From NCBI GenBank assembly GCA_030998015.1, contig JARWMV010000068.1, positions 19,931 through 83,930 of the forward strand: a DNA stretch of 64,000 bases, given 5' to 3'. A model generated the notes under the pieces. That model made no database searches. It was given only the letters and a program-made list of their open reading frames with translations, and was not told the DNA's origin. The translations under genes were made by a program, and so were the position numbers. Origin of the DNA: Ceratorhiza oryzae-sativae. Its lineage: Eukaryota > Basidiomycota > Agaricomycetes > Cantharellales > Ceratobasidiaceae. This document shows positions 1-64,000 of the stretch, in pieces. Position 1 is the stretch's first letter. Every line of letters starts with the position of its first letter.

Positions 1-461
1 CATGAACTCTGTTGCCCCCCTAAGGTTCTCTTCCGACAGCTGCCTTCATTGGTTGACCTTCAGTAACCGCAACACTCCCTGGTCCAGCACAAAGCCATCA
101 GCAGCCTCCACATCTGCTTGGCTGTCACCATCTACATCCAGCAGGATGTCACTGAACATATCATTCATCATATCACCTGAAGTGACCAGAGCTAGCATTA
201 TGCTTTGACAGAAAGTTGCACAGGTGAAAGGCTCATGCTCAAATGGGTTGGTGGAAGCTGTCAGAACCCTTGCAAGGAGCAGCAGCAACAATTGAAACAA
301 CAGGCAAAGCACCATATTGAGCCTTCCTCAGATGTGTCAGTTGACTGCAATATTCAGAAAGAATTATGCACAAGATTGGAGTTATGACAGAAGTGAAATT
401 GCATATTATATGCTGACACAACAACAGATGAAGAACAAGTGGAGGAGATGATTTGATGTGT
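1..461. other. No recognisable gene
   Basis: I see no confident gene here. The longest open frame (46-315, minus, 89 codons) begins with a leucine-rich stretch followed by an acidic segment. It could be a decayed transposon ORF, but nothing identifies it. The stretch ends at the 8 bp duplication (462-469) that borders the hAT element. Confidence 0.4.
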
Positions 462-469
462 GGTCAGGT

Positions 470-1903
470 TAGAGGTGCTGTGCCAGGCTCCTGCAGCCAG
501 AACTTGCCAGAATTCTGGCTAAAATTCCAGTGAATTCCAGCGTGCCAGTTGCCAGTGCAGGTGCCAGAATAGCCTCAAGGGTGCTGGAGTCCTAGGCGGA
601 GTCCTGCAGTACTGGCATACCTGCATACCTGCATACCTGAATACTGGCACATTGTCACCTGTACATGACCACCACGGATTGCATATATTAAGCACTCATA
701 AAATGCGCAAAATTCAGCGGATCAAATTGTACTTTACTTGATTACAACGGTTAAGAAATGAGCAGTATCGGCGCAGAATCGTCTAAGAAAAATATTCAGG
801 GATGCGCAGATGTTCAAGCTCGCTATCCTGAGCTCTAATTGGGCGATATACATACCAATCGACTCGTCTCACTGAGAGGAATCGAATGCACATATTTTCA
901 TAATAAACGAACGCTTTATCGAAAGTTATCAGGGATATAAAGGGGAAACCCCTGAACAGCGCCACAAGCGCTAGTGAAACCAGCCGTGCAAACCTCGCTC
1001 CCTTGCGCGGAGTCGATGCGCATTATCATAAGGACTCTATATACCAAAAACCAGCCTGATTGAAGGTGTTTTAGCTGGTGAAACTGGGGGAACAGCGCCC
1101 CTGATGCTGAAAACCCCCTGAAATGCGCCATGGACACCCACACAGTGCTATTCTGGCTTTCTTAGTATCACAGACAGATTCAGGGATGCTTATTGCCCTA
1201 TCTCAGGTACCTGAAACATCTGGAACAAGCTTATAACATAAATTTCCGACCATGTGCAGTGATTCTGCTGGGTTGACAGTGAGGTTGCCTGCACACACCC
1301 CGGTTCATAGTTATCCAGTCAATGTATTTACTAGATATAATGTCAGTAGTGGTTTTTCAAGCTCAGGAGAAAGGCTAGCTGGTCGGATAAGCTTCAAACA
1401 GCTTTCTTTGTGGTGAAATAGCATGTGCGCATTTCCCAGAATATTTCCTGAGCATCAATTTGGAGCGAACTATGCGTTATCGAATTTTTTGCGCGGAGCA
1501 AATGACATATCTGTGATCTCCTGATTTTGCGCATTTAATGAGCTACTTTGCGAGAGATTGTGGTGAGGTTTATGGCCCTGGAAATGTTGGCCACAAAGAC
1601 CCGAACAAAAGAACTGCGTAAAATTTGCCAGAATGAATTTTGTATGAAACGTGCTCTATATCATTGGAATGCTCTCTCTTCTGCGCATCTAATGAGCTAT
1701 TACACAACTTGATGTGGTGAGTTCTGACCATAGCCAGTTGCAGGAGTCCCGGGATTCTGGCATGCTCCTGCACCTGCCAGAATTCTGGCACGGACTCCGG
1801 CAACTGGCGAGCCAGTGCCAGTGCCAGTGCCAGAATGGCCAAAAAGTGCAGGAGTCCTGCTGCAGGTGCCGGAGTCCTGCAAAATTCTGGCACAGCTTCT
1901 CTA
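470..1903 (+). mobile_element. Non-autonomous hAT element, copy 1 (1.43 kb)
   Basis: The element begins TAGAGGTGCTGTGCCAG and ends with the imperfect inverse of it (TAGAGAAGCTGTGCCAG on the other strand). It is flanked by a perfect 8 bp duplication ggtcaggt at 462-469 and 1904-1911. A TAGAG terminus with an 8 bp TSD is diagnostic of the hAT superfamily. Both subterminal regions are packed with ccagaattctggca-type palindromes, which probably bind transposase. No ORF of transposase size exists, so the element must be mobilised in trans. A nearly identical inverted copy lies at 39826-41263. Confidence 0.9.
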
Positions 1904-1911
1904 GGTCAGGT

Positions 1912-2643
1912 GCAACTGACTCTACCTATATCCAAAGCCCTGATCTCTAACCCAATACTTGGATGCAGCATCAAGCTACAGCCTCCACCTTCAAGATGAA
2001 ATGTCAACATGCAAATACAATTCCAGTGTGAACCCTGCATCCATCTTGACAGCTTCAATGCATGTTTTCACCATTTTCATGAAAACAGGACCCTGTGCAC
2101 TGATGGAAATTACATCTATTCAAAGCTGCATTGTGTCATTTATATGAACCCAAAACAATGGATCTGTAGCTCCAGCCAAAACAAGCCTAAGAATCTCCAA
2201 GCCTTGATGTGATGCAGAGTTGGACCTGCAGGCACCAGAGAATACAACAGGTGCATGTATCATGAGCATAATGCCATCCCAATAAGAATCAAGCACACAC
2301 TCCTGGTGGTTCAATTTGCAACAAAAACGTGTGGATGGTTTTGAGCATTCTTATCCTAGCAGATGTTGAGTTAAACCCCTGTAGGTTGCATAGATTCAAA
2401 ATTTTAAGCCATGCATGACTCTCAAAGAGATTGTTGGAAATGCTGTATAACATACAATATCTAAATATACAGATATGGTAAAGATAGAACAACAAATTCT
2501 AGAAACTCCAATAGGTGAAGACAGGGCTGAACAGCCACATAGATCGGCAATGAGCACACATGTGCATATATGCTGGCCTTGCTGGTAGGTAAATATGAAG
2601 AGTGGGGGAATGCTCTTGTACCAGCATTATCACAAAACAAAGG
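1912..2643. other. Intergenic, no recognisable gene
   Basis: Only short overlapping frames on both strands. No motif, repeat boundary or RNA gene is recognised between the hAT duplication and the 1.3 kb LTR that starts at 2644. Confidence 0.4.
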
Positions 2644-4009
2644 TGTTACAGGTCAGGGTACACTAGGATATCTAGAGCTTAAGAAAAAGTAGATATGTTA
2701 GTATACACTAATTGTACTCAATACTTCTTAGACTAGAGTAAGAAGGCTCAAAGTAGTTGCAATGTGATCGAGTAACACTCAAGGTCGTCTTAATCTTTCA
2801 CAGTGTAAACTGACTAATTTATAGGTATAAAGAGCAAGACTACTATGGTCAGGTTCCTGTAGATATCTTAAATGTAGTTCAGCCCTAGTTGCTTGGACTA
2901 ACTGATACTAATCTTAATGCTAGACTTAAGCAATAGCTTAAAGGATAGATGGTGGGCTGCCTAATGCATGTAATTCCTCAGCTACAGGTACTTAGATTTC
3001 CTCTAATAGCTGGTACTTAATGTCATGCTCAATCAGGCAATAGTGTATCCTTATATATCTCTGTATGTAAGATACAATGAATCAGACAGTATATAACTAA
3101 TATGGTACTTTATTCCTCAGTACTAGTTATATAAGAAATCACACACAGACAAGAGAAATAGAAAGAGAAAAAGGAAACCAATATAGAGATGTCTTGCCAG
3201 CATGCCAGTGTGCTGGCAAGACATCTCTTAACCAATAACTGGTCTGGGTTGAGTAGAGGAGGGAAGGTGGTCTGGAAGGGCCTCAGAGGAGGTCCTTTTA
3301 TACCCTGAGGAGGGCATTCAAGAGCCAAATAGATGCATGCATGCCAGTGCAATTATCAAAAGAGGGTACTGCTATACTTGGGGTACACCCTAGCCCAGTA
3401 TAGGATATGAGAGTAAAGACAGGGTGTGGATCAAAGGCATTGATGCATCTGAGACCTGCTATTGGCTTGTAGATCATATTATCATAGTATATACATGTAA
3501 TGAATGGAGGCTACATCTCAGTGAGTCATGAAGTGAGTCAGAGAAGCTTCTGGATCAATTTGGGAAGCTCGCCTGACTCACTGGAGTCATTAGATCTTGA
3601 TCAATGGTCCAGTAAGATTCTAATGATCTTTGGGCCATTCTGGCGCGAGGATCTGGTGGATCGCGACGATCTGCGGGCAGCAGATACTGCTGAAGATTAG
3701 CTATCGATAGAGCATAAGATTGCTTTGATAGCGTAAGCGGTTGTCGAGATATGAGCGGTGCAATGTTGTAATCAATATCTCCTGATAAGAGGAAATATCG
3801 CAAGCTCTGTATCTCTCTGAGATCTTATCGTAAAATCTTAATGAAATATGCGTTGGAGAGCGGGAAATTCATAATATTTAATGGAATGGAAAATAGTACA
3901 ATTTGGAGTGCATACAAATTCAAGTATTTCACAAATTAATTTACAGAGGCATCACTTGAGGTTGGCATAGCAGACTAAATTAATAGAAAAATGTTAGTGA
4001 TCCATAACA
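2644..4009. repeat. 1.3 kb LTR (family B), copy 1
   Basis: This is an LTR with TGTTAC...ATAACA termini, homologous along its whole length to 13306-14615 and 48648-49949. It is longer than copy 3 mainly because of a 46 bp hAT MITE (3184-3229). Its flanks do not match each other: aaagg on the left, gcttt on the right. The right flank equals the left flank of copy 2, which points to recombination between copies rather than a simple insertion. Confidence 0.8.
3184..3229. mobile_element. 46 bp hAT-type micro-MITE
   Basis: This is a near-perfect palindrome beginning TAGAGATGTCTTGCCAGCA and ending with its inverse. It sits between two copies of the 8 bp duplication aaccaata (3176-3183 and 3230-3237). 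LTR copies 2 and 3 lack the insertion at the corresponding place; copy 2 reads aaccaata once. The terminus resembles that of the 201 bp MITE at 33236. Confidence 0.75.
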
Positions 4010-5491
4010 GCTTTGCCTGTCAACCTGTGGTCTGTACGCCATAGAGTAATGCAGTTCAACATTTAGGTGTTTGTACAGTTGGCAAAGGAATTTGGCATTG
4101 AAGTTAGGGCCTCAGTCATATATGGTTTTTCAGGGTAATCTGTGTAGTTTCCAGACAAAGTTTACAAATAGATTTGCAACATCTACTGCAGTGGCTCCTG
4201 AGTGGGGGGATAAAGTGTACCATTTTTGATAATCAGTCCACCACTGTGAGTATTGCATTGTATCCTTCTGACATTGGTAATCCAGTGATCAAGTTGTAAG
4301 TGATTTCCTCCCAGGGTTTATTTGGTAAGTCTATGGGTTGTAGGAGACCAGGAGGGGCTTGATTTGAATGTTTGTTCCAGATACACAAGTTGCATGCCTG
4401 AATATAATTAACAACAGATTTTTTCATTCCAGACCAATAGTAATCTCAAGATAGGAGATCTAGTGTCCTGAAATGCCCCGGATGCCCTGCTGCAGGATTG
4501 TCATGCCAGCTTTCTATGACTGCTTGTCTGATTTCTGACTTGTTTGGTATGTATATGCAGTTGTGGTAGTACAACAAGTCATCTTCTAGATGCCAGACTT
4601 TAACTGGAATGTTCTCCTCAAGGGACTTTAGAATCTTTGATATGGTTATATCATCTGGTAACACATCCCTGATTAGATCATTGAGGGAATGGTTGGTAGA
4701 ATTGCCAAAATGAAAAGCTCAGGGCTGATAAGCAGCAGGATTTCACCCCCCTCTTTAGCTGCCTCTCTCTGAAGTGACTCTTGTCAAGATAGTATATCAG
4801 CTTTTCCATTTTGTGCCCCTTTTCTGTACTTGATTCTGTAATTGTAGTTGGCCAGGAAGCCCATCCACCTTGCTTGTCTCTGGTTTAAGTCCCTTTTTGT
4901 CTGGAAAAACTCTAGATATTTGTGGTCTGAGAGTACCAAGACAGGGATCTCAGATCCTTCAAGCAAGTGACACCATTCTTTGAATGCTCATATCATAGCC
5001 AGTAACTCTTTATCATGTATATCATAGTTATGTTCAGCCAGTGATAGATTTTTTGAATAGAAGCCTACCAGATGTAATTTACCATCTTTGCCATACTGGT
5101 TAAGAATAGCTCCAGTGGCAAAATCAGATGCATCACATTCCAGTATCAATTCCTTTGTGATGTCTGGTTGGATTAGGACAGGAGATTTGACTAGTGTTTT
5201 TTTCAGAATTTGGAAAGATGCTTCCTTGTTCTTACCCCATTGCCAAGGGACATCTTTATGCAAGAGCTGGTACATAGGCCAAGCTTGTCCTGCAAATTCC
5301 TCTATCAAGCAGGGATAGTAGTTGAAAAACCCTAGTGCTTCCTGCACTTCCTTTATGGTATGCAGTGTTTCCCATTAACCACTTCTGTGACCTTTTTAGG
5401 ATCTGTTTTGACTCCTTTGCCATTGGCAATTACACCTAGGTATTCCACTTCAGAGGCATTGAAGACACATTTTTCCAGGTTGCAATATAGC
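4010..5491 (-). pseudogene. Gypsy GX pol, RNase H and integrase part (broken)
   Basis: Minus-strand frames read, in order, the end of the reverse transcriptase/RNase H region (4784-5347, with the AEHNYDIHDKELLAMI RNase H block), the zinc-binding integrase N-terminus (4446-4664, AAGHPGHFRTLDLLS) and the start of the integrase core (4233-4427, EITYNLITGLP). Stops and shifts separate the pieces. The integrase core is cut at 4010 by the 1.3 kb LTR, and its continuation is found at 12569-13305, not to the left where it should be. It encodes polymerase and integrase of a chromodomain Ty3/gypsy element and is inactive. Confidence 0.85.
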
Positions 5492-6001
5492 TGTCATGGC
5501 CTAGACCATGACGCGGAATTTATTATTAATTTTCCTATATTCTCTCCTTTTCATATTTTTGGACAAGTCCTGTTTAATTGGATATATGCATAGAATTACT
5601 TACATGATCACATGACCTTGTTGTTGTTTTATGTTCTGTTTGTACCTTCTGGAATATTCTGTTACATGGCACCATTCTCACATTGTACAATAGTTGTCTT
5701 GCACCATATGTGTATTTGATATAGCTCATTGTATGAAATATAAAGGGAGAGTCTGAGAGCCTTAAGCCTCAGAACTCGACCTCCTGTCGTATCCCCTACT
5801 ACCTGTGTGACTTACCAGTCCATAGTCCTGCCCAGTCCTCTTAAGGACAAGAGCACCTACTCCTACATCCTTGCATCTTATTGCACCCTCACTGCGCGTC
5901 CTACCTTAGACATTGTCAGTAAAGCCTCTGGCATCACTGCCCACAGGCTTGTCATCACCACTTAGGTGTTTGACATTACTGTTCAGGTTGTAGCTCTGAC
6001 A
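5492..6001 (+). repeat. Solo LTR of the GX family, inserted in GX
   Basis: A 510 bp LTR starting tgtcatggcctagaccatgac and ending gctctgaca, with a 5 bp duplication atagc at 5487-5491 and 6002-6006. It interrupts the GX reverse transcriptase in the opposite orientation. It matches the GX 3' LTR at 12011-12530 and the solo LTR at 15625-16143. Confidence 0.9.
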
Positions 6002-7290
6002 ATAGCTGGTGTTTCCTAAGTCAGGATAACACCTCCTGAACATGCTTTGTGTGATCCTCAGGGTTTTTGGAAAATATAAGTATGGTCAAGGTATACTATA
6101 ACTGACACATCTAGTAGATCCCTGAAGAACTTGTTCATGAAGTTTTGGAATGCAGCTGGAGCATTACAAAGACCAAAAGGCATGACCAAGTATTCAAATA
6201 GACTGTATTTCATTTTAAATGCTGTTTTCCACTCATCTCCTTTTTTAATTTCTGACCAGATATAGCCAGATTTAAGATCCAGAGTTGTGAATACATGTGC
6301 TCCTCTCAATTTCTCTACCAAGGTGGAAATGAGAGGTATGGAATACATGTTTCATACTGTGTTGGAATTAAGCAAACAATAATTGACACACATCCTTCTT
6401 TTGCCATTCTTTTTAGGAACAAAGATTACTGGAGGGCTGTATCATGATTTGGAGGGCCCAATCAACCCTTTGTCCAACTGCTCTTTGAGTATTCTCCTTA
6501 ATTCCTTGTCATCTGAAGGGCAAAGGGGGTATACTGGTCCTTTTACTGGTGCATTTTGATCCTTGAGGACTATCTCAAGATCATATGGATGGTGAGGAGG
6601 TAACTCTGTCATTTTGTCCTCAGAAAATACATCTGCATAGTCTTGGAGTTCCTCTGGGATGCCTTCCAGTGGGTTTGACACCACAACACCTCCAGGGTCC
6701 CTAGGGATGCCTTCAAGAGGTTGGTAAGCCTCAACGCCTCCTAGGTTTTTGTTGAATGGGTCAAAGACACCACCAATGTTGCCAAGAACTACGTTTGATG
6801 CAGGAACACAATTTTTTATACAAAAGTTTGAGTCAAAGGTAACATGTTTATTTGGCCAGTCAATATTTGGATTATGTAATTTGAGCCACAACATTCCTAG
6901 TACTAAAGTGTGTCTACCTATGTCTGCTACATTACAAACCAATTGTTCTCTATGACTACCTATTTCTAAAATAAAAACACATTCTGTACCAACAATACCA
7001 GAAGAGATTTCACAACCATCAATAACTTTTAATCTTTTTGGATTTTTCTTTTTATAAGTGGGTATTTGATATTGTTTGACTAGGCGTGGGTGTATAAAGC
7101 ATGAGGATGTGCCTGAGTCAATCATTGCCCAACTGTGCATGGTTTGCATACAGTTGATGCTTTTATTTTCTGGAGTGGACAGGACTTGAGATGTGACAAA
7201 ATATATATTCAAAGGGGACATGTTGTCTACAGCATATATCTCAAAGTCTGTACTTGTTTTGCTTGATACATTTGCTCTGTCAATGTTCAA
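6002..7290 (-). pseudogene. Gypsy GX protease and reverse transcriptase N-part (broken)
   Basis: The 6442-7290 frame (282 codons) contains the retropepsin block WAMIDSGTSSCFIH, with the catalytic DSG triad, and a long linker leading to the RT. The 6058-6348 frame holds the palm region (TTLDLKSGY), but the catalytic box reads YLDH instead of Y-x-DD, so the polymerase would be dead even without the frame breaks. The downstream part is cut off by the solo LTR at 5492-6001 and resumes at 5491. It belongs to the same element as the gag pieces at 7291-8594. Confidence 0.85.
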
Positions 7291-8594
7291 GCATCCTTGT
7301 TTTCCAACTCATCACCAGAAGGGAAGCGGCTTGCCAGAATAGGGTTTGGAGGGACAAGTGCTGGAATAATGTCCACAACCACCACAAGTGCTGCATATAA
7401 CAGGCTTTTTCCCTTTCCCAGCTGAATCTAAATCCATGGGTCCAGGACCAGAACCTTTAGCCAGGGTAGGAGCCAAGGGAGCAATGACAATTGGATGAAT
7501 CTTTTTGGATCTGTTTAAATGTGGTTTCTTCAGAAGATCTGTCATTCCATTTGATCATGGGAATCAACTGCCCTTTAGCATTGTGGTTTTATAGCCAAAA
7601 TTGTTCCTTTGCAAGCCTTACCATCCAGACCAAGCATGTACACCTTTTCCCCAACAGACATCTTTTCCCTAGCCTGGCCTTTGGGAGGAGCTGCTGATGG
7701 CAAGGTGGAAGCTTTGGTGGAGGTGCTAGCCACATTGGAAGAGGAAGAGTTTTTGGAAGATGGGTTTTGGGCCTGGAACAACTCAATATGCTGATCAATT
7801 CAGAGTGCCTTGTCTGCAAGTGTTTGCAAAGTGACATTGGCTGCCATGTGGTTGTAATCTTGGCCACAAGGAACTCTTGATTTTGACTGTGAGACCATCA
7901 CAGAAGTGATTGCGAAGAGATGTGTTGTTGTAGCTGAGACCCTGGGAATATGTCTGGAAGTCCTTGAAGTATTCTTGGACCAAATTCTTTTGTTTAAGTG
8001 ATTTGAATTTTGCCCTGAAATTTTTGGTCTTGTTGGTGACATTCCAGTGAGTGTTAAATGGGTCCAGAAATCATTGACATTATGGAGCCAAGTGACCAGA
8101 TTGCCATTGATAATGTTGTCTTCCAAGTAGGGCTCAGCCACTCATGGGCTTTGCCATCCAGGCAGGAAATGATGTACGCAATCTGCTCATCAGCAGTTGC
8201 AGAGGGATAAGAAGTCTGCAAATAATGGGCCACTGACCCTGAAGGATACCGCTTTGTTTTTATCTGAACCATCATATTTGGCAGGTGCAGATAACTTGGG
8301 TGCTCAAGTATGTGCAATGGAGGTGCTTGTGCCAGGGGCTTTGACTGCAGCCTGGAGTGCAACTACATTTGTTTTGAGGTTAGATACACCTGTATCATGG
8401 TTCTGGAGAGTGGTGTTGACGGTGGAAAGTTTGGCCAACTGTTGATTGATGAATACCACAAGATTGTTATTTATAGCAATCAGCACATCTTTGATTGTTT
8501 GGGTAAATGCTATTAGATCAGCTGGATCAGTGGGTACTTGAATCTGGGTGGCATCAAACTGAATCCAAGCAGGGGCAGGGTTTGGTGCAGACAT
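7291..8594 (-). pseudogene. Gypsy GX gag (broken)
   Basis: The likely start is the methionine of MSAPNPAPAW at 8594. The N-terminal frame (to 8304) is coiled-coil-like. Later frames (8054-8362, 7795-8141) read the capsid-like core with a KAHEWLSP motif, and 7312-7545 ends in a CCHC zinc knuckle (CSTCGGCGHYSSTC). At least three frame changes separate the parts. Gag would package the element RNA. No 5' LTR is visible to the right of 8621, so the element is truncated there. Confidence 0.8.
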
Positions 8595-8621
8595 AGCTAA
8601 AAGAGGCAGTGGGATAGACAA

Positions 8622-9300
8622 ATATGGTAGGTGCTCTTGAAGCCAGGGTTTTCACTCTCAAATACTGTGGCTGCTCTGCTACCTAGCATTGGACAATGAC
8701 TACAACTAATCAACAAGCCTTTGACAGGTGATATAGAGCATCTCTTTTGCAAGTGGGTAGATTGCTGTCTGCAACACATGTGGTGATGGACAAGAGTCCT
8801 AGGGTTGGGCAATAGGTACTGTCTGCCTTGTAGACACCTGTTACTGGATAGTCTCTTTCTGCTTTTGATTATTATGCAGTCCAAGGTAGGCATGTGATGG
8901 GGAACTCTGGCACACGGAAACTTGGCACTTGCCAGAGTTTTTTTGGCAATTTTCAGCAACACAGGTGCAGGAGCCAGTGCCAGAACCACCCTCAACATAT
9001 CAACTCCTGCCCAGAATGTCTGCAGGAATTTGGCATTCCCACTGACCTTTTCCTGCAAATTCTGGTAGAGTTCCTGTGATTTTCAGCAGAGTGCCTGTGC
9101 TCTGGCAGCAGCAAGCAGCAGACTTGACAGCCTGTATTGAGTAGATTGGTCTAACAATATAACTTTGTTTGTATAAATGAGGGACACATGGGATAGCAAA
9201 TAGATTAATATGTGCACAGGAGCACTGATCATTTGTCACAGTCGTAAGTACATTCACATATAGGTAAACATCAGTTGTTGGCGCCAGCATATCTTCCTAT
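8622..9300. other. No gene; hAT-like subterminal sequence
   Basis: No coding region is recognised. From about 8890 to 9110 the sequence is rich in gccag/ctggc words like the subterminal parts of the 1.43 kb hAT elements. It could be one decayed end of the hAT whose transposase relic follows. Confidence 0.35.
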
Positions 9301-11280
9301 GCAGCCATCTTCACATCCTCCTTTGCCTTCTCCCCCCCATGCAGCAGCAGCTTCAGAGTGCCCAGTTTCACCAGGCCTGCTTTCGAGTAGGGGCCCAGTG
9401 TGGCAGTGGCTTGAATGGTGTGTGGTGAAAGGTTGTGTCAATGCTTACTCACAATCAAGCTGGCAAATGAGAACACACATTCCACATCCATGCTCAATGC
9501 TTCATATTAAGTCAGCACCTAACACAGATGGATGTAGAATACAAGAACTCACCAGGAGCACTCAGAACATCAAGTGCAAGTTGAGTCAGCCCATTCCTTT
9601 TGTTACTGACTGTGTGCTGTCCATACCACCAGACCAGCAGGTTGAATGGTACATGTTTGCCATCAATGAGGTTGAACACTGGTGCATCTAGTTGCAGTGT
9701 GAGTATTACACTAACATTCCAAGAGTAATGATGCTTACCATAAGTGAAGTTTTCAACCAGGGATTCCACTGACTGCTGAGCTGTATCAATCGATGAGAGG
9801 ACCTGGTCCATGCAGGACTACGCGGATTGTTAGCTTATGTGTTATGACCCGCCTAGCAGACATAACCTAACAACCAAATATTGTATAGATTTATGGCATT
9901 TTTCCTGAAGCGGAACAAACCATAAACAAGATCACGTGATCTCGGCGCTTACCCAATGATCAAGCGCCGGTGGTTACCCTGAACTTGCTCCAGCGTTTCT
10001 CTCCCATGTTACTTGGAGCGAGGAGCAAGTTGTCACGTGACCTCGGCGCTTACCCAACGATTAAGCGCCGGTGGTTACCCTGAACTTGCTCCAGCGTTTC
10101 TCTCCCATGTTACTTGGAGCGAGGAGCGAGTTGTCACGTGACCTTGGCGCTTATCCAGCGATTAAGCGCCGGGTGCTTAAGTCCAAAAAGTCACATGACC
10201 CTCGGACCTCGCGCGGCTCTATAAGATTCAGAGCTGCACAAACTTAGGATAAACGATTACCTAAGACCTAGTACTATACAGAACCTATAACTGCTATAGA
10301 CAGCGCTTAGGAAAGGGGGGCCACCGCAGCAACCACAGTCACATGTATATAAGGGGAGTAAAGCAAGACTGAACACCTCAGCTTGCTTTATCTTGTCAAC
10401 CACCATAGACCATAGCAAACACTGTAACTAGAACGCTCAATACATACTGCATAGCACCAAACTGTCAACACAGCCACTACTTAAGTGCTCCACAAGGGAG
10501 CCTCCAGAGGGTCACGACATTATGTACAGTACTACACAATAGTAATATGTACCACAATGCCAAGAAACAATGTGTTGTCTGGTGGTTCACCCAATGCCTT
10601 CTCTGTGCTGTCTGCAGCTGGCCAGTAGAACTTCTGCCAGGTGTCTTTGAGGAGTATGACAGCAACCTCAATCCACTCCTTCTCCCACTCTGCAATCTTT
10701 GTGTAGTGTGCTTGCATCAAAGGATGGAGCACTTAATGCATGTATTATTAGCTAGTACCCAATGAAACAATGTGTGTTACTCACAGGTTGAGAGCCAGTA
10801 GAGTGCAGATTTGTTGGATTTCTAATAATACTTGTTCGGGATTGAAATGCGGGGAGGATGAGGTCTTAGCCAATTCAACAGCCATTGTTGCCAACTCTCT
10901 CAGTTGCTTGCAGAGCAAGGTATCAAGATATTCATCAGCAGCCATGTGTAAGTTGCATTCTGTGCTACAACATGTATTGATACGCTGTGTAAAAAAGGTG
11001 CTAACATTGTTTTCTAGAGCAACCTGTAGCCCAAACTTGCCACCTCAAGACACAGTTTCTCTGTTTGGCATGCCTTGGGAGATGGATGTGGGCTCACCAT
11101 TGCTTTTCTGCAACATAAATCCATCCTTGGCATTTGACCTAAACCCATCCTTGTCACTCAACTTCAATCCTTCCTTGCATGCTGGTGACCTGAACCCCTT
11201 GCTTCCTTGTGACCTAAACCTCTCCTCATCATCCTCAGATCTTGGCCTTTGCAAGGAAGGCAAAGGTTTCAGCTGCTAGC
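9301..11280 (-). pseudogene. hAT transposase relic
   Basis: The minus frame 9512-9811 contains a block (WWYGQHTVSNKRNGLTQLAL followed by DVLSAPG) that resembles the hAT C-terminal dimerisation domain. Frame 10532-10732 (LHPLMQAHYTKIAEWEKEW... then KFYWPAADSTEKALGEPPDN) resembles the segment before it. Upstream frames 10770-11263 are Ser/Lys-rich and not recognisable. The gene is broken by frame changes and by a 680 bp solo LTR (9840-10519). With the subterminal-type sequence on both sides (about 8890-9110 and 11640-11910) it may be the remains of an autonomous partner of the short hAT elements. The family call rests on motif appearance only. Confidence 0.5.
9840..10519 (+). repeat. Solo LTR of the G3 gypsy family
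   Basis: The LTR starts tgttatgacc and ends gtcacgaca, with a 5 bp duplication ttatg at 9835-9839 and 10520-10524. It carries repeated CACGTG-centred palindromes within about 110 bp units, a TATA box (tatataag, near 10345), and about 30 bp further on the AGCTTGCTTTAT start region that in G3 matches the primer site. Orientation is opposite to G3. Confidence 0.9.
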
Positions 11281-12010
11281 CAGGTATGTCTACACTACCG
11301 CCTGCTTACCAGATGCTTGCTGATGCTTGTTAAGTTGGTGAAGAGATGCTACACTGGAGGATCAGGTTTGTTTGTTCATCCCACCTCTCTGCACTCTTGC
11401 TTCCAGCTTCTTAACTCCATTTCCAACTCCCATCCAACTACAATGAACACTTTTCCCTACTTGCTCTAACTATGTTTACCTGATGTTTTATCGTGGTGAT
11501 ATCAATTACTGTTAGAATTCCATATGATGTAGCTACTGAGCCTGAGCAGATGCAATGTCAATATATTAATAACAATGCCTCCTACATCTAATAGTGTGAA
11601 AACATGCAGATAGATCACTTGGGCAAATTGTGTGCTGCACATTCTGTACAAGCCTATTTTACTGACTGCTTTCCACCTTTCTGCCTGCCCACATAAGTTC
11701 CTGTTCCTGAGTGCTTGCATTCCTGCTCTGACTATGCTCACCTTCCTGCAATCATGCCCACCTTTCCACCTTCCCATGAAATGCAGGAAGTTCCTGCATG
11801 TGTAGGAATGCAACAGAAATTCTGGCTTCTGGCACATGTGAGCAAGTGCAGGATGAAAACATGTTCAATAGTGCCAAAATCTGGCATGCTGGTGCCAAAT
11901 TTTGGCAAATCTTCCACATCACATGCTTAGTCCAAGGCTTTCTCTGTTTCACAGTAGGCTAGTACAAGGGTACATCTCAATCCTGAGTGATAAGGAAGAA
12001 CTTGACCTAG
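11281..12010. other. No recognisable gene
   Basis: Short frames only. From about 11640 to 11910 the sequence again has the ctggc/gccag-rich character of hAT subterminal regions. The last five bases (cctag) are the left flank of the GX LTR. Confidence 0.35.
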
Positions 12011-12530
12011 TGTCAGAGCTACAACCTGATGGGTAATGTCAAACACCTAAGTGGCAATGACAGGCCTATGGGCAACAATGCCAGAGGCTGTACTGACAAC
12101 ATCTAAGGTAGGACATGCAGTGAGGGTGCAATAAGGTGCAAGGATGTATGAGAATAATGCACTTGGTCTAAAGAGACCTGGGCAAGTACTATGCAATGAA
12201 TAATCACACAGGTAGTAGTGGGGATACAACAGGAGGTCAAGTTCTGAGGCTTAAGGCTCTCAGACTCTACCTTATATATTCATACAATGAGCTATATCAA
12301 ATACACATATGGTGCAAGACAACTATTGTACAATGTAAGAATGGTGCCATGTAACAGAATATTCCAGAAGGTACAAACAGAATGTAAACAACAACAAGGT
12401 CACATGATCATGTAAGTAATTCTATGCATATGTCTGATTAAATGGGACTTGTCCAAAAATATGAGAAAGAGAGATGTATAAAATATAGGAAAATTATAAT
12501 AAAATCTGCATCATGGTCTAGGCCATGACA
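12011..12530 (-). repeat. GX 3' LTR
   Basis: A 520 bp LTR (tgtcagagc...catgaca as read on the plus strand). It is directly followed at 12531 by cttccccccc, which on the minus strand is the polypurine tract expected just upstream of a 3' LTR. This fixes the orientation of GX as minus. The same LTR occurs alone at 5492-6001 and 15625-16143. Confidence 0.85.
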
Positions 12531-12568
12531 CTTCCCCCCCATCAAGGTCTGAGTGCATTGGGATGTAG

Positions 12569-13305
12569 TCAGTGGAATTCCTTTACTTGTTCAGGGGCAT
12601 TCTTGAGTTTGGCTTTGGGTAACCATAGGTTTTCTTCTGGTCCATAGCCTTTCCACTTGATGTGATACTCCAATCTCCTTCCAACCTTTTGAGAGTCCAG
12701 GACTTCTTCAACTTCAAATTCTTCTTCACCATCAGGAGTGACCACCAGTGGAACAGGTATAGGTTGCCAGTTATAGTCATCTACTGGTTTTGGGAACAGG
12801 AGCAAAGTGTGGAATACCAGATGAACCTTCATGGAGTTGGGTAATTCCAGTTTGAAAGCATGTTTTCCAATTTGTTCCAGTACTTTGTATGGTCCAAAAC
12901 ACCTGTTATCCAATTTCTTAGAAGGGCATATGGTTTTGATATTTGAGCTGTCTAAGAAAACCTTTGATCCAACTTTGATCTTGGGTGCTTCACAATGCTT
13001 CTGATTATAATATTTGGAGTATGTTCAGTTGGCAATTGTTAGAGCAGCCTTGGCCTCTTCTTGAATTTCTTTGAGGTGTTTGGTGTATTGATTGGCAGCA
13101 GGTACCTGGCTTTCTCTGGTATTACCCACAGTGAAATCTGGGTTGTAACCATAGCAGGCAAATAACAGCAAGTAGTTTTATCCTGAGTGCTTCCCATTAT
13201 TATATGCAAATTCCACCATAGGCAATGCTGCTACCCAATCCATCTGTCTATGATTTATGTAGTGACAAAGGTATATTTCAACAAATTGGTTTAGTCTTTT
13301 GCTTT
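12569..13305 (-). pseudogene. Gypsy GX integrase C-part and chromodomain
   Basis: The 12569-12913 frame reads the integrase C-terminal SH3-like region (GPYKVLEQIGKHAFKLELP) and a chromodomain (EVEEVLDSQ... then YHIKWKGYGPEENLWLP). Chromodomains of fungal gypsy elements steer integration towards particular chromatin. Upstream frames to 13305 give the end of the integrase core (MVEFAYNNG). The core stops at the duplicated gcttt beside LTR-B copy 2, and its missing half starts beyond the same gcttt at 4010-4014. Confidence 0.85.
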
Positions 13306-14615
13306 TGTTCCAGGTCAGGGTACACTTGAATATCTAGAGCTTAAGAAAATGTAGATATGTTAGTATGCACTAATTGTATTCAATACTTCTTAGACTAGAG
13401 TAAGAAGGCTCAAAGTAGTTGCAATGCAATCAAGTAATACTCAAGGTAGTCTTAATCTTTCACAGTGTAAACTGACTAATTTATAGGTATAAAGAGCAAG
13501 ACTACTATGGTCAGGTTCCCTTAGATATCTTAAATGTAGTTCAGCCCTAGTTGCTTGGACTAACTGATACTAATCTTAATACTAGACTTAAGTGATAGCT
13601 TATAGGATAGATGGTGGGCTGCCTAATGCATGTACTTCCTCAGCTACAGGTACTTAGATTTCCTCTAATAGCTGGTACTTAATGTCATGCTCAATCAGGC
13701 AATAGTGTATCCTTATATATCTCTGTATATAAGATACAATGAATCAGACAGTATATAACTAATATGGTACTTTATTCCTCAGTACTAGTTATATAAGAAA
13801 TCACACACAGACAAGAGAAATAGAAAGAGAAAAAGGAAACCAATAACTGGTCTGGGTTGAGTAGAGGAGGGAAGGTGGTCTGGAAGGGCCTCAGAGGAGG
13901 TCCTTTTATACCCTGAGGAGGGCATTCCAGAGCCAAATAGATGCATACATGCCAGTGCAATCATCAAAAGTGGGTACTGCTATACTTGGGGTACACCCTA
14001 GCCCAGTATAGGATATGAGAGTAAAGACAGGGTGTGGATCAAAGGCATTGATGCATTTGAGACCTGCTATTGGCTTGTAGATCATATTATCATAGTATAT
14101 ACATGTAATGAATGGAGGCTACATCTCAGTGAGTCATAAAGTGAGTCAGAGAAGCTTCTGGATCAACTTGGAAGGCTCTCCTGACTCACTGGAGTCATTA
14201 GATCTTGATTGATGGTCCAGTAAGATTCTAATGATCTTCAGGCCATTCCAGTGTGAGGATCTGGTGGATTGCAACAATCTTTGGGCAGCAGATACCACCA
14301 AAGATTAGCTATTGATAGAGCATAAGATCACTCTGATGGAGTAAGTGGTTGCCAAGATATGAGCAGTGTGATGTTGTAATCAATATCTCCTGATGAGAGG
14401 AAATATTGCAACCTCTATATCTCTCTGAGTTCTTAAGATAAAATCACAATAAAACATGCGTTGGAGAGAGGAGATTTTGTACTATTTAATGGAACACAAA
14501 TAGTACAATTTCAGACACATACAAATTCATTTAATTTCAAGAAAAATTACAGAGGCATCACTTGAGGTTGGCAGGGCAGACTAAAATCATAGAAAAATGT
14601 TAGTGATCCAGAACA
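13306..14615. repeat. 1.3 kb LTR (family B), copy 2
   Basis: TGTTCC...GAACA termini. The left flank is gcttt and the right flank is attat, inside the G4 protease. Compared with copy 3 it has lost most CpG sites to TpG/CpA, most clearly around 14240-14380. Confidence 0.8.
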
Positions 14616-16598
14616 ATTATGGAATTTGAGCTATGACATGCCCAGGACCAGGTCATTTCCCAACATAAGCACTGAGAATCTTTCTGTGCTCCTGAATACA
14701 TAAGTTGAAGGTACAATAGTGGGTCACAGACCCCAGGTCAATTTCTCTTCCATCAATGACACATAGCCTTTTTGGAGTTTTTAAGGTGACAGTTGGAATC
14801 CTACATTGTCTGAATAGATCTTCATGTATAAATACAGATGTGGCCCCTGAATCCACCATGGCCCATCCATTAAATTTTTTCATTTGTATGCAGACTTATA
14901 TTTGGGGGTAGTGTGCAGTGGAAATGCATGGAAGAAGAACTGCAACTGTGATTGATTTCCTAACATCATACATTCAATTTCCTTGTTTTCATTTTCAGAC
15001 TGCACATTTCTCAATACTGCACCCAAAACTGCCCCCCTGGCATGGTTTAAGCTCATTCTTTTACCTACTCATTGTCAGTAGTTTCAACATCCTCTACAAC
15101 CACCTCATATCCAGACATTTTGGTGGAGGGGCATTTGGCAGCAATATGTCCACATCCCCCACAGTTGAAGCAGGTAATTGTCCCTTTTCCTTTTCCTGCA
15201 CTGTCTAGATCCATTACATCAGGGTCCTTAGCCTTAGCAGCAGCTGGGGGGTGGTTATCCTTTTTGATATCCTTGAAGGACTCCTGTATGTTGGTGCTGC
15301 TTCCATCATAACACATGTTTTGGACTGTAAATCCCTTGGCATTGGGCCCAATAGCTACAATTTGGCCTTTGACAGCCTTGCCATTCTTGATTTTGTAGAT
15401 ATGCTCCCCACTCTTGAATTTTTCTTTCAATGGGTTGCTTGGTGCAGCACTATTGCCTTTTTTTTGGAGGAGTTGCTGGTACTGGCCTTGTTTACCCCAT
15501 GGGATGACTGCTTGCTCCCAAATGAGATAAGGTGGCAATCAATTTCCAGGGCATGCTGGGTCCATTGGGCAAAGGTTTTGGTTTGGGGGTCATAGTATTG
15601 TGCCACCATGTCATCTGTCACATCTGTCATGGCCTAGACCATGACACAGATTTTATTATAATTTTCCTAGATTTTATACATCTCCTTTCTCATATTTTTG
15701 GACAAGTCCCATTTAATCAGATATACGCATAGAATTACTTACATGATCATGTGACCTTGTTGTTGTTTACATTCTGTTTGTACCTTCTGGAATATTCTGT
15801 TATGTGGTGCCATTCTTACATTGTATGATAGCCATCTTGCACCATATGTGTATTTGATATAGCTCATTGTATGAATATATAAGGGAGAGTCTGAGAGCCT
15901 TAAGCCTCAGAACTTGACCTCCTGTTGTATCCCCACTACTACCTGTGTGATTATTCATTGCATAGTACTTGCCCAGGTCTCTTTAGACCAAGTGCATTAT
16001 TCTCATACACCCTTGCACCTTATTGCACCCTCACTGCATGTCCTACCTTAGATGTCATCAGTACAGCCTCCAGCATTGTTGCCCATAGGCTTGTCATTGC
16101 CACTTAGGTGTTTGACATTACCCATCAGGTTGTAGCTCTGACAACATCCAAAGATAGACCATCATGAAATTGATCACACATGGTGGCATCATTGTAGTTG
16201 AGGCTGGTGGAATAGAGGTTGAAGCTGGTAAGGTAGTCCTGAACCATTTTGGAACTGCTTGAGTTTCTGACATTTGTTGCAGTTTTTTTCAGTTTGATTC
16301 AGGTCCATGTAGTGGGTAGTAAATTCTTGCCAAAATTGATTGGCATCATGTAGCCATGGCACAATGGACCTGGGGTTGAGGATATCATACTCCTTATATG
16401 AATTGACCCACTTGGCTGCTGACTCTTCCAAATAGGATGTAATAAACACAACCACCTGATTGGCTGAATGCCCACTCATGTTGGTGTTGATATATCTAGC
16501 ACATGCAATTCTGAACTAAATTGCATCTTCTTGCTTAGTGCTGTCAAACTTTTGTGGGGCAGCCATTTTTACTTTTGTAGTTGAAGCACTTGTAGGTG
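14616..16598 (-). pseudogene. Gypsy G4 gag and protease (broken, continues at 46685)
   Basis: The minus-strand parts match the G2 element closely. 14653-14883 is the retropepsin region (NGWAMVDSGATSVFIHEDL). 15065-15538 is the gag C-terminus with the CCHC knuckle CFNCGGCGHIAAKC. 15427-15630 and 16189-16479 are capsid-like gag, and the MAAPQKF block lies near 16560. A solo LTR (15625-16143) interrupts gag. Copia C2 separates this part from the gag N-terminus at 46685-47035. The protease is cut at 14616 by LTR-B copy 2, and the pol remainder is not in the window. Confidence 0.85.
15625..16143 (+). repeat. Solo LTR of the GX family in G4 gag
   Basis: A 519 bp LTR starting tgtcatggcctagacc and ending gctctgaca, flanked by the 5 bp duplication acatc at 15620-15624 and 16144-16148. 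Confidence 0.9.
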
Positions 16599-16704
16599 TG
16601 TTGAAGCGCAGTGAGTAAATGCACTCCAATGTATGACTTAGCACAGTGAGACAAAGTGGATTGAGCCTGCTAGAGATGAGTGGAGATAATGTTGCTGTCA
16701 ATCA

Positions 16705-17373
16705 TGTTGTGACCCTCTGGAGGCTCCCTTGTGGAGCACTTAAGTAGTGGCTACGTTTACGGTTTGGTGCTATGCAGTATGTATTTAGCATTCTAGTTAC
16801 AGTGTTTGCTATGGTCTATGGTGGTTGACGAGATAAAGCAAGCTGAGGCGTCCAGTCTTGCTTTATCCTCCTTATATATACCTGTGGCTGCGGTGGCTGC
16901 GGACGTATGATCTAAGCACACTCCACAGTAGGTGTAGGTTATGTACAGTACTACGGGTTAGGTAATTGTTTGTCTTAAGTTTGTGCGGCTCCGAATCTTA
17001 TAGAGCCGCGCGAGGTCCGAGGGGTAGGTGCTGAGGTCACGTGATCCTGCCGTAAGCGCCGAGATCACGTGACAACTCACTCCTCGCTCCAAGTAACATG
17101 GGAGAGAAATGCTGGAGCAAGTTCAGGGTAACAACCGTAAGCGCTGAGGTCACGTGACCCTTCTGTAAGCGCCAAGATCACGTGACAACTCGCTCCTCGC
17201 TCCAAGTAACAATGGAGAGAAATGCTGGAGCAAGTTCAGGGTAACCACCGTAAGCGCCAGCTAAGCGCCGAGGTCACGTGACCTTGTTTATGGCTTGTTC
17301 CGCTTAGGAAAAATGCCATAAATCTGTAGAAATATTTGGTTGTTTTGTTATGTCCGTTTGACAGGTCATAACA
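16705..17373 (-). repeat. G3 3' LTR
   Basis: 669 bp, starting tgttgtgacc and ending gtcataaca. It is longer than the 5' LTR because the roughly 110 bp unit containing two CACGTG palindromes is present once more. It is directly followed by the polypurine tract of G3. Confidence 0.9.
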
Positions 17374-17389
17374 TTATCCCCCCCTTTGG
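17374..17389 (-). promoter_or_regulatory. G3 polypurine tract
   Basis: On the minus strand this reads ccaaaggggggataa next to the 3' LTR, the usual primer for plus-strand DNA synthesis of LTR elements. It shows that the Rep module lies inside the retroelement RNA. Confidence 0.75.
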
Positions 17390-17438
17390 ACATGTCTTGG
17401 GGGACCTCGAGACATGGTTTAGTTCCTTATGCAAAAGG

Positions 17439-17567
17439 AATCTCATGCACCAAGGAGGTTAAGGGTGCTGGACTCGAACCAACGACCTTTCGGCTGATTC
17501 AGTATCGTTCGATGAGGTCAGGCTGAGTCAGGCTAGACCCCTTAACCTCTCCGTTACATGAGATTGT
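17439..17567 (-). other. tRNA-like hairpin
   Basis: Two arms of about 27 bases (17439-17465 and 17540-17567) pair with few mismatches. Between them the minus strand carries a perfect tRNA box B / T-arm (GGTTCGAGTCC) with a GTTGG/CCAGC T-stem and a weak box A (TAGCCTGACTC). The acceptor-like stem TTAAGGG/CCCTTAA continues into the long hairpin. I could not fold a normal anticodon arm, so I do not call a tRNA. It lies between the polypurine tract and the rep gene. Confidence 0.4.
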
Positions 17568-17682
17568 TTTTCTTTTCTTTGTTGTGGAGGTTATTTAGGG
17601 GTGAGGATTTGTCTGCTTCTTCTCAGAAAGCCCCAACCGTTTGGATGGGCATAGCAGAAGTTGTACAGTACCATAAATTATT

Positions 17683-18969
17683 CTAAGGGAATACAAAGAA
17701 TGGCTTTCCTCCTGCATACACCCATTCCACATTTCTTGATACCCATAAGTCCCCTTCTTCCCCCTCTATGTCCGACCAACATTTCATGATTGCTGACTGG
17801 CTATTTCCCAGAATGACTGTTGGCCGTACCTTCATCGATTTCACGTGCGCATACCTGCCTGTGAAGTCCGCCTTGTACTGGCTCAGGGCCTTGAGCAAGT
17901 ACTTCCCGTTCGACTGGACCATGTCATCCAGGATCCAAATGTCGGCATCTTCCGACAAGTTGCCCATATTCCACACATTGCACATCCGGCTGTGGCAGCC
18001 CTTGGATCGTGCATATGCCGTTTTCCCCGTTCCAGTTTCTCCTTCTATCACCAGGATGCGATGGCGCACCCCTCTTCCCTTCTTCTCGACTTCCTCAGCA
18101 AACCATCTGTCTGCTTGGTCAATGTGCTCCCGGTCTTCCGGGACCTCTAACTCCACAGGGATTGCAGGCATGCAACCCTGGTCTTCCTTGTATGTGTACT
18201 CGGCATATGCTCGTACCGAGTTCCACGTCGTCACCATCTGGAGGGGGCGGAGGTGCTTGAACGCCTGGTAGTACTCCTGTTTTGTTGCTGAGGCAACAAT
18301 CTCCATCCCATCCTCCAGGTCTGCCTCCATCCTTGACCTTTTTCCGCCCTTTCCCTTTACCAAAATCTCCTCCAACCTTTCCAAGGTCAGGTCCCCCGCC
18401 ATCAGGTCCTCTATCTCCTCGCCATTAGCTCCAACGTCCTTCCAAAGATAGTTGAAGGCATCCCTTGCTGGGTTGCCTCCTGATCCGTCCTTGAGGTCCT
18501 TCAGCAGGATGTTGGGGTGTTGCCCCTCGAAGTCCCAGAACCAGGTGTTCTGGGTGTTCCAGCTGCCCTTCCGCTCCTGACTGATGGAGAGGGCGTGGAC
18601 ATGGAGGGGCTGGGCTGGGTCGTAGTTCGGTTCCTCGGGGTTGTGGCGTTCCACCACCGCCAAAGTCGCCCAATGATTTGGCTGTTGGCGGCAGAACACC
18701 TCGTATCGGGCGACAAGCCCACTTGAGGGCTGATCGTGTAGCTTCGACCAGGTCAGCAGCACTGCCCTGGTCTGGACGCGGAACCGAGGGGCCAGTGCGG
18801 TTTCGGTTGGCTCTTTGGACCCTTGATCCATCGGTGTAGGCCGCATAGAAGCAGGTGAGGGGGCTCGGCTTGATACCAAGGGCACTGGCGATGGCGACGC
18901 CGACCTCTGCCCTTCGCTTGATCTGCTTGGCTGGGGTGTTGCTGCGTTCGATCCATTTCCGCTTAGCAT
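17683..18969 (-). CDS. rep: CRESS-DNA-type replication initiator (Rep)
   Basis: A 428-codon intact frame, ATG at 18969, with an in-frame stop two codons upstream. Residues 1-60 are Ser/Pro-rich. The HUH endonuclease follows with motif I AVLLTWSK (69-76), motif II HVHAL (123-127) and motif III FNYLWKD (Y174, K177), the tyrosine that nicks and joins DNA in rolling-circle replication. The superfamily 3 helicase has Walker A GETGTGKT (310-317), Walker B DIWILDDM (343-350) and motif C VILGNS (385-390). This is the layout of Rep proteins of geminivirus-like and other circular single-stranded DNA viruses, with all catalytic residues present. It lies inside retroelement G3, whose own pol is broken. 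It could be an endogenous viral gene captured by the retroelement or a CRESS replicon that landed in it. Confidence 0.88.
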   Translation of the reverse strand: MLSGNGSNAATPQPSRSSEGQRSASPSPVPLVSSRAPSPASMRPTPMDQGSKEPTETALAPRFRVQTRAVLLTWSKLHDQPSSGLVARYEVFCRQQPNHWATLAVVERHNPEEPNYDPAQPLHVHALSISQERKGSWNTQNTWFWDFEGQHPNILLKDLKDGSGGNPARDAFNYLWKDVGANGEEIEDLMAGDLTLERLEEILVKGKGGKRSRMEADLEDGMEIVASATKQEYYQAFKHLRPLQMVTTWNSVRAYAEYTYKEDQGCMPAIPVELEVPEDREHIDQADRWFAEEVEKKGRGVRHRILVIEGETGTGKTAYARSKGCHSRMCNVWNMGNLSEDADIWILDDMVQSNGKYLLKALSQYKADFTGRYAHVKSMKVRPTVILGNSQSAIMKCWSDIEGEEGDLWVSRNVEWVYAGGKPFFVFP

Positions 18970-19427
18970 CGTTTACAGTTTTAGAGGTATTTGGGGACTG
19001 GGAAGAGAGCATGAGAGTGCGGGTTATCTTGGGCCTTGTGCTTGTCTATATAAGCTGCAAGGTCCGTTTTGATTGTCACATGACTCCGTCTTGCATTTGT
19101 TGTGATCACATGACCTTATTTCGGTGATGACGCATCTCCGAGGGGTGCCCTCCCATCCGTTCCTCCGCGTCGGCCTTGATCCTCGCTACGCTCGGGGCCT
19201 CTGCTCCCCCACTTTGGTCGGTGCCCCCTCTCCGACCCCTCTGGTAGTTAGGGGATAGCGTATATTCACGTGACTAGGCTAGGTCATGTGATTCCTGTGC
19301 TTTGTTGTTTGTTTTCTGGCAGGTGGTCACGTGACTAGGCTAGGTCATGTGATTCCCATGCTTTGTTGTTTGTTTTCTGGCAGATGGTCACGTGTCTGTT
19401 GGTGTCACCTGACCAGTCCTTGTTTTG
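18970..19427. promoter_or_regulatory. Divergent intergenic region with tandem CACGTG repeats
   Basis: The region separates rep (minus) from gene X (plus) and presumably holds both promoters. A unit of about 60 bp (tcacgtgactaggctagg...tttgttttctggcag) is repeated twice from about 19266 to 19386 and partly a third time. Each unit carries the CACGTG palindrome also found many times in the G3 LTRs. I looked for a CRESS-type nonanucleotide stem-loop (TAATATTAC-like) and did not find one. Confidence 0.5.
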
Positions 19428-20053
19428 ATGTTTGTGCAAGTTATTGTGTTGCACCATGATTTTTTAATGTTTGTGGTTTTGTTGTTTTCCTTCCTCATCC
19501 CGTTCTTTACTATGCGTGTTATTTCCCTTAACTACAATCCCCTTGACTGCACCTGCTGGTCTCTCCCTGAGGGGGAGTACTGCGCCTACTGTGATGCTGT
19601 GTGCGACGCCTCCCTTGAAGACTTCTATCAAGGTGTTGGGGATTGGTTCTTCTGTGGGGTGCCAGGTATGTGTGTTCGTTCTTTGTCATTCTCACGTAGC
19701 TAACTTGTTCTGTAGAAGAGCGCATCCTCCTTGATGGTCGGGCCCATGAGGCCACCCTTGAGCGTGTCTGGGCGCTCGTTGATCAGGAGTACAAGTCCTT
19801 TGAGGAGCGGTCTCACCAGGCTGCTCTTGCCGAATTCTTCGAGGAGGGCTCTGCTCCCTTGTTTGATGAGGCTTCGCCCTTTGCAGCGTCTGGTTCTGGG
19901 TGTTTCCAGAACTACATGGCCGACCTCCCAGGGGGGGAGGCTCCTTGGCTGCAGCCCACTACCCGGTCAGTTGTTCGGACCAATAAGAAGGATAACAGGG
20001 GCAAGAAGCCCTATACCCGGCCCCTCAAGGGCAAACGTAAAAATAGAGAGTAA
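19428..20053 (+). CDS. Gene X, divergent from rep, one intron, unknown function
   Basis: Spliced model: exon 19428-19665, intron 19666-19715 (50 bp, gtatgt...tgtag, branch site gctaac), exon 19716-20053; 191 aa. A start at 19428 gives a hydrophobic N-terminal segment (about residues 13-27) that could be a signal or membrane anchor. A start at 19512 would omit it. Next comes a cysteine cluster (CTCWSLPEGEYCAYCDAVC), an acidic middle and a very basic tail (NKKDNRGKKPYTRPLKGKRK). AATAAA follows at about 20086. I do not recognise the family. Rep on one strand and a basic protein on the other across a shared intergenic region is the ambisense plan of many CRESS viruses, but X does not look like a known capsid protein. 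Confidence 0.6.
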
Positions 20054-20134
20054 AAGAAATGTATTAAGTTTGGTGTGTAAAAGAAAAATAAAACTCTTAT
20101 ACATTCGGGAGACAATTTGTGGGAGGCAAAGTGG

Positions 20135-20666
20135 TCATATGGGGGTTGGTTCCAACAGTGGCACCTCCTCCAGAGCTTCGACAAGCTCGTTTTCCCACTG
20201 GTCCCAGTCCTGTTTGGCTTCCTCCGCAGCTGGGTCCAGGGTGGGTTCCTTTATTTCTGGCTTGGCTTCTTCCTCAGCCACGACCAGTGATTCTAGGCTT
20301 GATGTAAGGCTTGTCATATCAGTGTCGTAATTGGTGTTTTTGTTTGGGTGCACCTTCACCCAATTTCGGAAGTCATTCATGTTTGCCTGCTTTGTCCTGA
20401 TAGCAGTAAACATCTCATCAGTGGTAGTTGCTTCGAGCAGTCCCACATACGGTGCAGCTGGTGTCAACTTCCATTCTTCCAGCAATGCCTTTGCCCGGCG
20501 CTCCACCTCCCAGTCCCCTCCGTCTGCCATTTGGCCTGTGGCCCTCCTCTGTTGTCTTGCTGCCTTGGTCACCACGTCGACTGTTGGTCCCACGATATTG
20601 TCGACACACATACATGGTGTTCTTAACAAGGCGTTTCTTGTTGTTGGCTTCCGGCTTCCATGCCAT
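20135..20666 (-). CDS. Gene Y, convergent with X, unknown function
   Basis: Proposed model: exon 20610-20666 starting MAWKPEANNKK, intron 20564-20609 (46 bp, gtgtgt...accaag), exon 20135-20563; 161 aa. The N-terminus is basic; the C-terminal third is strongly acidic (many Glu/Asp, ending in a Glu/Leu-rich tail). The 3' ends of X and Y face each other about 80 bp apart. No motif is recognised. The unspliced alternative has a stop in the first frame and no ATG in the second, which is why I prefer splicing, but the acceptor is weak. It may belong to the retroelement or to the Rep module. Confidence 0.4.
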
Positions 20667-20676
20667 GTCAGGACCC

Positions 20677-21042
20677 CTAACCTGGGATCCAGGTACTTGT
20701 CATGTCAATCCAGTTCCTTTCATCCCTTAACTTCTTTGGGATGTATACTAGGTTAGCCCCTGGCAACAGTCGTTCAGCGTACCTCTGGGCGTCTTCCACA
20801 CTGGAGCAGTACATCCCTGGTTTAGGACGATTTTCCCTGCCAGGGTAGGGTGCTGGCCGCCTGGTGGTGGGTGGCTGCTGAAGTGGGGCCACCTGATTTT
20901 CAGCAAGTGGGGTGTAACGGTTGGGATGTGCGACTGGGTGAGTGCGAAAGGCATGTGTTTTGGGGTTTCGCAGGTGTGTTGTGGTGCAAGTGAGGTGGTA
21001 GAGCAGGCTCTGGCCTTTCTTGGGTATCCTGGATGGCTCTTT
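20677..21042 (-). other. Open reading extension after the G3 pol stop
   Basis: After the pol TAA at 21043 the same frame stays open for about 120 codons to 20677. It is Pro/Arg-rich at first, then reads a compact block (MYCSSVEDAQRYAERLLPG followed by YIPKKLRDERNW). It has no ATG near its beginning, so it would need stop-codon readthrough, or it was fused to pol before a nonsense mutation. Function unknown. Confidence 0.35.
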
Positions 21043-24000
21043 TTAAAGCTTTCCAGATCCTCGTTTGGTTCTCTTTGGCCTGCCTTTCGAGTCACCTGAG
21101 TGCTGACTTGTCTTGACTGGCATTGGTGCATCTGGTAAGCGCCTTTGCAAGTCATTTAGAACCTCTTTCATGTCAGCAAACTTGCTGGCACGTTCCATGG
21201 TGTCTTCTATTGGGTCGTAGCCCTTCCATCTGATTTGGTAAAACAGCTCACCATTCCGCCATTCATAATTTGCAATGTGGTCCACCTTGTATTCCTCCTC
21301 TCCTTTTTCCGTTATGATTGGTGGTGGCTTGGCCTGCCTTCTTCGGAAGTCTTTATCTTCTGTGAAAGGCAAGAGGAGATTTACATGGAATACATTGTGT
21401 ACACGTATAGTTTTAGGTAGGTCCAGGCGATATGCATGGGATGAGATCTTTTCTGTGATTTCAAAGGGCCCCCCTTTTCGGTTGTCCAGTTTCTTGGAGG
21501 GTCTCTTGGACGAGAGGTTTGTTAGGAGCAGCCAAACCTTGTCTCCTACCTTGAATTCCCTCCCTTTCTTTTCCATTTGTTGGTGTAATTCCATTGAGGC
21601 TCTTGCCTCATCCCATACCTTTTCCATTTGATTACGCATGTTGTCTGCAGCGGGTGCCTCAGATGGTTCTTCTCCCTCTCGGACAACCCATCTTGGGTTT
21701 TTTCCATATACTGTTTCAAATGGGGTTTGTCCTGTTGTAGCATTTACGTGGTTGTTATGGCAGAATTCGGCAATGGGTAACCATTTTACCCAATCATCTT
21801 GTCTATAATTGCAGAAGGTTCTTAAGAACCCTTCTACCCATTGATTTGTCCTTTCCGACAGACCATCTGTTTCTGGATGGAAAGCAGTGGAGAATCTGGG
21901 CTTTGTCCCAATTCCTTTGTATAGGGCCTTTAGGAATTGGCTGTTAAAGGTTGGCCCTCGGTCTGAGACAGTGGTTTCTGGGGTCCCGTGATGTCTCCAT
22001 ACTTCCCTTATGAATATTTCTGCCAGTTCTTCTGCATTGGTGCTCTCCAGACATGGTACAAAATGGGCCTGCCAGGAGAAGCGATCTACAACTGTCAAGA
22101 TACTGTCGTACCCCTTTGAGACAGGTAATTTGACATGAAATCATATGCGACATCTGCCCATGGTTTCCATGGGATTGGTAAGGACTTCAGGGGAGTGCCT
22201 TGTTTGTGTCCTTTGCTTCTTTGACACGTTTCACAAGATTCCACATATCGGTTTACTTGGGCCTTCATTCCTGGCCAATAGTAATCCCTTGATAGTAATT
22301 CTAGTGTTCGGGCTTGTCCCTGATGACCTGCCACTGGGGCGTCATGGCACTCCTCAAGGAGACTCAACCTCAAGTCCTTGTCATCTGGGATGTAGAGCCT
22401 ATCGTCATACCTTAATAGGCCCTCCTTCATTTCATACCATCTAAATTCCTTCTGTACTGAGGGCGGTAGTTGTTCTTTATTTGCCACACTCAGCCTTAAG
22501 GATCTGATAGATTCGTCTTCTTCCTGAGCTTCTTTAAGCTCTTCCCAGAAATTCCCCTGTACTTCTGCCATGAAACCTATGAACCTTTCTTCTGGAATCA
22601 TGATCTGTGGTTCCATAGGGGTATCCCCATGGTCGCTCCTTCTGGAAAGGGCATCTGGCTTCTGTGAGAGTTTCCCTGGTCTATACACAATCTGAAAATT
22701 GAAGGGTGCCAGAGTGAGATACCATCTGGCATGCCTTCTATTCCACATCTGGGCATTTTGCCAGTACTGGAGGTTCCTATGGTCAGTGTATATCACAATA
22801 GGTTCCTCTGTCCCTTCTAAGTATAACCTCCAGTGCTCTAAGGACCTAACAATTGCAAGCAACTCCTTGTCGTAGGTGTCATAATTTTTCTCTGGTGGGG
22901 TGAAGCTCTTCGATAGGAAGGCAATTGGATGCAATCGGTTGTCATCACCCTTTTGGCTTAGTACCCCCCATGGCCACTCCTGAGGCGTCTGTTTCCAGTA
23001 TGTATGGCCTGTTTGGGTTTGGGTGGATCAGGACTGGTTCTCTTGCTACTGCTTCTTTGATAGCTTCAAATGCTTCCTGTTGTTTTCTTTCCCACAGGAA
23101 TTTGACATCTTTTTGGGTGAGATCTGTGAGGGGTTTGGCTAAGGTACTAAACTTCTCTATCCACCTTCTATAGAACCCCACGAAGCCTAGGAAGGCTTGG
23201 ACTTCTTTTACTGTGTTAGGTTCTGGCCATTCTAGAACTGCCTTTACCTTTTCCTTTTCCATCGATATCCCTTCCGGGGATATGACAATTCCGATGAAGC
23301 TTACCTCCTTCACAAAGAACTGACACTTGTGTGGTTTGAGGAAGAGGTGGTTTTCCCTCATTCTTCTTAACACTTCCCTGACATGTTGTACGTGTTCTTC
23401 CCTGTTTCTGGAAAACACTAGTACATCGTCCATGTAGATTACCATATAATCGTCTATTATATCATGGAACTTTTCCATCATGAACCTGGTAAAGGTTCTT
23501 GGTCCCTCTTTTACTCCGAATGGCATGACCAAGCATTCAAACTGGCCTTCTCCTGTCCTGAAAGCTGTTTTCCATTCGTCTCCCTCTTTTACCCTGATGT
23601 TGTTGAACCCCCATCGAACATCCATTTTTGAATAGATGGTTGCATCCTTCAGTCTCTCAATCAATTCTATTTGGATTGGAAGTGGAAACCTGTCTGGCTT
23701 GGTGATGTCATTCATCTTACGGTAGTCGACTACCAACCTAAGCCCTCCATCTGCTTTGTTCACATAGAAACAGGGTGCAGCTACAACTGACTGGCTGGGC
23801 CTTATTTTCCCGTTTCTTAGTTCCTCCTCTAGGTACTCCCTGAGCGCCTTTGTTTCTGCTGGCGACATACTGTACCTCTTTGCAGGCTTTGGCAGCTCCG
23901 CTCCCTCGATCAGGTCCATTTTGAAGTCTAGGTTACCTCGGTGGGGTGGAAGTTCTCGGAAACCTTCTTCCCCAAATAGGTCTTCAAAATCCCTAAATTC

Positions 24001-24452
24001 TTCTGGGATTTGTAGGCTTCACTTGCTGCCCTTGCCTTGATTTCGTTTGGGTATGAGATGGTAAGGTCTTTCCAATCTATGATAGGTTCTGCTTCTTCAA
24101 GCCATTCTTTCCCTAGGACTATGTCTGTGTCACCTAGGGTCATTACATAAAGGGAGCATTTTAGTGTCTTCCCTTCCACTTCGATGTTTAGTTCTGCCCT
24201 TTCTTCTATGGCATCCTTGATTTCATTCCCATCAATGGCCACAATTGATTTCTTGTGTTTGAGGGGAGTGGTTGGGATCCTTTTTTCCCTTGAATAGGCC
24301 TTATCGATGAAGTTGGTTGAAGATCCTGAGTCAATCAGCGTCTTAGCTGGTTCCATGATTCCCTCTACCGTAGTGTATATTATTGATTGATTACTAGACT
24401 TCTTGAGGTAACATACATCTGCGGTAGGGGTTATATTGGGGTCCTCCAACAT
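21043..24452 (-). pseudogene. G3 pol: protease, RT, RNase H, integrase, chromodomain (frameshifted)
   Basis: In translation order: protease (23928-24452, TLIDSGSSTNFI), reverse transcriptase (22945-23919, with YMDDVLVFS intact), RNase H and zinc-binding integrase N-terminus (22095-22934, CQRSKGHKQG), integrase core and chromodomain (21043-22098, VVDRFS / SDRG / LSERTN for the D,D,E triad, then QIRWKGYDPIEDT). Single-base frame changes are visible between protease and RT, in a G-run near 22960 (ATGGGGGGT where one more G restores the frame) and near 22115. The domains are otherwise well preserved. It is a chromodomain Ty3/gypsy polyprotein that can no longer be made as one piece. Confidence 0.9.
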
Positions 24453-24469
24453 GGAAGTGGTAGGACCAA

Positions 24470-26302
24470 TTAGTTTTCCGACTCAGAGCTGCTTTCTTCC
24501 TCAACTTGTCTGCTGGCCTTCCCTTGTATCTTAGCTTTGTCGTAGGTCCACTGGCCTCGGCACTCCTTCAGGACATGCCCTGATTTACCGCATTTGATAC
24601 AGAGTCCTTCTTTCCTTCGCCTGTCCTTTTCACTGTTTGGTATCCTTACCATGTTGTTGGTTTGGGTGTTCCCCTGTTTGCCACTGGTCCCTAAAGGCTT
24701 GTTCCCCCCTTGTTTGTATTTTGCTGGTGCCCAGGTTGAATTTGATGAGTTGCTGGTCCTTGTATTCATTTTCTGGTTTGCAAACTGCATGTCATCCATT
24801 TTGCAGGCAAAGTCGATTAATTGATCTAAGGTATATGATGGACCTTCAGCCTCATTTGCCAGTACTTCAATCCTTAAGATCTCTTGTTGTACTTCGGGTT
24901 TTAAACCTTCCCTGAATTGGTCCTTGAGGGCTTCCTGGTTCCAGTCTACCTCTTGGATCAGGATCCAGAATTGGGTAGCATAATCCAATGCACTCTTGGT
25001 CTGTGTTAATTTCCTTAGTTTCTGGATGGTCTTTTTGTTTATGACTGGGTCATTAAAAGCATCCAGGAATCCCTTCCTGAAATCCTTCCAGGATGCAAGA
25101 ATACCTGTGTGTTCGCCTGCTAGTAGTTTCCGGCGGTACGGTTGTGCCCAGTTTGCTGCTTCCCCCTCCTCCATGTTCATTAGCACAGCAGATATCTTTT
25201 TTTGGTCATCAAAGGCTGATTTGTCATAGTCAGCAAAGAAAAGTTCCATGCTGATTATGAAGTTCTCTGCTTCCTTCCCCTTTTTCCCATTAAATTTGCT
25301 GGGTCTCCCTAGTCTCGCCTCCTTAGGAGTGTGGTTTGCAGCAAGGGTAGGTTGGTTTGCTTGGGATGGAGGTTCTGTTCGGGGTCTTATTGTGGACTCA
25401 GCCTGGAAGGTTCTTCCCAGAAAGGGTGTTCGTACTGGGGAGGCTGAGGGGGATGTGAGGGGCTTCCTATGACCACCCTAGTTCTTCCCCTGGTTTCTTC
25501 TGTCCTTTCCCTTGGCCTTCCTGCTTCAGTTGTTCCAGAGCTCATTTCCTAGATCGGTTACCTGTTGTTCTAGTGCGATTAGGATCTCCCCTGTGTTTTC
25601 AGTTTTCTTCTCTAAGCTTTCGAGCTTTCGCTCTTGCATTCCCAGTACCTGGTTTATTTCCATGGAGATGTCCTTTAATTCTTTTATCAGGTTCCCCATT
25701 TCTGCTTTTAGGTCGTCCTGGTTCTTTGCCACGTAGAGGACATTTTTGTTGGATGTTTCCATTGACCTTACCATCCAGTCCACGTTTCCTTCTTGTCGGG
25801 TTAGTGATATTTGACACTGATTTATACCTGTGATTGCCTTTTCTAGTTCCCTATGATTATTGTCTCTAAGTTCCTTGAGCCCCGCCCTGATGGCCGTGGC
25901 AATGGTGTGAATAGGGTTGGCAGTGGCTATGGCTCCAGGACCTGGCTGGGGTTGTGTCCTTGCCTCTTCCGCCAAGGCTGTGCCTTGTTCGTATATGGTT
26001 CGGGTCATATCTTCTACCTCATCCCTCTCTGGATTTGAGATATCTTCTGGGTCTGGATTTATCAGGTGAATTGGCGGTTGAGGGCTGCGGAGTGGTATTC
26101 CCCCTATTTCCCCTCCCAGGATGGGGGCCCAAGTGGGGTTGGGTTGAGCCACTGGTCGTGGGTTTTGTGGCAACCCCCCTGGCATTCCTTGGAGGGTCTC
26201 ATCTGGGTTACCTTCAGCCTCTGGGGAAGCAATGGGTTTGGGTGATTGTGGCCTACTATTTGCCACTCTGCTTTGAGATCGAGTTTGTGGTCTCTGTGAC
26301 AT
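24470..26302 (-). pseudogene. G3 gag (two pieces)
   Basis: It starts at ATG 26302 (MSQRPQTRSQSRV). The first frame (to 25526) is basic, then Pro-rich, then coiled-coil-like. The second frame (24470-25249) holds the capsid-like core (SMELFFADYDKSAFDDQKK...) and ends with a CCHC knuckle (CIKCGKSGHVLKEC) and an acidic Ser tail. The stretch 25250-25525 continues the reading with at least one stop or shift (RPSKFNGKKGKEAENFI joins directly to the second frame). Gag would form the particle that packages the roughly 9 kb RNA, including rep. Confidence 0.85.
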
Positions 26303-26409
26303 AGTTTCTTTATGTTCTCTTATGTATCACAGGAGTTAGCTGGTTTTCTCGTGTACTCAGCCCTTAGTATCTGTGCAGTATACTTATGTTCGCCACTAGT
26401 TAAGTTAAG

Positions 26410-26421
26410 AGCTTGCTTTAT
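26410..26421 (-). promoter_or_regulatory. G3 primer binding site complementary to its own RNA 5' end
   Basis: On the minus strand, two bases inside the 5' LTR edge, the sequence is ATAAAGCAAGCT. Its exact complement AGCTTGCTTTAT lies in the LTR (plus 26552-26563) about 30 bp downstream of the TATA box (26591-26600), where transcription should start. No tRNA 3' end complement (TGG...) is present. This matches the self-priming scheme known for Tf1/sushi-type gypsy elements. Confidence 0.7.
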
Positions 26422-26423
26422 AA

Positions 26424-26979
26424 TGTTGTGACCCTCTGGAGGCTCCCTTGTGGAGCACTTAAGTAGTGGCTGCGTTTACGGTTTGGTGCTATGCAGTATG
26501 TATTGAGCGTTCTAGTTACAGTGTTTGCTATGGTCTATGGTGGTTGACAAGATAAAGCAAGCTGAGGCGTCCAGTCTTGCTTTATCCTCCTTATATATAC
26601 CTGTGGCTGCGGTGGCTGCGGACGTATTATCTAAGCACACTCCGCAGTAGGTGTAGGTTATGTACAGTACTATGGGTTAGGTAATTGTTTGTCTTAAGTT
26701 TGTGCGGCTCCGAATCTTATAGAGCCGCGCGAGGTCCGAGGGGTAGGCGCTGAGGTCACGTGACCCTTCTGTAAGCGCCAAGATCACGTGACAACTCGCT
26801 CCTCGCTCCAAGTAACAATGGAGAGAAATGCTGGAGCGAGTTCAGGGTAACCACCGTAAGCGCCGGCTAAGCGCCGAGGTCACGTGACCTTGTTTATGGC
26901 TTGTTCCGCTTAGGAAAAATGCCATAAATCTGTAGAAATATTTGGTTGTTTTGTTATGTCCGTTTGACAGGTCATAACA
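26424..26979 (-). repeat. G3 5' LTR
   Basis: 556 bp, tgttgtgacc...gtcataaca. It contains the TATA box (ttatatatac as seen on the plus strand at 26591), CACGTG palindromes and the promoter of the G3 transcript that runs leftward. It ends at the TSD aatca. Confidence 0.9.
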
Positions 26980-27103
26980 AATCAAGCAACTTGTACATCT
27001 GTTTATATAGAATACAATGGATAAATCCAGGTGGTACATTGGCATGTATACAAGAGAAATAAAGTACAAATAGAGATAAAACACATAATATCAGACATGA
27101 GAC
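26980..27103 (-). repeat. C2 3' LTR, remaining part
   Basis: This continues the LTR begun at 16599-16704 and split by G3. It matches the 5' LTR (46495-46625) up to about 27103 and then passes straight into the RNase H frame. About 60-70 bp of U3 and the polypurine tract are therefore missing. Confidence 0.75.
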
Positions 27104-29681
27104 ATAGTTGAGTGGCTTGGTGAGTGCATCAGCAAGGTTTTCTTTGGACAGAATGAACAATACCATAAGATTTTTCTTGTGGATTTTGTCTCAGACAAAA
27201 TTGTACAGTATGTCAATGTGTATTGTATGCATTTTGTTTGTTGGGTTGTGCACAGATTCAATTGCCAATTGATTGTTGCATAGAATTGGTGATGGTGTCA
27301 GCAACAAATATTTAACACTGATGTCATCAAGAAACTGCACAATGGCCTTGAGTTCTTTTGTGGTGTGGCAGCAGGCAACAGTTTCAGCCTCCATAGTAGA
27401 CAGTGCAACAGACAAGTGACATTTGCTAAGCAGCATATAGTAGTGCCAGCTAGGATAACAACAGATCCCAAGATTGACTTGCAGTTGTGTTGAGTAGCAA
27501 AGTCCAAGTCAGTGTAAGCAACTTTGTAGAATGGTTTATTGCCATTGTAAGTGAGTCTGATTTTGGCCATTGTCACAAGGTAGTGGTGAATGCACTTTAA
27601 GACATTTATATGTGCAGCACCATAGCAGGTGGAGTGACAAGCAAGCATGCCAACAGTGAAAGTGATGTTGGGACAGATGCAGCAAGAGATCCAGAAAAGG
27701 CAACCAAGTTGAGTAATGTACAGGTAGTTGATTTTCTCAGTCGAAGGCTCAAGTACAGGCATAGTATTGGACATAGGGGTGGTTGTGGGAGTGGTGTTTT
27801 CAAGGTTGGCAAGCTTTACAATAGACTTGATGTATGACTGTATGGTCAATGAGAGTGTATGGCAGGCACAATTGTGAGTGATAGCAATACCAAGAAGAGA
27901 CAAGTCTTGCCAAGATCTTTACAGTCAAATAAATCTAGGATTTCCTGCTTGATTGTTTTGATGTGTCCAGCAGTGCAGCAGATAACAAAATCATCAACAT
28001 AGCATATGATGATTGAGTAGATGCCATCCTTTGTGCAAGTAAAAATAGAAGCATCCTTGGCTGACAGACAATAGCCAATGGCAGTAAACTTGCTGTTCCT
28101 GAAAACTTCCCATGGGTGGCCAGCTTGATGCAAGCTGTAGAGGGCCTGAGTGACAAGCATAAGGTTTGGTCTGCCTTTGCCATAACCTTTGGGGAACTTG
28201 ACATAGAGAGGAATGTCCATTGGCACATGAGTGTATGCACTGGTACATCAACCATATGGCAGTCAAAATCAGCATGAGCAACAAGAGCAAACATAGTGCG
28301 GATGTATGCAAGGTCAGGGGTGTTCAAGAAGGTTTCATTGTACATGAGGCCAGCAATTTGTCAATTCCTGTGGATTACTAGCCTAGCTTTTAGACAAACC
28401 TTGTTACTGTTGGCATCTTGTTTGATTTTCAGTACCAGGCCTGAGGTGAGTATCTGTTGGCCACACAGTACTTTGCAATGATTGATGACCTTATAGATGT
28501 TTTGTTTCTGCAGCTGTTTGAATTCAGCATCTAGGGCAGTGATCCAGTCTTCATTACAGTCAGATTGAAGAGCATCCAACCATCTAGGAGAGTCGGAGTC
28601 AACTAGGTCAGGTTGGGTGAGCAAGGTGAAATGTTTGGTGGCCCAGGCATTGTAGCATGGCATGTTGTTGTTGCAATTAGAGCCTAGTGCAAGAAAACAG
28701 TTGTGTATGCGCTTGGGTAGCTGTGAGCAATACATGTGGTCCCCAATAGTAGTTGTATCAATGCAATAGACCTTGCCAGGGTTGTGTATGTAAGAACCAG
28801 AGTGTGTATGCATATTGTCAAGTGCCTGGAGCCAGAGTACACATTTGGGTTTGGATTTCTCATTGAGCTGTTTGTGATGGTAAGGATTTTTGCCAGCATG
28901 CACCTGTGTTCTTGTGGTACAGTGAGTTATGCCAGGGATAGTGCAATTGGAGGGTTTGGATGTGGTAGGTGTGGCAGCAGGTCAATGTGAATGCTCAGTG
29001 GGCTTGACAGTAGTGGTAGGAATGTGTGCAGTAGGTGTGGGATCAGGTTGCAATGATATGGAGGGCTCACCCAAGCCTGGTTGGTCAAGTCTTGGGGCTG
29101 AGTGGTTGTATGCACCATTTGTGGTGCTTCAGGCCAATGCCCATCTCCCCCTCACTCAGTGCAAAGACTTGAATCCATTTTTTGTCTGATAGGCTGTCAG
29201 GTTTCTTTGGATGATGTGATAGGGGCTGGTGATTCAAATGAGATTGGATAAGGGAGGCAGTGTAGGAAATAGATATTGTGCAATGTGTGGATTGTGCAAT
29301 CGGGCCATGCAAGGTAGCACCAAACCCTGCCAGAGTTCCTGTCAATCCCTGTGAAAATTGTGCAGCAGGTCTTGGCCTTGAGCTTTGAGTGGCCTTTGTT
29401 TTGAATGAGGACATGGCATGTTGTGCTGAACAATTGAAAGTATGACATGTTCATAGGCTTGTTGAACATTCAATTTGGGGATGTGCCATCCTCCTTGCAT
29501 TTTGTGTGGCATATTGTTGCCTATAAGGTTTGTGTAGGCAACTGCTTCTTGCCAAAGAAAGAGTTTCTGTGAGTATTCAAATGACCATGTATCACAGCAT
29601 GAGAGTGCTCAGCTAAGGTACAATGGGTGTGTTCAGTGGGACCATTTTGTGCAGATGAATAGGGCACTGTTGTAGTAATTT
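27104..29681 (-). pseudogene. Copia C2 integrase C-part, reverse transcriptase and RNase H (broken)
   Basis: From high to low coordinates: the end of the integrase core (about 29550-29680, YSSAQNGPTEHTHCTLAE), the integrase C-terminus (29197-29469), the RT (28361-28903 with LKARLVIHRN; 27846-28226 with CYVDDFVICC, the YVDD box intact) and RNase H (27191-27436, STMEAETVACCHTTKEL). Many stops and shifts occur. The left end runs into the LTR with LSKENLADALTKPLN, the usual copia C-terminus. It joins the N-terminal half at 43722. Confidence 0.85.
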
Positions 29682-29918
29682 TGTAGAATATTCATGTACA
29701 TACTCAAATGATCTAGAATGTGTATGAGTCAGTAATTGAGTAAAGTGTGAATGCATCATGTATGCACAGTATATGCGCAGCAGTAGAGCATATGACTTGT
29801 GTGAATACATTGGGTATAAATAAGGACTCTATGAGCCCCCCATACTCCATCTCTTCACTTACACTTACACATTCTTTTGTAAACCGTTTCTATATAATAT
29901 ATACATTTGATTTCTATA
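29682..29918 (+). repeat. C1 5' LTR
   Basis: 237 bp with a TATA-like box (gtataaataagg, about 29815), a likely promoter for C1. Confidence 0.9.
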
Positions 29919-29935
29919 GGATATGAGCCCTGCCC
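29919..29935 (+). promoter_or_regulatory. C1 primer binding site (initiator tRNA anticodon arm)
   Basis: ggatatgagccctgccc follows the LTR. The atgagccctgc part is complementary to the anticodon stem-loop of initiator tRNA-Met (GCAGGGCTCAT...). C2 has a better match (46385-46399). Priming from an internal half-tRNA is known in copia elements. Confidence 0.65.
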
Positions 29936-29998
29936 ATACACTTTAAACCAGAAGAGAGAAATATATATACCTGAGTACTCAAAACAAATTAGCATACC

Positions 29999-30832
29999 AT
30001 GACCGATAGCATGCAAACAACTGTAGCTAGCAGTCTACACTGCATCGAGCCATTGCGGGGGACAGAGAACTATAATGTTTGGCATGTGCAAATGGAGGAC
30101 ATACTCACTGACCTTGATTTGTACAGATACATCAACCGATCTAAGTCACTACCACCCAAAACACTTGAAGTTACCCTTTCAGACAGGAAAGATGCTGCAG
30201 GGAAAGCCTTACCAGACAAGACAAAAACCATGGATAACAAAGAATATAATAAATGGTTAAAGTCAGACCAGAAAGCCTTATCAAATATAAGACTATGAGT
30301 AGATGGAAACATACTCACACACATACAGACATGTGAGTATTCCACCAACGTGTGGGATCTCTTGGCGTCCACCTTCCAAGTCAAAGGCACAGTTGGACTA
30401 ATCAATCTGTGAAGAAAATTCTTTAGTCATCACATGGCCAAGACTGACAATATTGAGGAACACATACAGCACATGCACAGCTGGTTCCAACAAATAAATC
30501 TAATTGCACCAAGGTCAATAACTGAAGTGGATTGGATAACAACTTTAGTAGCCAGCTTACCAGATTCATGGGATACATTCACTCAATCCATAAGCTTCCG
30601 ATTCAAAACAGACAACGTAAACAAGCTAGCGGATCAAATAAGTGATCTACACTCAAGGATATTAGCCAAGGCACACCAAAGAAGTAATTGTAACAACGAA
30701 CCAAAAGTGTTCTTCAGTACAAATAAGTTCCAACAGAATAGGCCTACACGTACCAATACAAAACCTCCAGACAAGTCAAAGTCAAAGTGCAAGAATTGCA
30801 GAAAGATCAGGCACTGGGCAAACAAATGCTGA
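29999..30832 (+). pseudogene. Copia C1 gag (broken)
   Basis: ATG at 29999. The first frame (29999-30298) reads the UBN2/gag N-terminal pattern (LRGTENYNVWHVQMEDIL). After a break, 30434-30832 reads the core (ITTLVASLPDSWDTF) and a CCHC knuckle CKNCRKIRHWANKC. A stop at 30296 and a shift separate the halves. It would encode the particle protein of C1. Confidence 0.8.
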
Positions 30833-30955
30833 AGCCTGGGAGGAGGCACATACAAGCAAAGTCAGCTCAACAAAGCAAACAAAGGAAATTTCCATAACCG
30901 AAGATTTGACTCACCCAATAAGAGTCAAACTGGCAATGCACATACACATATAGCC

Positions 30956-32698
30956 ATGTCAAACAACAGCAAAACCCCCAAGTACGCCTTTTCAACCTAT
31001 GAAGATCAACTGACATTAGTAAGTATTGACTGTAATACGTGGCTAGCTGATAGCAGAACTACAACTCACATCGCTAGGGACCTAGAGGCATTTACTACAT
31101 ATAGTAAATTGTCTGGTTACATCACTGGAGTCACTGGTAAAGAGCCAATTCTAGGCTGAGGCTCAGTTAGACTCAGATGTAAAATAGATCCAAACAAAGA
31201 TCAATACAAGACTATTGTCCTGACAAATGTAGCGCATGTACCTGGATCACCTGCTAATCTAATCAGCTTATTGCTGATCACTGATAAGGGCATGTGTGTC
31301 TCATTGGACTGCAACAAGCTAATCATAACAGACACAAATAATCATAAAGTAGTGATTGGGTCAAAACTTAATGATTGCATACAGGGCAGTTTGTGGAAGA
31401 TTGACACTCAAACAATAAGCAACCCTGTAGACAGTAGAACAATAAACAAGGTTGCACTTGTGAAACAAACTGGCCAAACCTGGTATGATTGGCATAGGAT
31501 TCTGGGTCACCTAAATGTGCAGACACTCAAGTGATTGAAAAGTACTAATGCTGTCAAGGGAATGGAAGTTGCTGATGATAAAATAGGCTTGACCTTTGAA
31601 TGTGAAGCATGCATGCAATCAAAAGCACATATAAAGCCCTTCCTGAAACAGTTGCAAACAATTGTGAATGAGATAGGCGAACTCATAGTTACCAATGTGT
31701 GGGGACCGGCTTGCATCACATCCATCAGTAAATATAGATATTATGTATCATTCACAGATGTAGCTACACGTTTTACAAAACTAAGTTTTCTGAGACACAA
31801 AGACAAGACTTTGAGAGAATACAAGGCATTCGAAGCAATGTTAGAAACACAGAAATCTAAGAAAATAAAACACATACAATTTGATAATGGAGGTGAGTTT
31901 GTAAATAAAGAATGGTTCGAGCATGCCACTCTGAAAGGAACTATTTTGGAAACTACAGCCCCATATTCAGCTCAGCAAAACGGAATTGCTGAACGGCTAA
32001 ACAGGACACTTACTGAAAAAGTGCAAGTGATGATGCTCAAGTCAGGAGCACCAAAGTTCTTATGGAACAAAGTGATAGCATATGCATGCTATCTAAAGAA
32101 CTGGGTGCCCACATAAGTACATGGAGCATTCTGGAAAACACTGTACAAGCTCTTTTGGGGTAAGAAACCAAACTTTAGCCAATTAAGGCTGTGGGGAACG
32201 AAATGTTACATACTTAATCAAGGAGAGAACATATCAAAATTAGACCCTAAAACTTTTACAGGTATATTTACAGGAATATCAGATGTACAAGGTAAAAGTT
32301 GGAGATATTACAAGCCTGGAGCTAATTGCATAATGCACTCATGGAACGTCTTGTTTACATGAGTATATGCACAGCCTGCAGGTATGCAAGATGATCCAGA
32401 ATGGGTAGAAACAGTTGTTCCACCTGCTGAGGGGGAGTCAAGTCAGAATAGCAGCACTGCAGAACAAACTGTAGAACTTACTGGAACAGGGGGAGATACC
32501 AAGCTGAGCAGCAAGCGAAAGAATGACTCAGTAGATGCAGGAGAGCAGAAAGGTATAAAAGAGGAGACTAAGAGCATGAAGAAAGCATCCAACTCACAAC
32601 TTTCATCTACTCTTATTCACTCTGTCACCTCTAAACCACCCAACTGCTCTATTATGCTTAACACCCCTCACCCTGATACTTCTATATTGCTTAATTGA
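30956..32698 (+). pseudogene. Copia C1 protease and integrase (broken)
   Basis: 30956-31159 contains the protease site, reading LADSRTTTHIA where LDSGATTH is usual, so the catalytic Gly is lost. 31271-31534 ends with the pre-integrase motif WHRILGHLNVQTLK. 31535-32116 is the integrase with CEACMQSKAH, FTDVATRF, FDNGGEF and NGIAERLNRTL (D,D,E triad present). 32384-32698 is the hydrophilic linker to the RT. The linker stops where G2 inserts (32880); the RT follows at 41476. Confidence 0.85.
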
Positions 32699-32879
32699 AT
32701 TAATGCTGTTGACCAACAACACCGGCATGCGAACCTGTTGCAACAACCCCAATGCTCCAGCTATCACTTTGGAACAAGAGTGTGGAGGAGTCAAAATCAA
32801 GATCAACAACTCCACCATGACAGGTAAGCTCATGTATGAGGATAAAAATGAGGTATCTAACCTTGTATTAGGACTCACC

Positions 32880-33463
32880 TGTTGACGACGACAAGTCAGG
32901 CAACAAGGAAAAGAGTAAGAAAGGAAAAGAACTTGTATTCGACGAGAGGTCAAGTTCTTGAGGAGCCCTCTGCAAACTTGACCTGGTTTATATACATAGT
33001 ACAAGCCACATCATAACAAACAAGTCTGTACAGTGAGTCATGACTGATAAGAGATAGAAGCAGTAGAAGCAACTGCGGAACTGCAGAATTTCACATCAGA
33101 GTTGAAATACATCTCGGTTGTCAGTCCGGACCACCCCCTGAATCACATGACACAGATATACCATAAAAGGCAAGTATGTTTGAAGCTGGTCTCATAAAAT
33201 GTAGTAAATCGAGAAAATATTATAGAGTGGATATATAGAGATGTCGTGCCGGAATTCCGGCACGTTCCGTCTCCCTTGTAGCTCCGTCAGTTCTGCTCCG
33301 TTTGGGACCCACTGCAGATCAATCGATAGCGGCGACGTAAGGCTATCCAACGATACGCAGCGAGCCCCAAGCAGAGCAGAACTGACGGAGCTACAGGGGA
33401 GACGGAACATGCCGGAATTCCAGCACAACATCTCTATGGATATATGTGTGTCAGTTTGTGACA
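32880..33463 (-). repeat. G2 3' LTR (with MITE inside)
   Basis: TGTTGACGACGAC...GTTTGTGACA. The 201 bp MITE and its 8 bp duplication occupy 33236-33444. Confidence 0.9.
33236..33436. mobile_element. 201 bp hAT MITE
   Basis: Terminal inverted repeats of about 60 bp start TAGAGATGTCGTGCCGGAA. The 8 bp duplication tggatata is at 33228-33235 and 33437-33444, and the other G2 LTR shows the empty site. TAGAG ends plus an 8 bp TSD place it in the hAT superfamily. Confidence 0.9.
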
Positions 33464-36400
33464 CTTCCCCCCTTCAAGGCATGGGGGTCATAGGGTGCCT
33501 TTGGGTGTGACTTGACATAGTCAGCAATGAGTTCTGGTGCATTCACCAGGTCATCGTATGTTAGCCATTGTCGCTCATCGTAGCCGAGCCACTTGACATA
33601 GTATTCAAAGATGTTAGATCTTTTGTTGTATTGTGACTTTATGATCTGTTCCACTTCAAATTCTTCTTCCCCTTCAGGAGTTACCACAGGTGGTGGTGGG
33701 GGAACCTGACAGCCATAGGGGTTGTCTTTATATTTGGTCAGGAGTGAGACATGAAACACTGGGTGTATCTTCATGGTTATTGGTAGGTCCAGTTTGTAGG
33801 CATGTGTGCCATGTTGTGCTACCACCTTGAATGGTCCAACTCTTTTGTGGGCCAGTTTCCTGGAGGCCTGCTGTGTCCATATGTTTTCGGTATCAAGCCA
33901 GACTTTGTCTCCAACCTTAATAACTTCAGGAGTCCAATGCTTCTGGTTGTAGTATTCCTTGATCCTCTGGTTTGCTATTTCCAGGGCAGCCTTAAGTTTG
34001 TCATGGCCCTTTTGGAGCCATTCTGCATGGTTGTCTGCTAAAGGGAGTTCTGGTTCCTCCCTGTCCCCGACTGCTAGCCTTGGGTGGAAACTGTAGTTTG
34101 CAAAGAATGGTGATTTGCCAGTTGAGGCGTTGACACCATTATTGTAGGCAAATTCAGCTAATGGTAGGAGCAAGACCCAGTCGTCTTGTCTGTCTGATAC
34201 ATAGTGTCTGATGTACCCTTCCACTACTTGGTTGGCCTGTTTGGACTGGCCATCTGTCTGAGGGTGGTATGCTGTGGAGTAGGAGGGTTTTATATCCAGT
34301 CGTTTGTATAAGTGCCTTAAGAATTTGGATGCAAAGTTGGGGCCGTGGTCTGAGATTGTTTTCCATGGTAACCCATGGAGTTTCCATACATATGTTAGGA
34401 ACAGGTTGGTGCAATCCATAGCACTGGCTTCTGATTGACATGGAATAAAGTGGACCATTTTTGTCAGGTGGTCGACAACTGTAAATATGGCATCAAACCC
34501 CTCTGACAGGGGTAGCCTGGTGATCAGATCATAAGTAATTTCCTCCCAAGGTTTTTCTGGTGCAGGTATTGGGTTTAGGAGCCCTGGGGGAACTTGGTTG
34601 CTGTGCTTGTTCCTGATGCATGACTTGCAGTGTGTGACATATTCATTGACTGATTTTTTCATTGATAACCACGTGTATTTGCGATTTAGCAATTCATATG
34701 TTCTGAACTGTCCTGGGTGTCCTGCTGCTGGGCTGTCGTGACAGCTTTCAATGACCAGTTTGCAAAGTTCTTTGTTATTTGGGATGTAGATTCTGCCCTT
34801 GTGTTGTAAGAGTCCTTCATCCCATTCCCAATCTTTGACCTTCTCATTGTCATCTAGGGCTTTTAGGACTTTTGATAGGTGTTTGTCCCCTGGGATAGCA
34901 TCCCTAATGAGTTGTTCTAGGTCATTGTCTGGCATGATTGCTTGCAGGCATAGTGATTTCAGCTCCAAAAATTGGTTTTGCACAAGCAGAGCTTGGCTCT
35001 CACCCCCCTCTTTAGGGATGTGTCTTGACAGCCTAGAGAGTATGTCTGCCTGGCCATTCTTCACCCCTTCAATATATAGAATTTTGAATTTGAACCTGGA
35101 TAAGAACTCATGCCACCATGTGACCCAACTGTTCAGTGGCCGATTTGTCTTCCAATACTCCAAATTCTTGTGGTCACAAACAATGTTTACCGGGTGTTCG
35201 GCCCCTTCTAGCAAATGACGCCAGTGTTTGAGGGCCTTTATAATTGCCAGCATTTCTTTGTTGTAAATATTGTAATTTCTTTCTGCTGGGACCATTGCCT
35301 TGGAGTAATAGGAAATTGGGTGGAGCATTCCATCCTCTCCATATTGCAATAATACAGCACCTGTGGCATAGCCTGAGGCGTCAGTTTCCAAAATGAATGG
35401 TTTGTTGGGCTCTGGCTGAATTAGGAGGGGGGCTTCTTTTAATTTTTGCTTCAGCAGGTTCCATGCCTGATCCCTTTCTTCTGTCCATTCCCATTTTACA
35501 TCCTTCTTGACAAGTTCATAAAGACATCTTGTAATTTTCGAAAAGTCTTTTATGAAGTGCCTCAACCAATTTGCAAACCCCAACCCTTCCAGGACTTCAG
35601 TTGGGTTGGTAGGGGTTGGCCATTCAACAGCCTTTTCAACCTTGGCTGGGTCTACTTTAATTCCCTGGGGAGTCACTACTATTCCCAGGTAATCAACTTC
35701 AGTGACATCGAAAACGCATTTCTCCAGGGCGCAATAGAGGCCAGCTTTTTGAAGGCAATGTAAGACTTCCTTGACATGTTCATCATGTTCTTCCTGGTTT
35801 TTGGAGAATACTAATATGTCGTCCATATAGATTACCACATAAATGCCTTTGATGTCTTGGAACTCTTCCCAGATCATGGCCATGAAGGTTCCTGGTGCGT
35901 TCTTTTGACCAAATTGCATGACTAAGGGCTTGTACAGCCCATATTTGGTCTTAAAAGCTGCTTTCCATTCATCCCCTTCCTGAATTTGTATGAGGTTGAA
36001 GCCCCATTTTAGATCAAACTTGGTGAATATCTTTGCCCCACACAGCGTCTCCACAATATCATTGATGCGTGGGAGTGGGTACACATTAGAGACTGTCATT
36101 TTGTTTAGTCACCGGTAGTCGATGCACATGTGCAGCTTCCCATTCTTCTTTTTGACAAATATGACTGGAGATGCCATTGGTGACCTTGAGGGTCTGATAT
36201 GCCCTGCTTTCAGTTGGCGCTCCAAGGTTTTGCACAATTCTGCATCTTCCTTGACACCCACACTATATATGGGGCCATGCCTTGGCTTGGCATCTGGTTT
36301 TAAATCTATTTCCATATCCCACTTTCTATGGGGTGGTAACGGCTGGATGTCGTCTTCTTCAGCGAATATTTTCTTGAACTCCCTGTATTTGATTGGGAGG

Positions 36401-36981
36401 GAATCTAAAGAGTCCAACTGGAGCTCCTTGGGTTTGTTTGCTTGCACATGTAGGGGTTTTGTAATGCAGTGTTTCAAGCAGATTGGTGAGTTGAACTTCA
36501 TATCTTTCCCCTCCCAATCAATGTCTGGGTTATGGAATTTGAGCCACGACATGCCCAGAACTAGATCATTTTTGCTGACATTCACAATGTAGGCACTGAG
36601 GATCTCTCGGTGCTCTTGAATACACAACTCAAAGGTGCAGTAATGGGTCACAGACCCAGAGTCTATCTCCCTTCCATCGATTACCCTCAGTTTCTTGGGT
36701 GTTTTTAGGACGATGGTGGGAATATGGTATTGTTTAACCAAATCTTCATGTATAAATACTGACGTGGCCCCTGAGTCAATCATGGCCCATCCATTAAATT
36801 TTTTCATGTTATATGCAGATTTGCGTTCAGGGGTTATGCACAGGGGAAATGCATGAAAGAAAAACTGTAGCTGTGATTGGTTTCCTAACAACATACATTC
36901 CATTTCCATATTTTTATTTTCATTATGCGCATTTTGTAACATAGCGCCCAAGACCACCCCCCTGGCACAGTTTGAGCTCAT
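33451..36981 (-). pseudogene. G2 pol: protease, RT, RNase H, integrase, chromodomain (one stop)
   Basis: The first frame (36109-36981) starts with an ATG that overlaps the gag stop (ATGA). It holds the protease (MIDSGATSVFIHEDL) and the RT N-terminus to LHMCIDYR. A single TGA at 36106-36108 follows, where relatives have a sense codon. The second frame (33451-36099, 882 codons) is otherwise complete: RT with YMDDILVFS, RNase H (AERNYNIYNKEMLAIIK), integrase zinc site (SCIRNKHSNQ), core (TVVDHLTKM / SDHGPNF / QSKQANQV, the last showing K where the catalytic E usually stands), and a chromodomain (YYVKWLGYDERQWLTYDD). With one nonsense codon and the doubtful Glu it is close to, but not, functional. 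The frame ends inside the LTR edge. Confidence 0.9.
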
Positions 36982-38366
36982 TCTTTTACCAACTCTTTGT
37001 TGGTTGTTTCTACATCCTCAACCACTGCCTTGTATCCTGACATCTTAGCTGAGGGGCATTTGGCTGCAATATGACCCCGTCCTCCACAGTTATAGCAGGT
37101 GTTTGTCCCCTTTCCTTTTCCTGCGCTATCCAGATCCATTGTGTCTGGATCCCTTGCCTTGGGGGCTGCTGGTGGATGATTATCCTTCTTTATGTCCTTG
37201 AAGGATTCTTGTACATTGGCATTGCTGCCATCGTAGCAGACAGTTGGAACTGTGAAGCCCTTCGCATTGGGCCCAATGGCCACAATCTGACCTTTTACAG
37301 CTCTCCCATCCTTAATCTTATATATCCATTCCCCATTTTTGAATTTCTCCTTTTGGGGAGTGCTTTGGGGGTTATTGGTCAGCCTACTGGATGAGGCATT
37401 GCTGCTGGGTTTGTTACTCCCATGAGATGTTTGTTTGCTACCGAACAAGATGAGGTGGCGGTCAATTTCTAGGGCTTGCTGAGTGAGTTGGGCAAAGGTT
37501 TTGGTGCAGGGGTCATAGTTTTGGGCCACCATGCTATCTGTTACATCTGATGATAGACCATTGTAGAACTGATCATGCATGGCGGCATCGTTGTAGTTGA
37601 GACCTGTGGAATATAGGTTGAATAGGGTGAGGTAATCCTGAACTGTCTTGGATTGTTTCAGTTTCCGCCACTTGTCGTGGTTATTTTCAGTGCAGTTCAG
37701 ATCCCCATAACAGGTAGTAAATTCTTGCCAGAACAGACTGGCATTGTGAAGCCAGGGGATCGCAGTTCCAGGGTTTAAAATTTCAAATTCTTCATATGAG
37801 TTGACCCATTCGGCTGCTGATCCTTCAAGATAGGATGTGATAAATGCGACCACTTGGTCAGCTGAGTGCCCACTCATATTGGTATTGATGTATTGGGTGC
37901 ATGTGATCCTGAATGAGATGGCTTCTTCACACTTTGTGCCATTGAACTTTTGGGGAGCTGCCATCTTGACTTTTATGGCTGATCCGCCAGTGGTAACAGT
38001 AGCTGTTGGCTGTGGTTGGGTCGCACCAGTGATTGGTTGTGCTTGGGTGGCACCTGAGCCACCTGATGAGGTGTTTATTTGTGCTTCAACACGTGTGATC
38101 GTCGTTTGAAGTATTGCTAACATGCCCACAAGGTTATTGACACTGGTGGCCAGTCCAGCCACATTGGCATCTATTTTTGTCTGGTTGGTGGTGAGCCTTG
38201 CTTCGAGCGTATCTGTGTATGTCTTGTTGTTATGTTCTACGTCTCCAATGTCATTTTGGAGGTTGTTGGTTCGTTCTTGTAGTTCATCCATTGACTGGAG
38301 CATATAGATGACTTTTTCCCCATCAGACATATTTGCCCAAGCAGGGGTAGAGGGTTGTGACGCCAT
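36978..38366 (-). CDS. G2 gag (intact)
   Basis: The start is placed at 38366 (MASQPSTP) because G4 has the same MASQ start at 47035; the frame is open 11 codons further up without need. 462 aa. Residues about 30-100 are coiled-coil-like (LQERTNNLQNDIGDVEHNNK). A Gly/Thr/Gln linker follows, then the capsid-like core (MAAPQKFNGTK... and WVNSYEEFEILNPG), and a CCHC knuckle CYNCGGRGHIAAKC near the end. It stops at TGA 36978 overlapping the pol ATG, a layout suited to reinitiation. Its product would assemble the virus-like particle in the cytoplasm. Confidence 0.9.
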   Translation of the reverse strand: MASQPSTPAWANMSDGEKVIYMLQSMDELQERTNNLQNDIGDVEHNNKTYTDTLEARLTTNQTKIDANVAGLATSVNNLVGMLAILQTTITRVEAQINTSSGGSGATQAQPITGATQPQPTATVTTGGSAIKVKMAAPQKFNGTKCEEAISFRITCTQYINTNMSGHSADQVVAFITSYLEGSAAEWVNSYEEFEILNPGTAIPWLHNASLFWQEFTTCYGDLNCTENNHDKWRKLKQSKTVQDYLTLFNLYSTGLNYNDAAMHDQFYNGLSSDVTDSMVAQNYDPCTKTFAQLTQQALEIDRHLILFGSKQTSHGSNKPSSNASSSRLTNNPQSTPQKEKFKNGEWIYKIKDGRAVKGQIVAIGPNAKGFTVPTVCYDGSNANVQESFKDIKKDNHPPAAPKARDPDTMDLDSAGKGKGTNTCYNCGGRGHIAAKCPSAKMSGYKAVVEDVETTNKELVKE

Positions 38367-38576
38367 TTCAGAGAAGACTTGGTAAAATTCTAAAGACAAC
38401 GGAGACGATAAGGAAGTACAGGGAATTGGGAGTTGTTTTGATAATATAGGATTTCAGTTCCCTGCACAAGTCTATAAACCTCAAAGTTTCTGATTCTTGC
38501 AAACCTTAACCAAGTATTGTCCAAGTCCCAACTTTTGGTGTCTTGGCAACAATATGGGCACTCCACCCTCTTTAGT

Positions 38577-39053
38577 TTAGTTTGGTCCCGAAGGAGCGCT
38601 TCCTTGGGGAGGATTGATTTGGGCTGCTGGAAGGGGTGTTTCTTCCTGAATTGGCAAGCCTGTGCCACTTAGAAAGGTGGGGTGAGGGAGGTCTGACGGC
38701 GTTGAGAAGACGGGGAAGGCGTACTTGTGGGGTTCAACTGTTTCCCAGACTATAGCTTCTAGTTGGAGATGGTCTTGGAGGAGGGATAGGTAGTCCTCCT
38801 GGTGTTTGCGCAAACGTTCAGTTAAGTGCACGCAACGGGCCTCGGCTTCGCAAAGTTTTTCACAGGTTTCTTTGTACTTATTCCGGTAATGATGGTACCT
38901 GTCTTGGAAATTTTCGATAGTGTTTAACAGGTGACAAAGAAGCTGTTGACCAAGGTTCTCCAGCTTATAGCTGGTTGTGGGGGATGGTGTAATAGTAAAG
39001 GAATTTGTCCTTCTTAGGACAATAAGGGCAGCGCGCTGGGAAGGTGGCTCCAT
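38577..39053 (-). CDS. G2 leader ORF, coiled-coil protein (ORF0b)
   Basis: 158 aa, ATG at 39053 (MEPPSQRAAL). The same start and sequence exist in G4 (MEPPSQHTAP, about 48018). Residues about 35-100 are charged and heptad-like (NFQDRYHHYRNKYKETCEKL...), so probably coiled coil. The C-terminal part is Pro-rich (FSTPSDLPHPTF). It lies between the 5' LTR and gag, where gypsy elements normally have no gene. Function unknown; presence in two elements argues that it is real. Confidence 0.65.
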   Translation of the reverse strand: MEPPSQRAALIVLRRTNSFTITPSPTTSYKLENLGQQLLCHLLNTIENFQDRYHHYRNKYKETCEKLCEAEARCVHLTERLRKHQEDYLSLLQDHLQLEAIVWETVEPHKYAFPVFSTPSDLPHPTFLSGTGLPIQEETPLPAAQINPPQGSAPSGPN

Positions 39054-39300
39054 TTGCCTGATGGCAAATTTTGCACTCAGGGGCACCTGGCTTGGTGACA
39101 AAGGCTTGTTGGGTGCGTCCGACTTTTTGGGGGTGGACTTTGATAATTAATACTCAGTTGAAATCGATGTGCCCAGCTTCTTCAAGGATACTTTCGACTG
39201 AGTTGAGGGTGAAGCAGTGGATTGACAGGTGTCCGAACCACCCACACAGACAGCAGCGCTGGTCTTCTGTAAAAGGTTGTGCCACTTGAGGGCTGTGCAT
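38965..39300 (-). pseudogene. G2 leader ORF, zinc-knuckle protein (ORF0a, one stop)
   Basis: It starts at ATG 39300 (MHSPQVAQPF). There are three cysteine groups: CCLCGWFGHLSIHC, CKIC and CPYC, like a double zinc-binding module. A TGA at 39154-39156 interrupts it where G4 has a His codon (INFNHVKIIKV). Its end overlaps the start of ORF0b in another frame. Confidence 0.55.
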
Positions 39301-39649
39301 TCCGTCAGAGACATACTCAAGCAAAAGCAGGATGAAAGAAAAATAGACCCTTCCCAAGTCTATTGGAATAGGGAGGTGACCTCCATTGCTCAGCTACTTA
39401 AGGGCAATGAGTGACCCCACCTCTTGTCAACGAAAGAGATTAGAGAACCAAAGCTTGTTACAACGTGTGAGGGACCTGGCTATGCAAGGTTTCACAGAGG
39501 CGCATATAGGGCAATGATATCTCATGGCTGTGGATAGGTGGAGTAGGATTGGGGAAGGCAACAGGGAGTTATCTCAAGACAACACCAACGGCGTTCCAGA
39601 AGTATCCCAGATGACACTGAGACTTACAATTGTCAAGAACTTGACCTGA

Positions 39650-41470
39650 TGTTGATGACGACAAGTCAGGCAACAAGGAAAAGAGTAAGAAAGGAAAAGA
39701 ACTTGTATTCGATGAGAGGTCAAGTTCTTGAGGAGCCCTCTGCGAACTTGACCTGGTTTATATACATAGTACAAGCCACATCATAACAAACAAGTCCGTA
39801 CAGTGAGTCATGACTGATAAGAGATTAGAGAAGCTGTGCCAGAATTTTGCAGGACTCCGGCACCTGCAGCAGGACTCCTGCGCTTTTTGGCCATTCTGGC
39901 ACTGGCACTGGCACTGGCTCGCCAGTTGCCGGAGTCCGTGCCAGAATTCTGGCAGGTGCAGGAGCATGCCAGAATCCCGGGACTCCTGCAACTGGCTATG
40001 GTCAGAACTCACCACATCAAGTTGTGTAATAGCTCATTAGATGCGCAGAAGAGAGAGCATTCCAATGATATAGAGCACGTTTCATACAAAATTCATTCTG
40101 GCAAATTTTACACAGTTCTTTTGTTCGGGTCTTTGTGGCCAACATTTCCAGGGCCATAAACCTCACCACAATCTCTCGCAAAGTAGCTCATTAAATGCGC
40201 AAAAATCAGGAGATCACAGATATGTCATTTGCTCCGCGCAAAAATTCGATAACGCATAGTTCGCTCCAAATTGATGCTCAGGAAATATTCTGGGAAATGC
40301 GCACATGCTTTTCACCACAAAGAAAGCTGTTTGAAGCTTATCCGACCAGCTAGCCTTTCTCCTGAGCTTGAAAAACCACTACTGACATTATATCTAGTAA
40401 ATACATTGACTGGATAACTATGAACCGGGGTGTGTGCAGGCAACCTCACTGTCAACCCAGCAGAATCACTGCACATGGTCGGAAATTTATGTTATAAGCT
40501 TGTTCCAGATGTTTCAGGTACCTGAGATAGGGCAATAAGCATCCCTGAATCTGTCTGTGATACTAAGAAAGCCAGAATAGCACTGTGTGGGTGTCCATGG
40601 CGCATTTCAGGGGGTTTTCAGCATCAGGGGCGCTGTTCCCCCAGTTTCACCAGCTAAAACACCTTCAATCAGGCTGGTTTTTGGTATATAGAGTCCTTAT
40701 GATAATGCGCATCGACTCCGCGCAAGGGAGCGAGGTTTGCACGGCTGGTTTCACTAGCGCTTGTGGCGCTGTTCAGGGGTTTCCCCCTTTATATCCCTGA
40801 TAACTTTCGATAAAAGCGTTCGTTTATTATGAAAATATGTGCATTCGATTCCTCTCAGTGAGACGAGTCAATTGGTATGTATATCGCCCCAATTAGAGCT
40901 CAGGATAGCGAGCTTGAACATCTGCGCATCCCCTGAATATTTTTCTTAGACGATTCTGCGCCGATACTGCTCATTTCTTAACCGTTTGTAATCAAGTAAA
41001 GTACAATTTGATCCGCTGAATTTTGCGCATTTTATGAGTGCTTAATATATGCAATCCGTGGTGGTCATGTACAGGTGACAATGTGCCAGTATTCAGGTAT
41101 GCATGTATGCAGGTATGCCAGTACTGCAGGACTCCGCCTAGGACTCCAGCACCCTTGAGGCTATTCTGGCACCTGCACTGGCAACTGGCACACCGGAATT
41201 TGCTGGAATTTTAGCCAGAATTCTGGCAAGTTCTGGCTGCAGGAGCCTGGCACAGCACCTCTATAAGAGATAGAAGCAGTAGAAGCGACTGCGGAACTGC
41301 AGAATTTCACATCAGAGTTGAAATACATCTTGGTTGTCAGTCCGGACCACCCCCTGAATCACATGACACAGATATACCATAAAAGGCAAGTATGTTTGAA
41401 GCTGGTCTCATAAAATGTAGTAAATCAAGAAAATATTATAGAGTGGATATATGCATGTCAGTTTGTGACA
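39650..41470 (-). repeat. G2 5' LTR (with hAT inside)
   Basis: TGTTGATGACGAC...GTTTGTGACA, split by the 1.44 kb hAT at 39826-41263. Confidence 0.9.
39826..41263 (-). mobile_element. Non-autonomous hAT element, copy 2 (1.44 kb)
   Basis: Inverted, nearly identical copy of 470-1903. Perfect 8 bp duplication taagagat at 39818-39825 and 41264-41271; the uninterrupted site is seen in the other G2 LTR at about 33047. It is among the most recent insertions of the nest. Confidence 0.93.
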
Positions 41471-41475
41471 TCACC

Positions 41476-43269
41476 AATACCACAGGTGATAGCTCAGGCA
41501 GCAAGTTCGACACTGACGATGCATACAGCATTACTTCCAATGTACTGTCCCTTACTGACACTCCCACCATATCCTTGACCAGTGAGAGCCCAACCTCCAA
41601 AGCCATTGAACTACCTGCATACAATGAGCTCAATGGATTGGAGGAAGTGTTCTTCAAGCTCACCCTTGATGATCCTGTTCCACCAAAAACAGAACTGTCC
41701 ATGGCAACTCCTGATGCCCCTGAAACACATTGGTCCTTCCCCACTCAACATATACTGTCCGAAGACAACCCGACTGTTGAGCAAGCATTATCCGGACCGA
41801 ATGCAACCGAATGGAAGTCAGCCATGGAAGTGGAAGTGGCCACCCTTGAGAAAATGGGAAGTTACAAACTTGTCGACCTCCCAGCCAATCGAAAAGCCAT
41901 TGGAAACAAATGGGTACTAACCATTAAATGCAACAAAAATGGTAAGCCTGTTTGTTATAAGGCTCAATTAGTTGCGCAGGGATTTAGTCAGCAACCAGGA
42001 ATCAACTTTGGAGATACTTACACACCGGTTGTACAACTTGATTCTATTTGTATCATCACATCCTTGGTGAATCAATTCAATTGGGACTTGAGGCAGCTTG
42101 ATGTAAGTTCTGCTTACCTACATGCGAACATAAATGAAGAACTTTATATGCATCAGATACCATACTTCAAGGACAAAACAAATAAGGTACTTTGTCTTAA
42201 ACATTCAATTTATGGACTGAAACAAGCAGGTTGAATGTGGAATCAGTTATTCAATAATAAACTCAAGCGGCTTGGATATGTACCTTGCAAAACCGACGTG
42301 TGTGTTTATTGACATATAATCAACATTGAAGATGAACTCTTCATTGCAATACTTGCAATTCACATTGACAACATTATGGTTGCAAGTTCGAGCAACCATA
42401 CTGACTTTGTTATCAAAGAACTAATGGAAGCCTTTGAAATGCGCAACCTAGGTTCCATCCAACACTTCTTAGGTATAAGCTTTACTTGTGATCGTGAGCA
42501 AGGCACTTTAACTTTGAGTCAAAAAGCATATATTGACTCTATAGTTGAATCTGCAGGTTTGCAGAATGCCTACACCACTCACATGCCCATGACACTGAAT
42601 ATTCAACTCACTTGATTTGAAGGTACAAAATCCAATTTTAATTATGGAATGTACATTGGTAAGCTACTATATGTGGCCCTTTGCACAAGGCCCAACATAG
42701 CTTATGTCATTACATTCCTAGCCCAATTCACAATGTGCTTTGGATTGGCACATGTGACAGCTGTGAAGCACATGATCTGTTACCTAAAGGGCACTGCTTC
42801 ACATGGGATAATGTACCATTGATCCAATGAAGGATTTGGAGAGTTAGGATATTCAGATGCTGACTGGGGGAGTAACTTACTTGACTGTAAGTCCATCTCT
42901 GGTAATATATTTTTACTCAGAGGTGCAGCTATTTCTTGGTCTGCTAAGAAGCAAGCCACCATTGCTTTATCAATGATGGAAGCTGAGTATATGGCACTTT
43001 CACATGCATGTACTCAGGCACTATGGCTGTGCCAGTTTCTTGAAGAGTTATACTATGAAGCTGACACACCAACCCTAATACTTTCAGATAATCTTGCTGC
43101 ACTTACGCTTTCAGTTGAGTTGCAATGTCATGGATGCTTGAAACACATCAACATTTGCCATCACTTCATGTGTGATGTTATTGAGCAGCGCAAGGTATCT
43201 ACTTTGTATGTACTGTCCAAAGAGAACCTTGCCAATGCACTAACTAAAGCATTGCCGGCTCCCCTTTAG
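41476..43269 (+). pseudogene. Copia C1 reverse transcriptase and RNase H (broken)
   Basis: 41476-42234 reads the RT N-part (NATEWKSAMEVEVATLEKMG, then GNKWVLTIKCNKNGKPVCYK). 42376-42615 contains the catalytic region, where the YVDD box reads HIDN, so the active site is lost. 42973-43269 is RNase H (MMEAEYMALSHACTQALWL) and the tail STLYVLSKENLANALTKALP. Stops at 42232, 42309, 42616 and 42822 among others. Confidence 0.85.
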
Positions 43270-43475
43270 TTATTTCTAAGCCAATTATGGGGGAGCTGTA
43301 CACAATGATTACTGAAGTTGAAGAGGATGAGTAATCAACCTGTATAATCAATATAATAGTTGAATTGAAATAATGGAATCATTCTGAATGTTTGAAAGTC
43401 TGATACAGTCTTTGGAATTGGCTATATTCATGTAATAAATTTCTAATCATTCCTGTAGTTTACACTTACTTGATT

Positions 43476-43721
43476 AAGGGGGAGTGTAGAATATTCATGT
43501 ACATACTCAAATGATCTAGAATGCGTATGAGTCAGTAATCAAGTCAAGTGTGAATGCATCATGTATGCGCAGTATATGCGCAGCAGCAGAGCATATGACT
43601 CATGTGAATACATTGGGTATAAATAAGGACTCTATGAGCCCCCCATACTCCATCTCTTCACTTACATTCACACATTCTTTTGTAAACCGTTTTTATATAA
43701 TATATACATTTGATTTCTATA
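43476..43721 (+). repeat. C1 polypurine tract and 3' LTR
   Basis: The tract aagggggag (43476-43484) is followed by the 237 bp LTR (43485-43721), and then by the aattt duplication. Confidence 0.9.
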
Positions 43722-44700
43722 AATTTCAGTCCCGGTTTTGTTGCAGAACTTGCATAAGTGGCAGTTGATGAGCTCTTTGCTGTTATCAAAATGTATGCAC
43801 TTGATTTTGCAGCCTTTCTGAGTGCAAATGAAATTTGCCAGTGCAATGTAGCAATCAACAGCTTCACTTTTATTGCACATGAAGTTGACAAACATAAATC
43901 AGGTGGCTGCATTGATGAATACTATGTAGTAGTGATTGCCTTGGATTGAGTTTATCAATGCCAGGCCCCAGACATCTGAGTAAATGAGATTGGCAATCTT
44001 GCAAGGGGTTTTGATGGCAACAGTACCAAAGGACACGTGTGAGATTTGCCTTGTACACACCCTAGGCAATCAAAATTTGGGTCAAGCAGGACTGATTTGG
44101 GATTAGCAATTTTGAGACTGCAAGCAAGGTTGCTGTTCTTGAAGCAAATAATTTTTTGCAGGTCTTTATGTGCAAGTATTATGTGCCAATCATGTAGAGG
44201 GTGCACAATGTATGTGTGTTGATGCAGGTCTGTAGTAGCCATGAGGTACCAGGAGTTTCTGGTTTGGTGTTCACCAATCTTCTTGGCTAGCATGAAGAGC
44301 CATTGATTGTTGGGGCTGATTTTGTCAAAGAAAGCAATTGTGTCACAGGTCATGTGAGCAGAGCAACAAGGATATTCATCAGTCCAAGAGGATAGGGATA
44401 AAAGGTTGACTGGCAAGTTTTCAACAAGGACAACATTTGTAAAGTATATGCAGCTGTCAGGTGATCTGTACTGAGGCTTGTTGTTAATGACCCCAGGCAC
44501 ATGCGCATATGTGTGCAAAGTGATTTTGCCAAAACCCAAGATGGTGGCTGTGTTGCCAATGCCCTGGATTGTCAATGACATTGGAATAAAATTGGTTAAA
44601 TGCTCATGCCAGCTGGTAACATGGCAGGATGCACTGGAGTCAATGATCCAGGTGTTGTCTAGACCAATGCCAAATTGGGTGTTGTTCTGCAAAGAGAAGG
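43722..44700 (-). pseudogene. Copia C2 protease and integrase N-part (broken)
   Basis: 43955-44692 reads a copia protease (WIIDSSASCHVTSWHEHL, with DSS in place of DSG) followed by the pre-integrase zinc site (HDWHIILAHKDLQKI and FDCLGCVQGKSHTC). 43658-43912 shows the integrase start. It is cut at 43722 by C1 and resumes at 29681. Confidence 0.8.
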
Positions 44701-44838
44701 AGAAATGTTTGAAGCTTTTGGCAAAATATCACTGAATGCATGTTGGTAGATCTTCAAATGCAGGTGGATTTGGAGTAGTAAGGAGCTCTCAGGTAATCAG
44801 TGTGCAAGAAGATTGTTAGTTTGAGCTGGGTGTATGCA

Positions 44839-46365
44839 TCAAAGTAGTGTGTGTGAAATGGAAAGCATAGGCAAAGTCTGAAGATGATATAAAATTTGCA
44901 TGCTTGTCATTTTGCTGTTGTCTTGGCTGTTGCAATGCTGGCTGTTATCACTGTTGTTGCCATTGATATGCATGTTGTCACAGCAATTGTTGTGTCTGCT
45001 GGTATTAGCACACCCAGTACTGCAGCCTTGGCCAGATCCTTGGTGGCTGTTTGCAGTATGACCACCTCTATGTCCTCCTCCCCTGGGTTTATGGCAGTCA
45101 GCCTTCTTGTGACCAGGGATGCCACAATTATGGCATATAATCTTGATTACAGCAGGAACATGGCAATTTGGGGTGCCTTGGCAATTCCCAGGGACTTGGT
45201 GATTATATGCAAAGAAGGATTTTTTGCTGGCAACTGACTTTTGGCAATGATATTCAGCAAGTAGGTGGGATTGAATGTTGATAGATAGCTTGGAACCATC
45301 AGTATCACCAGATTCAGGGCATTGAGGGATGACAGAGACAAGTACCTGCCAGGATTCAGGCAGCAAGACTAAGAGTTGCCAAACAAATTTGATTTCTTTG
45401 AGTTGATCTGATGATTTGGGAAGGAGCGCAATGTTGAGATTGTTAAATATCTTGTGTAACTCCTTTATATGCACCTCTAAGTTCTCCCCTTTGTTCATGC
45501 ATAGCAAAGTAAAGTGGTTTCAGAGCATAGTCATTGCAGCGACACCTAGGGACTGGTATTGGTTCCTAAGTATGGCCCAAGCATTGGCAACAAAGGTTTT
45601 GCAGGCAATGTGGATCATAGGGCTGGTGTCAATGCAGCAACATAAAGCACCTAGTGTGGTAGTGTTCTTTTTTGTCCCAAGCAGGTTGGTTGTTTGGATT
45701 GCTAGGTTGAGGGGTAGAGCTGCTGACAATGTCCATACATTGACCTCTTGAAACATATCTTGCATTTGTATGCACCAGACTTGATAGTTGTCCTGGCCTT
45801 GGAGCTTGGCAATCATGTAGTTCTTGTTGGCAATGACTAGCATGGGAGTGTTGGGCATGCCTTTGGATGATGATGCCATAGTAGCAGGCTGAGCAGTAGC
45901 AGCAGCAGCAGTGACAGTAGATAAAGGAGCAGGCACAATAGGTAGTGCAGGGGCAATGGGCTCGATGGGTGACAGTAAGCTGATCTGGGCAAACAACAAT
46001 AGGTATAGGCAGTCATCAAGAGTTAGACATTTGACGCCTGTGTGTGTATGTGCCCCTAGTAGTGCTTTGTATAGGCTGAGTTGATTGCTAGTGAATTGGT
46101 ATTCTGTGGTGCCAAGTTGTAACAAGTAAAGCTGATCATGGAGATCACATTTGACAGTATTGAGGGTGGATGTGTTTGAGGGCAATGGTGGTAGTGCAAC
46201 GTTGAAGGGTGCTGGATTGAGTGTGAAGTTGGCAAATTTGTCTGTAACACCTGTAGCATTGAGGAAATCTTGTACTTGGCAATCCAATGAAGTTGGCAAC
46301 AAGTGAGGCAATAGACATGGTGATTGAGCAGGTGTAGATAACTGAGGATTCAACAGGGTGGGCAA
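44839..46365 (-). pseudogene. Copia C2 gag (broken)
   Basis: 45520-46365 begins near the LTR and contains the gag N-terminal pattern (ANKNYMIAKLQGQDNYQVWC). 44839-45507 reads the core (VWQLLVLLPESWQVLV) and a CCHC knuckle CHNCGIPGHKKADC, then a His/Asn/Gly-rich stretch. A frame change near 45515 separates the two. Confidence 0.8.
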
Positions 46366-46384
46366 CTGGTGAGCTCAATAACAA

Positions 46385-46399
46385 GCAGGGCTCATAACC
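46385..46399 (-). promoter_or_regulatory. C2 primer binding site (initiator tRNA anticodon arm)
   Basis: On the plus strand gcagggctcataacc abuts the LTR directly. It is identical to the anticodon stem-loop of eukaryotic initiator tRNA-Met (CAT anticodon in the loop), so the RNA is complementary to it. Confidence 0.75.
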
Positions 46400-46679
46400 T
46401 GTTGAAGCACAGTGAGTAAATGCACTCCAATGTATGACTTAGCACAGTGAGACAAAGCAGATTGAGCCTGCTAGAGATGAGTGGGGAGAATGTTGCTGTC
46501 AATTGAGCAACTTGTACATTTGTATATATAGAATACAATGGATAAATCCAGGTGGTACATTGGCATGTATACAAGGGAAAGAAAGTACAAACAGAGATAA
46601 AACACATAATATTGGATGCAAGACAAAGGAGAGGTAAAATATTGATATATCCTTGATATATGCATGGAATTGTTCAACA
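46400..46679 (-). repeat. C2 5' LTR
   Basis: 280 bp, tgttgaagcac...ttgttcaaca. This uninterrupted copy shows the empty site of G3 (gttgctgtcaattgagc). Confidence 0.9.
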
Positions 46680-46684
46680 AGGTG

Positions 46685-47035
46685 CAGTTGTGGCAGCATA
46701 AGGTTGGGTAGAAGGTTGGGCTGAAGTCATACTTTGCCCACTTGTGGAAGTACTGACTTGCACTTTGATGCACATGATGGTAGTTTGTAGTATAGTCGAA
46801 CATGCCCACCAAGTTATTGACATTAGTGGCCAAATGGGCCATGTTGGCATCAATTTTGGTTTGATTTGAAGTGAGCTTTGCTTCAATGAATCTGTGTATG
46901 ACTTATTATTATGCTTGACATCTCCTATTTCATTTTGGAGGTTGTTGGTTCACTTGCAAAGCTCATCCATAGAATGTAGATGACTTTGTCACTGTCTGAC
47001 ATGTTTGCCCTAAGGAGTTGGGCTTGTGATGCCAT
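46685..47035 (-). pseudogene. G4 gag N-terminus
   Basis: Starts at ATG 47035 (MASQAQ). Broken frames (46471-46842) read LATNVNNLVGM and AQPST as in G2 gag. It continues at 16598 on the other side of C2. Confidence 0.75.
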
Positions 47036-48365
47036 TGTGAGAGGTGATAGATTTATATTTTAATGGCGTGAAGGTGATAAGGAATTACAGGGAAGCAAGA
47101 ATTGTTGTAGTACCAAAAGGTATCTGATCTGCACATAAGTTTATAGAATTTAAAATTTTCAATTCTGCCAAATCTCAACCAGGTATTGTCCAGGTCCCAA
47201 CTCTTGATATCCTGGCAATGACACAGTACCTCAACCCTTTTTAGTTTAATTGGGTCCCAAAGGAGAGCCTCCTTGGGGAAAATTGATTTGGGTTGTTTGA
47301 AAGAGTGCTTCTCCCTGAATTGGTGACCCAAGCCACTTAAGAAGGTGGGGTGAGGAAGGTCTGAAGGGGTCAAGAAGACAGGAAATGCATACTCATGGGG
47401 TGCAGTTGTTTCCTGAACCAGCTGTTGTAGCTTGAGGTGGTTGTGGAGGAGGGACAGGTAGTCCTCCTGGTGTTTGTGCAGTCTCTCAGCTAGACATGTG
47501 CAGCAGGCCTTGGCTTCATGAAGTTTCTCACAGGTTTCTTTGTACTTGTTTTCTCATGCAGGGAGGTAACTTGTGGCTAAGATACAAATTGTACTTAGCT
47601 CAACTACAAAGGTAGAGAACTGTCATATATACTGCACCTAACATACAAATTGTACTATAGAGTACAGTGTGAATAGAATACATGAGAAAAGAAAGAAAAT
47701 ATGATACCTTAGCTCAACTACAAAGGTAGAGAACTAAGGAAGGAGAAAGGGGGTTCCCACAAACTTGCACATGATATCAGAGAGGGGAGATACAAAACAG
47801 AAACAAATATGTGCATACACACATGCATATGATTGTAAATTCAACATGTTTCAGTAGTGGCAATACCTTTCTTGGAAGTTTTTGATGATATCTAACAAGT
47901 GATGGAGAAGTTGCTGGCCAAGGTTCTCCAGTTTAGAGCTGGTGACAGTGGATGGTGTAGTAATACAAAAATTTGTCCTTCTTAGGACAATAGGGGCAGT
48001 GTGCTGGGAAGGTGGCTCCATCTAGCTGATGCAGATTTTGCACTTAGGGGCTCCTGGTTCAGTTATGAAGGCTTGTTGGGCTTGTCTGACTTTCTGGGGG
48101 TGGACTTTGATGATCTTCACATGATTAAAATTGATCTGCCCAGCCTCCTTGAGTAGGTCCTCAACCTTATTGAGCATAAAGCAATGGATGGACAAGTGTC
48201 TGAACCAGCCACAAATGGGGCAGTGCTGAGCTTCTGTAAAGGTTTGTGCCACTGAGGGCTGTGCATTCTGTCAGAGGTGTACTTCGAGCAAGAGCCAGAT
48301 AGAATAAGAAGGAAAATAGACCCTTTCCCAAGTCTATTGGAATAGGAAGGTGACCTCTGTTGCTC
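47036..48365 (-). pseudogene. G4 leader region with ORF0 homologues and a 300 bp insertion
   Basis: Collinear with 38400-39370 of G2. 48022-48252 reads the zinc module (CPICGWFRHLSIHC ... CKIC) without the stop seen in G2. The coiled-coil ORF starts MEPPSQ at about 48018 but is interrupted at about 47551-47860 by unrelated sequence containing two copies of gctcaactacaaaggtagag. 47053-47373 is its C-terminal part (TPSDLPHPTFLSG). Similarity to G2 ends near 48365, so the G4 5' LTR was not found. Confidence 0.65.
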
Positions 48366-48647
48366 AAGATGACTTTATGGAATCTGCTGATTGAGTCCTG
48401 AGGGGAGGGTGTAAGGATAGCAGTCGTGTGACTGCTTTTACTTGATATATGCATCACTTTCTTGATATATGAGTCTTGTCTTGTTTTTTTTCTACCACAT
48501 TGTTATCACTCAAGTGAATATTATACTATGTACATGTGTTCTATCACCAGCAAGGCAAATTAAGACCTTAAGTACAGTTTCTATTGAAGGCAGAGCCCTT
48601 ACACTACCCCAGCTTCCTCTACCTTGTCAATTCCCCTCTAAAGCATC
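48366..48647. other. No recognisable gene
   Basis: AT-rich sequence between the end of G4 similarity and the solo LTR; nothing identified. Confidence 0.4.
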
Positions 48648-49949
48648 TGTTACGGGTCAGGGTACACTTGAATATCTAGAGCTTAAGCAAATGTAGATAT
48701 GTTAGTATACACTAATCGTACTCAATACTTCTTAGACTAGAGTAAGAAGGCTAAAAATAGTTGCAATGCGATCAAGTAACACTCAAGGTAGTCTTAATCT
48801 TTCACAGTGTAAACTGACTAATTTATAGGTATAAAGAGCAAGACTACTATGGTCAGGTTCCTAGATATCTTAAATGTAGTTCAGCCCTAGTTGCTTGGAC
48901 TAACTGATACTAATCTTAATACTAGGCTTAAGCGATAGCTTATAGGATAGATGGTGGGCTGCCTAATGTGTGTACTTCCTCAGCTACAGGTACTTAGATT
49001 TCCTCTAATAGCTGGTACTTAATGTCACACTCAATCAGGCAATATTGTATCCTTATATATCTCTGTATATAAGATACAATGTCTCAGACAGTATATAACT
49101 AATATGGTACTTTATTCCTCAGTACTAGTTATATAAGAAATCACACACAGACAAGAGAAATAGAAAGAGAAAAGAAACCAATAACCAGTCTGGGTTGAGT
49201 AGAGGGAAGTGGTCTGGAAGGGCCTCAGAGGAGGTCCTTTTATACCCTGAGGAGGGCATTCCAGAGCCAAATAGATACATGCATGCCAGTGCGATCATCA
49301 AAAGAGGGTACTGCTATACTTGGGGTACACCCTAGCCCAGTATAGGATAAAAGAGTAAAGACAGGGTGTGGATCGAAGGCATTGATGCATCTGAGACCTG
49401 CTATTGGCTTGTAGATCATATTATCATAGTATATACATGTAATGAATGGAGGCTACATCTCAGTGAGTCATAAAGTGAGTCAGAGAAGCTTCTGGATCAA
49501 TTTGGGAAGCTCTCCTGACTCACTGGAGTCATTAGATCTTGATTGATGGTCCAGTAAGATTCTAATGATCTTCGGGCCATTCCGGCGCGAGGATCCGGTG
49601 GATCGCGACGATCTTTGGGCAGCAGATACCGCCGAAGATTGGCTATCGATAGAGCACAAGATCGCTCTGATAGCGTAAGCGGTTGCCGAGATATGAGCGG
49701 TGCGATGTTGTAATCAATATCTCCTGATAAGAGGAAATATCGCAACCTCTGTATCTCTCTGAGATCTTATCGTAAAAACTTAATAAAATATGCGTTGGAG
49801 AGCGGGAAATTTGTACTATTTAATGTAACGGAAAATAGTACAATTCAGAGCGCATACAAATTCAAATATTTCACAATTTAATTACAGAGGCATCGCTTGA
49901 GGTTGGCAGAGCAGACTAAAATAATAGAAAATGTTAGTGATCCATAACA
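48648..49949. repeat. Solo 1.3 kb LTR (family B), copy 3
   Basis: TGTTACGGGTCAGGG...ATCCATAACA, with the 5 bp duplication gcatc at 48643-48647 and 49950-49954. It is the CpG-richest of the three copies, so closest to the original. Confidence 0.9.
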
Positions 49950-49954
49950 GCATC

Positions 49955-50650
49955 CAGTGTGAAGAACAAGTACCTAGCTGACTTATTAGCCTTAGTAACA
50001 GCAAGAAGGGTCTTGAGTCAAGACCACATTGCAAGCCCCAGCACTTAGCATCTGACTTAGCCACTGTCCACAGTTGCTTATTTGGCAATGGGTGTCCATC
50101 AGCCACAAGCACATAAGGACATACAGTGTCAAGCCACAAGACAGTAGACACACACAAGGCATCAAGCCAAGATGAGCCACACATCAGCAGTACTCAGGAC
50201 ATCATCCAGACCCATCAGAGGCACTAGCTACTTGTAAAGCAAAGTCTGACAACTGCTTTCAGAGGTTGAGACACTTGCCTGACAGCTGACAGTGGAGTTC
50301 TAATTTTATTTTATTTTTTTGGATTCCAGTTCATTCTGTCTGCTCAGCCTGAGGCTATGTAAGACAGTCACAGTGCATATAGGGTATGGAAACTGCTTTC
50401 AACTCTGCCCCATCATCAGCCCCTGAGCCTGTTTCCTGCTGCTCCAAGCAATGCCTGACAGACAGGCCTATGCCCCCTCTTGTCCAGTTTCTTGGCTGTT
50501 TTAGTGCTCCAGCACAACGTGCTGTGCATTAATATGTCATTATTTCTGCCAGCTGCAGCTCTTCTCTCAAGTTCATGCCCATGTATTATTGGCTTTTGTA
50601 GTTTCTATTGTACTCTATCATTCCTCAGTCTGTATGTATGAAAGTACTGT
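49955..50650. other. No recognisable gene
   Basis: Only short frames without motifs. Confidence 0.4.
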
Positions 50651-50663
50651 CACCATTTGTTAT

Positions 50664-51201
50664 TCATATTAGTCCTATCCGCTCCAGGTGTTGCATGAGG
50701 TGTCTTGTCGCCTTCCCGGGCTCTAGCAGTGCTCTGAATGATCTTGTCGCATCTCCCAGTGCTTGAGTTCTCTGGGCGCGTTCTTCTTTGTGTGCAGGAC
50801 AGGTCATGAGGGCGTGGAAGATTGCCTGGTCTTGCATTTCACAGTTCGGACCAATCAGAGAGTCGACCTTTTTGAATCTGTATAGATATACCGCAACCGG
50901 GAAGTGTTCAAGTTGTAACTGTACTAAGACAGCGTAGTTGCGTTGGCAGAGCGCCCTAGCTGATTGGAAAAAGTCAAGCAAAGGGTAGGTTCTGTAGCCT
51001 TTCTTTTCTTGTTTCGTCGACCTCTTCTTTCCGTCTTCGTAGTAGTAGTTTTCGAAAGACTCGTTTGGCTGCTGTTGGGTTGATGGGCTTGTGACCCTGT
51101 AAGTGTTCCGGTATCAATTCGCTCGCGCTTGAACAGCCTTCGCCCGCATCCCTAGGGAGTTCTAATTTGGATGAAACAGAGGATGGGCTTTGAGCAGTCA
51201 C
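50664..51201 (-). pseudogene. Non-LTR retrotransposon C-terminal fragment
   Basis: Frames 50974-51201 and 50664-50981 (one base out of register) read the end of a LINE-type polyprotein: LVQLQLEHFPVAVYLYRFKK, then a degraded zinc-binding stretch (SLIGPNCEMQDQAIFHALMTCPAHKEER). Relatives have C-x2-C...H-x-C there; here one Cys is missing. The N-terminal endonuclease and RT are absent. Its 5' end stops about 60 bp before the caspase gene ends. Confidence 0.6.
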
Positions 51202-51261
51202 TCAGACTCATTGGTTGTTTGTAAACGCATATCGCATACAGGTGATACAGTTATTCAAATG

Positions 51262-53335
51262 TCAACAGGTTTTTGCAGTAGTTTTTTCTGAAGTCCACTG
51301 ATAAGCGGCATTCCCGTGCTTAGATATGGTGTGCAGTACCTACCTGGAGCTCTGGGTTCCCTCTCGCCATTGATGTCCAGAGCTATGGACAGCATTCATG
51401 TGTAGCCACTCAGCGTTTACCAGATTCACATGAAACGGTTCAAGACGTACCTGGACGTATTGCCAAGCATTCTCCTGGTCACCAAGTTTAAGTGTTTCCG
51501 CGCTGATCGTTGTGTATTACAGTTGTTAGTGTGGGAGGTCTCAACACAAGTCCTTGTCATCACATTTACCTGACACTTTTATATAGCTCCCCAATGCTTA
51601 GGGTCCTTTTTGTATCGTTCTGCAAGGCCTCAGTCCAGAGCTATACATGTTAACCGATGCACGGGAATTAAATATGTGACCAGCATACCCGTGTAAATAG
51701 GCCTGAGCGAAGGTCGGTATAGTTTACACTATCTTGCCGCTGGTGGCAAGCAGCCCAGGTGAGCTGCGTCGAGTACGTTAGATTGCGAAGTATCTCGCGA
51801 GCAATCTTGAGTTGATCTCACCATGTTTGCCTTAACATTGTCCATTTTCAGCTCTTGCGGAGGAAGTTCTTCGTCCATCAGAATCTTCTCTGTGGTTCTA
51901 AATGGGCGTTGCACAACTTCTACGACATTCCGCAAGCCTTGAGTGATGGAGTCCACCGTGCCTTTTATTTCGGGCCCGCGGAAGCCTGCTCCCTCCAGCT
52001 TGACAGCATTATCTAAGGACTCCTGTTACTACCAAGAATTTGACAGTGGATGACCCCCCGTAAGAGCCAAAACCAAGCTGAGCTACCCTGGGGTCTGGAT
52101 GACATCCTGATTTATTGATCCCTGATTATTCCACGTTGTAATCACCCCATCTTTAGGATAGGTTGGCTTTCGCTTTGGCCGTTACAGGAAGTCATCCAGT
52201 GAGGTCAAACTCACTGAAAATTCTTCCGCTCGCGCAAGACTATCGGGTGCTCAACCAAAGGTTTGAGGGTGTACTGACATACTTACATCTATGACGCACT
52301 AATCCCGACAGCTCATCGAGCATGGGACAATTTTATAAAATTCATACTCGCCGTTAGGTTTGCCCCCTGTGGAAGTTTCGCAAATTCACTGTTCAACTCC
52401 TGAGCGTGGACATTTAGTAAAGTACACCATTTACGAAAGTATTCCTCACCCAATCATAGATATAAAACGGTGGGCCTGGGGTCGACTCGCCGTGTATACT
52501 ACCCGAAATCCGGGCGACCAGCGCTAAGAAGGGATGTTGTGAACAAAGAAACGCTCTCAGGGATATGTCTAACCTTCATTGTAGTAAACCAGCTCGTTCG
52601 CCATGACAGACTGGCTGGCTAGCCGGCCACTTGGTTTCGCCATAAATGACTTCCGTTCGGTGTCCTTGCTCCCAGGTTTACCCCCTTCGTACACTTTGCG
52701 CGATTCTTTCCCTTTCCCTTTCTCGCTATCTACGCGCACGCCATGGCCAGAAACTATATACGAAATTATCCTTCGATACGAGTGAAGTTAATAAGCCCAA
52801 GAGACTCACAATGGAAGAAACGATGATCCCCCGGCACTGCACCGTTGACTAACCACCTAACGCTGTCAATCTTTGACAAGTCAAGCTTGTATTGAAAGTT
52901 ATGGTAGCCGGAATACCCACAATATTCTCTCGGCTTGGGTCGCTGGCGCCGTTGAACCGAAAACCATCGGCGAGTATACGGATGTTGGCAGGGTCATACC
53001 CACGGTCCTCTGACAAACTAGTCAGTGGCGATCGCTTATTCTCAACATATTGGCTAAGCACTCAGTGTCCTATGCATCAACACCGCATCTCGGATGGTCG
53101 AGGGCATCCATTTGATTCCTGGTGTTTTTACGGTCTCGTGATCGTCATAGACTGGAGCGACCTAATAAACACAGACACAGCATCAATTCCTACACGAATA
53201 CATCCCATGAGACTCGCGTACGATCAAAGCACGGTGGGAGACCGAAGATTGGACCCTGGTCGTATCTCCGATACGGTCGCCTTGCAGGATTGCAAACTCT
53301 AGCTCCCATTTATCTTCCGGGCTTGCATCTGGCAT
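51262..53335 (-). CDS. Caspase-family (C14) cysteine protease
   Basis: Exons: 53222-53335, 53062-53161, 52921-53009, 52810-52870, 52574-52753, 52450-52523, 52352-52399, 52287-52298, 52215-52239, 51822-52012, 51689-51763, 51570-51619, 51451-51502, 51344-51382, 51262-51297; 1146 nt, 381 aa, all phases agree. The start MPDASPEDKW is the first in-frame ATG. Motifs: first strand RALIVAP (35-41), IRDAVLMHRTLKDRGYDP followed by ANIRIL, DPSREN, RWLVNGAVPGD, the catalytic His in FFHFSGHG (H125), the catalytic Cys in CVIDSCASGR (C228), and a late TWAACHQRQ block. This fits the metacaspase/caspase-like p20 proteases common in mushrooms; no prodomain or NACHT/TPR part is present. Intron 7 is GC-AG and exon 8 has only 12 nt. 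The intron at 52013-52214 is long (202 bp) and may hide another small exon. Such proteases are linked to fungal cell death; the substrate is unknown. Confidence 0.8.
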
Positions 53336-55510
53336 TTGCTTTTTACCAGAAAATAAGCCTTTGCTTTGCTGTGCAATATAACTGCGTCGAGCGATGCCGT
53401 AGTCCGGCGTGGTAGTAGAACAATCCAAATATCGAGAAACCGTTGGAATCTGCGGACGGATTGAGTTGAACCGAGTACACCGGCCGACCCGAAAGTAGAG
53501 CATCCTGCAAGATAAAGATATTTGTGATATAAGTGTATCAAGATGAAGCCACCAGACTGTCCCTTGCAACACCTGTGGGATGTTCGGTCGAAACAAGAGG
53601 CCATCACAGGCTTTTTAACAGGTCACGTACTGAGCTGGTTGAAGCGATGTCCTACAGACGTTCCTTGCTTACGATGTCTAAGTCAACTCGTGCCCAATCC
53701 CTGATTCTAGAACGTGCCGGAGGAACAGAGGCTGTCAGCACACTGGGTCCAATCGATTCATGAGAAGCTGGAAACTGGGTTATCAAAGGCTGTGCAAACT
53801 TCTCGCTTCCGTCTCCGGTTTGCCTCGTGTTTGAATTAATCGATGAGACGGATTTGCAGGACAACAGAACGCAACCTTCCGGGGATGCATTATCCATACG
53901 CGACCAACAGAAACGGCTGGATGGCACGTGTGACCCCTTGAGGTGACGCATACGTACCTTCGCGTTCATGTGAGACCTCCGCCCACCCAAATCTATCAGA
54001 ACCAACAGTTGTACGTTTAAACCATTAGTCGTTCCATACGGAACATAACTCAGTTCGGCCTGGAACGTGTTTGTGGTGACAAGCTCCTAGATTTCTGTCC
54101 GAACAGCCCCGTATTTTGTTGGTCCACCTTCATCAGATCCAACACTCGTAGCACACTATGCATCTTCGCCTCGGTGTACAAACATCGTGTTTACTCAAGC
54201 GTCAGAACCTGGGAAACCAAGCCGGGCATGGAATGTCGTTGGCAGGGGCTCAATGGACATCGAGGACAGTTCCTGATTTGAAGGTGTTTTCACGCGCTGT
54301 ACATACTAGACAGCGATTTCGCGTGGTTGGCTACCCTCACAACTGAAACAGCCACGTACTGGTGCCGTAATTCCGTTAGTAGTTGAACTAGTTTTCAGGC
54401 CATAGGCGTAATCGGAGCGTAAGCGCTCGTGTGCACCACTGAGACCAGTTTTGAATCCCAAATTATGCTATCGAGACACAGAGAACTGGAAATAAATAGT
54501 CAAGACCTCTGCGCGCATTGAGCAGCATACAAGCATATCCGCAGTTGCATAGCTGCGTATAGGGTCCCTCACAGACCGGGGCCGGATTTTAAACACGACC
54601 ACGTTAGTATTCATGTTCTCAATTGTTCATGATGAGGGTCGCTTACAATAGGTGAGAGTAGATAGTGATCATATAATCAATTGCAGCATGTCTACCTCGT
54701 GGGGAGGAGATCCTGTTACAATCATGGGTGAACAAACCCATTTAGAAGTGTCGGCGCACGCTTCGTCTCAATTAATTTGCTCACTAATGGCTCGATCGTA
54801 GAAATTCTAGAGCATATGGCGTTCCTGGAGCCATTCCGGTACCTATTACGCTCTCTCTCCAGCAGAAACGAGCAGCACAACGATACCGAGCACAATTTCT
54901 TGACATAGTCTGTTGCTACATGTAATCTAACAGGATCCTTCTCTTCTGCTTGTCTCTTCCCTCTCTCCTCTGTCTCCACTTCGCAATGAGTTCACATGAA
55001 TGTTGCGGACTCTGATCATTTACCATGATCATGCCAGTACAAATTACGAGGTGGGTACCTGACAGTGAATTTAACAGTTGCGTGAGTGACATACAAAACG
55101 CCTGCAAATGAGCTAATGCTCTCCCCAACCTCGCTTGAATTTAAAAGCCTGAGACGGGTTTGACGGAAGTAAGAAACTTCCTGGCTATGTTCGTACTCCT
55201 GATTCAGAGCGCACCACTCATAATTGACCATAAACACAATTCAAATATACCATGTCATCATGATTGTCGCATGAATGCACCGGTGTCTAATAAGCTCTGG
55301 GATCTACCTTGAGCACGGTCAGGCCCTTTTGATTGAAGTTTGTTATGTTACTCTATTTCAATTGGACGAATCAGAAGGTCTTTGTCCTTTTTCCGGGAAA
55401 AAAAAACAATCACGACTACAATGACACATACACTGTATTGCATAAATTCAACCCAACAAGAAAAATCATCTCAAATATAACTGGAACATCGCAGATTTAC
55501 ATAGACTTTG
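53336..55510. other. No recognisable gene (2.2 kb)
   Basis: I found no family motif. The longest frames (53652-54005 minus, 53183-53596 minus, which is largely the 5' side of caspase exon 1, and 54722-55237 minus) show no convincing domain. 54158-54346 (plus) shares the string agacagcgatttcg with 59548 near the end of another short frame, perhaps a decayed repeat. The caspase promoter should lie at its left edge. Confidence 0.4.
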
Positions 55511-56840
55511 TTACTTGATACGCCTAGCCCAAAATGCACCATGAAACATCGACCTGGTGTAGTAATAGTCTTTATGCTTCTCATAATCTTTTCTCACCTC
55601 CTCGAATATTTTTGTGACTGACCGGACATTTTTTGGCTCGACTGGGGTAGCAGAGCCCACAATCTGGTTAGCTAACATAGCACCAACCGCCAACCCTCCC
55701 TGCAAAGCAGTTAATATACCCTGCGATGACAATGGGTCGAATGCCATCGCTGCATCTCCGACCGCGCACCAGCAAGCTTCCTGGCTACCAGCAGGCGCAA
55801 GGAATGATGTTCTGGCGCTGGTACATCGTGGAAAATTTGCTTTTGTACCAGACATTGGGCGGTAATCGCTGCTGAGAATCGTCTGCGAGATATAGGTTGT
55901 GTCTCGATGGAGCATATCCAAAAAAAAATCTTTGTTTCGGGCAGATTTTGCCACCTCATCGCAGTCGTCGGTATGAAACGCAACGAGACGCCTGTGATCC
56001 GGTAGTCGGGAGCTGTACCACCAGCCAGTTTCTGACGCCTCAATGAGAGTCCGGCTGTCTCGGTCAAGATTGGTTGTCGCGAAAACCATATAAAACGCGA
56101 GCAAGTTGTCACTTTTAATTGTTTTTGCTCCGAGCTGGCGCAGATCTGAGTTTTTTCATACTAGTCCGCAAGTGGGGGACGGCATACCTTTCGAGCGACG
56201 GACGCTTGTCTCCCCGAAGCGTCGACCAACCATTTCGCACGATACTGTTGCATTCCCATCCCTTCTAAATTCATGGTAACCGTCCAGGCCCCATTATCAT
56301 CCTTCCGTGCGGAGATAAAATCACCCTTGACTAGTGAACAGTCCTTGACTGCTCGATTCGCACAGAGCAAACGGACATGCTCCCTCAAGGATTCGTCAAA
56401 TGCAGGGCGGTCGAGATGCCATCCGGCGCCTTGTGGGTTCATAATTGAGAATGTTTCTTGTAAATCAGGAGACTGCCAAACAGATGCATTTCCTGCGCAA
56501 CGTGTATGCAGTCCTTGGACAGTGTCTTGTAAAAGTTTTTCGGCCACGCATGGAGATAGCTGGTATAGAACCTGGTTGGCGCGCGGTGGTAACGATTCTC
56601 CGATCTTCCGAAGAGATATAAGATCGAATCAAACCATCACCAGGATATCCATACCTTGAAATGAGTGGGATCGGAATTGTCCACAAGCAGAAATGAGGCT
56701 TGGGGTGCGTTTTGTACAAATGATAATGCAGTGGCACAGCCGGCCGGACCCCCGCCGACGATGATCACTTATCGCACGTGGAAACATGTGCTCGCATAGA
56801 AGTATGTAGAACTCATAAGCTTACCATCGAGTAAATCCAT
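55511..56840 (-). CDS. LodB/GoxB-like FAD enzyme (halogenase-like class)
   Basis: Exons 56825-56840, 56655-56767, 56188-56604, 55511-56134; introns 57, 50 and 53 bp, all GT-AG; 389 aa. Start ATG 56840 (MDLLD). Motifs: FAD-binding VGGGPAG (9-15), GESLPP (45-50), GWHLDR (104-109), VDASGR (170-175), GWWYSSRLP (219-227), GDAAMAFDPLSSQG (308-321). These belong to the tryptophan-halogenase-like flavoproteins. I do not see the WxWxIP box of true halogenases; the GWWY...LP form is typical of the LodB/GoxB branch, which matures the cysteine-tryptophylquinone cofactor of LodA-type oxidases. A lodA-like gene lies 6 kb away, which supports that role. It could instead be a monooxygenase. Intact, no odd codons seen. 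Confidence 0.82.
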
Positions 56841-57204
56841 GACCAAGTAGATAGGGTTTGAGGGACGTAAGAACGTGCTGCTTTTATGGGATTGCCCTCG
56901 TCTCTACGAGCCATTGAGTCCTAGCTCGCTCCAGCAATCTCAAAATCGCATCGCCCCAAAACGAGCGCTGATCTCCGAGATTTCGCAGAAAGGCACAGAA
57001 CCAGATCTTTGGGAGAGTTGCGAGCAGCTCCCGTTTGAGGTTCGACCCGCCGGTTGAATGTTTGTCGGTTGGACCCGAGGCGAATGGACGAAGCAGGGCT
57101 TTATCATGACTTCTATATTCAGTGTTACGGCCGAAACTTTAATTGACTCGTCCTTACGCTGCCGAACCCGCCTGTGGTCACGAATAGTTAGGAGCGCCCC
57201 ACCA
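56841..57204. other. Upstream region of the LodB-like gene
   Basis: No gene recognised. It should contain the promoter of the minus-strand flavoprotein gene. Confidence 0.4.
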
Positions 57205-57383
57205 GCCAAAAGCAGAAAATCTGGCTAGCACTCACTAGAAGCCCGGCGTCTAAGTATGCTTTCTAGCACTCACGAAGCCCTGGTAGCACCAATAGCGCGT
57301 GCTACTCGGTTCCTAGTGAGCGCTAAAAAGCATACTTAGACAGGTGGAGCTACTTCGCGCTAGCTAGGTTTTCGGGCTTTGGC
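57205..57383. mobile_element. MITE, copy 1 (about 180 bp)
   Basis: Ends gccaaaagcagaaaatctggc and the matching inverse gctaggttttcgggctttggc. The interior shares tctaagtatgct/agcatacttaga arms. A second copy is at 58887-59061. Duplication not clear. Confidence 0.55.
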
Positions 57384-57854
57384 CGAGCAAGCGTTGCTGA
57401 GTGATACTATTATCAAGATTCATCACGAGGGTGTGATTTTGAGCACTCGTGCGGCTATCTTGATACCAAGTATCGCCAACGAGCATATGGTGTGCTAGTG
57501 AGCATATGCCGATTTGGCAGTGTAGCTGCAAATCAATCAGACCCCCGATAATGCATCGATTTAGTTCTGGTTGAGCGCGGGTTTAGTATTATCCTCTTAC
57601 CAAAATACATTGGGGCTCTTCACTCCGAATACCGGGGGGTATCTCCATCAGTTCTGGGCGCCCCATGGCATTCCCAATCGGCTCTGGGCGCCAGTGCTCC
57701 TATTGTCTTCGGTTCTTCTGAATGCTCTGACTGTTGCCTGAACCCCCCCCCCCCCCGGACATATAAAGCAATTTTAAGCCCGAGAGGTGTTTGCTGACGT
57801 TCAAGTGCTTAACGTTATATCAATATGTGTGGCCAAACGTTGTGACTCCTGTGG
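57384..57854. other. No recognisable gene
   Basis: Short frames only; a run of 14 C at about 57742-57755. Confidence 0.4.
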
Positions 57855-58800
57855 TGTTGAAGCGAAGTAAGTAGTTACAGTAGGTGACAAAAGTCTTGCA
57901 GCACTTGTGTTATGGCTCTGGGCAGTCAGGAGCGAAGGCAAAGCACAACCTTTTGTATGACATATGTAGGGTACTGTCTAATACATATATTGCAACACTT
58001 TGTGAGCATCTGGAGTGCATGCACAGTGCATGAGGGGAGATGTGGCACAGGGGTGGTTTTTAAGGTCATTGTTCCAGGCGTCCCCGAGCTTAGCTGTAGT
58101 AGTAGGCATGATAGCGCTGAGCTTTGAGATTTCAACAAGTATCTGAGCTTTTGTGTGCGTGCCCCCGTTATTGAGCAATGGTGGCCCAAAGTCAGCAATT
58201 TTGGCACTTTTTGGCCAAAAACACCCAAAAACAGTACTTTCAGTTGCCCATATCTCTACAATGGTGGCAGGCACACAAAAGCCCAGATGCCCGTTGCAGT
58301 CACAAGGCTCAGCACTATAATACCTACTACTACAGCTAAGCTCAGGGACACCTGGAACAATGACCTTAAAAAACCACCTGTGCCACATCTCCCCTCGTGC
58401 CCCGTGTATGCACTCCAGATGCTCACAAAGTATTGCAATATATGTATTAGACGGTACCCTAAATATGCCATACAAAAAGCCGTGCTTTGCCTTCGCTCCT
58501 GACTGCCCAGAGCTGTAACACGAGTGCTGCAAGACTTTTGTCACCCAGTGTACACTTCAGATGGACCCAGCACAGCGGGTTGAGCTTGTTGTATTCGAGC
58601 GGAGAAACTTTTCGCTGAGGTTGAGCCGACTTGGGCATTCGATTATATAGAATACGACGGATAAAATAAGGCGGTACATCGGCGTGTATGCAGGCAAAGA
58701 AAAGTACAAACGGAGAAGAGGCATATAACATCGGAGATAGGACAAAGGAACGGGGTAAAATATCGATATAACTTTGATATATGCGCGGGATCGTTCAACA
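57855..58800 (-). repeat. Solo LTR of the C2 copia family, split by a foldback element
   Basis: Starts tgttgaagcg and ends tcgttcaaca like the C2 LTRs, and matches them along 58600-58800 but with far more CpG. Flanks (tgtgg / aggtg) do not match, so the duplication has decayed or the copy was rearranged. The insertion occupies 57878-58550. Confidence 0.75.
57878..58550. mobile_element. Foldback element with about 290 bp inverted arms
   Basis: The left arm (ggtgacaaaagtcttgcagcac...) and the right arm are inverted copies over most of their length, meeting near 58200. Frames in it are mirror images of each other. Ends are approximate and no ORF of transposase size exists. Confidence 0.7.
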
Positions 58801-58886
58801 AGGTGAGCATACAAGTATAAAGTGAGTCTTTGATGCGGCGCAGAATCTAAATGATTCGAGCGCTGAAATTACAGCGCTTATCTCAG

Positions 58887-59061
58887 CCAAAAGCCGAAAA
58901 GCTAGCTGGCGGGAAGTAGCTCCGTATATCTACGTATGCATTATAGCACTCGTTAGACCGTGGAGGCTCCGATAGTCTATGCTACTAGGTCGAGGGAGCG
59001 CTAGAGGGCATACTTAGACGCTGAGCAGCTAGAGCATGCTAGTCAGATTTTCGGCCTTTGT
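58887..59061. mobile_element. MITE, copy 2 (about 175 bp)
   Basis: Ends gccaaaagccgaaaagctagc and the inverse gctagtcagattttcggccttt; same family as 57205-57383. Confidence 0.5.
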
Positions 59062-59936
59062 TGAGTTTGCAAAAATTACCTGCTGGCTCTGATTTCGACC
59101 GCTCAAGACAGCAGCAGAATCACATGGGCTGGCCAAGGTTAAACCGCATGTTGCTCCATTTAGAGTTGTTTCAGCGGCGAGACCTGCGCATTGGTGGTCT
59201 CGGTTCTACCGCGCATAGTTTGACATACATGGCTTGAGACAACATGAATGGCCACAACATCACGGTCACAAATAAAAAATTGTTCCTCGGCAGCGTCAAA
59301 TTCAAGAAGGGTGGTGAGATCCAAGAGAAATTCTCTACCAGAAAATATATATATACAACCGAGCGGTTGCTGCTGAGAAGATTTTATACCTTTGAGTCTG
59401 GGCAGGTGCCTTCAGTCGCGTTTAGGGACCAGATTATCTCAACCGAATCATGGTTTCGAGCCCCTCAGACTAAGAATATACATCCAAATATCAGCAAGGA
59501 GCGTTCTCGCAAAGTCTTGGCTGATAGAAACCAGATTTACGCTGTGAGACAGCGATTTCGTGTGTAGGACCGTCGTGTTTTGACCGTCGTGTTTTCGCAA
59601 GCCATAAATGCCAAACAACTCGCAGTAGAACAGAGACCACGAATATGCGCAGGTCTCATCATGAAAACAAGTCTACATGTAGCTACATGCATTTCCCCCT
59701 TGGCCAGTCCATTCGACCCTACTTCCGCTTTCACGCTTGAAATGCGATCAAGCGAGTACTTTTTGCAAAGCGCTGTAAGTATCTCGAAAATAGTCAACGT
59801 GAGCAGCACGAGCTTTTGACAACCGCAGTAAGCAAATTTTTGTGCGTCCAACTTGCATGAGCACTGTTGATAGAGCGTTCAATTTCATTGGTTCATTACA
59901 TGAAATCCCTTCCTAGATAAGCATATAAGACCTATT
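59062..59936. other. No recognisable gene
   Basis: One plus-strand frame of 107 codons (59244-59567) is basic and unrecognised. I do not call it a gene. Confidence 0.35.
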
Positions 59937-61314
59937 CTAAACTTGCAGTAGAGACAGGTCAAACAGAGATTCTGCCCTCTTTGACGCGGTAGCAAGTTTT
60001 TTGTTCTCCGGGTAACTGGCTGCTGCCTTCATGAGCGCATCCTTAAGCTCGCTGTGAGCCGACGAAACAGACTTGAAGGGGTAATAGTTGAAAGGGGGTG
60101 CGGCGTACTTCTCCGTTCCCTCAATTTTCTGAGTGACCAGGGATTCGGCACAATACTTCAGAATAACTCTCATGAGGGGCATGATGTTGCCTACGAGACT
60201 TGGTCGTTGTTCGGCTTTCGCGGTCCAACATTTTTCGATTGACAGCAAAAGATAGCAGTACTGTAATGAATGATATCAGCCAACCACCCATCTTAGCCAA
60301 TGATAACCATACCGCTGCATCAGCTGCCTCCATAAGCTAACTAAAATGTGAGCAAAGGCGTACGCACATATCATTTGCTTAATCACCGTTTTTATGTTTC
60401 CGTCAAAATTTGATGTTACAGGATCTTCGACAGTGGGAATGCAGGAGATATTTTTCCCTTCAAGCCCCTTGAATATCTCGAAATGAGAGGGCGTGGTCAG
60501 ACGACCTGTGCCGGTACTTCCTTCACCCTGTTCAACAATGAGCTTTAGGGCCGACAATGCTTCGTCCAGGTTCGTAATAGAATGTAATCCGTCGTCGCGA
60601 TATATATGATCTGACGGGACGAATTGTTGACCTAGTGTATTTGGATCGAAGAGATTGGGCTTTTTGGCATTAAGGGTCGTTAGTCCTATTATTCAACGCC
60701 TGAGAATTGCTCGAACGCCCCAGATATTAATACACGCACCGACCTCAAGGCTTTCATAAAATTCGCCGATGCTACTGTAGCCAGGCATAATGTTTCCCCT
60801 AGGTAGATTGACGGCTTGGAAGGGCTCTTCAACCTAACCGACCGCAATTAATGTCATAAACCATCATATCCTGATTATACTTACTCTAACAAACATTTCA
60901 ATGGTATCTTCATGAGGCGGCGCGAGATGCAGCTCCAGAGGATCGTAGAATATTTCACAGGGATACTCCGGCGTATGGTCTTTACCCCAGAGAACTGGTT
61001 CAAATTTGCATGCGCGCATTAGGTTTCCCGCCAAGCAAAGGTGGAGCATTTCTTGGACTACAACACCTGGGATGGGGTTAGCACTGAAATGAAGGCATTC
61101 GATTCCCAAGCCCACCTAGTATCTTCTCAGATGCATCATTCTGATCATTATCAACGTCCACAGAATACATCGAGTACAGATACATTGGAATAGTATGAAG
61201 CTCCAGGAGCACCGCAGTTTCACAGTGCTTCTGCAACTCATCCATCGTCCATTCGGCGGGCCGACCACGAGGAGCTGGGTATGCAGGTTTCGGAAGGGAT
61301 GAAGTGTTAGGCAT
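59937..61314 (-). CDS. Ferritin-like iminophenylpyruvate-dimer-synthase-type protein (VioB/RebD domain family)
   Basis: Exons 61116-61314, 60885-61066, 60740-60833, 60387-60685, 60313-60336, 59937-60260; introns 49, 51, 54, 50 and 52 bp, GT-AG; 373 aa with all phases consistent. Start ATG 61314 (MPNTSSLPKP). Motifs: DELQKHCETAVLLELHTIP with E38 and H40, YLYSMYS, then QEMLHLCLAGNL (E72, H75), EEPF, SSIGEFYESLE, IVEQGEG (208-214), SHFEIF (225-230) and DAAYCYLLLSIEKCW. This is the ferritin-like domain found in VioB and RebD, which couple two imine forms of indolepyruvate; E/H residues would bind the metal. Here the domain stands alone, without the long N-terminal half of VioB. Together with the LodA- and LodB-like genes it suggests use of an oxidised amino acid. 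Substrate unknown. Confidence 0.82.
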
Positions 61315-62767
61315 TGTGATATACGACAACTCGTGAGGTGGATGCCAGCTATCGTATCTCAAGCCATCTCTGTTATAACCCGAGCAACAGGAATCCACAG
61401 CCAGGCATCACGAATAATGGACATGTCCCTATTGGCTCTCCTAATCGGGGCCTCAACTTTACGGGCAGGTGTGATTTAACGATGCGGGCTTTCGGGCCCT
61501 GCTAGATCTTCAATCGAACACTTGATTCTGTTCATCCCGTGCCCAGCGGGCGCGGCCAAGGATCGATAGGATTGTCTTGATCCGCGTGCTGACCGTCAAG
61601 TGACTCGGCGCCGCCAAATTCGGCGATCCCCCGATCTTAACGATACGCATGACTCTCATTGGTGACCGCTGAGATTTCTCGTGAACTTCTGCAGAATTCC
61701 ACAATGACAGGGCGCATGTAGGGGTGATGGGTAATCTAATAACCAGAGCTGTTAGGGGCTATCTAATGTCAATGAGATAAGGAGCTGGCGTGATATGTCC
61801 TGATTGAACGGCGATTATATTCCCAGCCACATTTGATGCTCCTTTGAGTCTTCTAATCTTTTCAGCATGCGCAGTACGGAATAAACCTTAGTGAACGATA
61901 TTGGGCTACCCCCTTTTTCTAGGGAAAACACTGAACTATTTTATTGGTTACCAATCAATTCATCAACCACTGTCCAATTGCAACCCGAGGATTTTTGGTC
62001 GTTAGCATTTCTTTCTTCTTCACGGCTGCCGGTCTCGATTTATGAAGCATACGAGAATGGAGGTATTTGGGTGTCTCAGGGGAGCATAGTAGGCAGCTAG
62101 GGAGAGCAAGGCAGATGCTGAATCAAGTGACTACGTGAGCCATTTCAACGAATGCTTACATGATCCAACGAGCCGCTATGGCAGAAGGGAGCAAGCTATA
62201 CGCGTTGTAGACCAATAATATCGCAGATATTTGCTCTACCGTTAGACCAACTCAGAACCCTATGTTCGGTGTCGTGTCTCAGCCGACTCCACATATAAAG
62301 TTCAGCAATTCAGATTAAGCTAGATGTGCTGATGACATAGAGTTTAGGGACGAAATACCGGAAGATCTACCCGCGTTCGCCGCTTAGAGTAAATCCGTTT
62401 TGGGGTTCGTTCTATCGCTTGACAGCGAAGGAACGAGCTTGGACAGTCCTCAACCTGAATCTTATCCATCCTTTGCGTATCCCCAAAGCCAAGCCAAAAA
62501 GGACAAAGGAGCCAGAAATCTTACGCACTCGCATGTCGACTGAGCTACCTAGACATGAAGCGGCGGCTTGGGTATCGGCACCTGCCGAGTATTCTGCATG
62601 AAGCCGTGCGAGCAAATATCCTGAGATTACCACGTCCCTGGTCTCACTTAGGCACCGTTTAAGCCCTCCTGCTCAACAGTAGCTCCGATGGCCAGTCTCG
62701 TTGAAGTATATAATCTGACCGAGAAGAGCCGCTGGACACACCGCTCAACGAGCTGTCTTGTATCCCC
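61315..62767. promoter_or_regulatory. Divergent promoter region, ferritin-like gene / LodA-like gene
   Basis: 1.45 kb between the starts of two divergent genes. No further gene is recognised. Minus frames at 61510-61704 and 62412-62633 lack motifs. Two tRNA-box-A-like strings (about 62235 and 62540) have no box B. Confidence 0.4.
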
Positions 62768-64000
62768 ATGTCTTTCGCACCAGATCAGATCGCATATGTA
62801 GACATCTATCCACCTATCAACGTTGCTCGGGTCGGAGGAAAGTGATGACACTGTGTTTAGCCATGTTGCCAGCTGATTAGTGTCTACAGACTCGGACAAA
62901 TACTTCATCGGTACTGAAATTCCCGGTGTTGAGCCTACTCCTCCTGGTGGGTTCAAGGATGAGGACCATAAGATAAAGAAACAGGTGATTTTCCATGGTA
63001 TCTAATTCACACAGGCGCTGAATGAGAGTGACCTCGACGTAGGCCGCGCGTTTCCGAGTTTATGCGTTCGGCAAGGACTCGAAGCCGCTTGGAGAAGTCA
63101 CCAGCAAAGACTACTCGCTGACCTGGACATGTCATGTAGCTAGCAAAAAGGCGGCCTGGGTTATTTTCCGTGGCAAGTACAGGAAAGAGACGTGGCAACT
63201 TCGCAATAAAACCGTTCAGGGTTGGGTGGGTTGAAATACGTTTTCTACTTGATAGTGATCTGACGTACATGCGCTAAAAAGCCGGAAGGGACGCCGCCCA
63301 ACTATGAGTACACGAACACCCGCACCAAGCTAATCATTGACTCCGGAGAGCAAAAGATCGAAGGCGAAAGCGCTCAGCCTGTAATCCTTCAGGGGAAATT
63401 CCAGGGAAGTCTGGACAAGGAGATTCCAGTACAGCTGGGCGAGCTCCGTACAGATGACCATGGTCGCTTGCTAGTTCTGGCCAGCGACGGGGACTCGTTC
63501 TCTGTCTTCCCTCCGGCTCATCAAGATCTTCACTCTGGCTTCGATAACGATGGTTGGGTTGGTTCACCTCTCGAGCTTTAAAATGCGTCTGTAACGGCTG
63601 ACAGACCATCTTAGGTTGATAAAATGTGTGATGGGAGCGTTCGTGTCACAGTCAAGTCCAAGTCACAGCCTGAGTCTGTGACCTATAGCTTCTACCCCAC
63701 CCTGCTATACTGAGTCCCGTGTGCCCGTAGTTTGAATATCACTGTCAAGAATAGAGCAACAATCATCACGGCACCTCCGAGATTCGCTTCCGGAACACAT
63801 ATTCCAACAACATTATATGAACTAATCGAGGACATATATGAGCAATCGCGCCGCGGCAAGGATTACGATGTTGGGGAAGTCGTCTATTATCGCGACATCT
63901 ATCCACTGTTCAAGAGGATTTATCTACTATCATGGACAAATCAGTATGCTTTTAATGGTCACGGTACACGCCTTACCACTCCGAGTCGTCCCTCGCTCAC
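62768..64000 (+). CDS. LodA-like quinoprotein amino-acid oxidase (5' part, runs off the window)
   Basis: Exons 62768-62841, 62890-62984, 63043-63225, 63282-63557, 63615-63673, 63731 to beyond 64000; introns 48, 58, 56, 57 and 57 bp, GT-AG. Start MSFAPDQIAYVDIYPP. Motifs of the LodA family in order: IYPPINVARVG, DKYFIGTEIPG, PPGGFKD, AARFRVYAFG, SLTWTCHVASKKAAW, PPNYEYTN, KLIIDSG, LGELRTDDHGRLLVLA, DNDGW, ITAPPRFASGTH, RDIYPLFKR, GHG. LodA-type enzymes oxidise amino acids (lysine side chain, or glycine for GoxA) with a cysteine-tryptophylquinone cofactor made from their own residues with help from LodB. The cofactor Cys and Trp lie past the window. One problem: exon 1 joined to exon 2 is one base out of frame, so the gene is damaged, or the first junction is not the one I chose. 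Confidence 0.78.

What the first reader, a model, noticed from the sequence alone, without database searches (positions are those of the whole stretch)
55511..64000. Candidate fungal LodA/LodB plus VioB-type ferritin gene group
A LodB-like flavoprotein, a stand-alone iminophenylpyruvate-dimer-synthase-type ferritin domain and a LodA-like quinoprotein oxidase lie within 8.5 kb. Known families: LodB/GoxB mature the CTQ cofactor of LodA/GoxA; VioB/RebD act on the imine made by an amino-acid oxidase (VioA/RebO). Inference: the LodA-like enzyme could replace the flavin oxidase and feed an imine or aldehyde to the ferritin-like enzyme. I know of no described pathway with this combination.
Basis: partly seen in the sequence, partly recalled or inferred. 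Interest (0 to 1): 0.87.

Follow-up and report, generated by a model that had tools for sequence, protein, structure and literature searches.

The report
Fungal quinone oxidase with metal partner
A fungal genome, likely a basidiomycete's, carries side by side genes for a LodA-type oxidase predicted to use a quinone made from its own residues, the flavoprotein that likely matures it, and a ferritin-like protein predicted to hold two metal ions and likely to act on what the oxidase releases; this grouping was already reported in other fungi in 2015, but its job appears untested.

Summary
The three genes are real: LodB-like (55511-56840, -), PF12902 ferritin-like (59937-61314, -) and LodA-like (62768 to the window end, +). 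The window stops at its contig's end inside LodA; the rest, with both predicted CTQ residues, was read on overlapping contig C233. One defect: LodA exon 1 cannot be joined in frame to exon 2 by a single GT/GC-AG intron in either copy scanned. The arrangement is not new: Campillo-Brocal 2015 (PMC4417212) reports an opposite-facing lodB and a nearby PF12902 gene for its five fungal lodA genes, without a function. The 'VioB-type' label fails: the VioB model scores 19.5 bits against a cut-off of 1250. I add evidence that a CTQ oxidase and a di-metal protein form one unit: a Mycena LodA-ferritin fusion; adjacency in streptomycetes above chance; divergent streptomycete fusions of a CTQ-core motif to a ferritin-like domain; and bacterial LodA proteins fused to another di-metal fold (HDO). 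Best reading: LodB matures LodA, and the ferritin-like protein acts on LodA's product (imine/aldehyde, perhaps with its peroxide). That last step is inference; peroxide disposal and help in CTQ maturation remain open.

The parts
56825..56840 (-). LodB-like flavoprotein, exon 1
   Evidence: GT-AG gene model
56655..56767 (-). LodB-like, exon 2 (Rossmann GGGPAG)
56188..56604 (-). LodB-like, exon 3
55511..56134 (-). LodB-like, exon 4
   Evidence: whole protein GoxB 208.9 / LodB 188.6 bits, both under cut-off 400
61116..61314 (-). ferritin-like protein (PF12902), exon 1; likely metal ligand E38
   Evidence: PF12902 137.4 bits
60885..61066 (-). ferritin-like, exon 2; likely ligands E and H of QEMLH
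   Evidence: E72/H75 (P0001 numbering) invariant in the fungal alignment
60740..60833 (-). ferritin-like, exon 3; likely ligand first E of VEEP
   Evidence: E129 invariant
60387..60685 (-). ferritin-like, exon 4; likely ligands second E of EQGEG and H of PSHF
   Evidence: H226 invariant, E213 nearly so
60313..60336 (-). ferritin-like, exon 5
59937..60260 (-). ferritin-like, exon 6
62768..62841 (+). LodA-like oxidase, exon 1; no in-frame canonical join to exon 2 found
62890..62984 (+). LodA-like, exon 2
   Evidence: first whole codon at 62892
63043..63220 (+). LodA-like, exon 3
63289..63557 (+). LodA-like, exon 4
   Evidence: LodA_N match
63615..63673 (+). LodA-like, exon 5
63731..64000 (+). 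LodA-like, exon 6, cut by the contig end; exons 7-9 with the predicted CTQ Cys and Trp are on C233 (L014, minus strand, 5550-6323)
57207..59060 (.). nested inverted repeats between lodB and the ferritin gene, probably mobile-element insertions that widened the gap
   Evidence: origin inferred

Best explanation
This is a fungal copy of a conserved three-gene unit: a LodA-type amino-acid oxidase predicted to carry a cysteine tryptophylquinone (CTQ), its likely LodB-type maturase, and a ferritin-like protein predicted to bind two metal ions and likely to act as a second enzyme on the oxidase's product. Steps. (a) LodB is predicted to complete CTQ in LodA, as known LodB/GoxB do. (b) LodA would oxidise an amino acid or amine and release an imine/aldehyde plus H2O2, as known LodA/GoxA do; the substrate is unknown. 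(c) The ferritin-like protein would take up the reactive product and oxidise or couple it at its metal site, using O2 or the peroxide made on the spot. Shown here: the genes, their families, the conserved CTQ-type residues, the conserved metal-ligand-like residues, the fold match of a close relative, and repeated adjacency and fusion of the two enzyme types. Inferred: metal content, substrate, product, hand-over, and that this particular copy is expressed.
Against: The papers I searched gave no biochemical result for any of these ferritin-like proteins. Adjacency and fusion show linked function, not its direction: peroxide removal or help in cofactor maturation would look the same. Of the 12 Streptomycetaceae pairings, 7 (G038, G157, G208, G243, G358, G399, G406) rest on partial LodA_C matches of about 35-40 positions and 21.5-29.9 bits, some under the cut-off of 25; only G015, G027, G036, G287 and G128 have full LodA matches, and G015 and G027 were known to be linked before the sample was drawn. 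Of the 24 named-fungus contigs with the ferritin gene, 13 have no LodA or LodB row of equal contig length among those listed (five of the 13 are under 13 kb and only the best 120 rows are listed). This genome also has an orphan ferritin paralogue on C247 with no LodA or LodB match there; 29 of the 59 LodA_C-positive Streptomycetaceae show no PF12902; 35 of the 77 bacterial LodA loci show neither PF12902 nor an HDO domain over 100 bits in the stretch held. LodA exon 1 does not join in frame, so this copy may not make a full-length oxidase.
Confidence: 0.45

Rival explanations
1. The ferritin-like protein protects the cell: it would destroy or use up the H2O2 that LodA makes, as a catalase- or ferroxidase-like partner.
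For: Known LodA/GoxA release H2O2 (passages). None of the three proteins shows an obvious hydrophobic signal peptide (rough hydropathy check only), so peroxide would form inside the cell. Ferritin-fold metal proteins often handle peroxide (recalled).
Confidence: 0.2
2. The ferritin-like protein helps to make the cofactor: it would carry out the first hydroxylation of the tryptophan of CTQ, before LodB acts.
For: In LodA/GoxA the first hydroxyl is thought to arise by autocatalysis, seemingly copper-dependent in LodA, and LodB/GoxB act later (passages of PMC7876137). A di-metal hydroxylase fused to the quinoprotein could do this in place.
Against: 35 of 77 bacterial LodA loci show neither PF12902 nor an HDO domain in the stretch held, and known LodA and GoxA form CTQ without such a partner (recalled), so it is not generally needed.
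Confidence: 0.15
3. One reading: the ferritin-like protein couples two imines as VioB/RebD do, with LodA in place of VioA/RebO.
For: Shares the PF12902 domain region with VioB. A flavin amine oxidase gene (PF01593) lies in the Hymenobacter cluster beside ferritin, LodA and LodB.
Against: VioB model 19.5 bits against 1250; 373 aa against a 1003-position model (VioB is 111 kDa in passages of PMC5476825). No PF01593 match near the trio. 0 of 20 bacterial PF12902 loci without LodA had a homologue of that amine oxidase nearby.
Confidence: 0.1
4. Bystander: the ferritin-like gene merely sits beside lodA/lodB in this repeat-rich region, or the LodA copy here is decaying.
For: Retrotransposon-like ORFs fill window 30-46 kb (judged by eye), inverted repeats lie between lodB and the ferritin gene, and LodA exon 1 does not join in frame.
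Against: The same trio in distant Agaricomycetes, the Mycena fusion and bacterial adjacency. A damaged copy here would not alter what the unit does elsewhere.
Confidence: 0.1

Closest known systems
Fungal lodA/lodB/ferritin-like arrangement, LodA group V (Campillo-Brocal 2015, PMC4417212; Gymnopus luxurians)
   Same: Same three families; lodB opposite to lodA; ferritin-like gene close by or between.
   Different: Another lineage (nearest named proteins Rhizoctonia/Ceratobasidium); inverted repeats lie inside the trio and LodA exon 1 does not join in frame here.
Marinomonas lodA/lodB and goxA/goxB systems
   Same: CTQ-type oxidase plus flavoprotein maturase; CTQ Cys aligned, Trp by motif.
   Different: A ferritin-like third gene; scores under the LodA, GoxA, LodB and GoxB equivalog cut-offs.
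VioB/RebD iminophenyl-pyruvate dimer synthase
   Same: Shares the PF12902 ferritin domain; the gene lies beside an amino-acid oxidase (for VioB, recalled).
   Different: 373 aa against a 1003-position model; VioB model 19.5 bits against 1250; CTQ oxidase instead of a flavin oxidase.
Caulobacter ferritin-like protein CC_0557 (3hl1)
   Different: Structural-genomics entry without a stated function.
LodA-HDO fusions of bacteria (PF17990-PF18417-PF14518)
   Same: CTQ-type oxidase joined to an O2-activating di-metal type of domain.
   Different: Different metal-binding fold; one polypeptide.

Membership tests
LodA family (CTQ amino-acid oxidase) | LodA_N and LodA_C domains | tested here: met
   151.3 and 96.1 bits for exons 2-9 on C233; 154.2 bits LodA_N for the window part alone
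LodA family (CTQ amino-acid oxidase) | Cys and Trp that form CTQ | tested here: met
   present on C233, conserved in 119 and 113 of 121 aligned rows; Cys paired with solved LodA/GoxA in printed alignments, Trp by the WWP motif only; outside the window
LodA family (CTQ amino-acid oxidase) | full-length open reading frame | tested here: inconclusive
   exons 2-9 open; exon 1 has no canonical in-frame join
LodA or GoxA proper | NCBIfam equivalog cut-off | tested here: not met
   GoxA 251.2 against 750, LodA 134.5 against 600, exons 2-9
LodB/GoxB maturase | full-length match to the maturase models | tested here: met
   GoxB 208.9 bits over 2-358 of 358, LodB 188.6 over 1-360 of 361, the two best models
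LodB or GoxB proper | NCBIfam equivalog cut-off | tested here: not met
   208.9 and 188.6 against 400
PF12902 ferritin-like | domain score over the curated cut-off | tested here: met
   137.4 against 22.3 bits
PF12902 ferritin-like | ferritin-like bundle with conserved E, ExxH, E, E..H residues | tested here: met
   model of a relative (P0001, 74% identical) and 3hl1 match; residues; metal binding itself not tested
VioB iminophenyl-pyruvate dimer synthase | VioB equivalog model and length | tested here: not met
   19.5 bits against 1250, matching 64-235 to 669-833 of 1003
VioB iminophenyl-pyruvate dimer synthase | flavin amino-acid oxidase partner nearby | tested here: not met
   the five PF01593 matches in this genome lie away from the trio
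Fungal group V arrangement of 2015 | lodB opposite to lodA, PF12902 gene close or between | tested here: met
   coordinates and strands against section 6 of PMC4417212
CTQ oxidase | CTQ present and oxidase active | not testable with these tools
   needs protein

The most novel reading that the evidence does not exclude
CTQ amino-acid oxidases and O2-activating di-metal proteins form one two-cofactor enzyme system found in fungi and bacteria. The metal partner is drawn from either of two unrelated folds (ferritin-like PF12902 or HDO PF14518) and has been joined to the quinone oxidase more than once, as a neighbour or in one polypeptide. The quinone site makes an imine or aldehyde (and peroxide) that the metal site turns over in a second oxidative step, so the 'orphan' fungal ferritin-like proteins are the second half of an undescribed oxidase cascade.
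Probability: 0.4. Interest if true: 0.8.

Novelty: new member of a known kind. Interest (0 to 1): 0.5.

Why it matters
The grouping was noted in 2015 without a function, and my searches of an open-licence library found nothing more on it. If the metal protein does work on the quinone oxidase's product, it would give a first role to proteins now named after VioB on thin grounds, and explain why two unrelated di-metal folds sit beside or inside LodA-type oxidases. It also offers single-chain versions that make the question testable with few genes.

Tried and rejected
VioB membership: rejected on score and length. VioA-like partner in this genome: PF01593 hits lie elsewhere. PF12902 as a general partner of flavin amine oxidases: 0 of 20 PF12902 loci without LodA had a homologue of the Hymenobacter enzyme (the query was one sequence, then iterated; the rows under 100 bits largely coincide with the LodB-like ORFs). 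Transfer of the whole unit from bacteria like those found: not supported. In a tree of 58 PF12902 rows (24 fungal ones chosen out of 38, 11 LodA-linked and 23 unlinked bacterial), 23 of the 24 fungal rows form their own branch (97/99), away from the LodA-linked bacterial rows; the Mycena fusion falls beside two unlinked bacterial rows with weak support (86/61) (K_L146f was dropped because the trimming profile missed it, and K_L138f is a long branch). Structure of a LodA-HDO fusion: pLDDT 71.7, pTM 0.60, too poor to say how the two sites face each other; no fold search was run on it. Three loci in this genome: set aside in favour of haplotigs and overlapping contig ends. An early guess that the Cys of EWCIGAP is the CTQ Cys was wrong: that column is Thr 47, Cys 44, Ser 22 or other. 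Fold search: Mn-catalase, AurF and other ferritin-like oxygenases do not appear among the 50 rows shown; this shows nothing either way.

Limits. The 77 bacterial LodA loci come from an alignment headed by a LodA-HDO fusion and are the best 80 of 515 confirmed stretches, so HDO counts are inflated. The FER, LODA, LODB and HDO profiles were built here. Equality of 'longest_contig' is my proxy for 'same contig', counted by eye. Only 40 of the 77 loci's genomes were searched for PF12902. Seven of the 12 Streptomycetaceae pairings rest on partial LodA_C matches. Protein searches list the best 120 of 838 and of 4255. Of the 14 control genomes only Caulobacter vibrioides has PF12902, LodA_N and LodA_C, and it has all three; whether they are neighbours there was not tested. 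Papers: PMC4417212 by passages and sections 5 and 6; PMC4699246, PMC5476825, PMC7876137 and PMC13108848 by passages only; other hits of the ten searches by listing only.
Full report
WHAT IS THERE. The window is G000:C68:19931-83930, the last 64 kb of an 83.9-kb contig of a 48.8-Mb assembly. Introns and nearest relatives (Rhizoctonia solani and Ceratobasidium proteins) put it in or near the Ceratobasidiaceae; that placement is an inference. The LodB-like gene has four exons (389 aa), the ferritin-like gene six (373 aa), both on the minus strand. LodA faces the other way and runs off the contig in exon 6. The same stretch is 99.6-100% identical, piece by piece, on C242, which ends at the same base, and at the end of C233, where LodA continues. 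C233 ends at about window position 50277, so overlapping contig ends and haplotigs explain the copies best. Five of the 54 differing alignment columns fall in the exons.

A DEFECT. LodA exon 1 encodes the family's N-terminus up to RVGG, but no single GT-AG or GC-AG intron of 35-400 nt joins it in frame to exon 2: of 23 frame-keeping models none includes the end of exon 1, in the window and in C233. The annotated relatives P0042 and P0043 read straight through this point; P0039, as annotated, starts just after it. This copy may use a rare splice site or may be damaged; only RNA can tell.

WHAT IS ALREADY KNOWN. Campillo-Brocal 2015 (PMC4417212; passages, sections 5 and 6) found lodA-like genes in four basidiomycete strains, five genes in all; in all five the lodB-like gene faces the other way and a PF12902 gene is close by or between. 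So the arrangement is published, without a function. Searches for CTQ with LodA and diiron (0 papers), VioB with RebD and ferritin (0 papers), PF12902 (2 papers, one of them this one) and at least two of LodA, ferritin-like and heme-oxygenase-like diiron (8 papers, 7 listed; of those only this one holds LodA) showed no functional study in the open-licence library.

MORE FUNGI. The ferritin search gave 37 proteins, 27 with a named fungal source on 24 contig lengths. Nine of the 24 recur among the 120 listed LodA rows (of 838), seven of these nine also among the 120 listed LodB rows (of 4255), two more of the 24 recur with LodB only, 13 with neither. Locus tags put the trio side by side or nearly so in Ceratobasidium sp. 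414 (FRC10_003128/29/30), Ceratobasidium sp. 428 (FRC12_005843/46/47) and Clathrus columnatus (Clacol_005155/56/57). Mycena maculata P0071 carries LodA_N, LodA_C and the first 143 of 221 positions of PF12902 in one chain of 870 aa.

BACTERIA. Of 77 LodA loci, five have a PF12902-type ORF within 10 kb (L050, L077, L080, L083, L086); of the genomes of 40 of these loci 21 have PF12902 anywhere. In L086 (Hymenobacter) a flavin amine oxidase, a 633-aa protein, the ferritin-like protein, an Omp85-type and a VTT-domain protein, LodA and LodB run on one strand. In 394 Streptomycetaceae genomes 59 have LodA_C; 30 of these 59 have PF12902. The two lie within 3.8 kb of each other in six (G015, G027, G036, G243, G287, G399), at 9.8 kb in one (G128), and in one reading frame in five (G038, G157, G208, G358, G406), against 0.16 pairs within 10 kb expected by chance. 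Five of these 12 (G015, G027, G036, G287, G128) have full LodA matches; the other seven rest on partial matches to the CTQ-core end of LodA_C (21.5-29.9 bits). G015 and G027 were known to be linked before the sample was drawn. The in-frame cases are a divergent kind: a short stretch GDLTRxLCAPWQYDFRxCxCxYWAASKPD, keeping the CTQ Cys and Trp positions, joined to a ferritin-like domain with its own E, ExxH, E, E..H residues in the four aligned; L145 has the reverse order. LodB-profile hits beside the four are weak (15-22 bits, and Pfam finds nothing in the L138 one); beside L141 and L145 they are clear (110 and 101 bits). Separately, 39 of 80 LodA ORFs in the 77 loci carry an HDO domain (inflated by the query), with nine Asp, Glu and His columns kept in 39 of 39 aligned rows. 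That fits the 3H/3C or 3H/4C ligand sets of HDOs described in PMC13108848 (passages), a review whose text does not hold the word LodA. 35 of the 77 loci show neither partner in the stretch held.

HOW IT PROBABLY WORKS. LodB matures LodA; LodA oxidises an amino acid or amine to an imine or aldehyde with H2O2; the di-metal protein acts on that product. The first two steps rest on family knowledge (passages of PMC7876137; PMC4699246). The third is inference from repeated pairing with two kinds of O2-activating fold. Peroxide disposal, a part in CTQ maturation and VioB-like coupling are the rivals; nothing here excludes the first two. In the PF12902 tree the fungal proteins do not nest among the LodA-linked bacterial ones, and well-supported branches force at least three changes of the 'linked' label, so the pairing seems to have arisen, or been lost, more than once.

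VERDICT. The interest lies in the wider quinone plus di-metal pairing, which can be tested directly.

Noticed in passing
L138, L139, L140, L146 (fused); L145 (reverse order); L141, L142 (separate genes): Divergent streptomycete proteins with a CTQ-core-like motif (PWQ.D.R.C.CxYWAASxPD) fused to or beside a ferritin-like domain; partial Pfam LodA_C matches of about 21-30 bits; LodB-like gene clear beside L141 and L145, weak beside the others.
   Followed up: partly
38 of the 77 loci L023-L099, e.g. L023, L031, L046, L060, L089: LodA-HDO (PF14518) fusions are frequent in this query-biased set of bacterial LodA proteins; the text of a 2026 HDO review does not hold the word LodA.
   Followed up: partly
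L086 3274-4923; L038 13583-15214; also L040-L043, L091: A close flavin amine oxidase (PF01593) homologue lies beside LodA in seven of 77 loci; the metal partner is ferritin-like in L086, an HDO domain in L038 and L040-L043 (L041 and L042 look like one contig in two assemblies), and neither was seen in L091.
   Followed up: partly
L050 6155-9478: A protein of about 1100 aa with a C-terminal ferritin-like domain, VioB-like in layout but with no NCBIfam match, beside a LodA-HDO gene.
   Followed up: partly
G000:C247:829543-830213 (L011): Orphan paralogue of the ferritin-like gene (37-61% identity over four stretches) with no LodA or LodB match on that contig.
   Followed up: partly
window 57207-59060: Nested inverted repeats (arms 57876-58060/58368-58552 and others) between lodB and the ferritin gene, probably a foldback or MITE-like insertion.
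   Followed up: partly
window 30413-46374: Dense ORFs that look like Ty1/copia and Ty3/gypsy retrotransposon proteins (recognised by eye from the translations).
   Followed up: no
P0062: A LodA-like protein with a C-terminal peptidase inhibitor I66 domain.
   Followed up: no
control genome Caulobacter vibrioides: The only one of 14 control genomes with PF12902, and also the only one with LodA_N and with LodA_C; neighbourhood not looked at.
   Followed up: no
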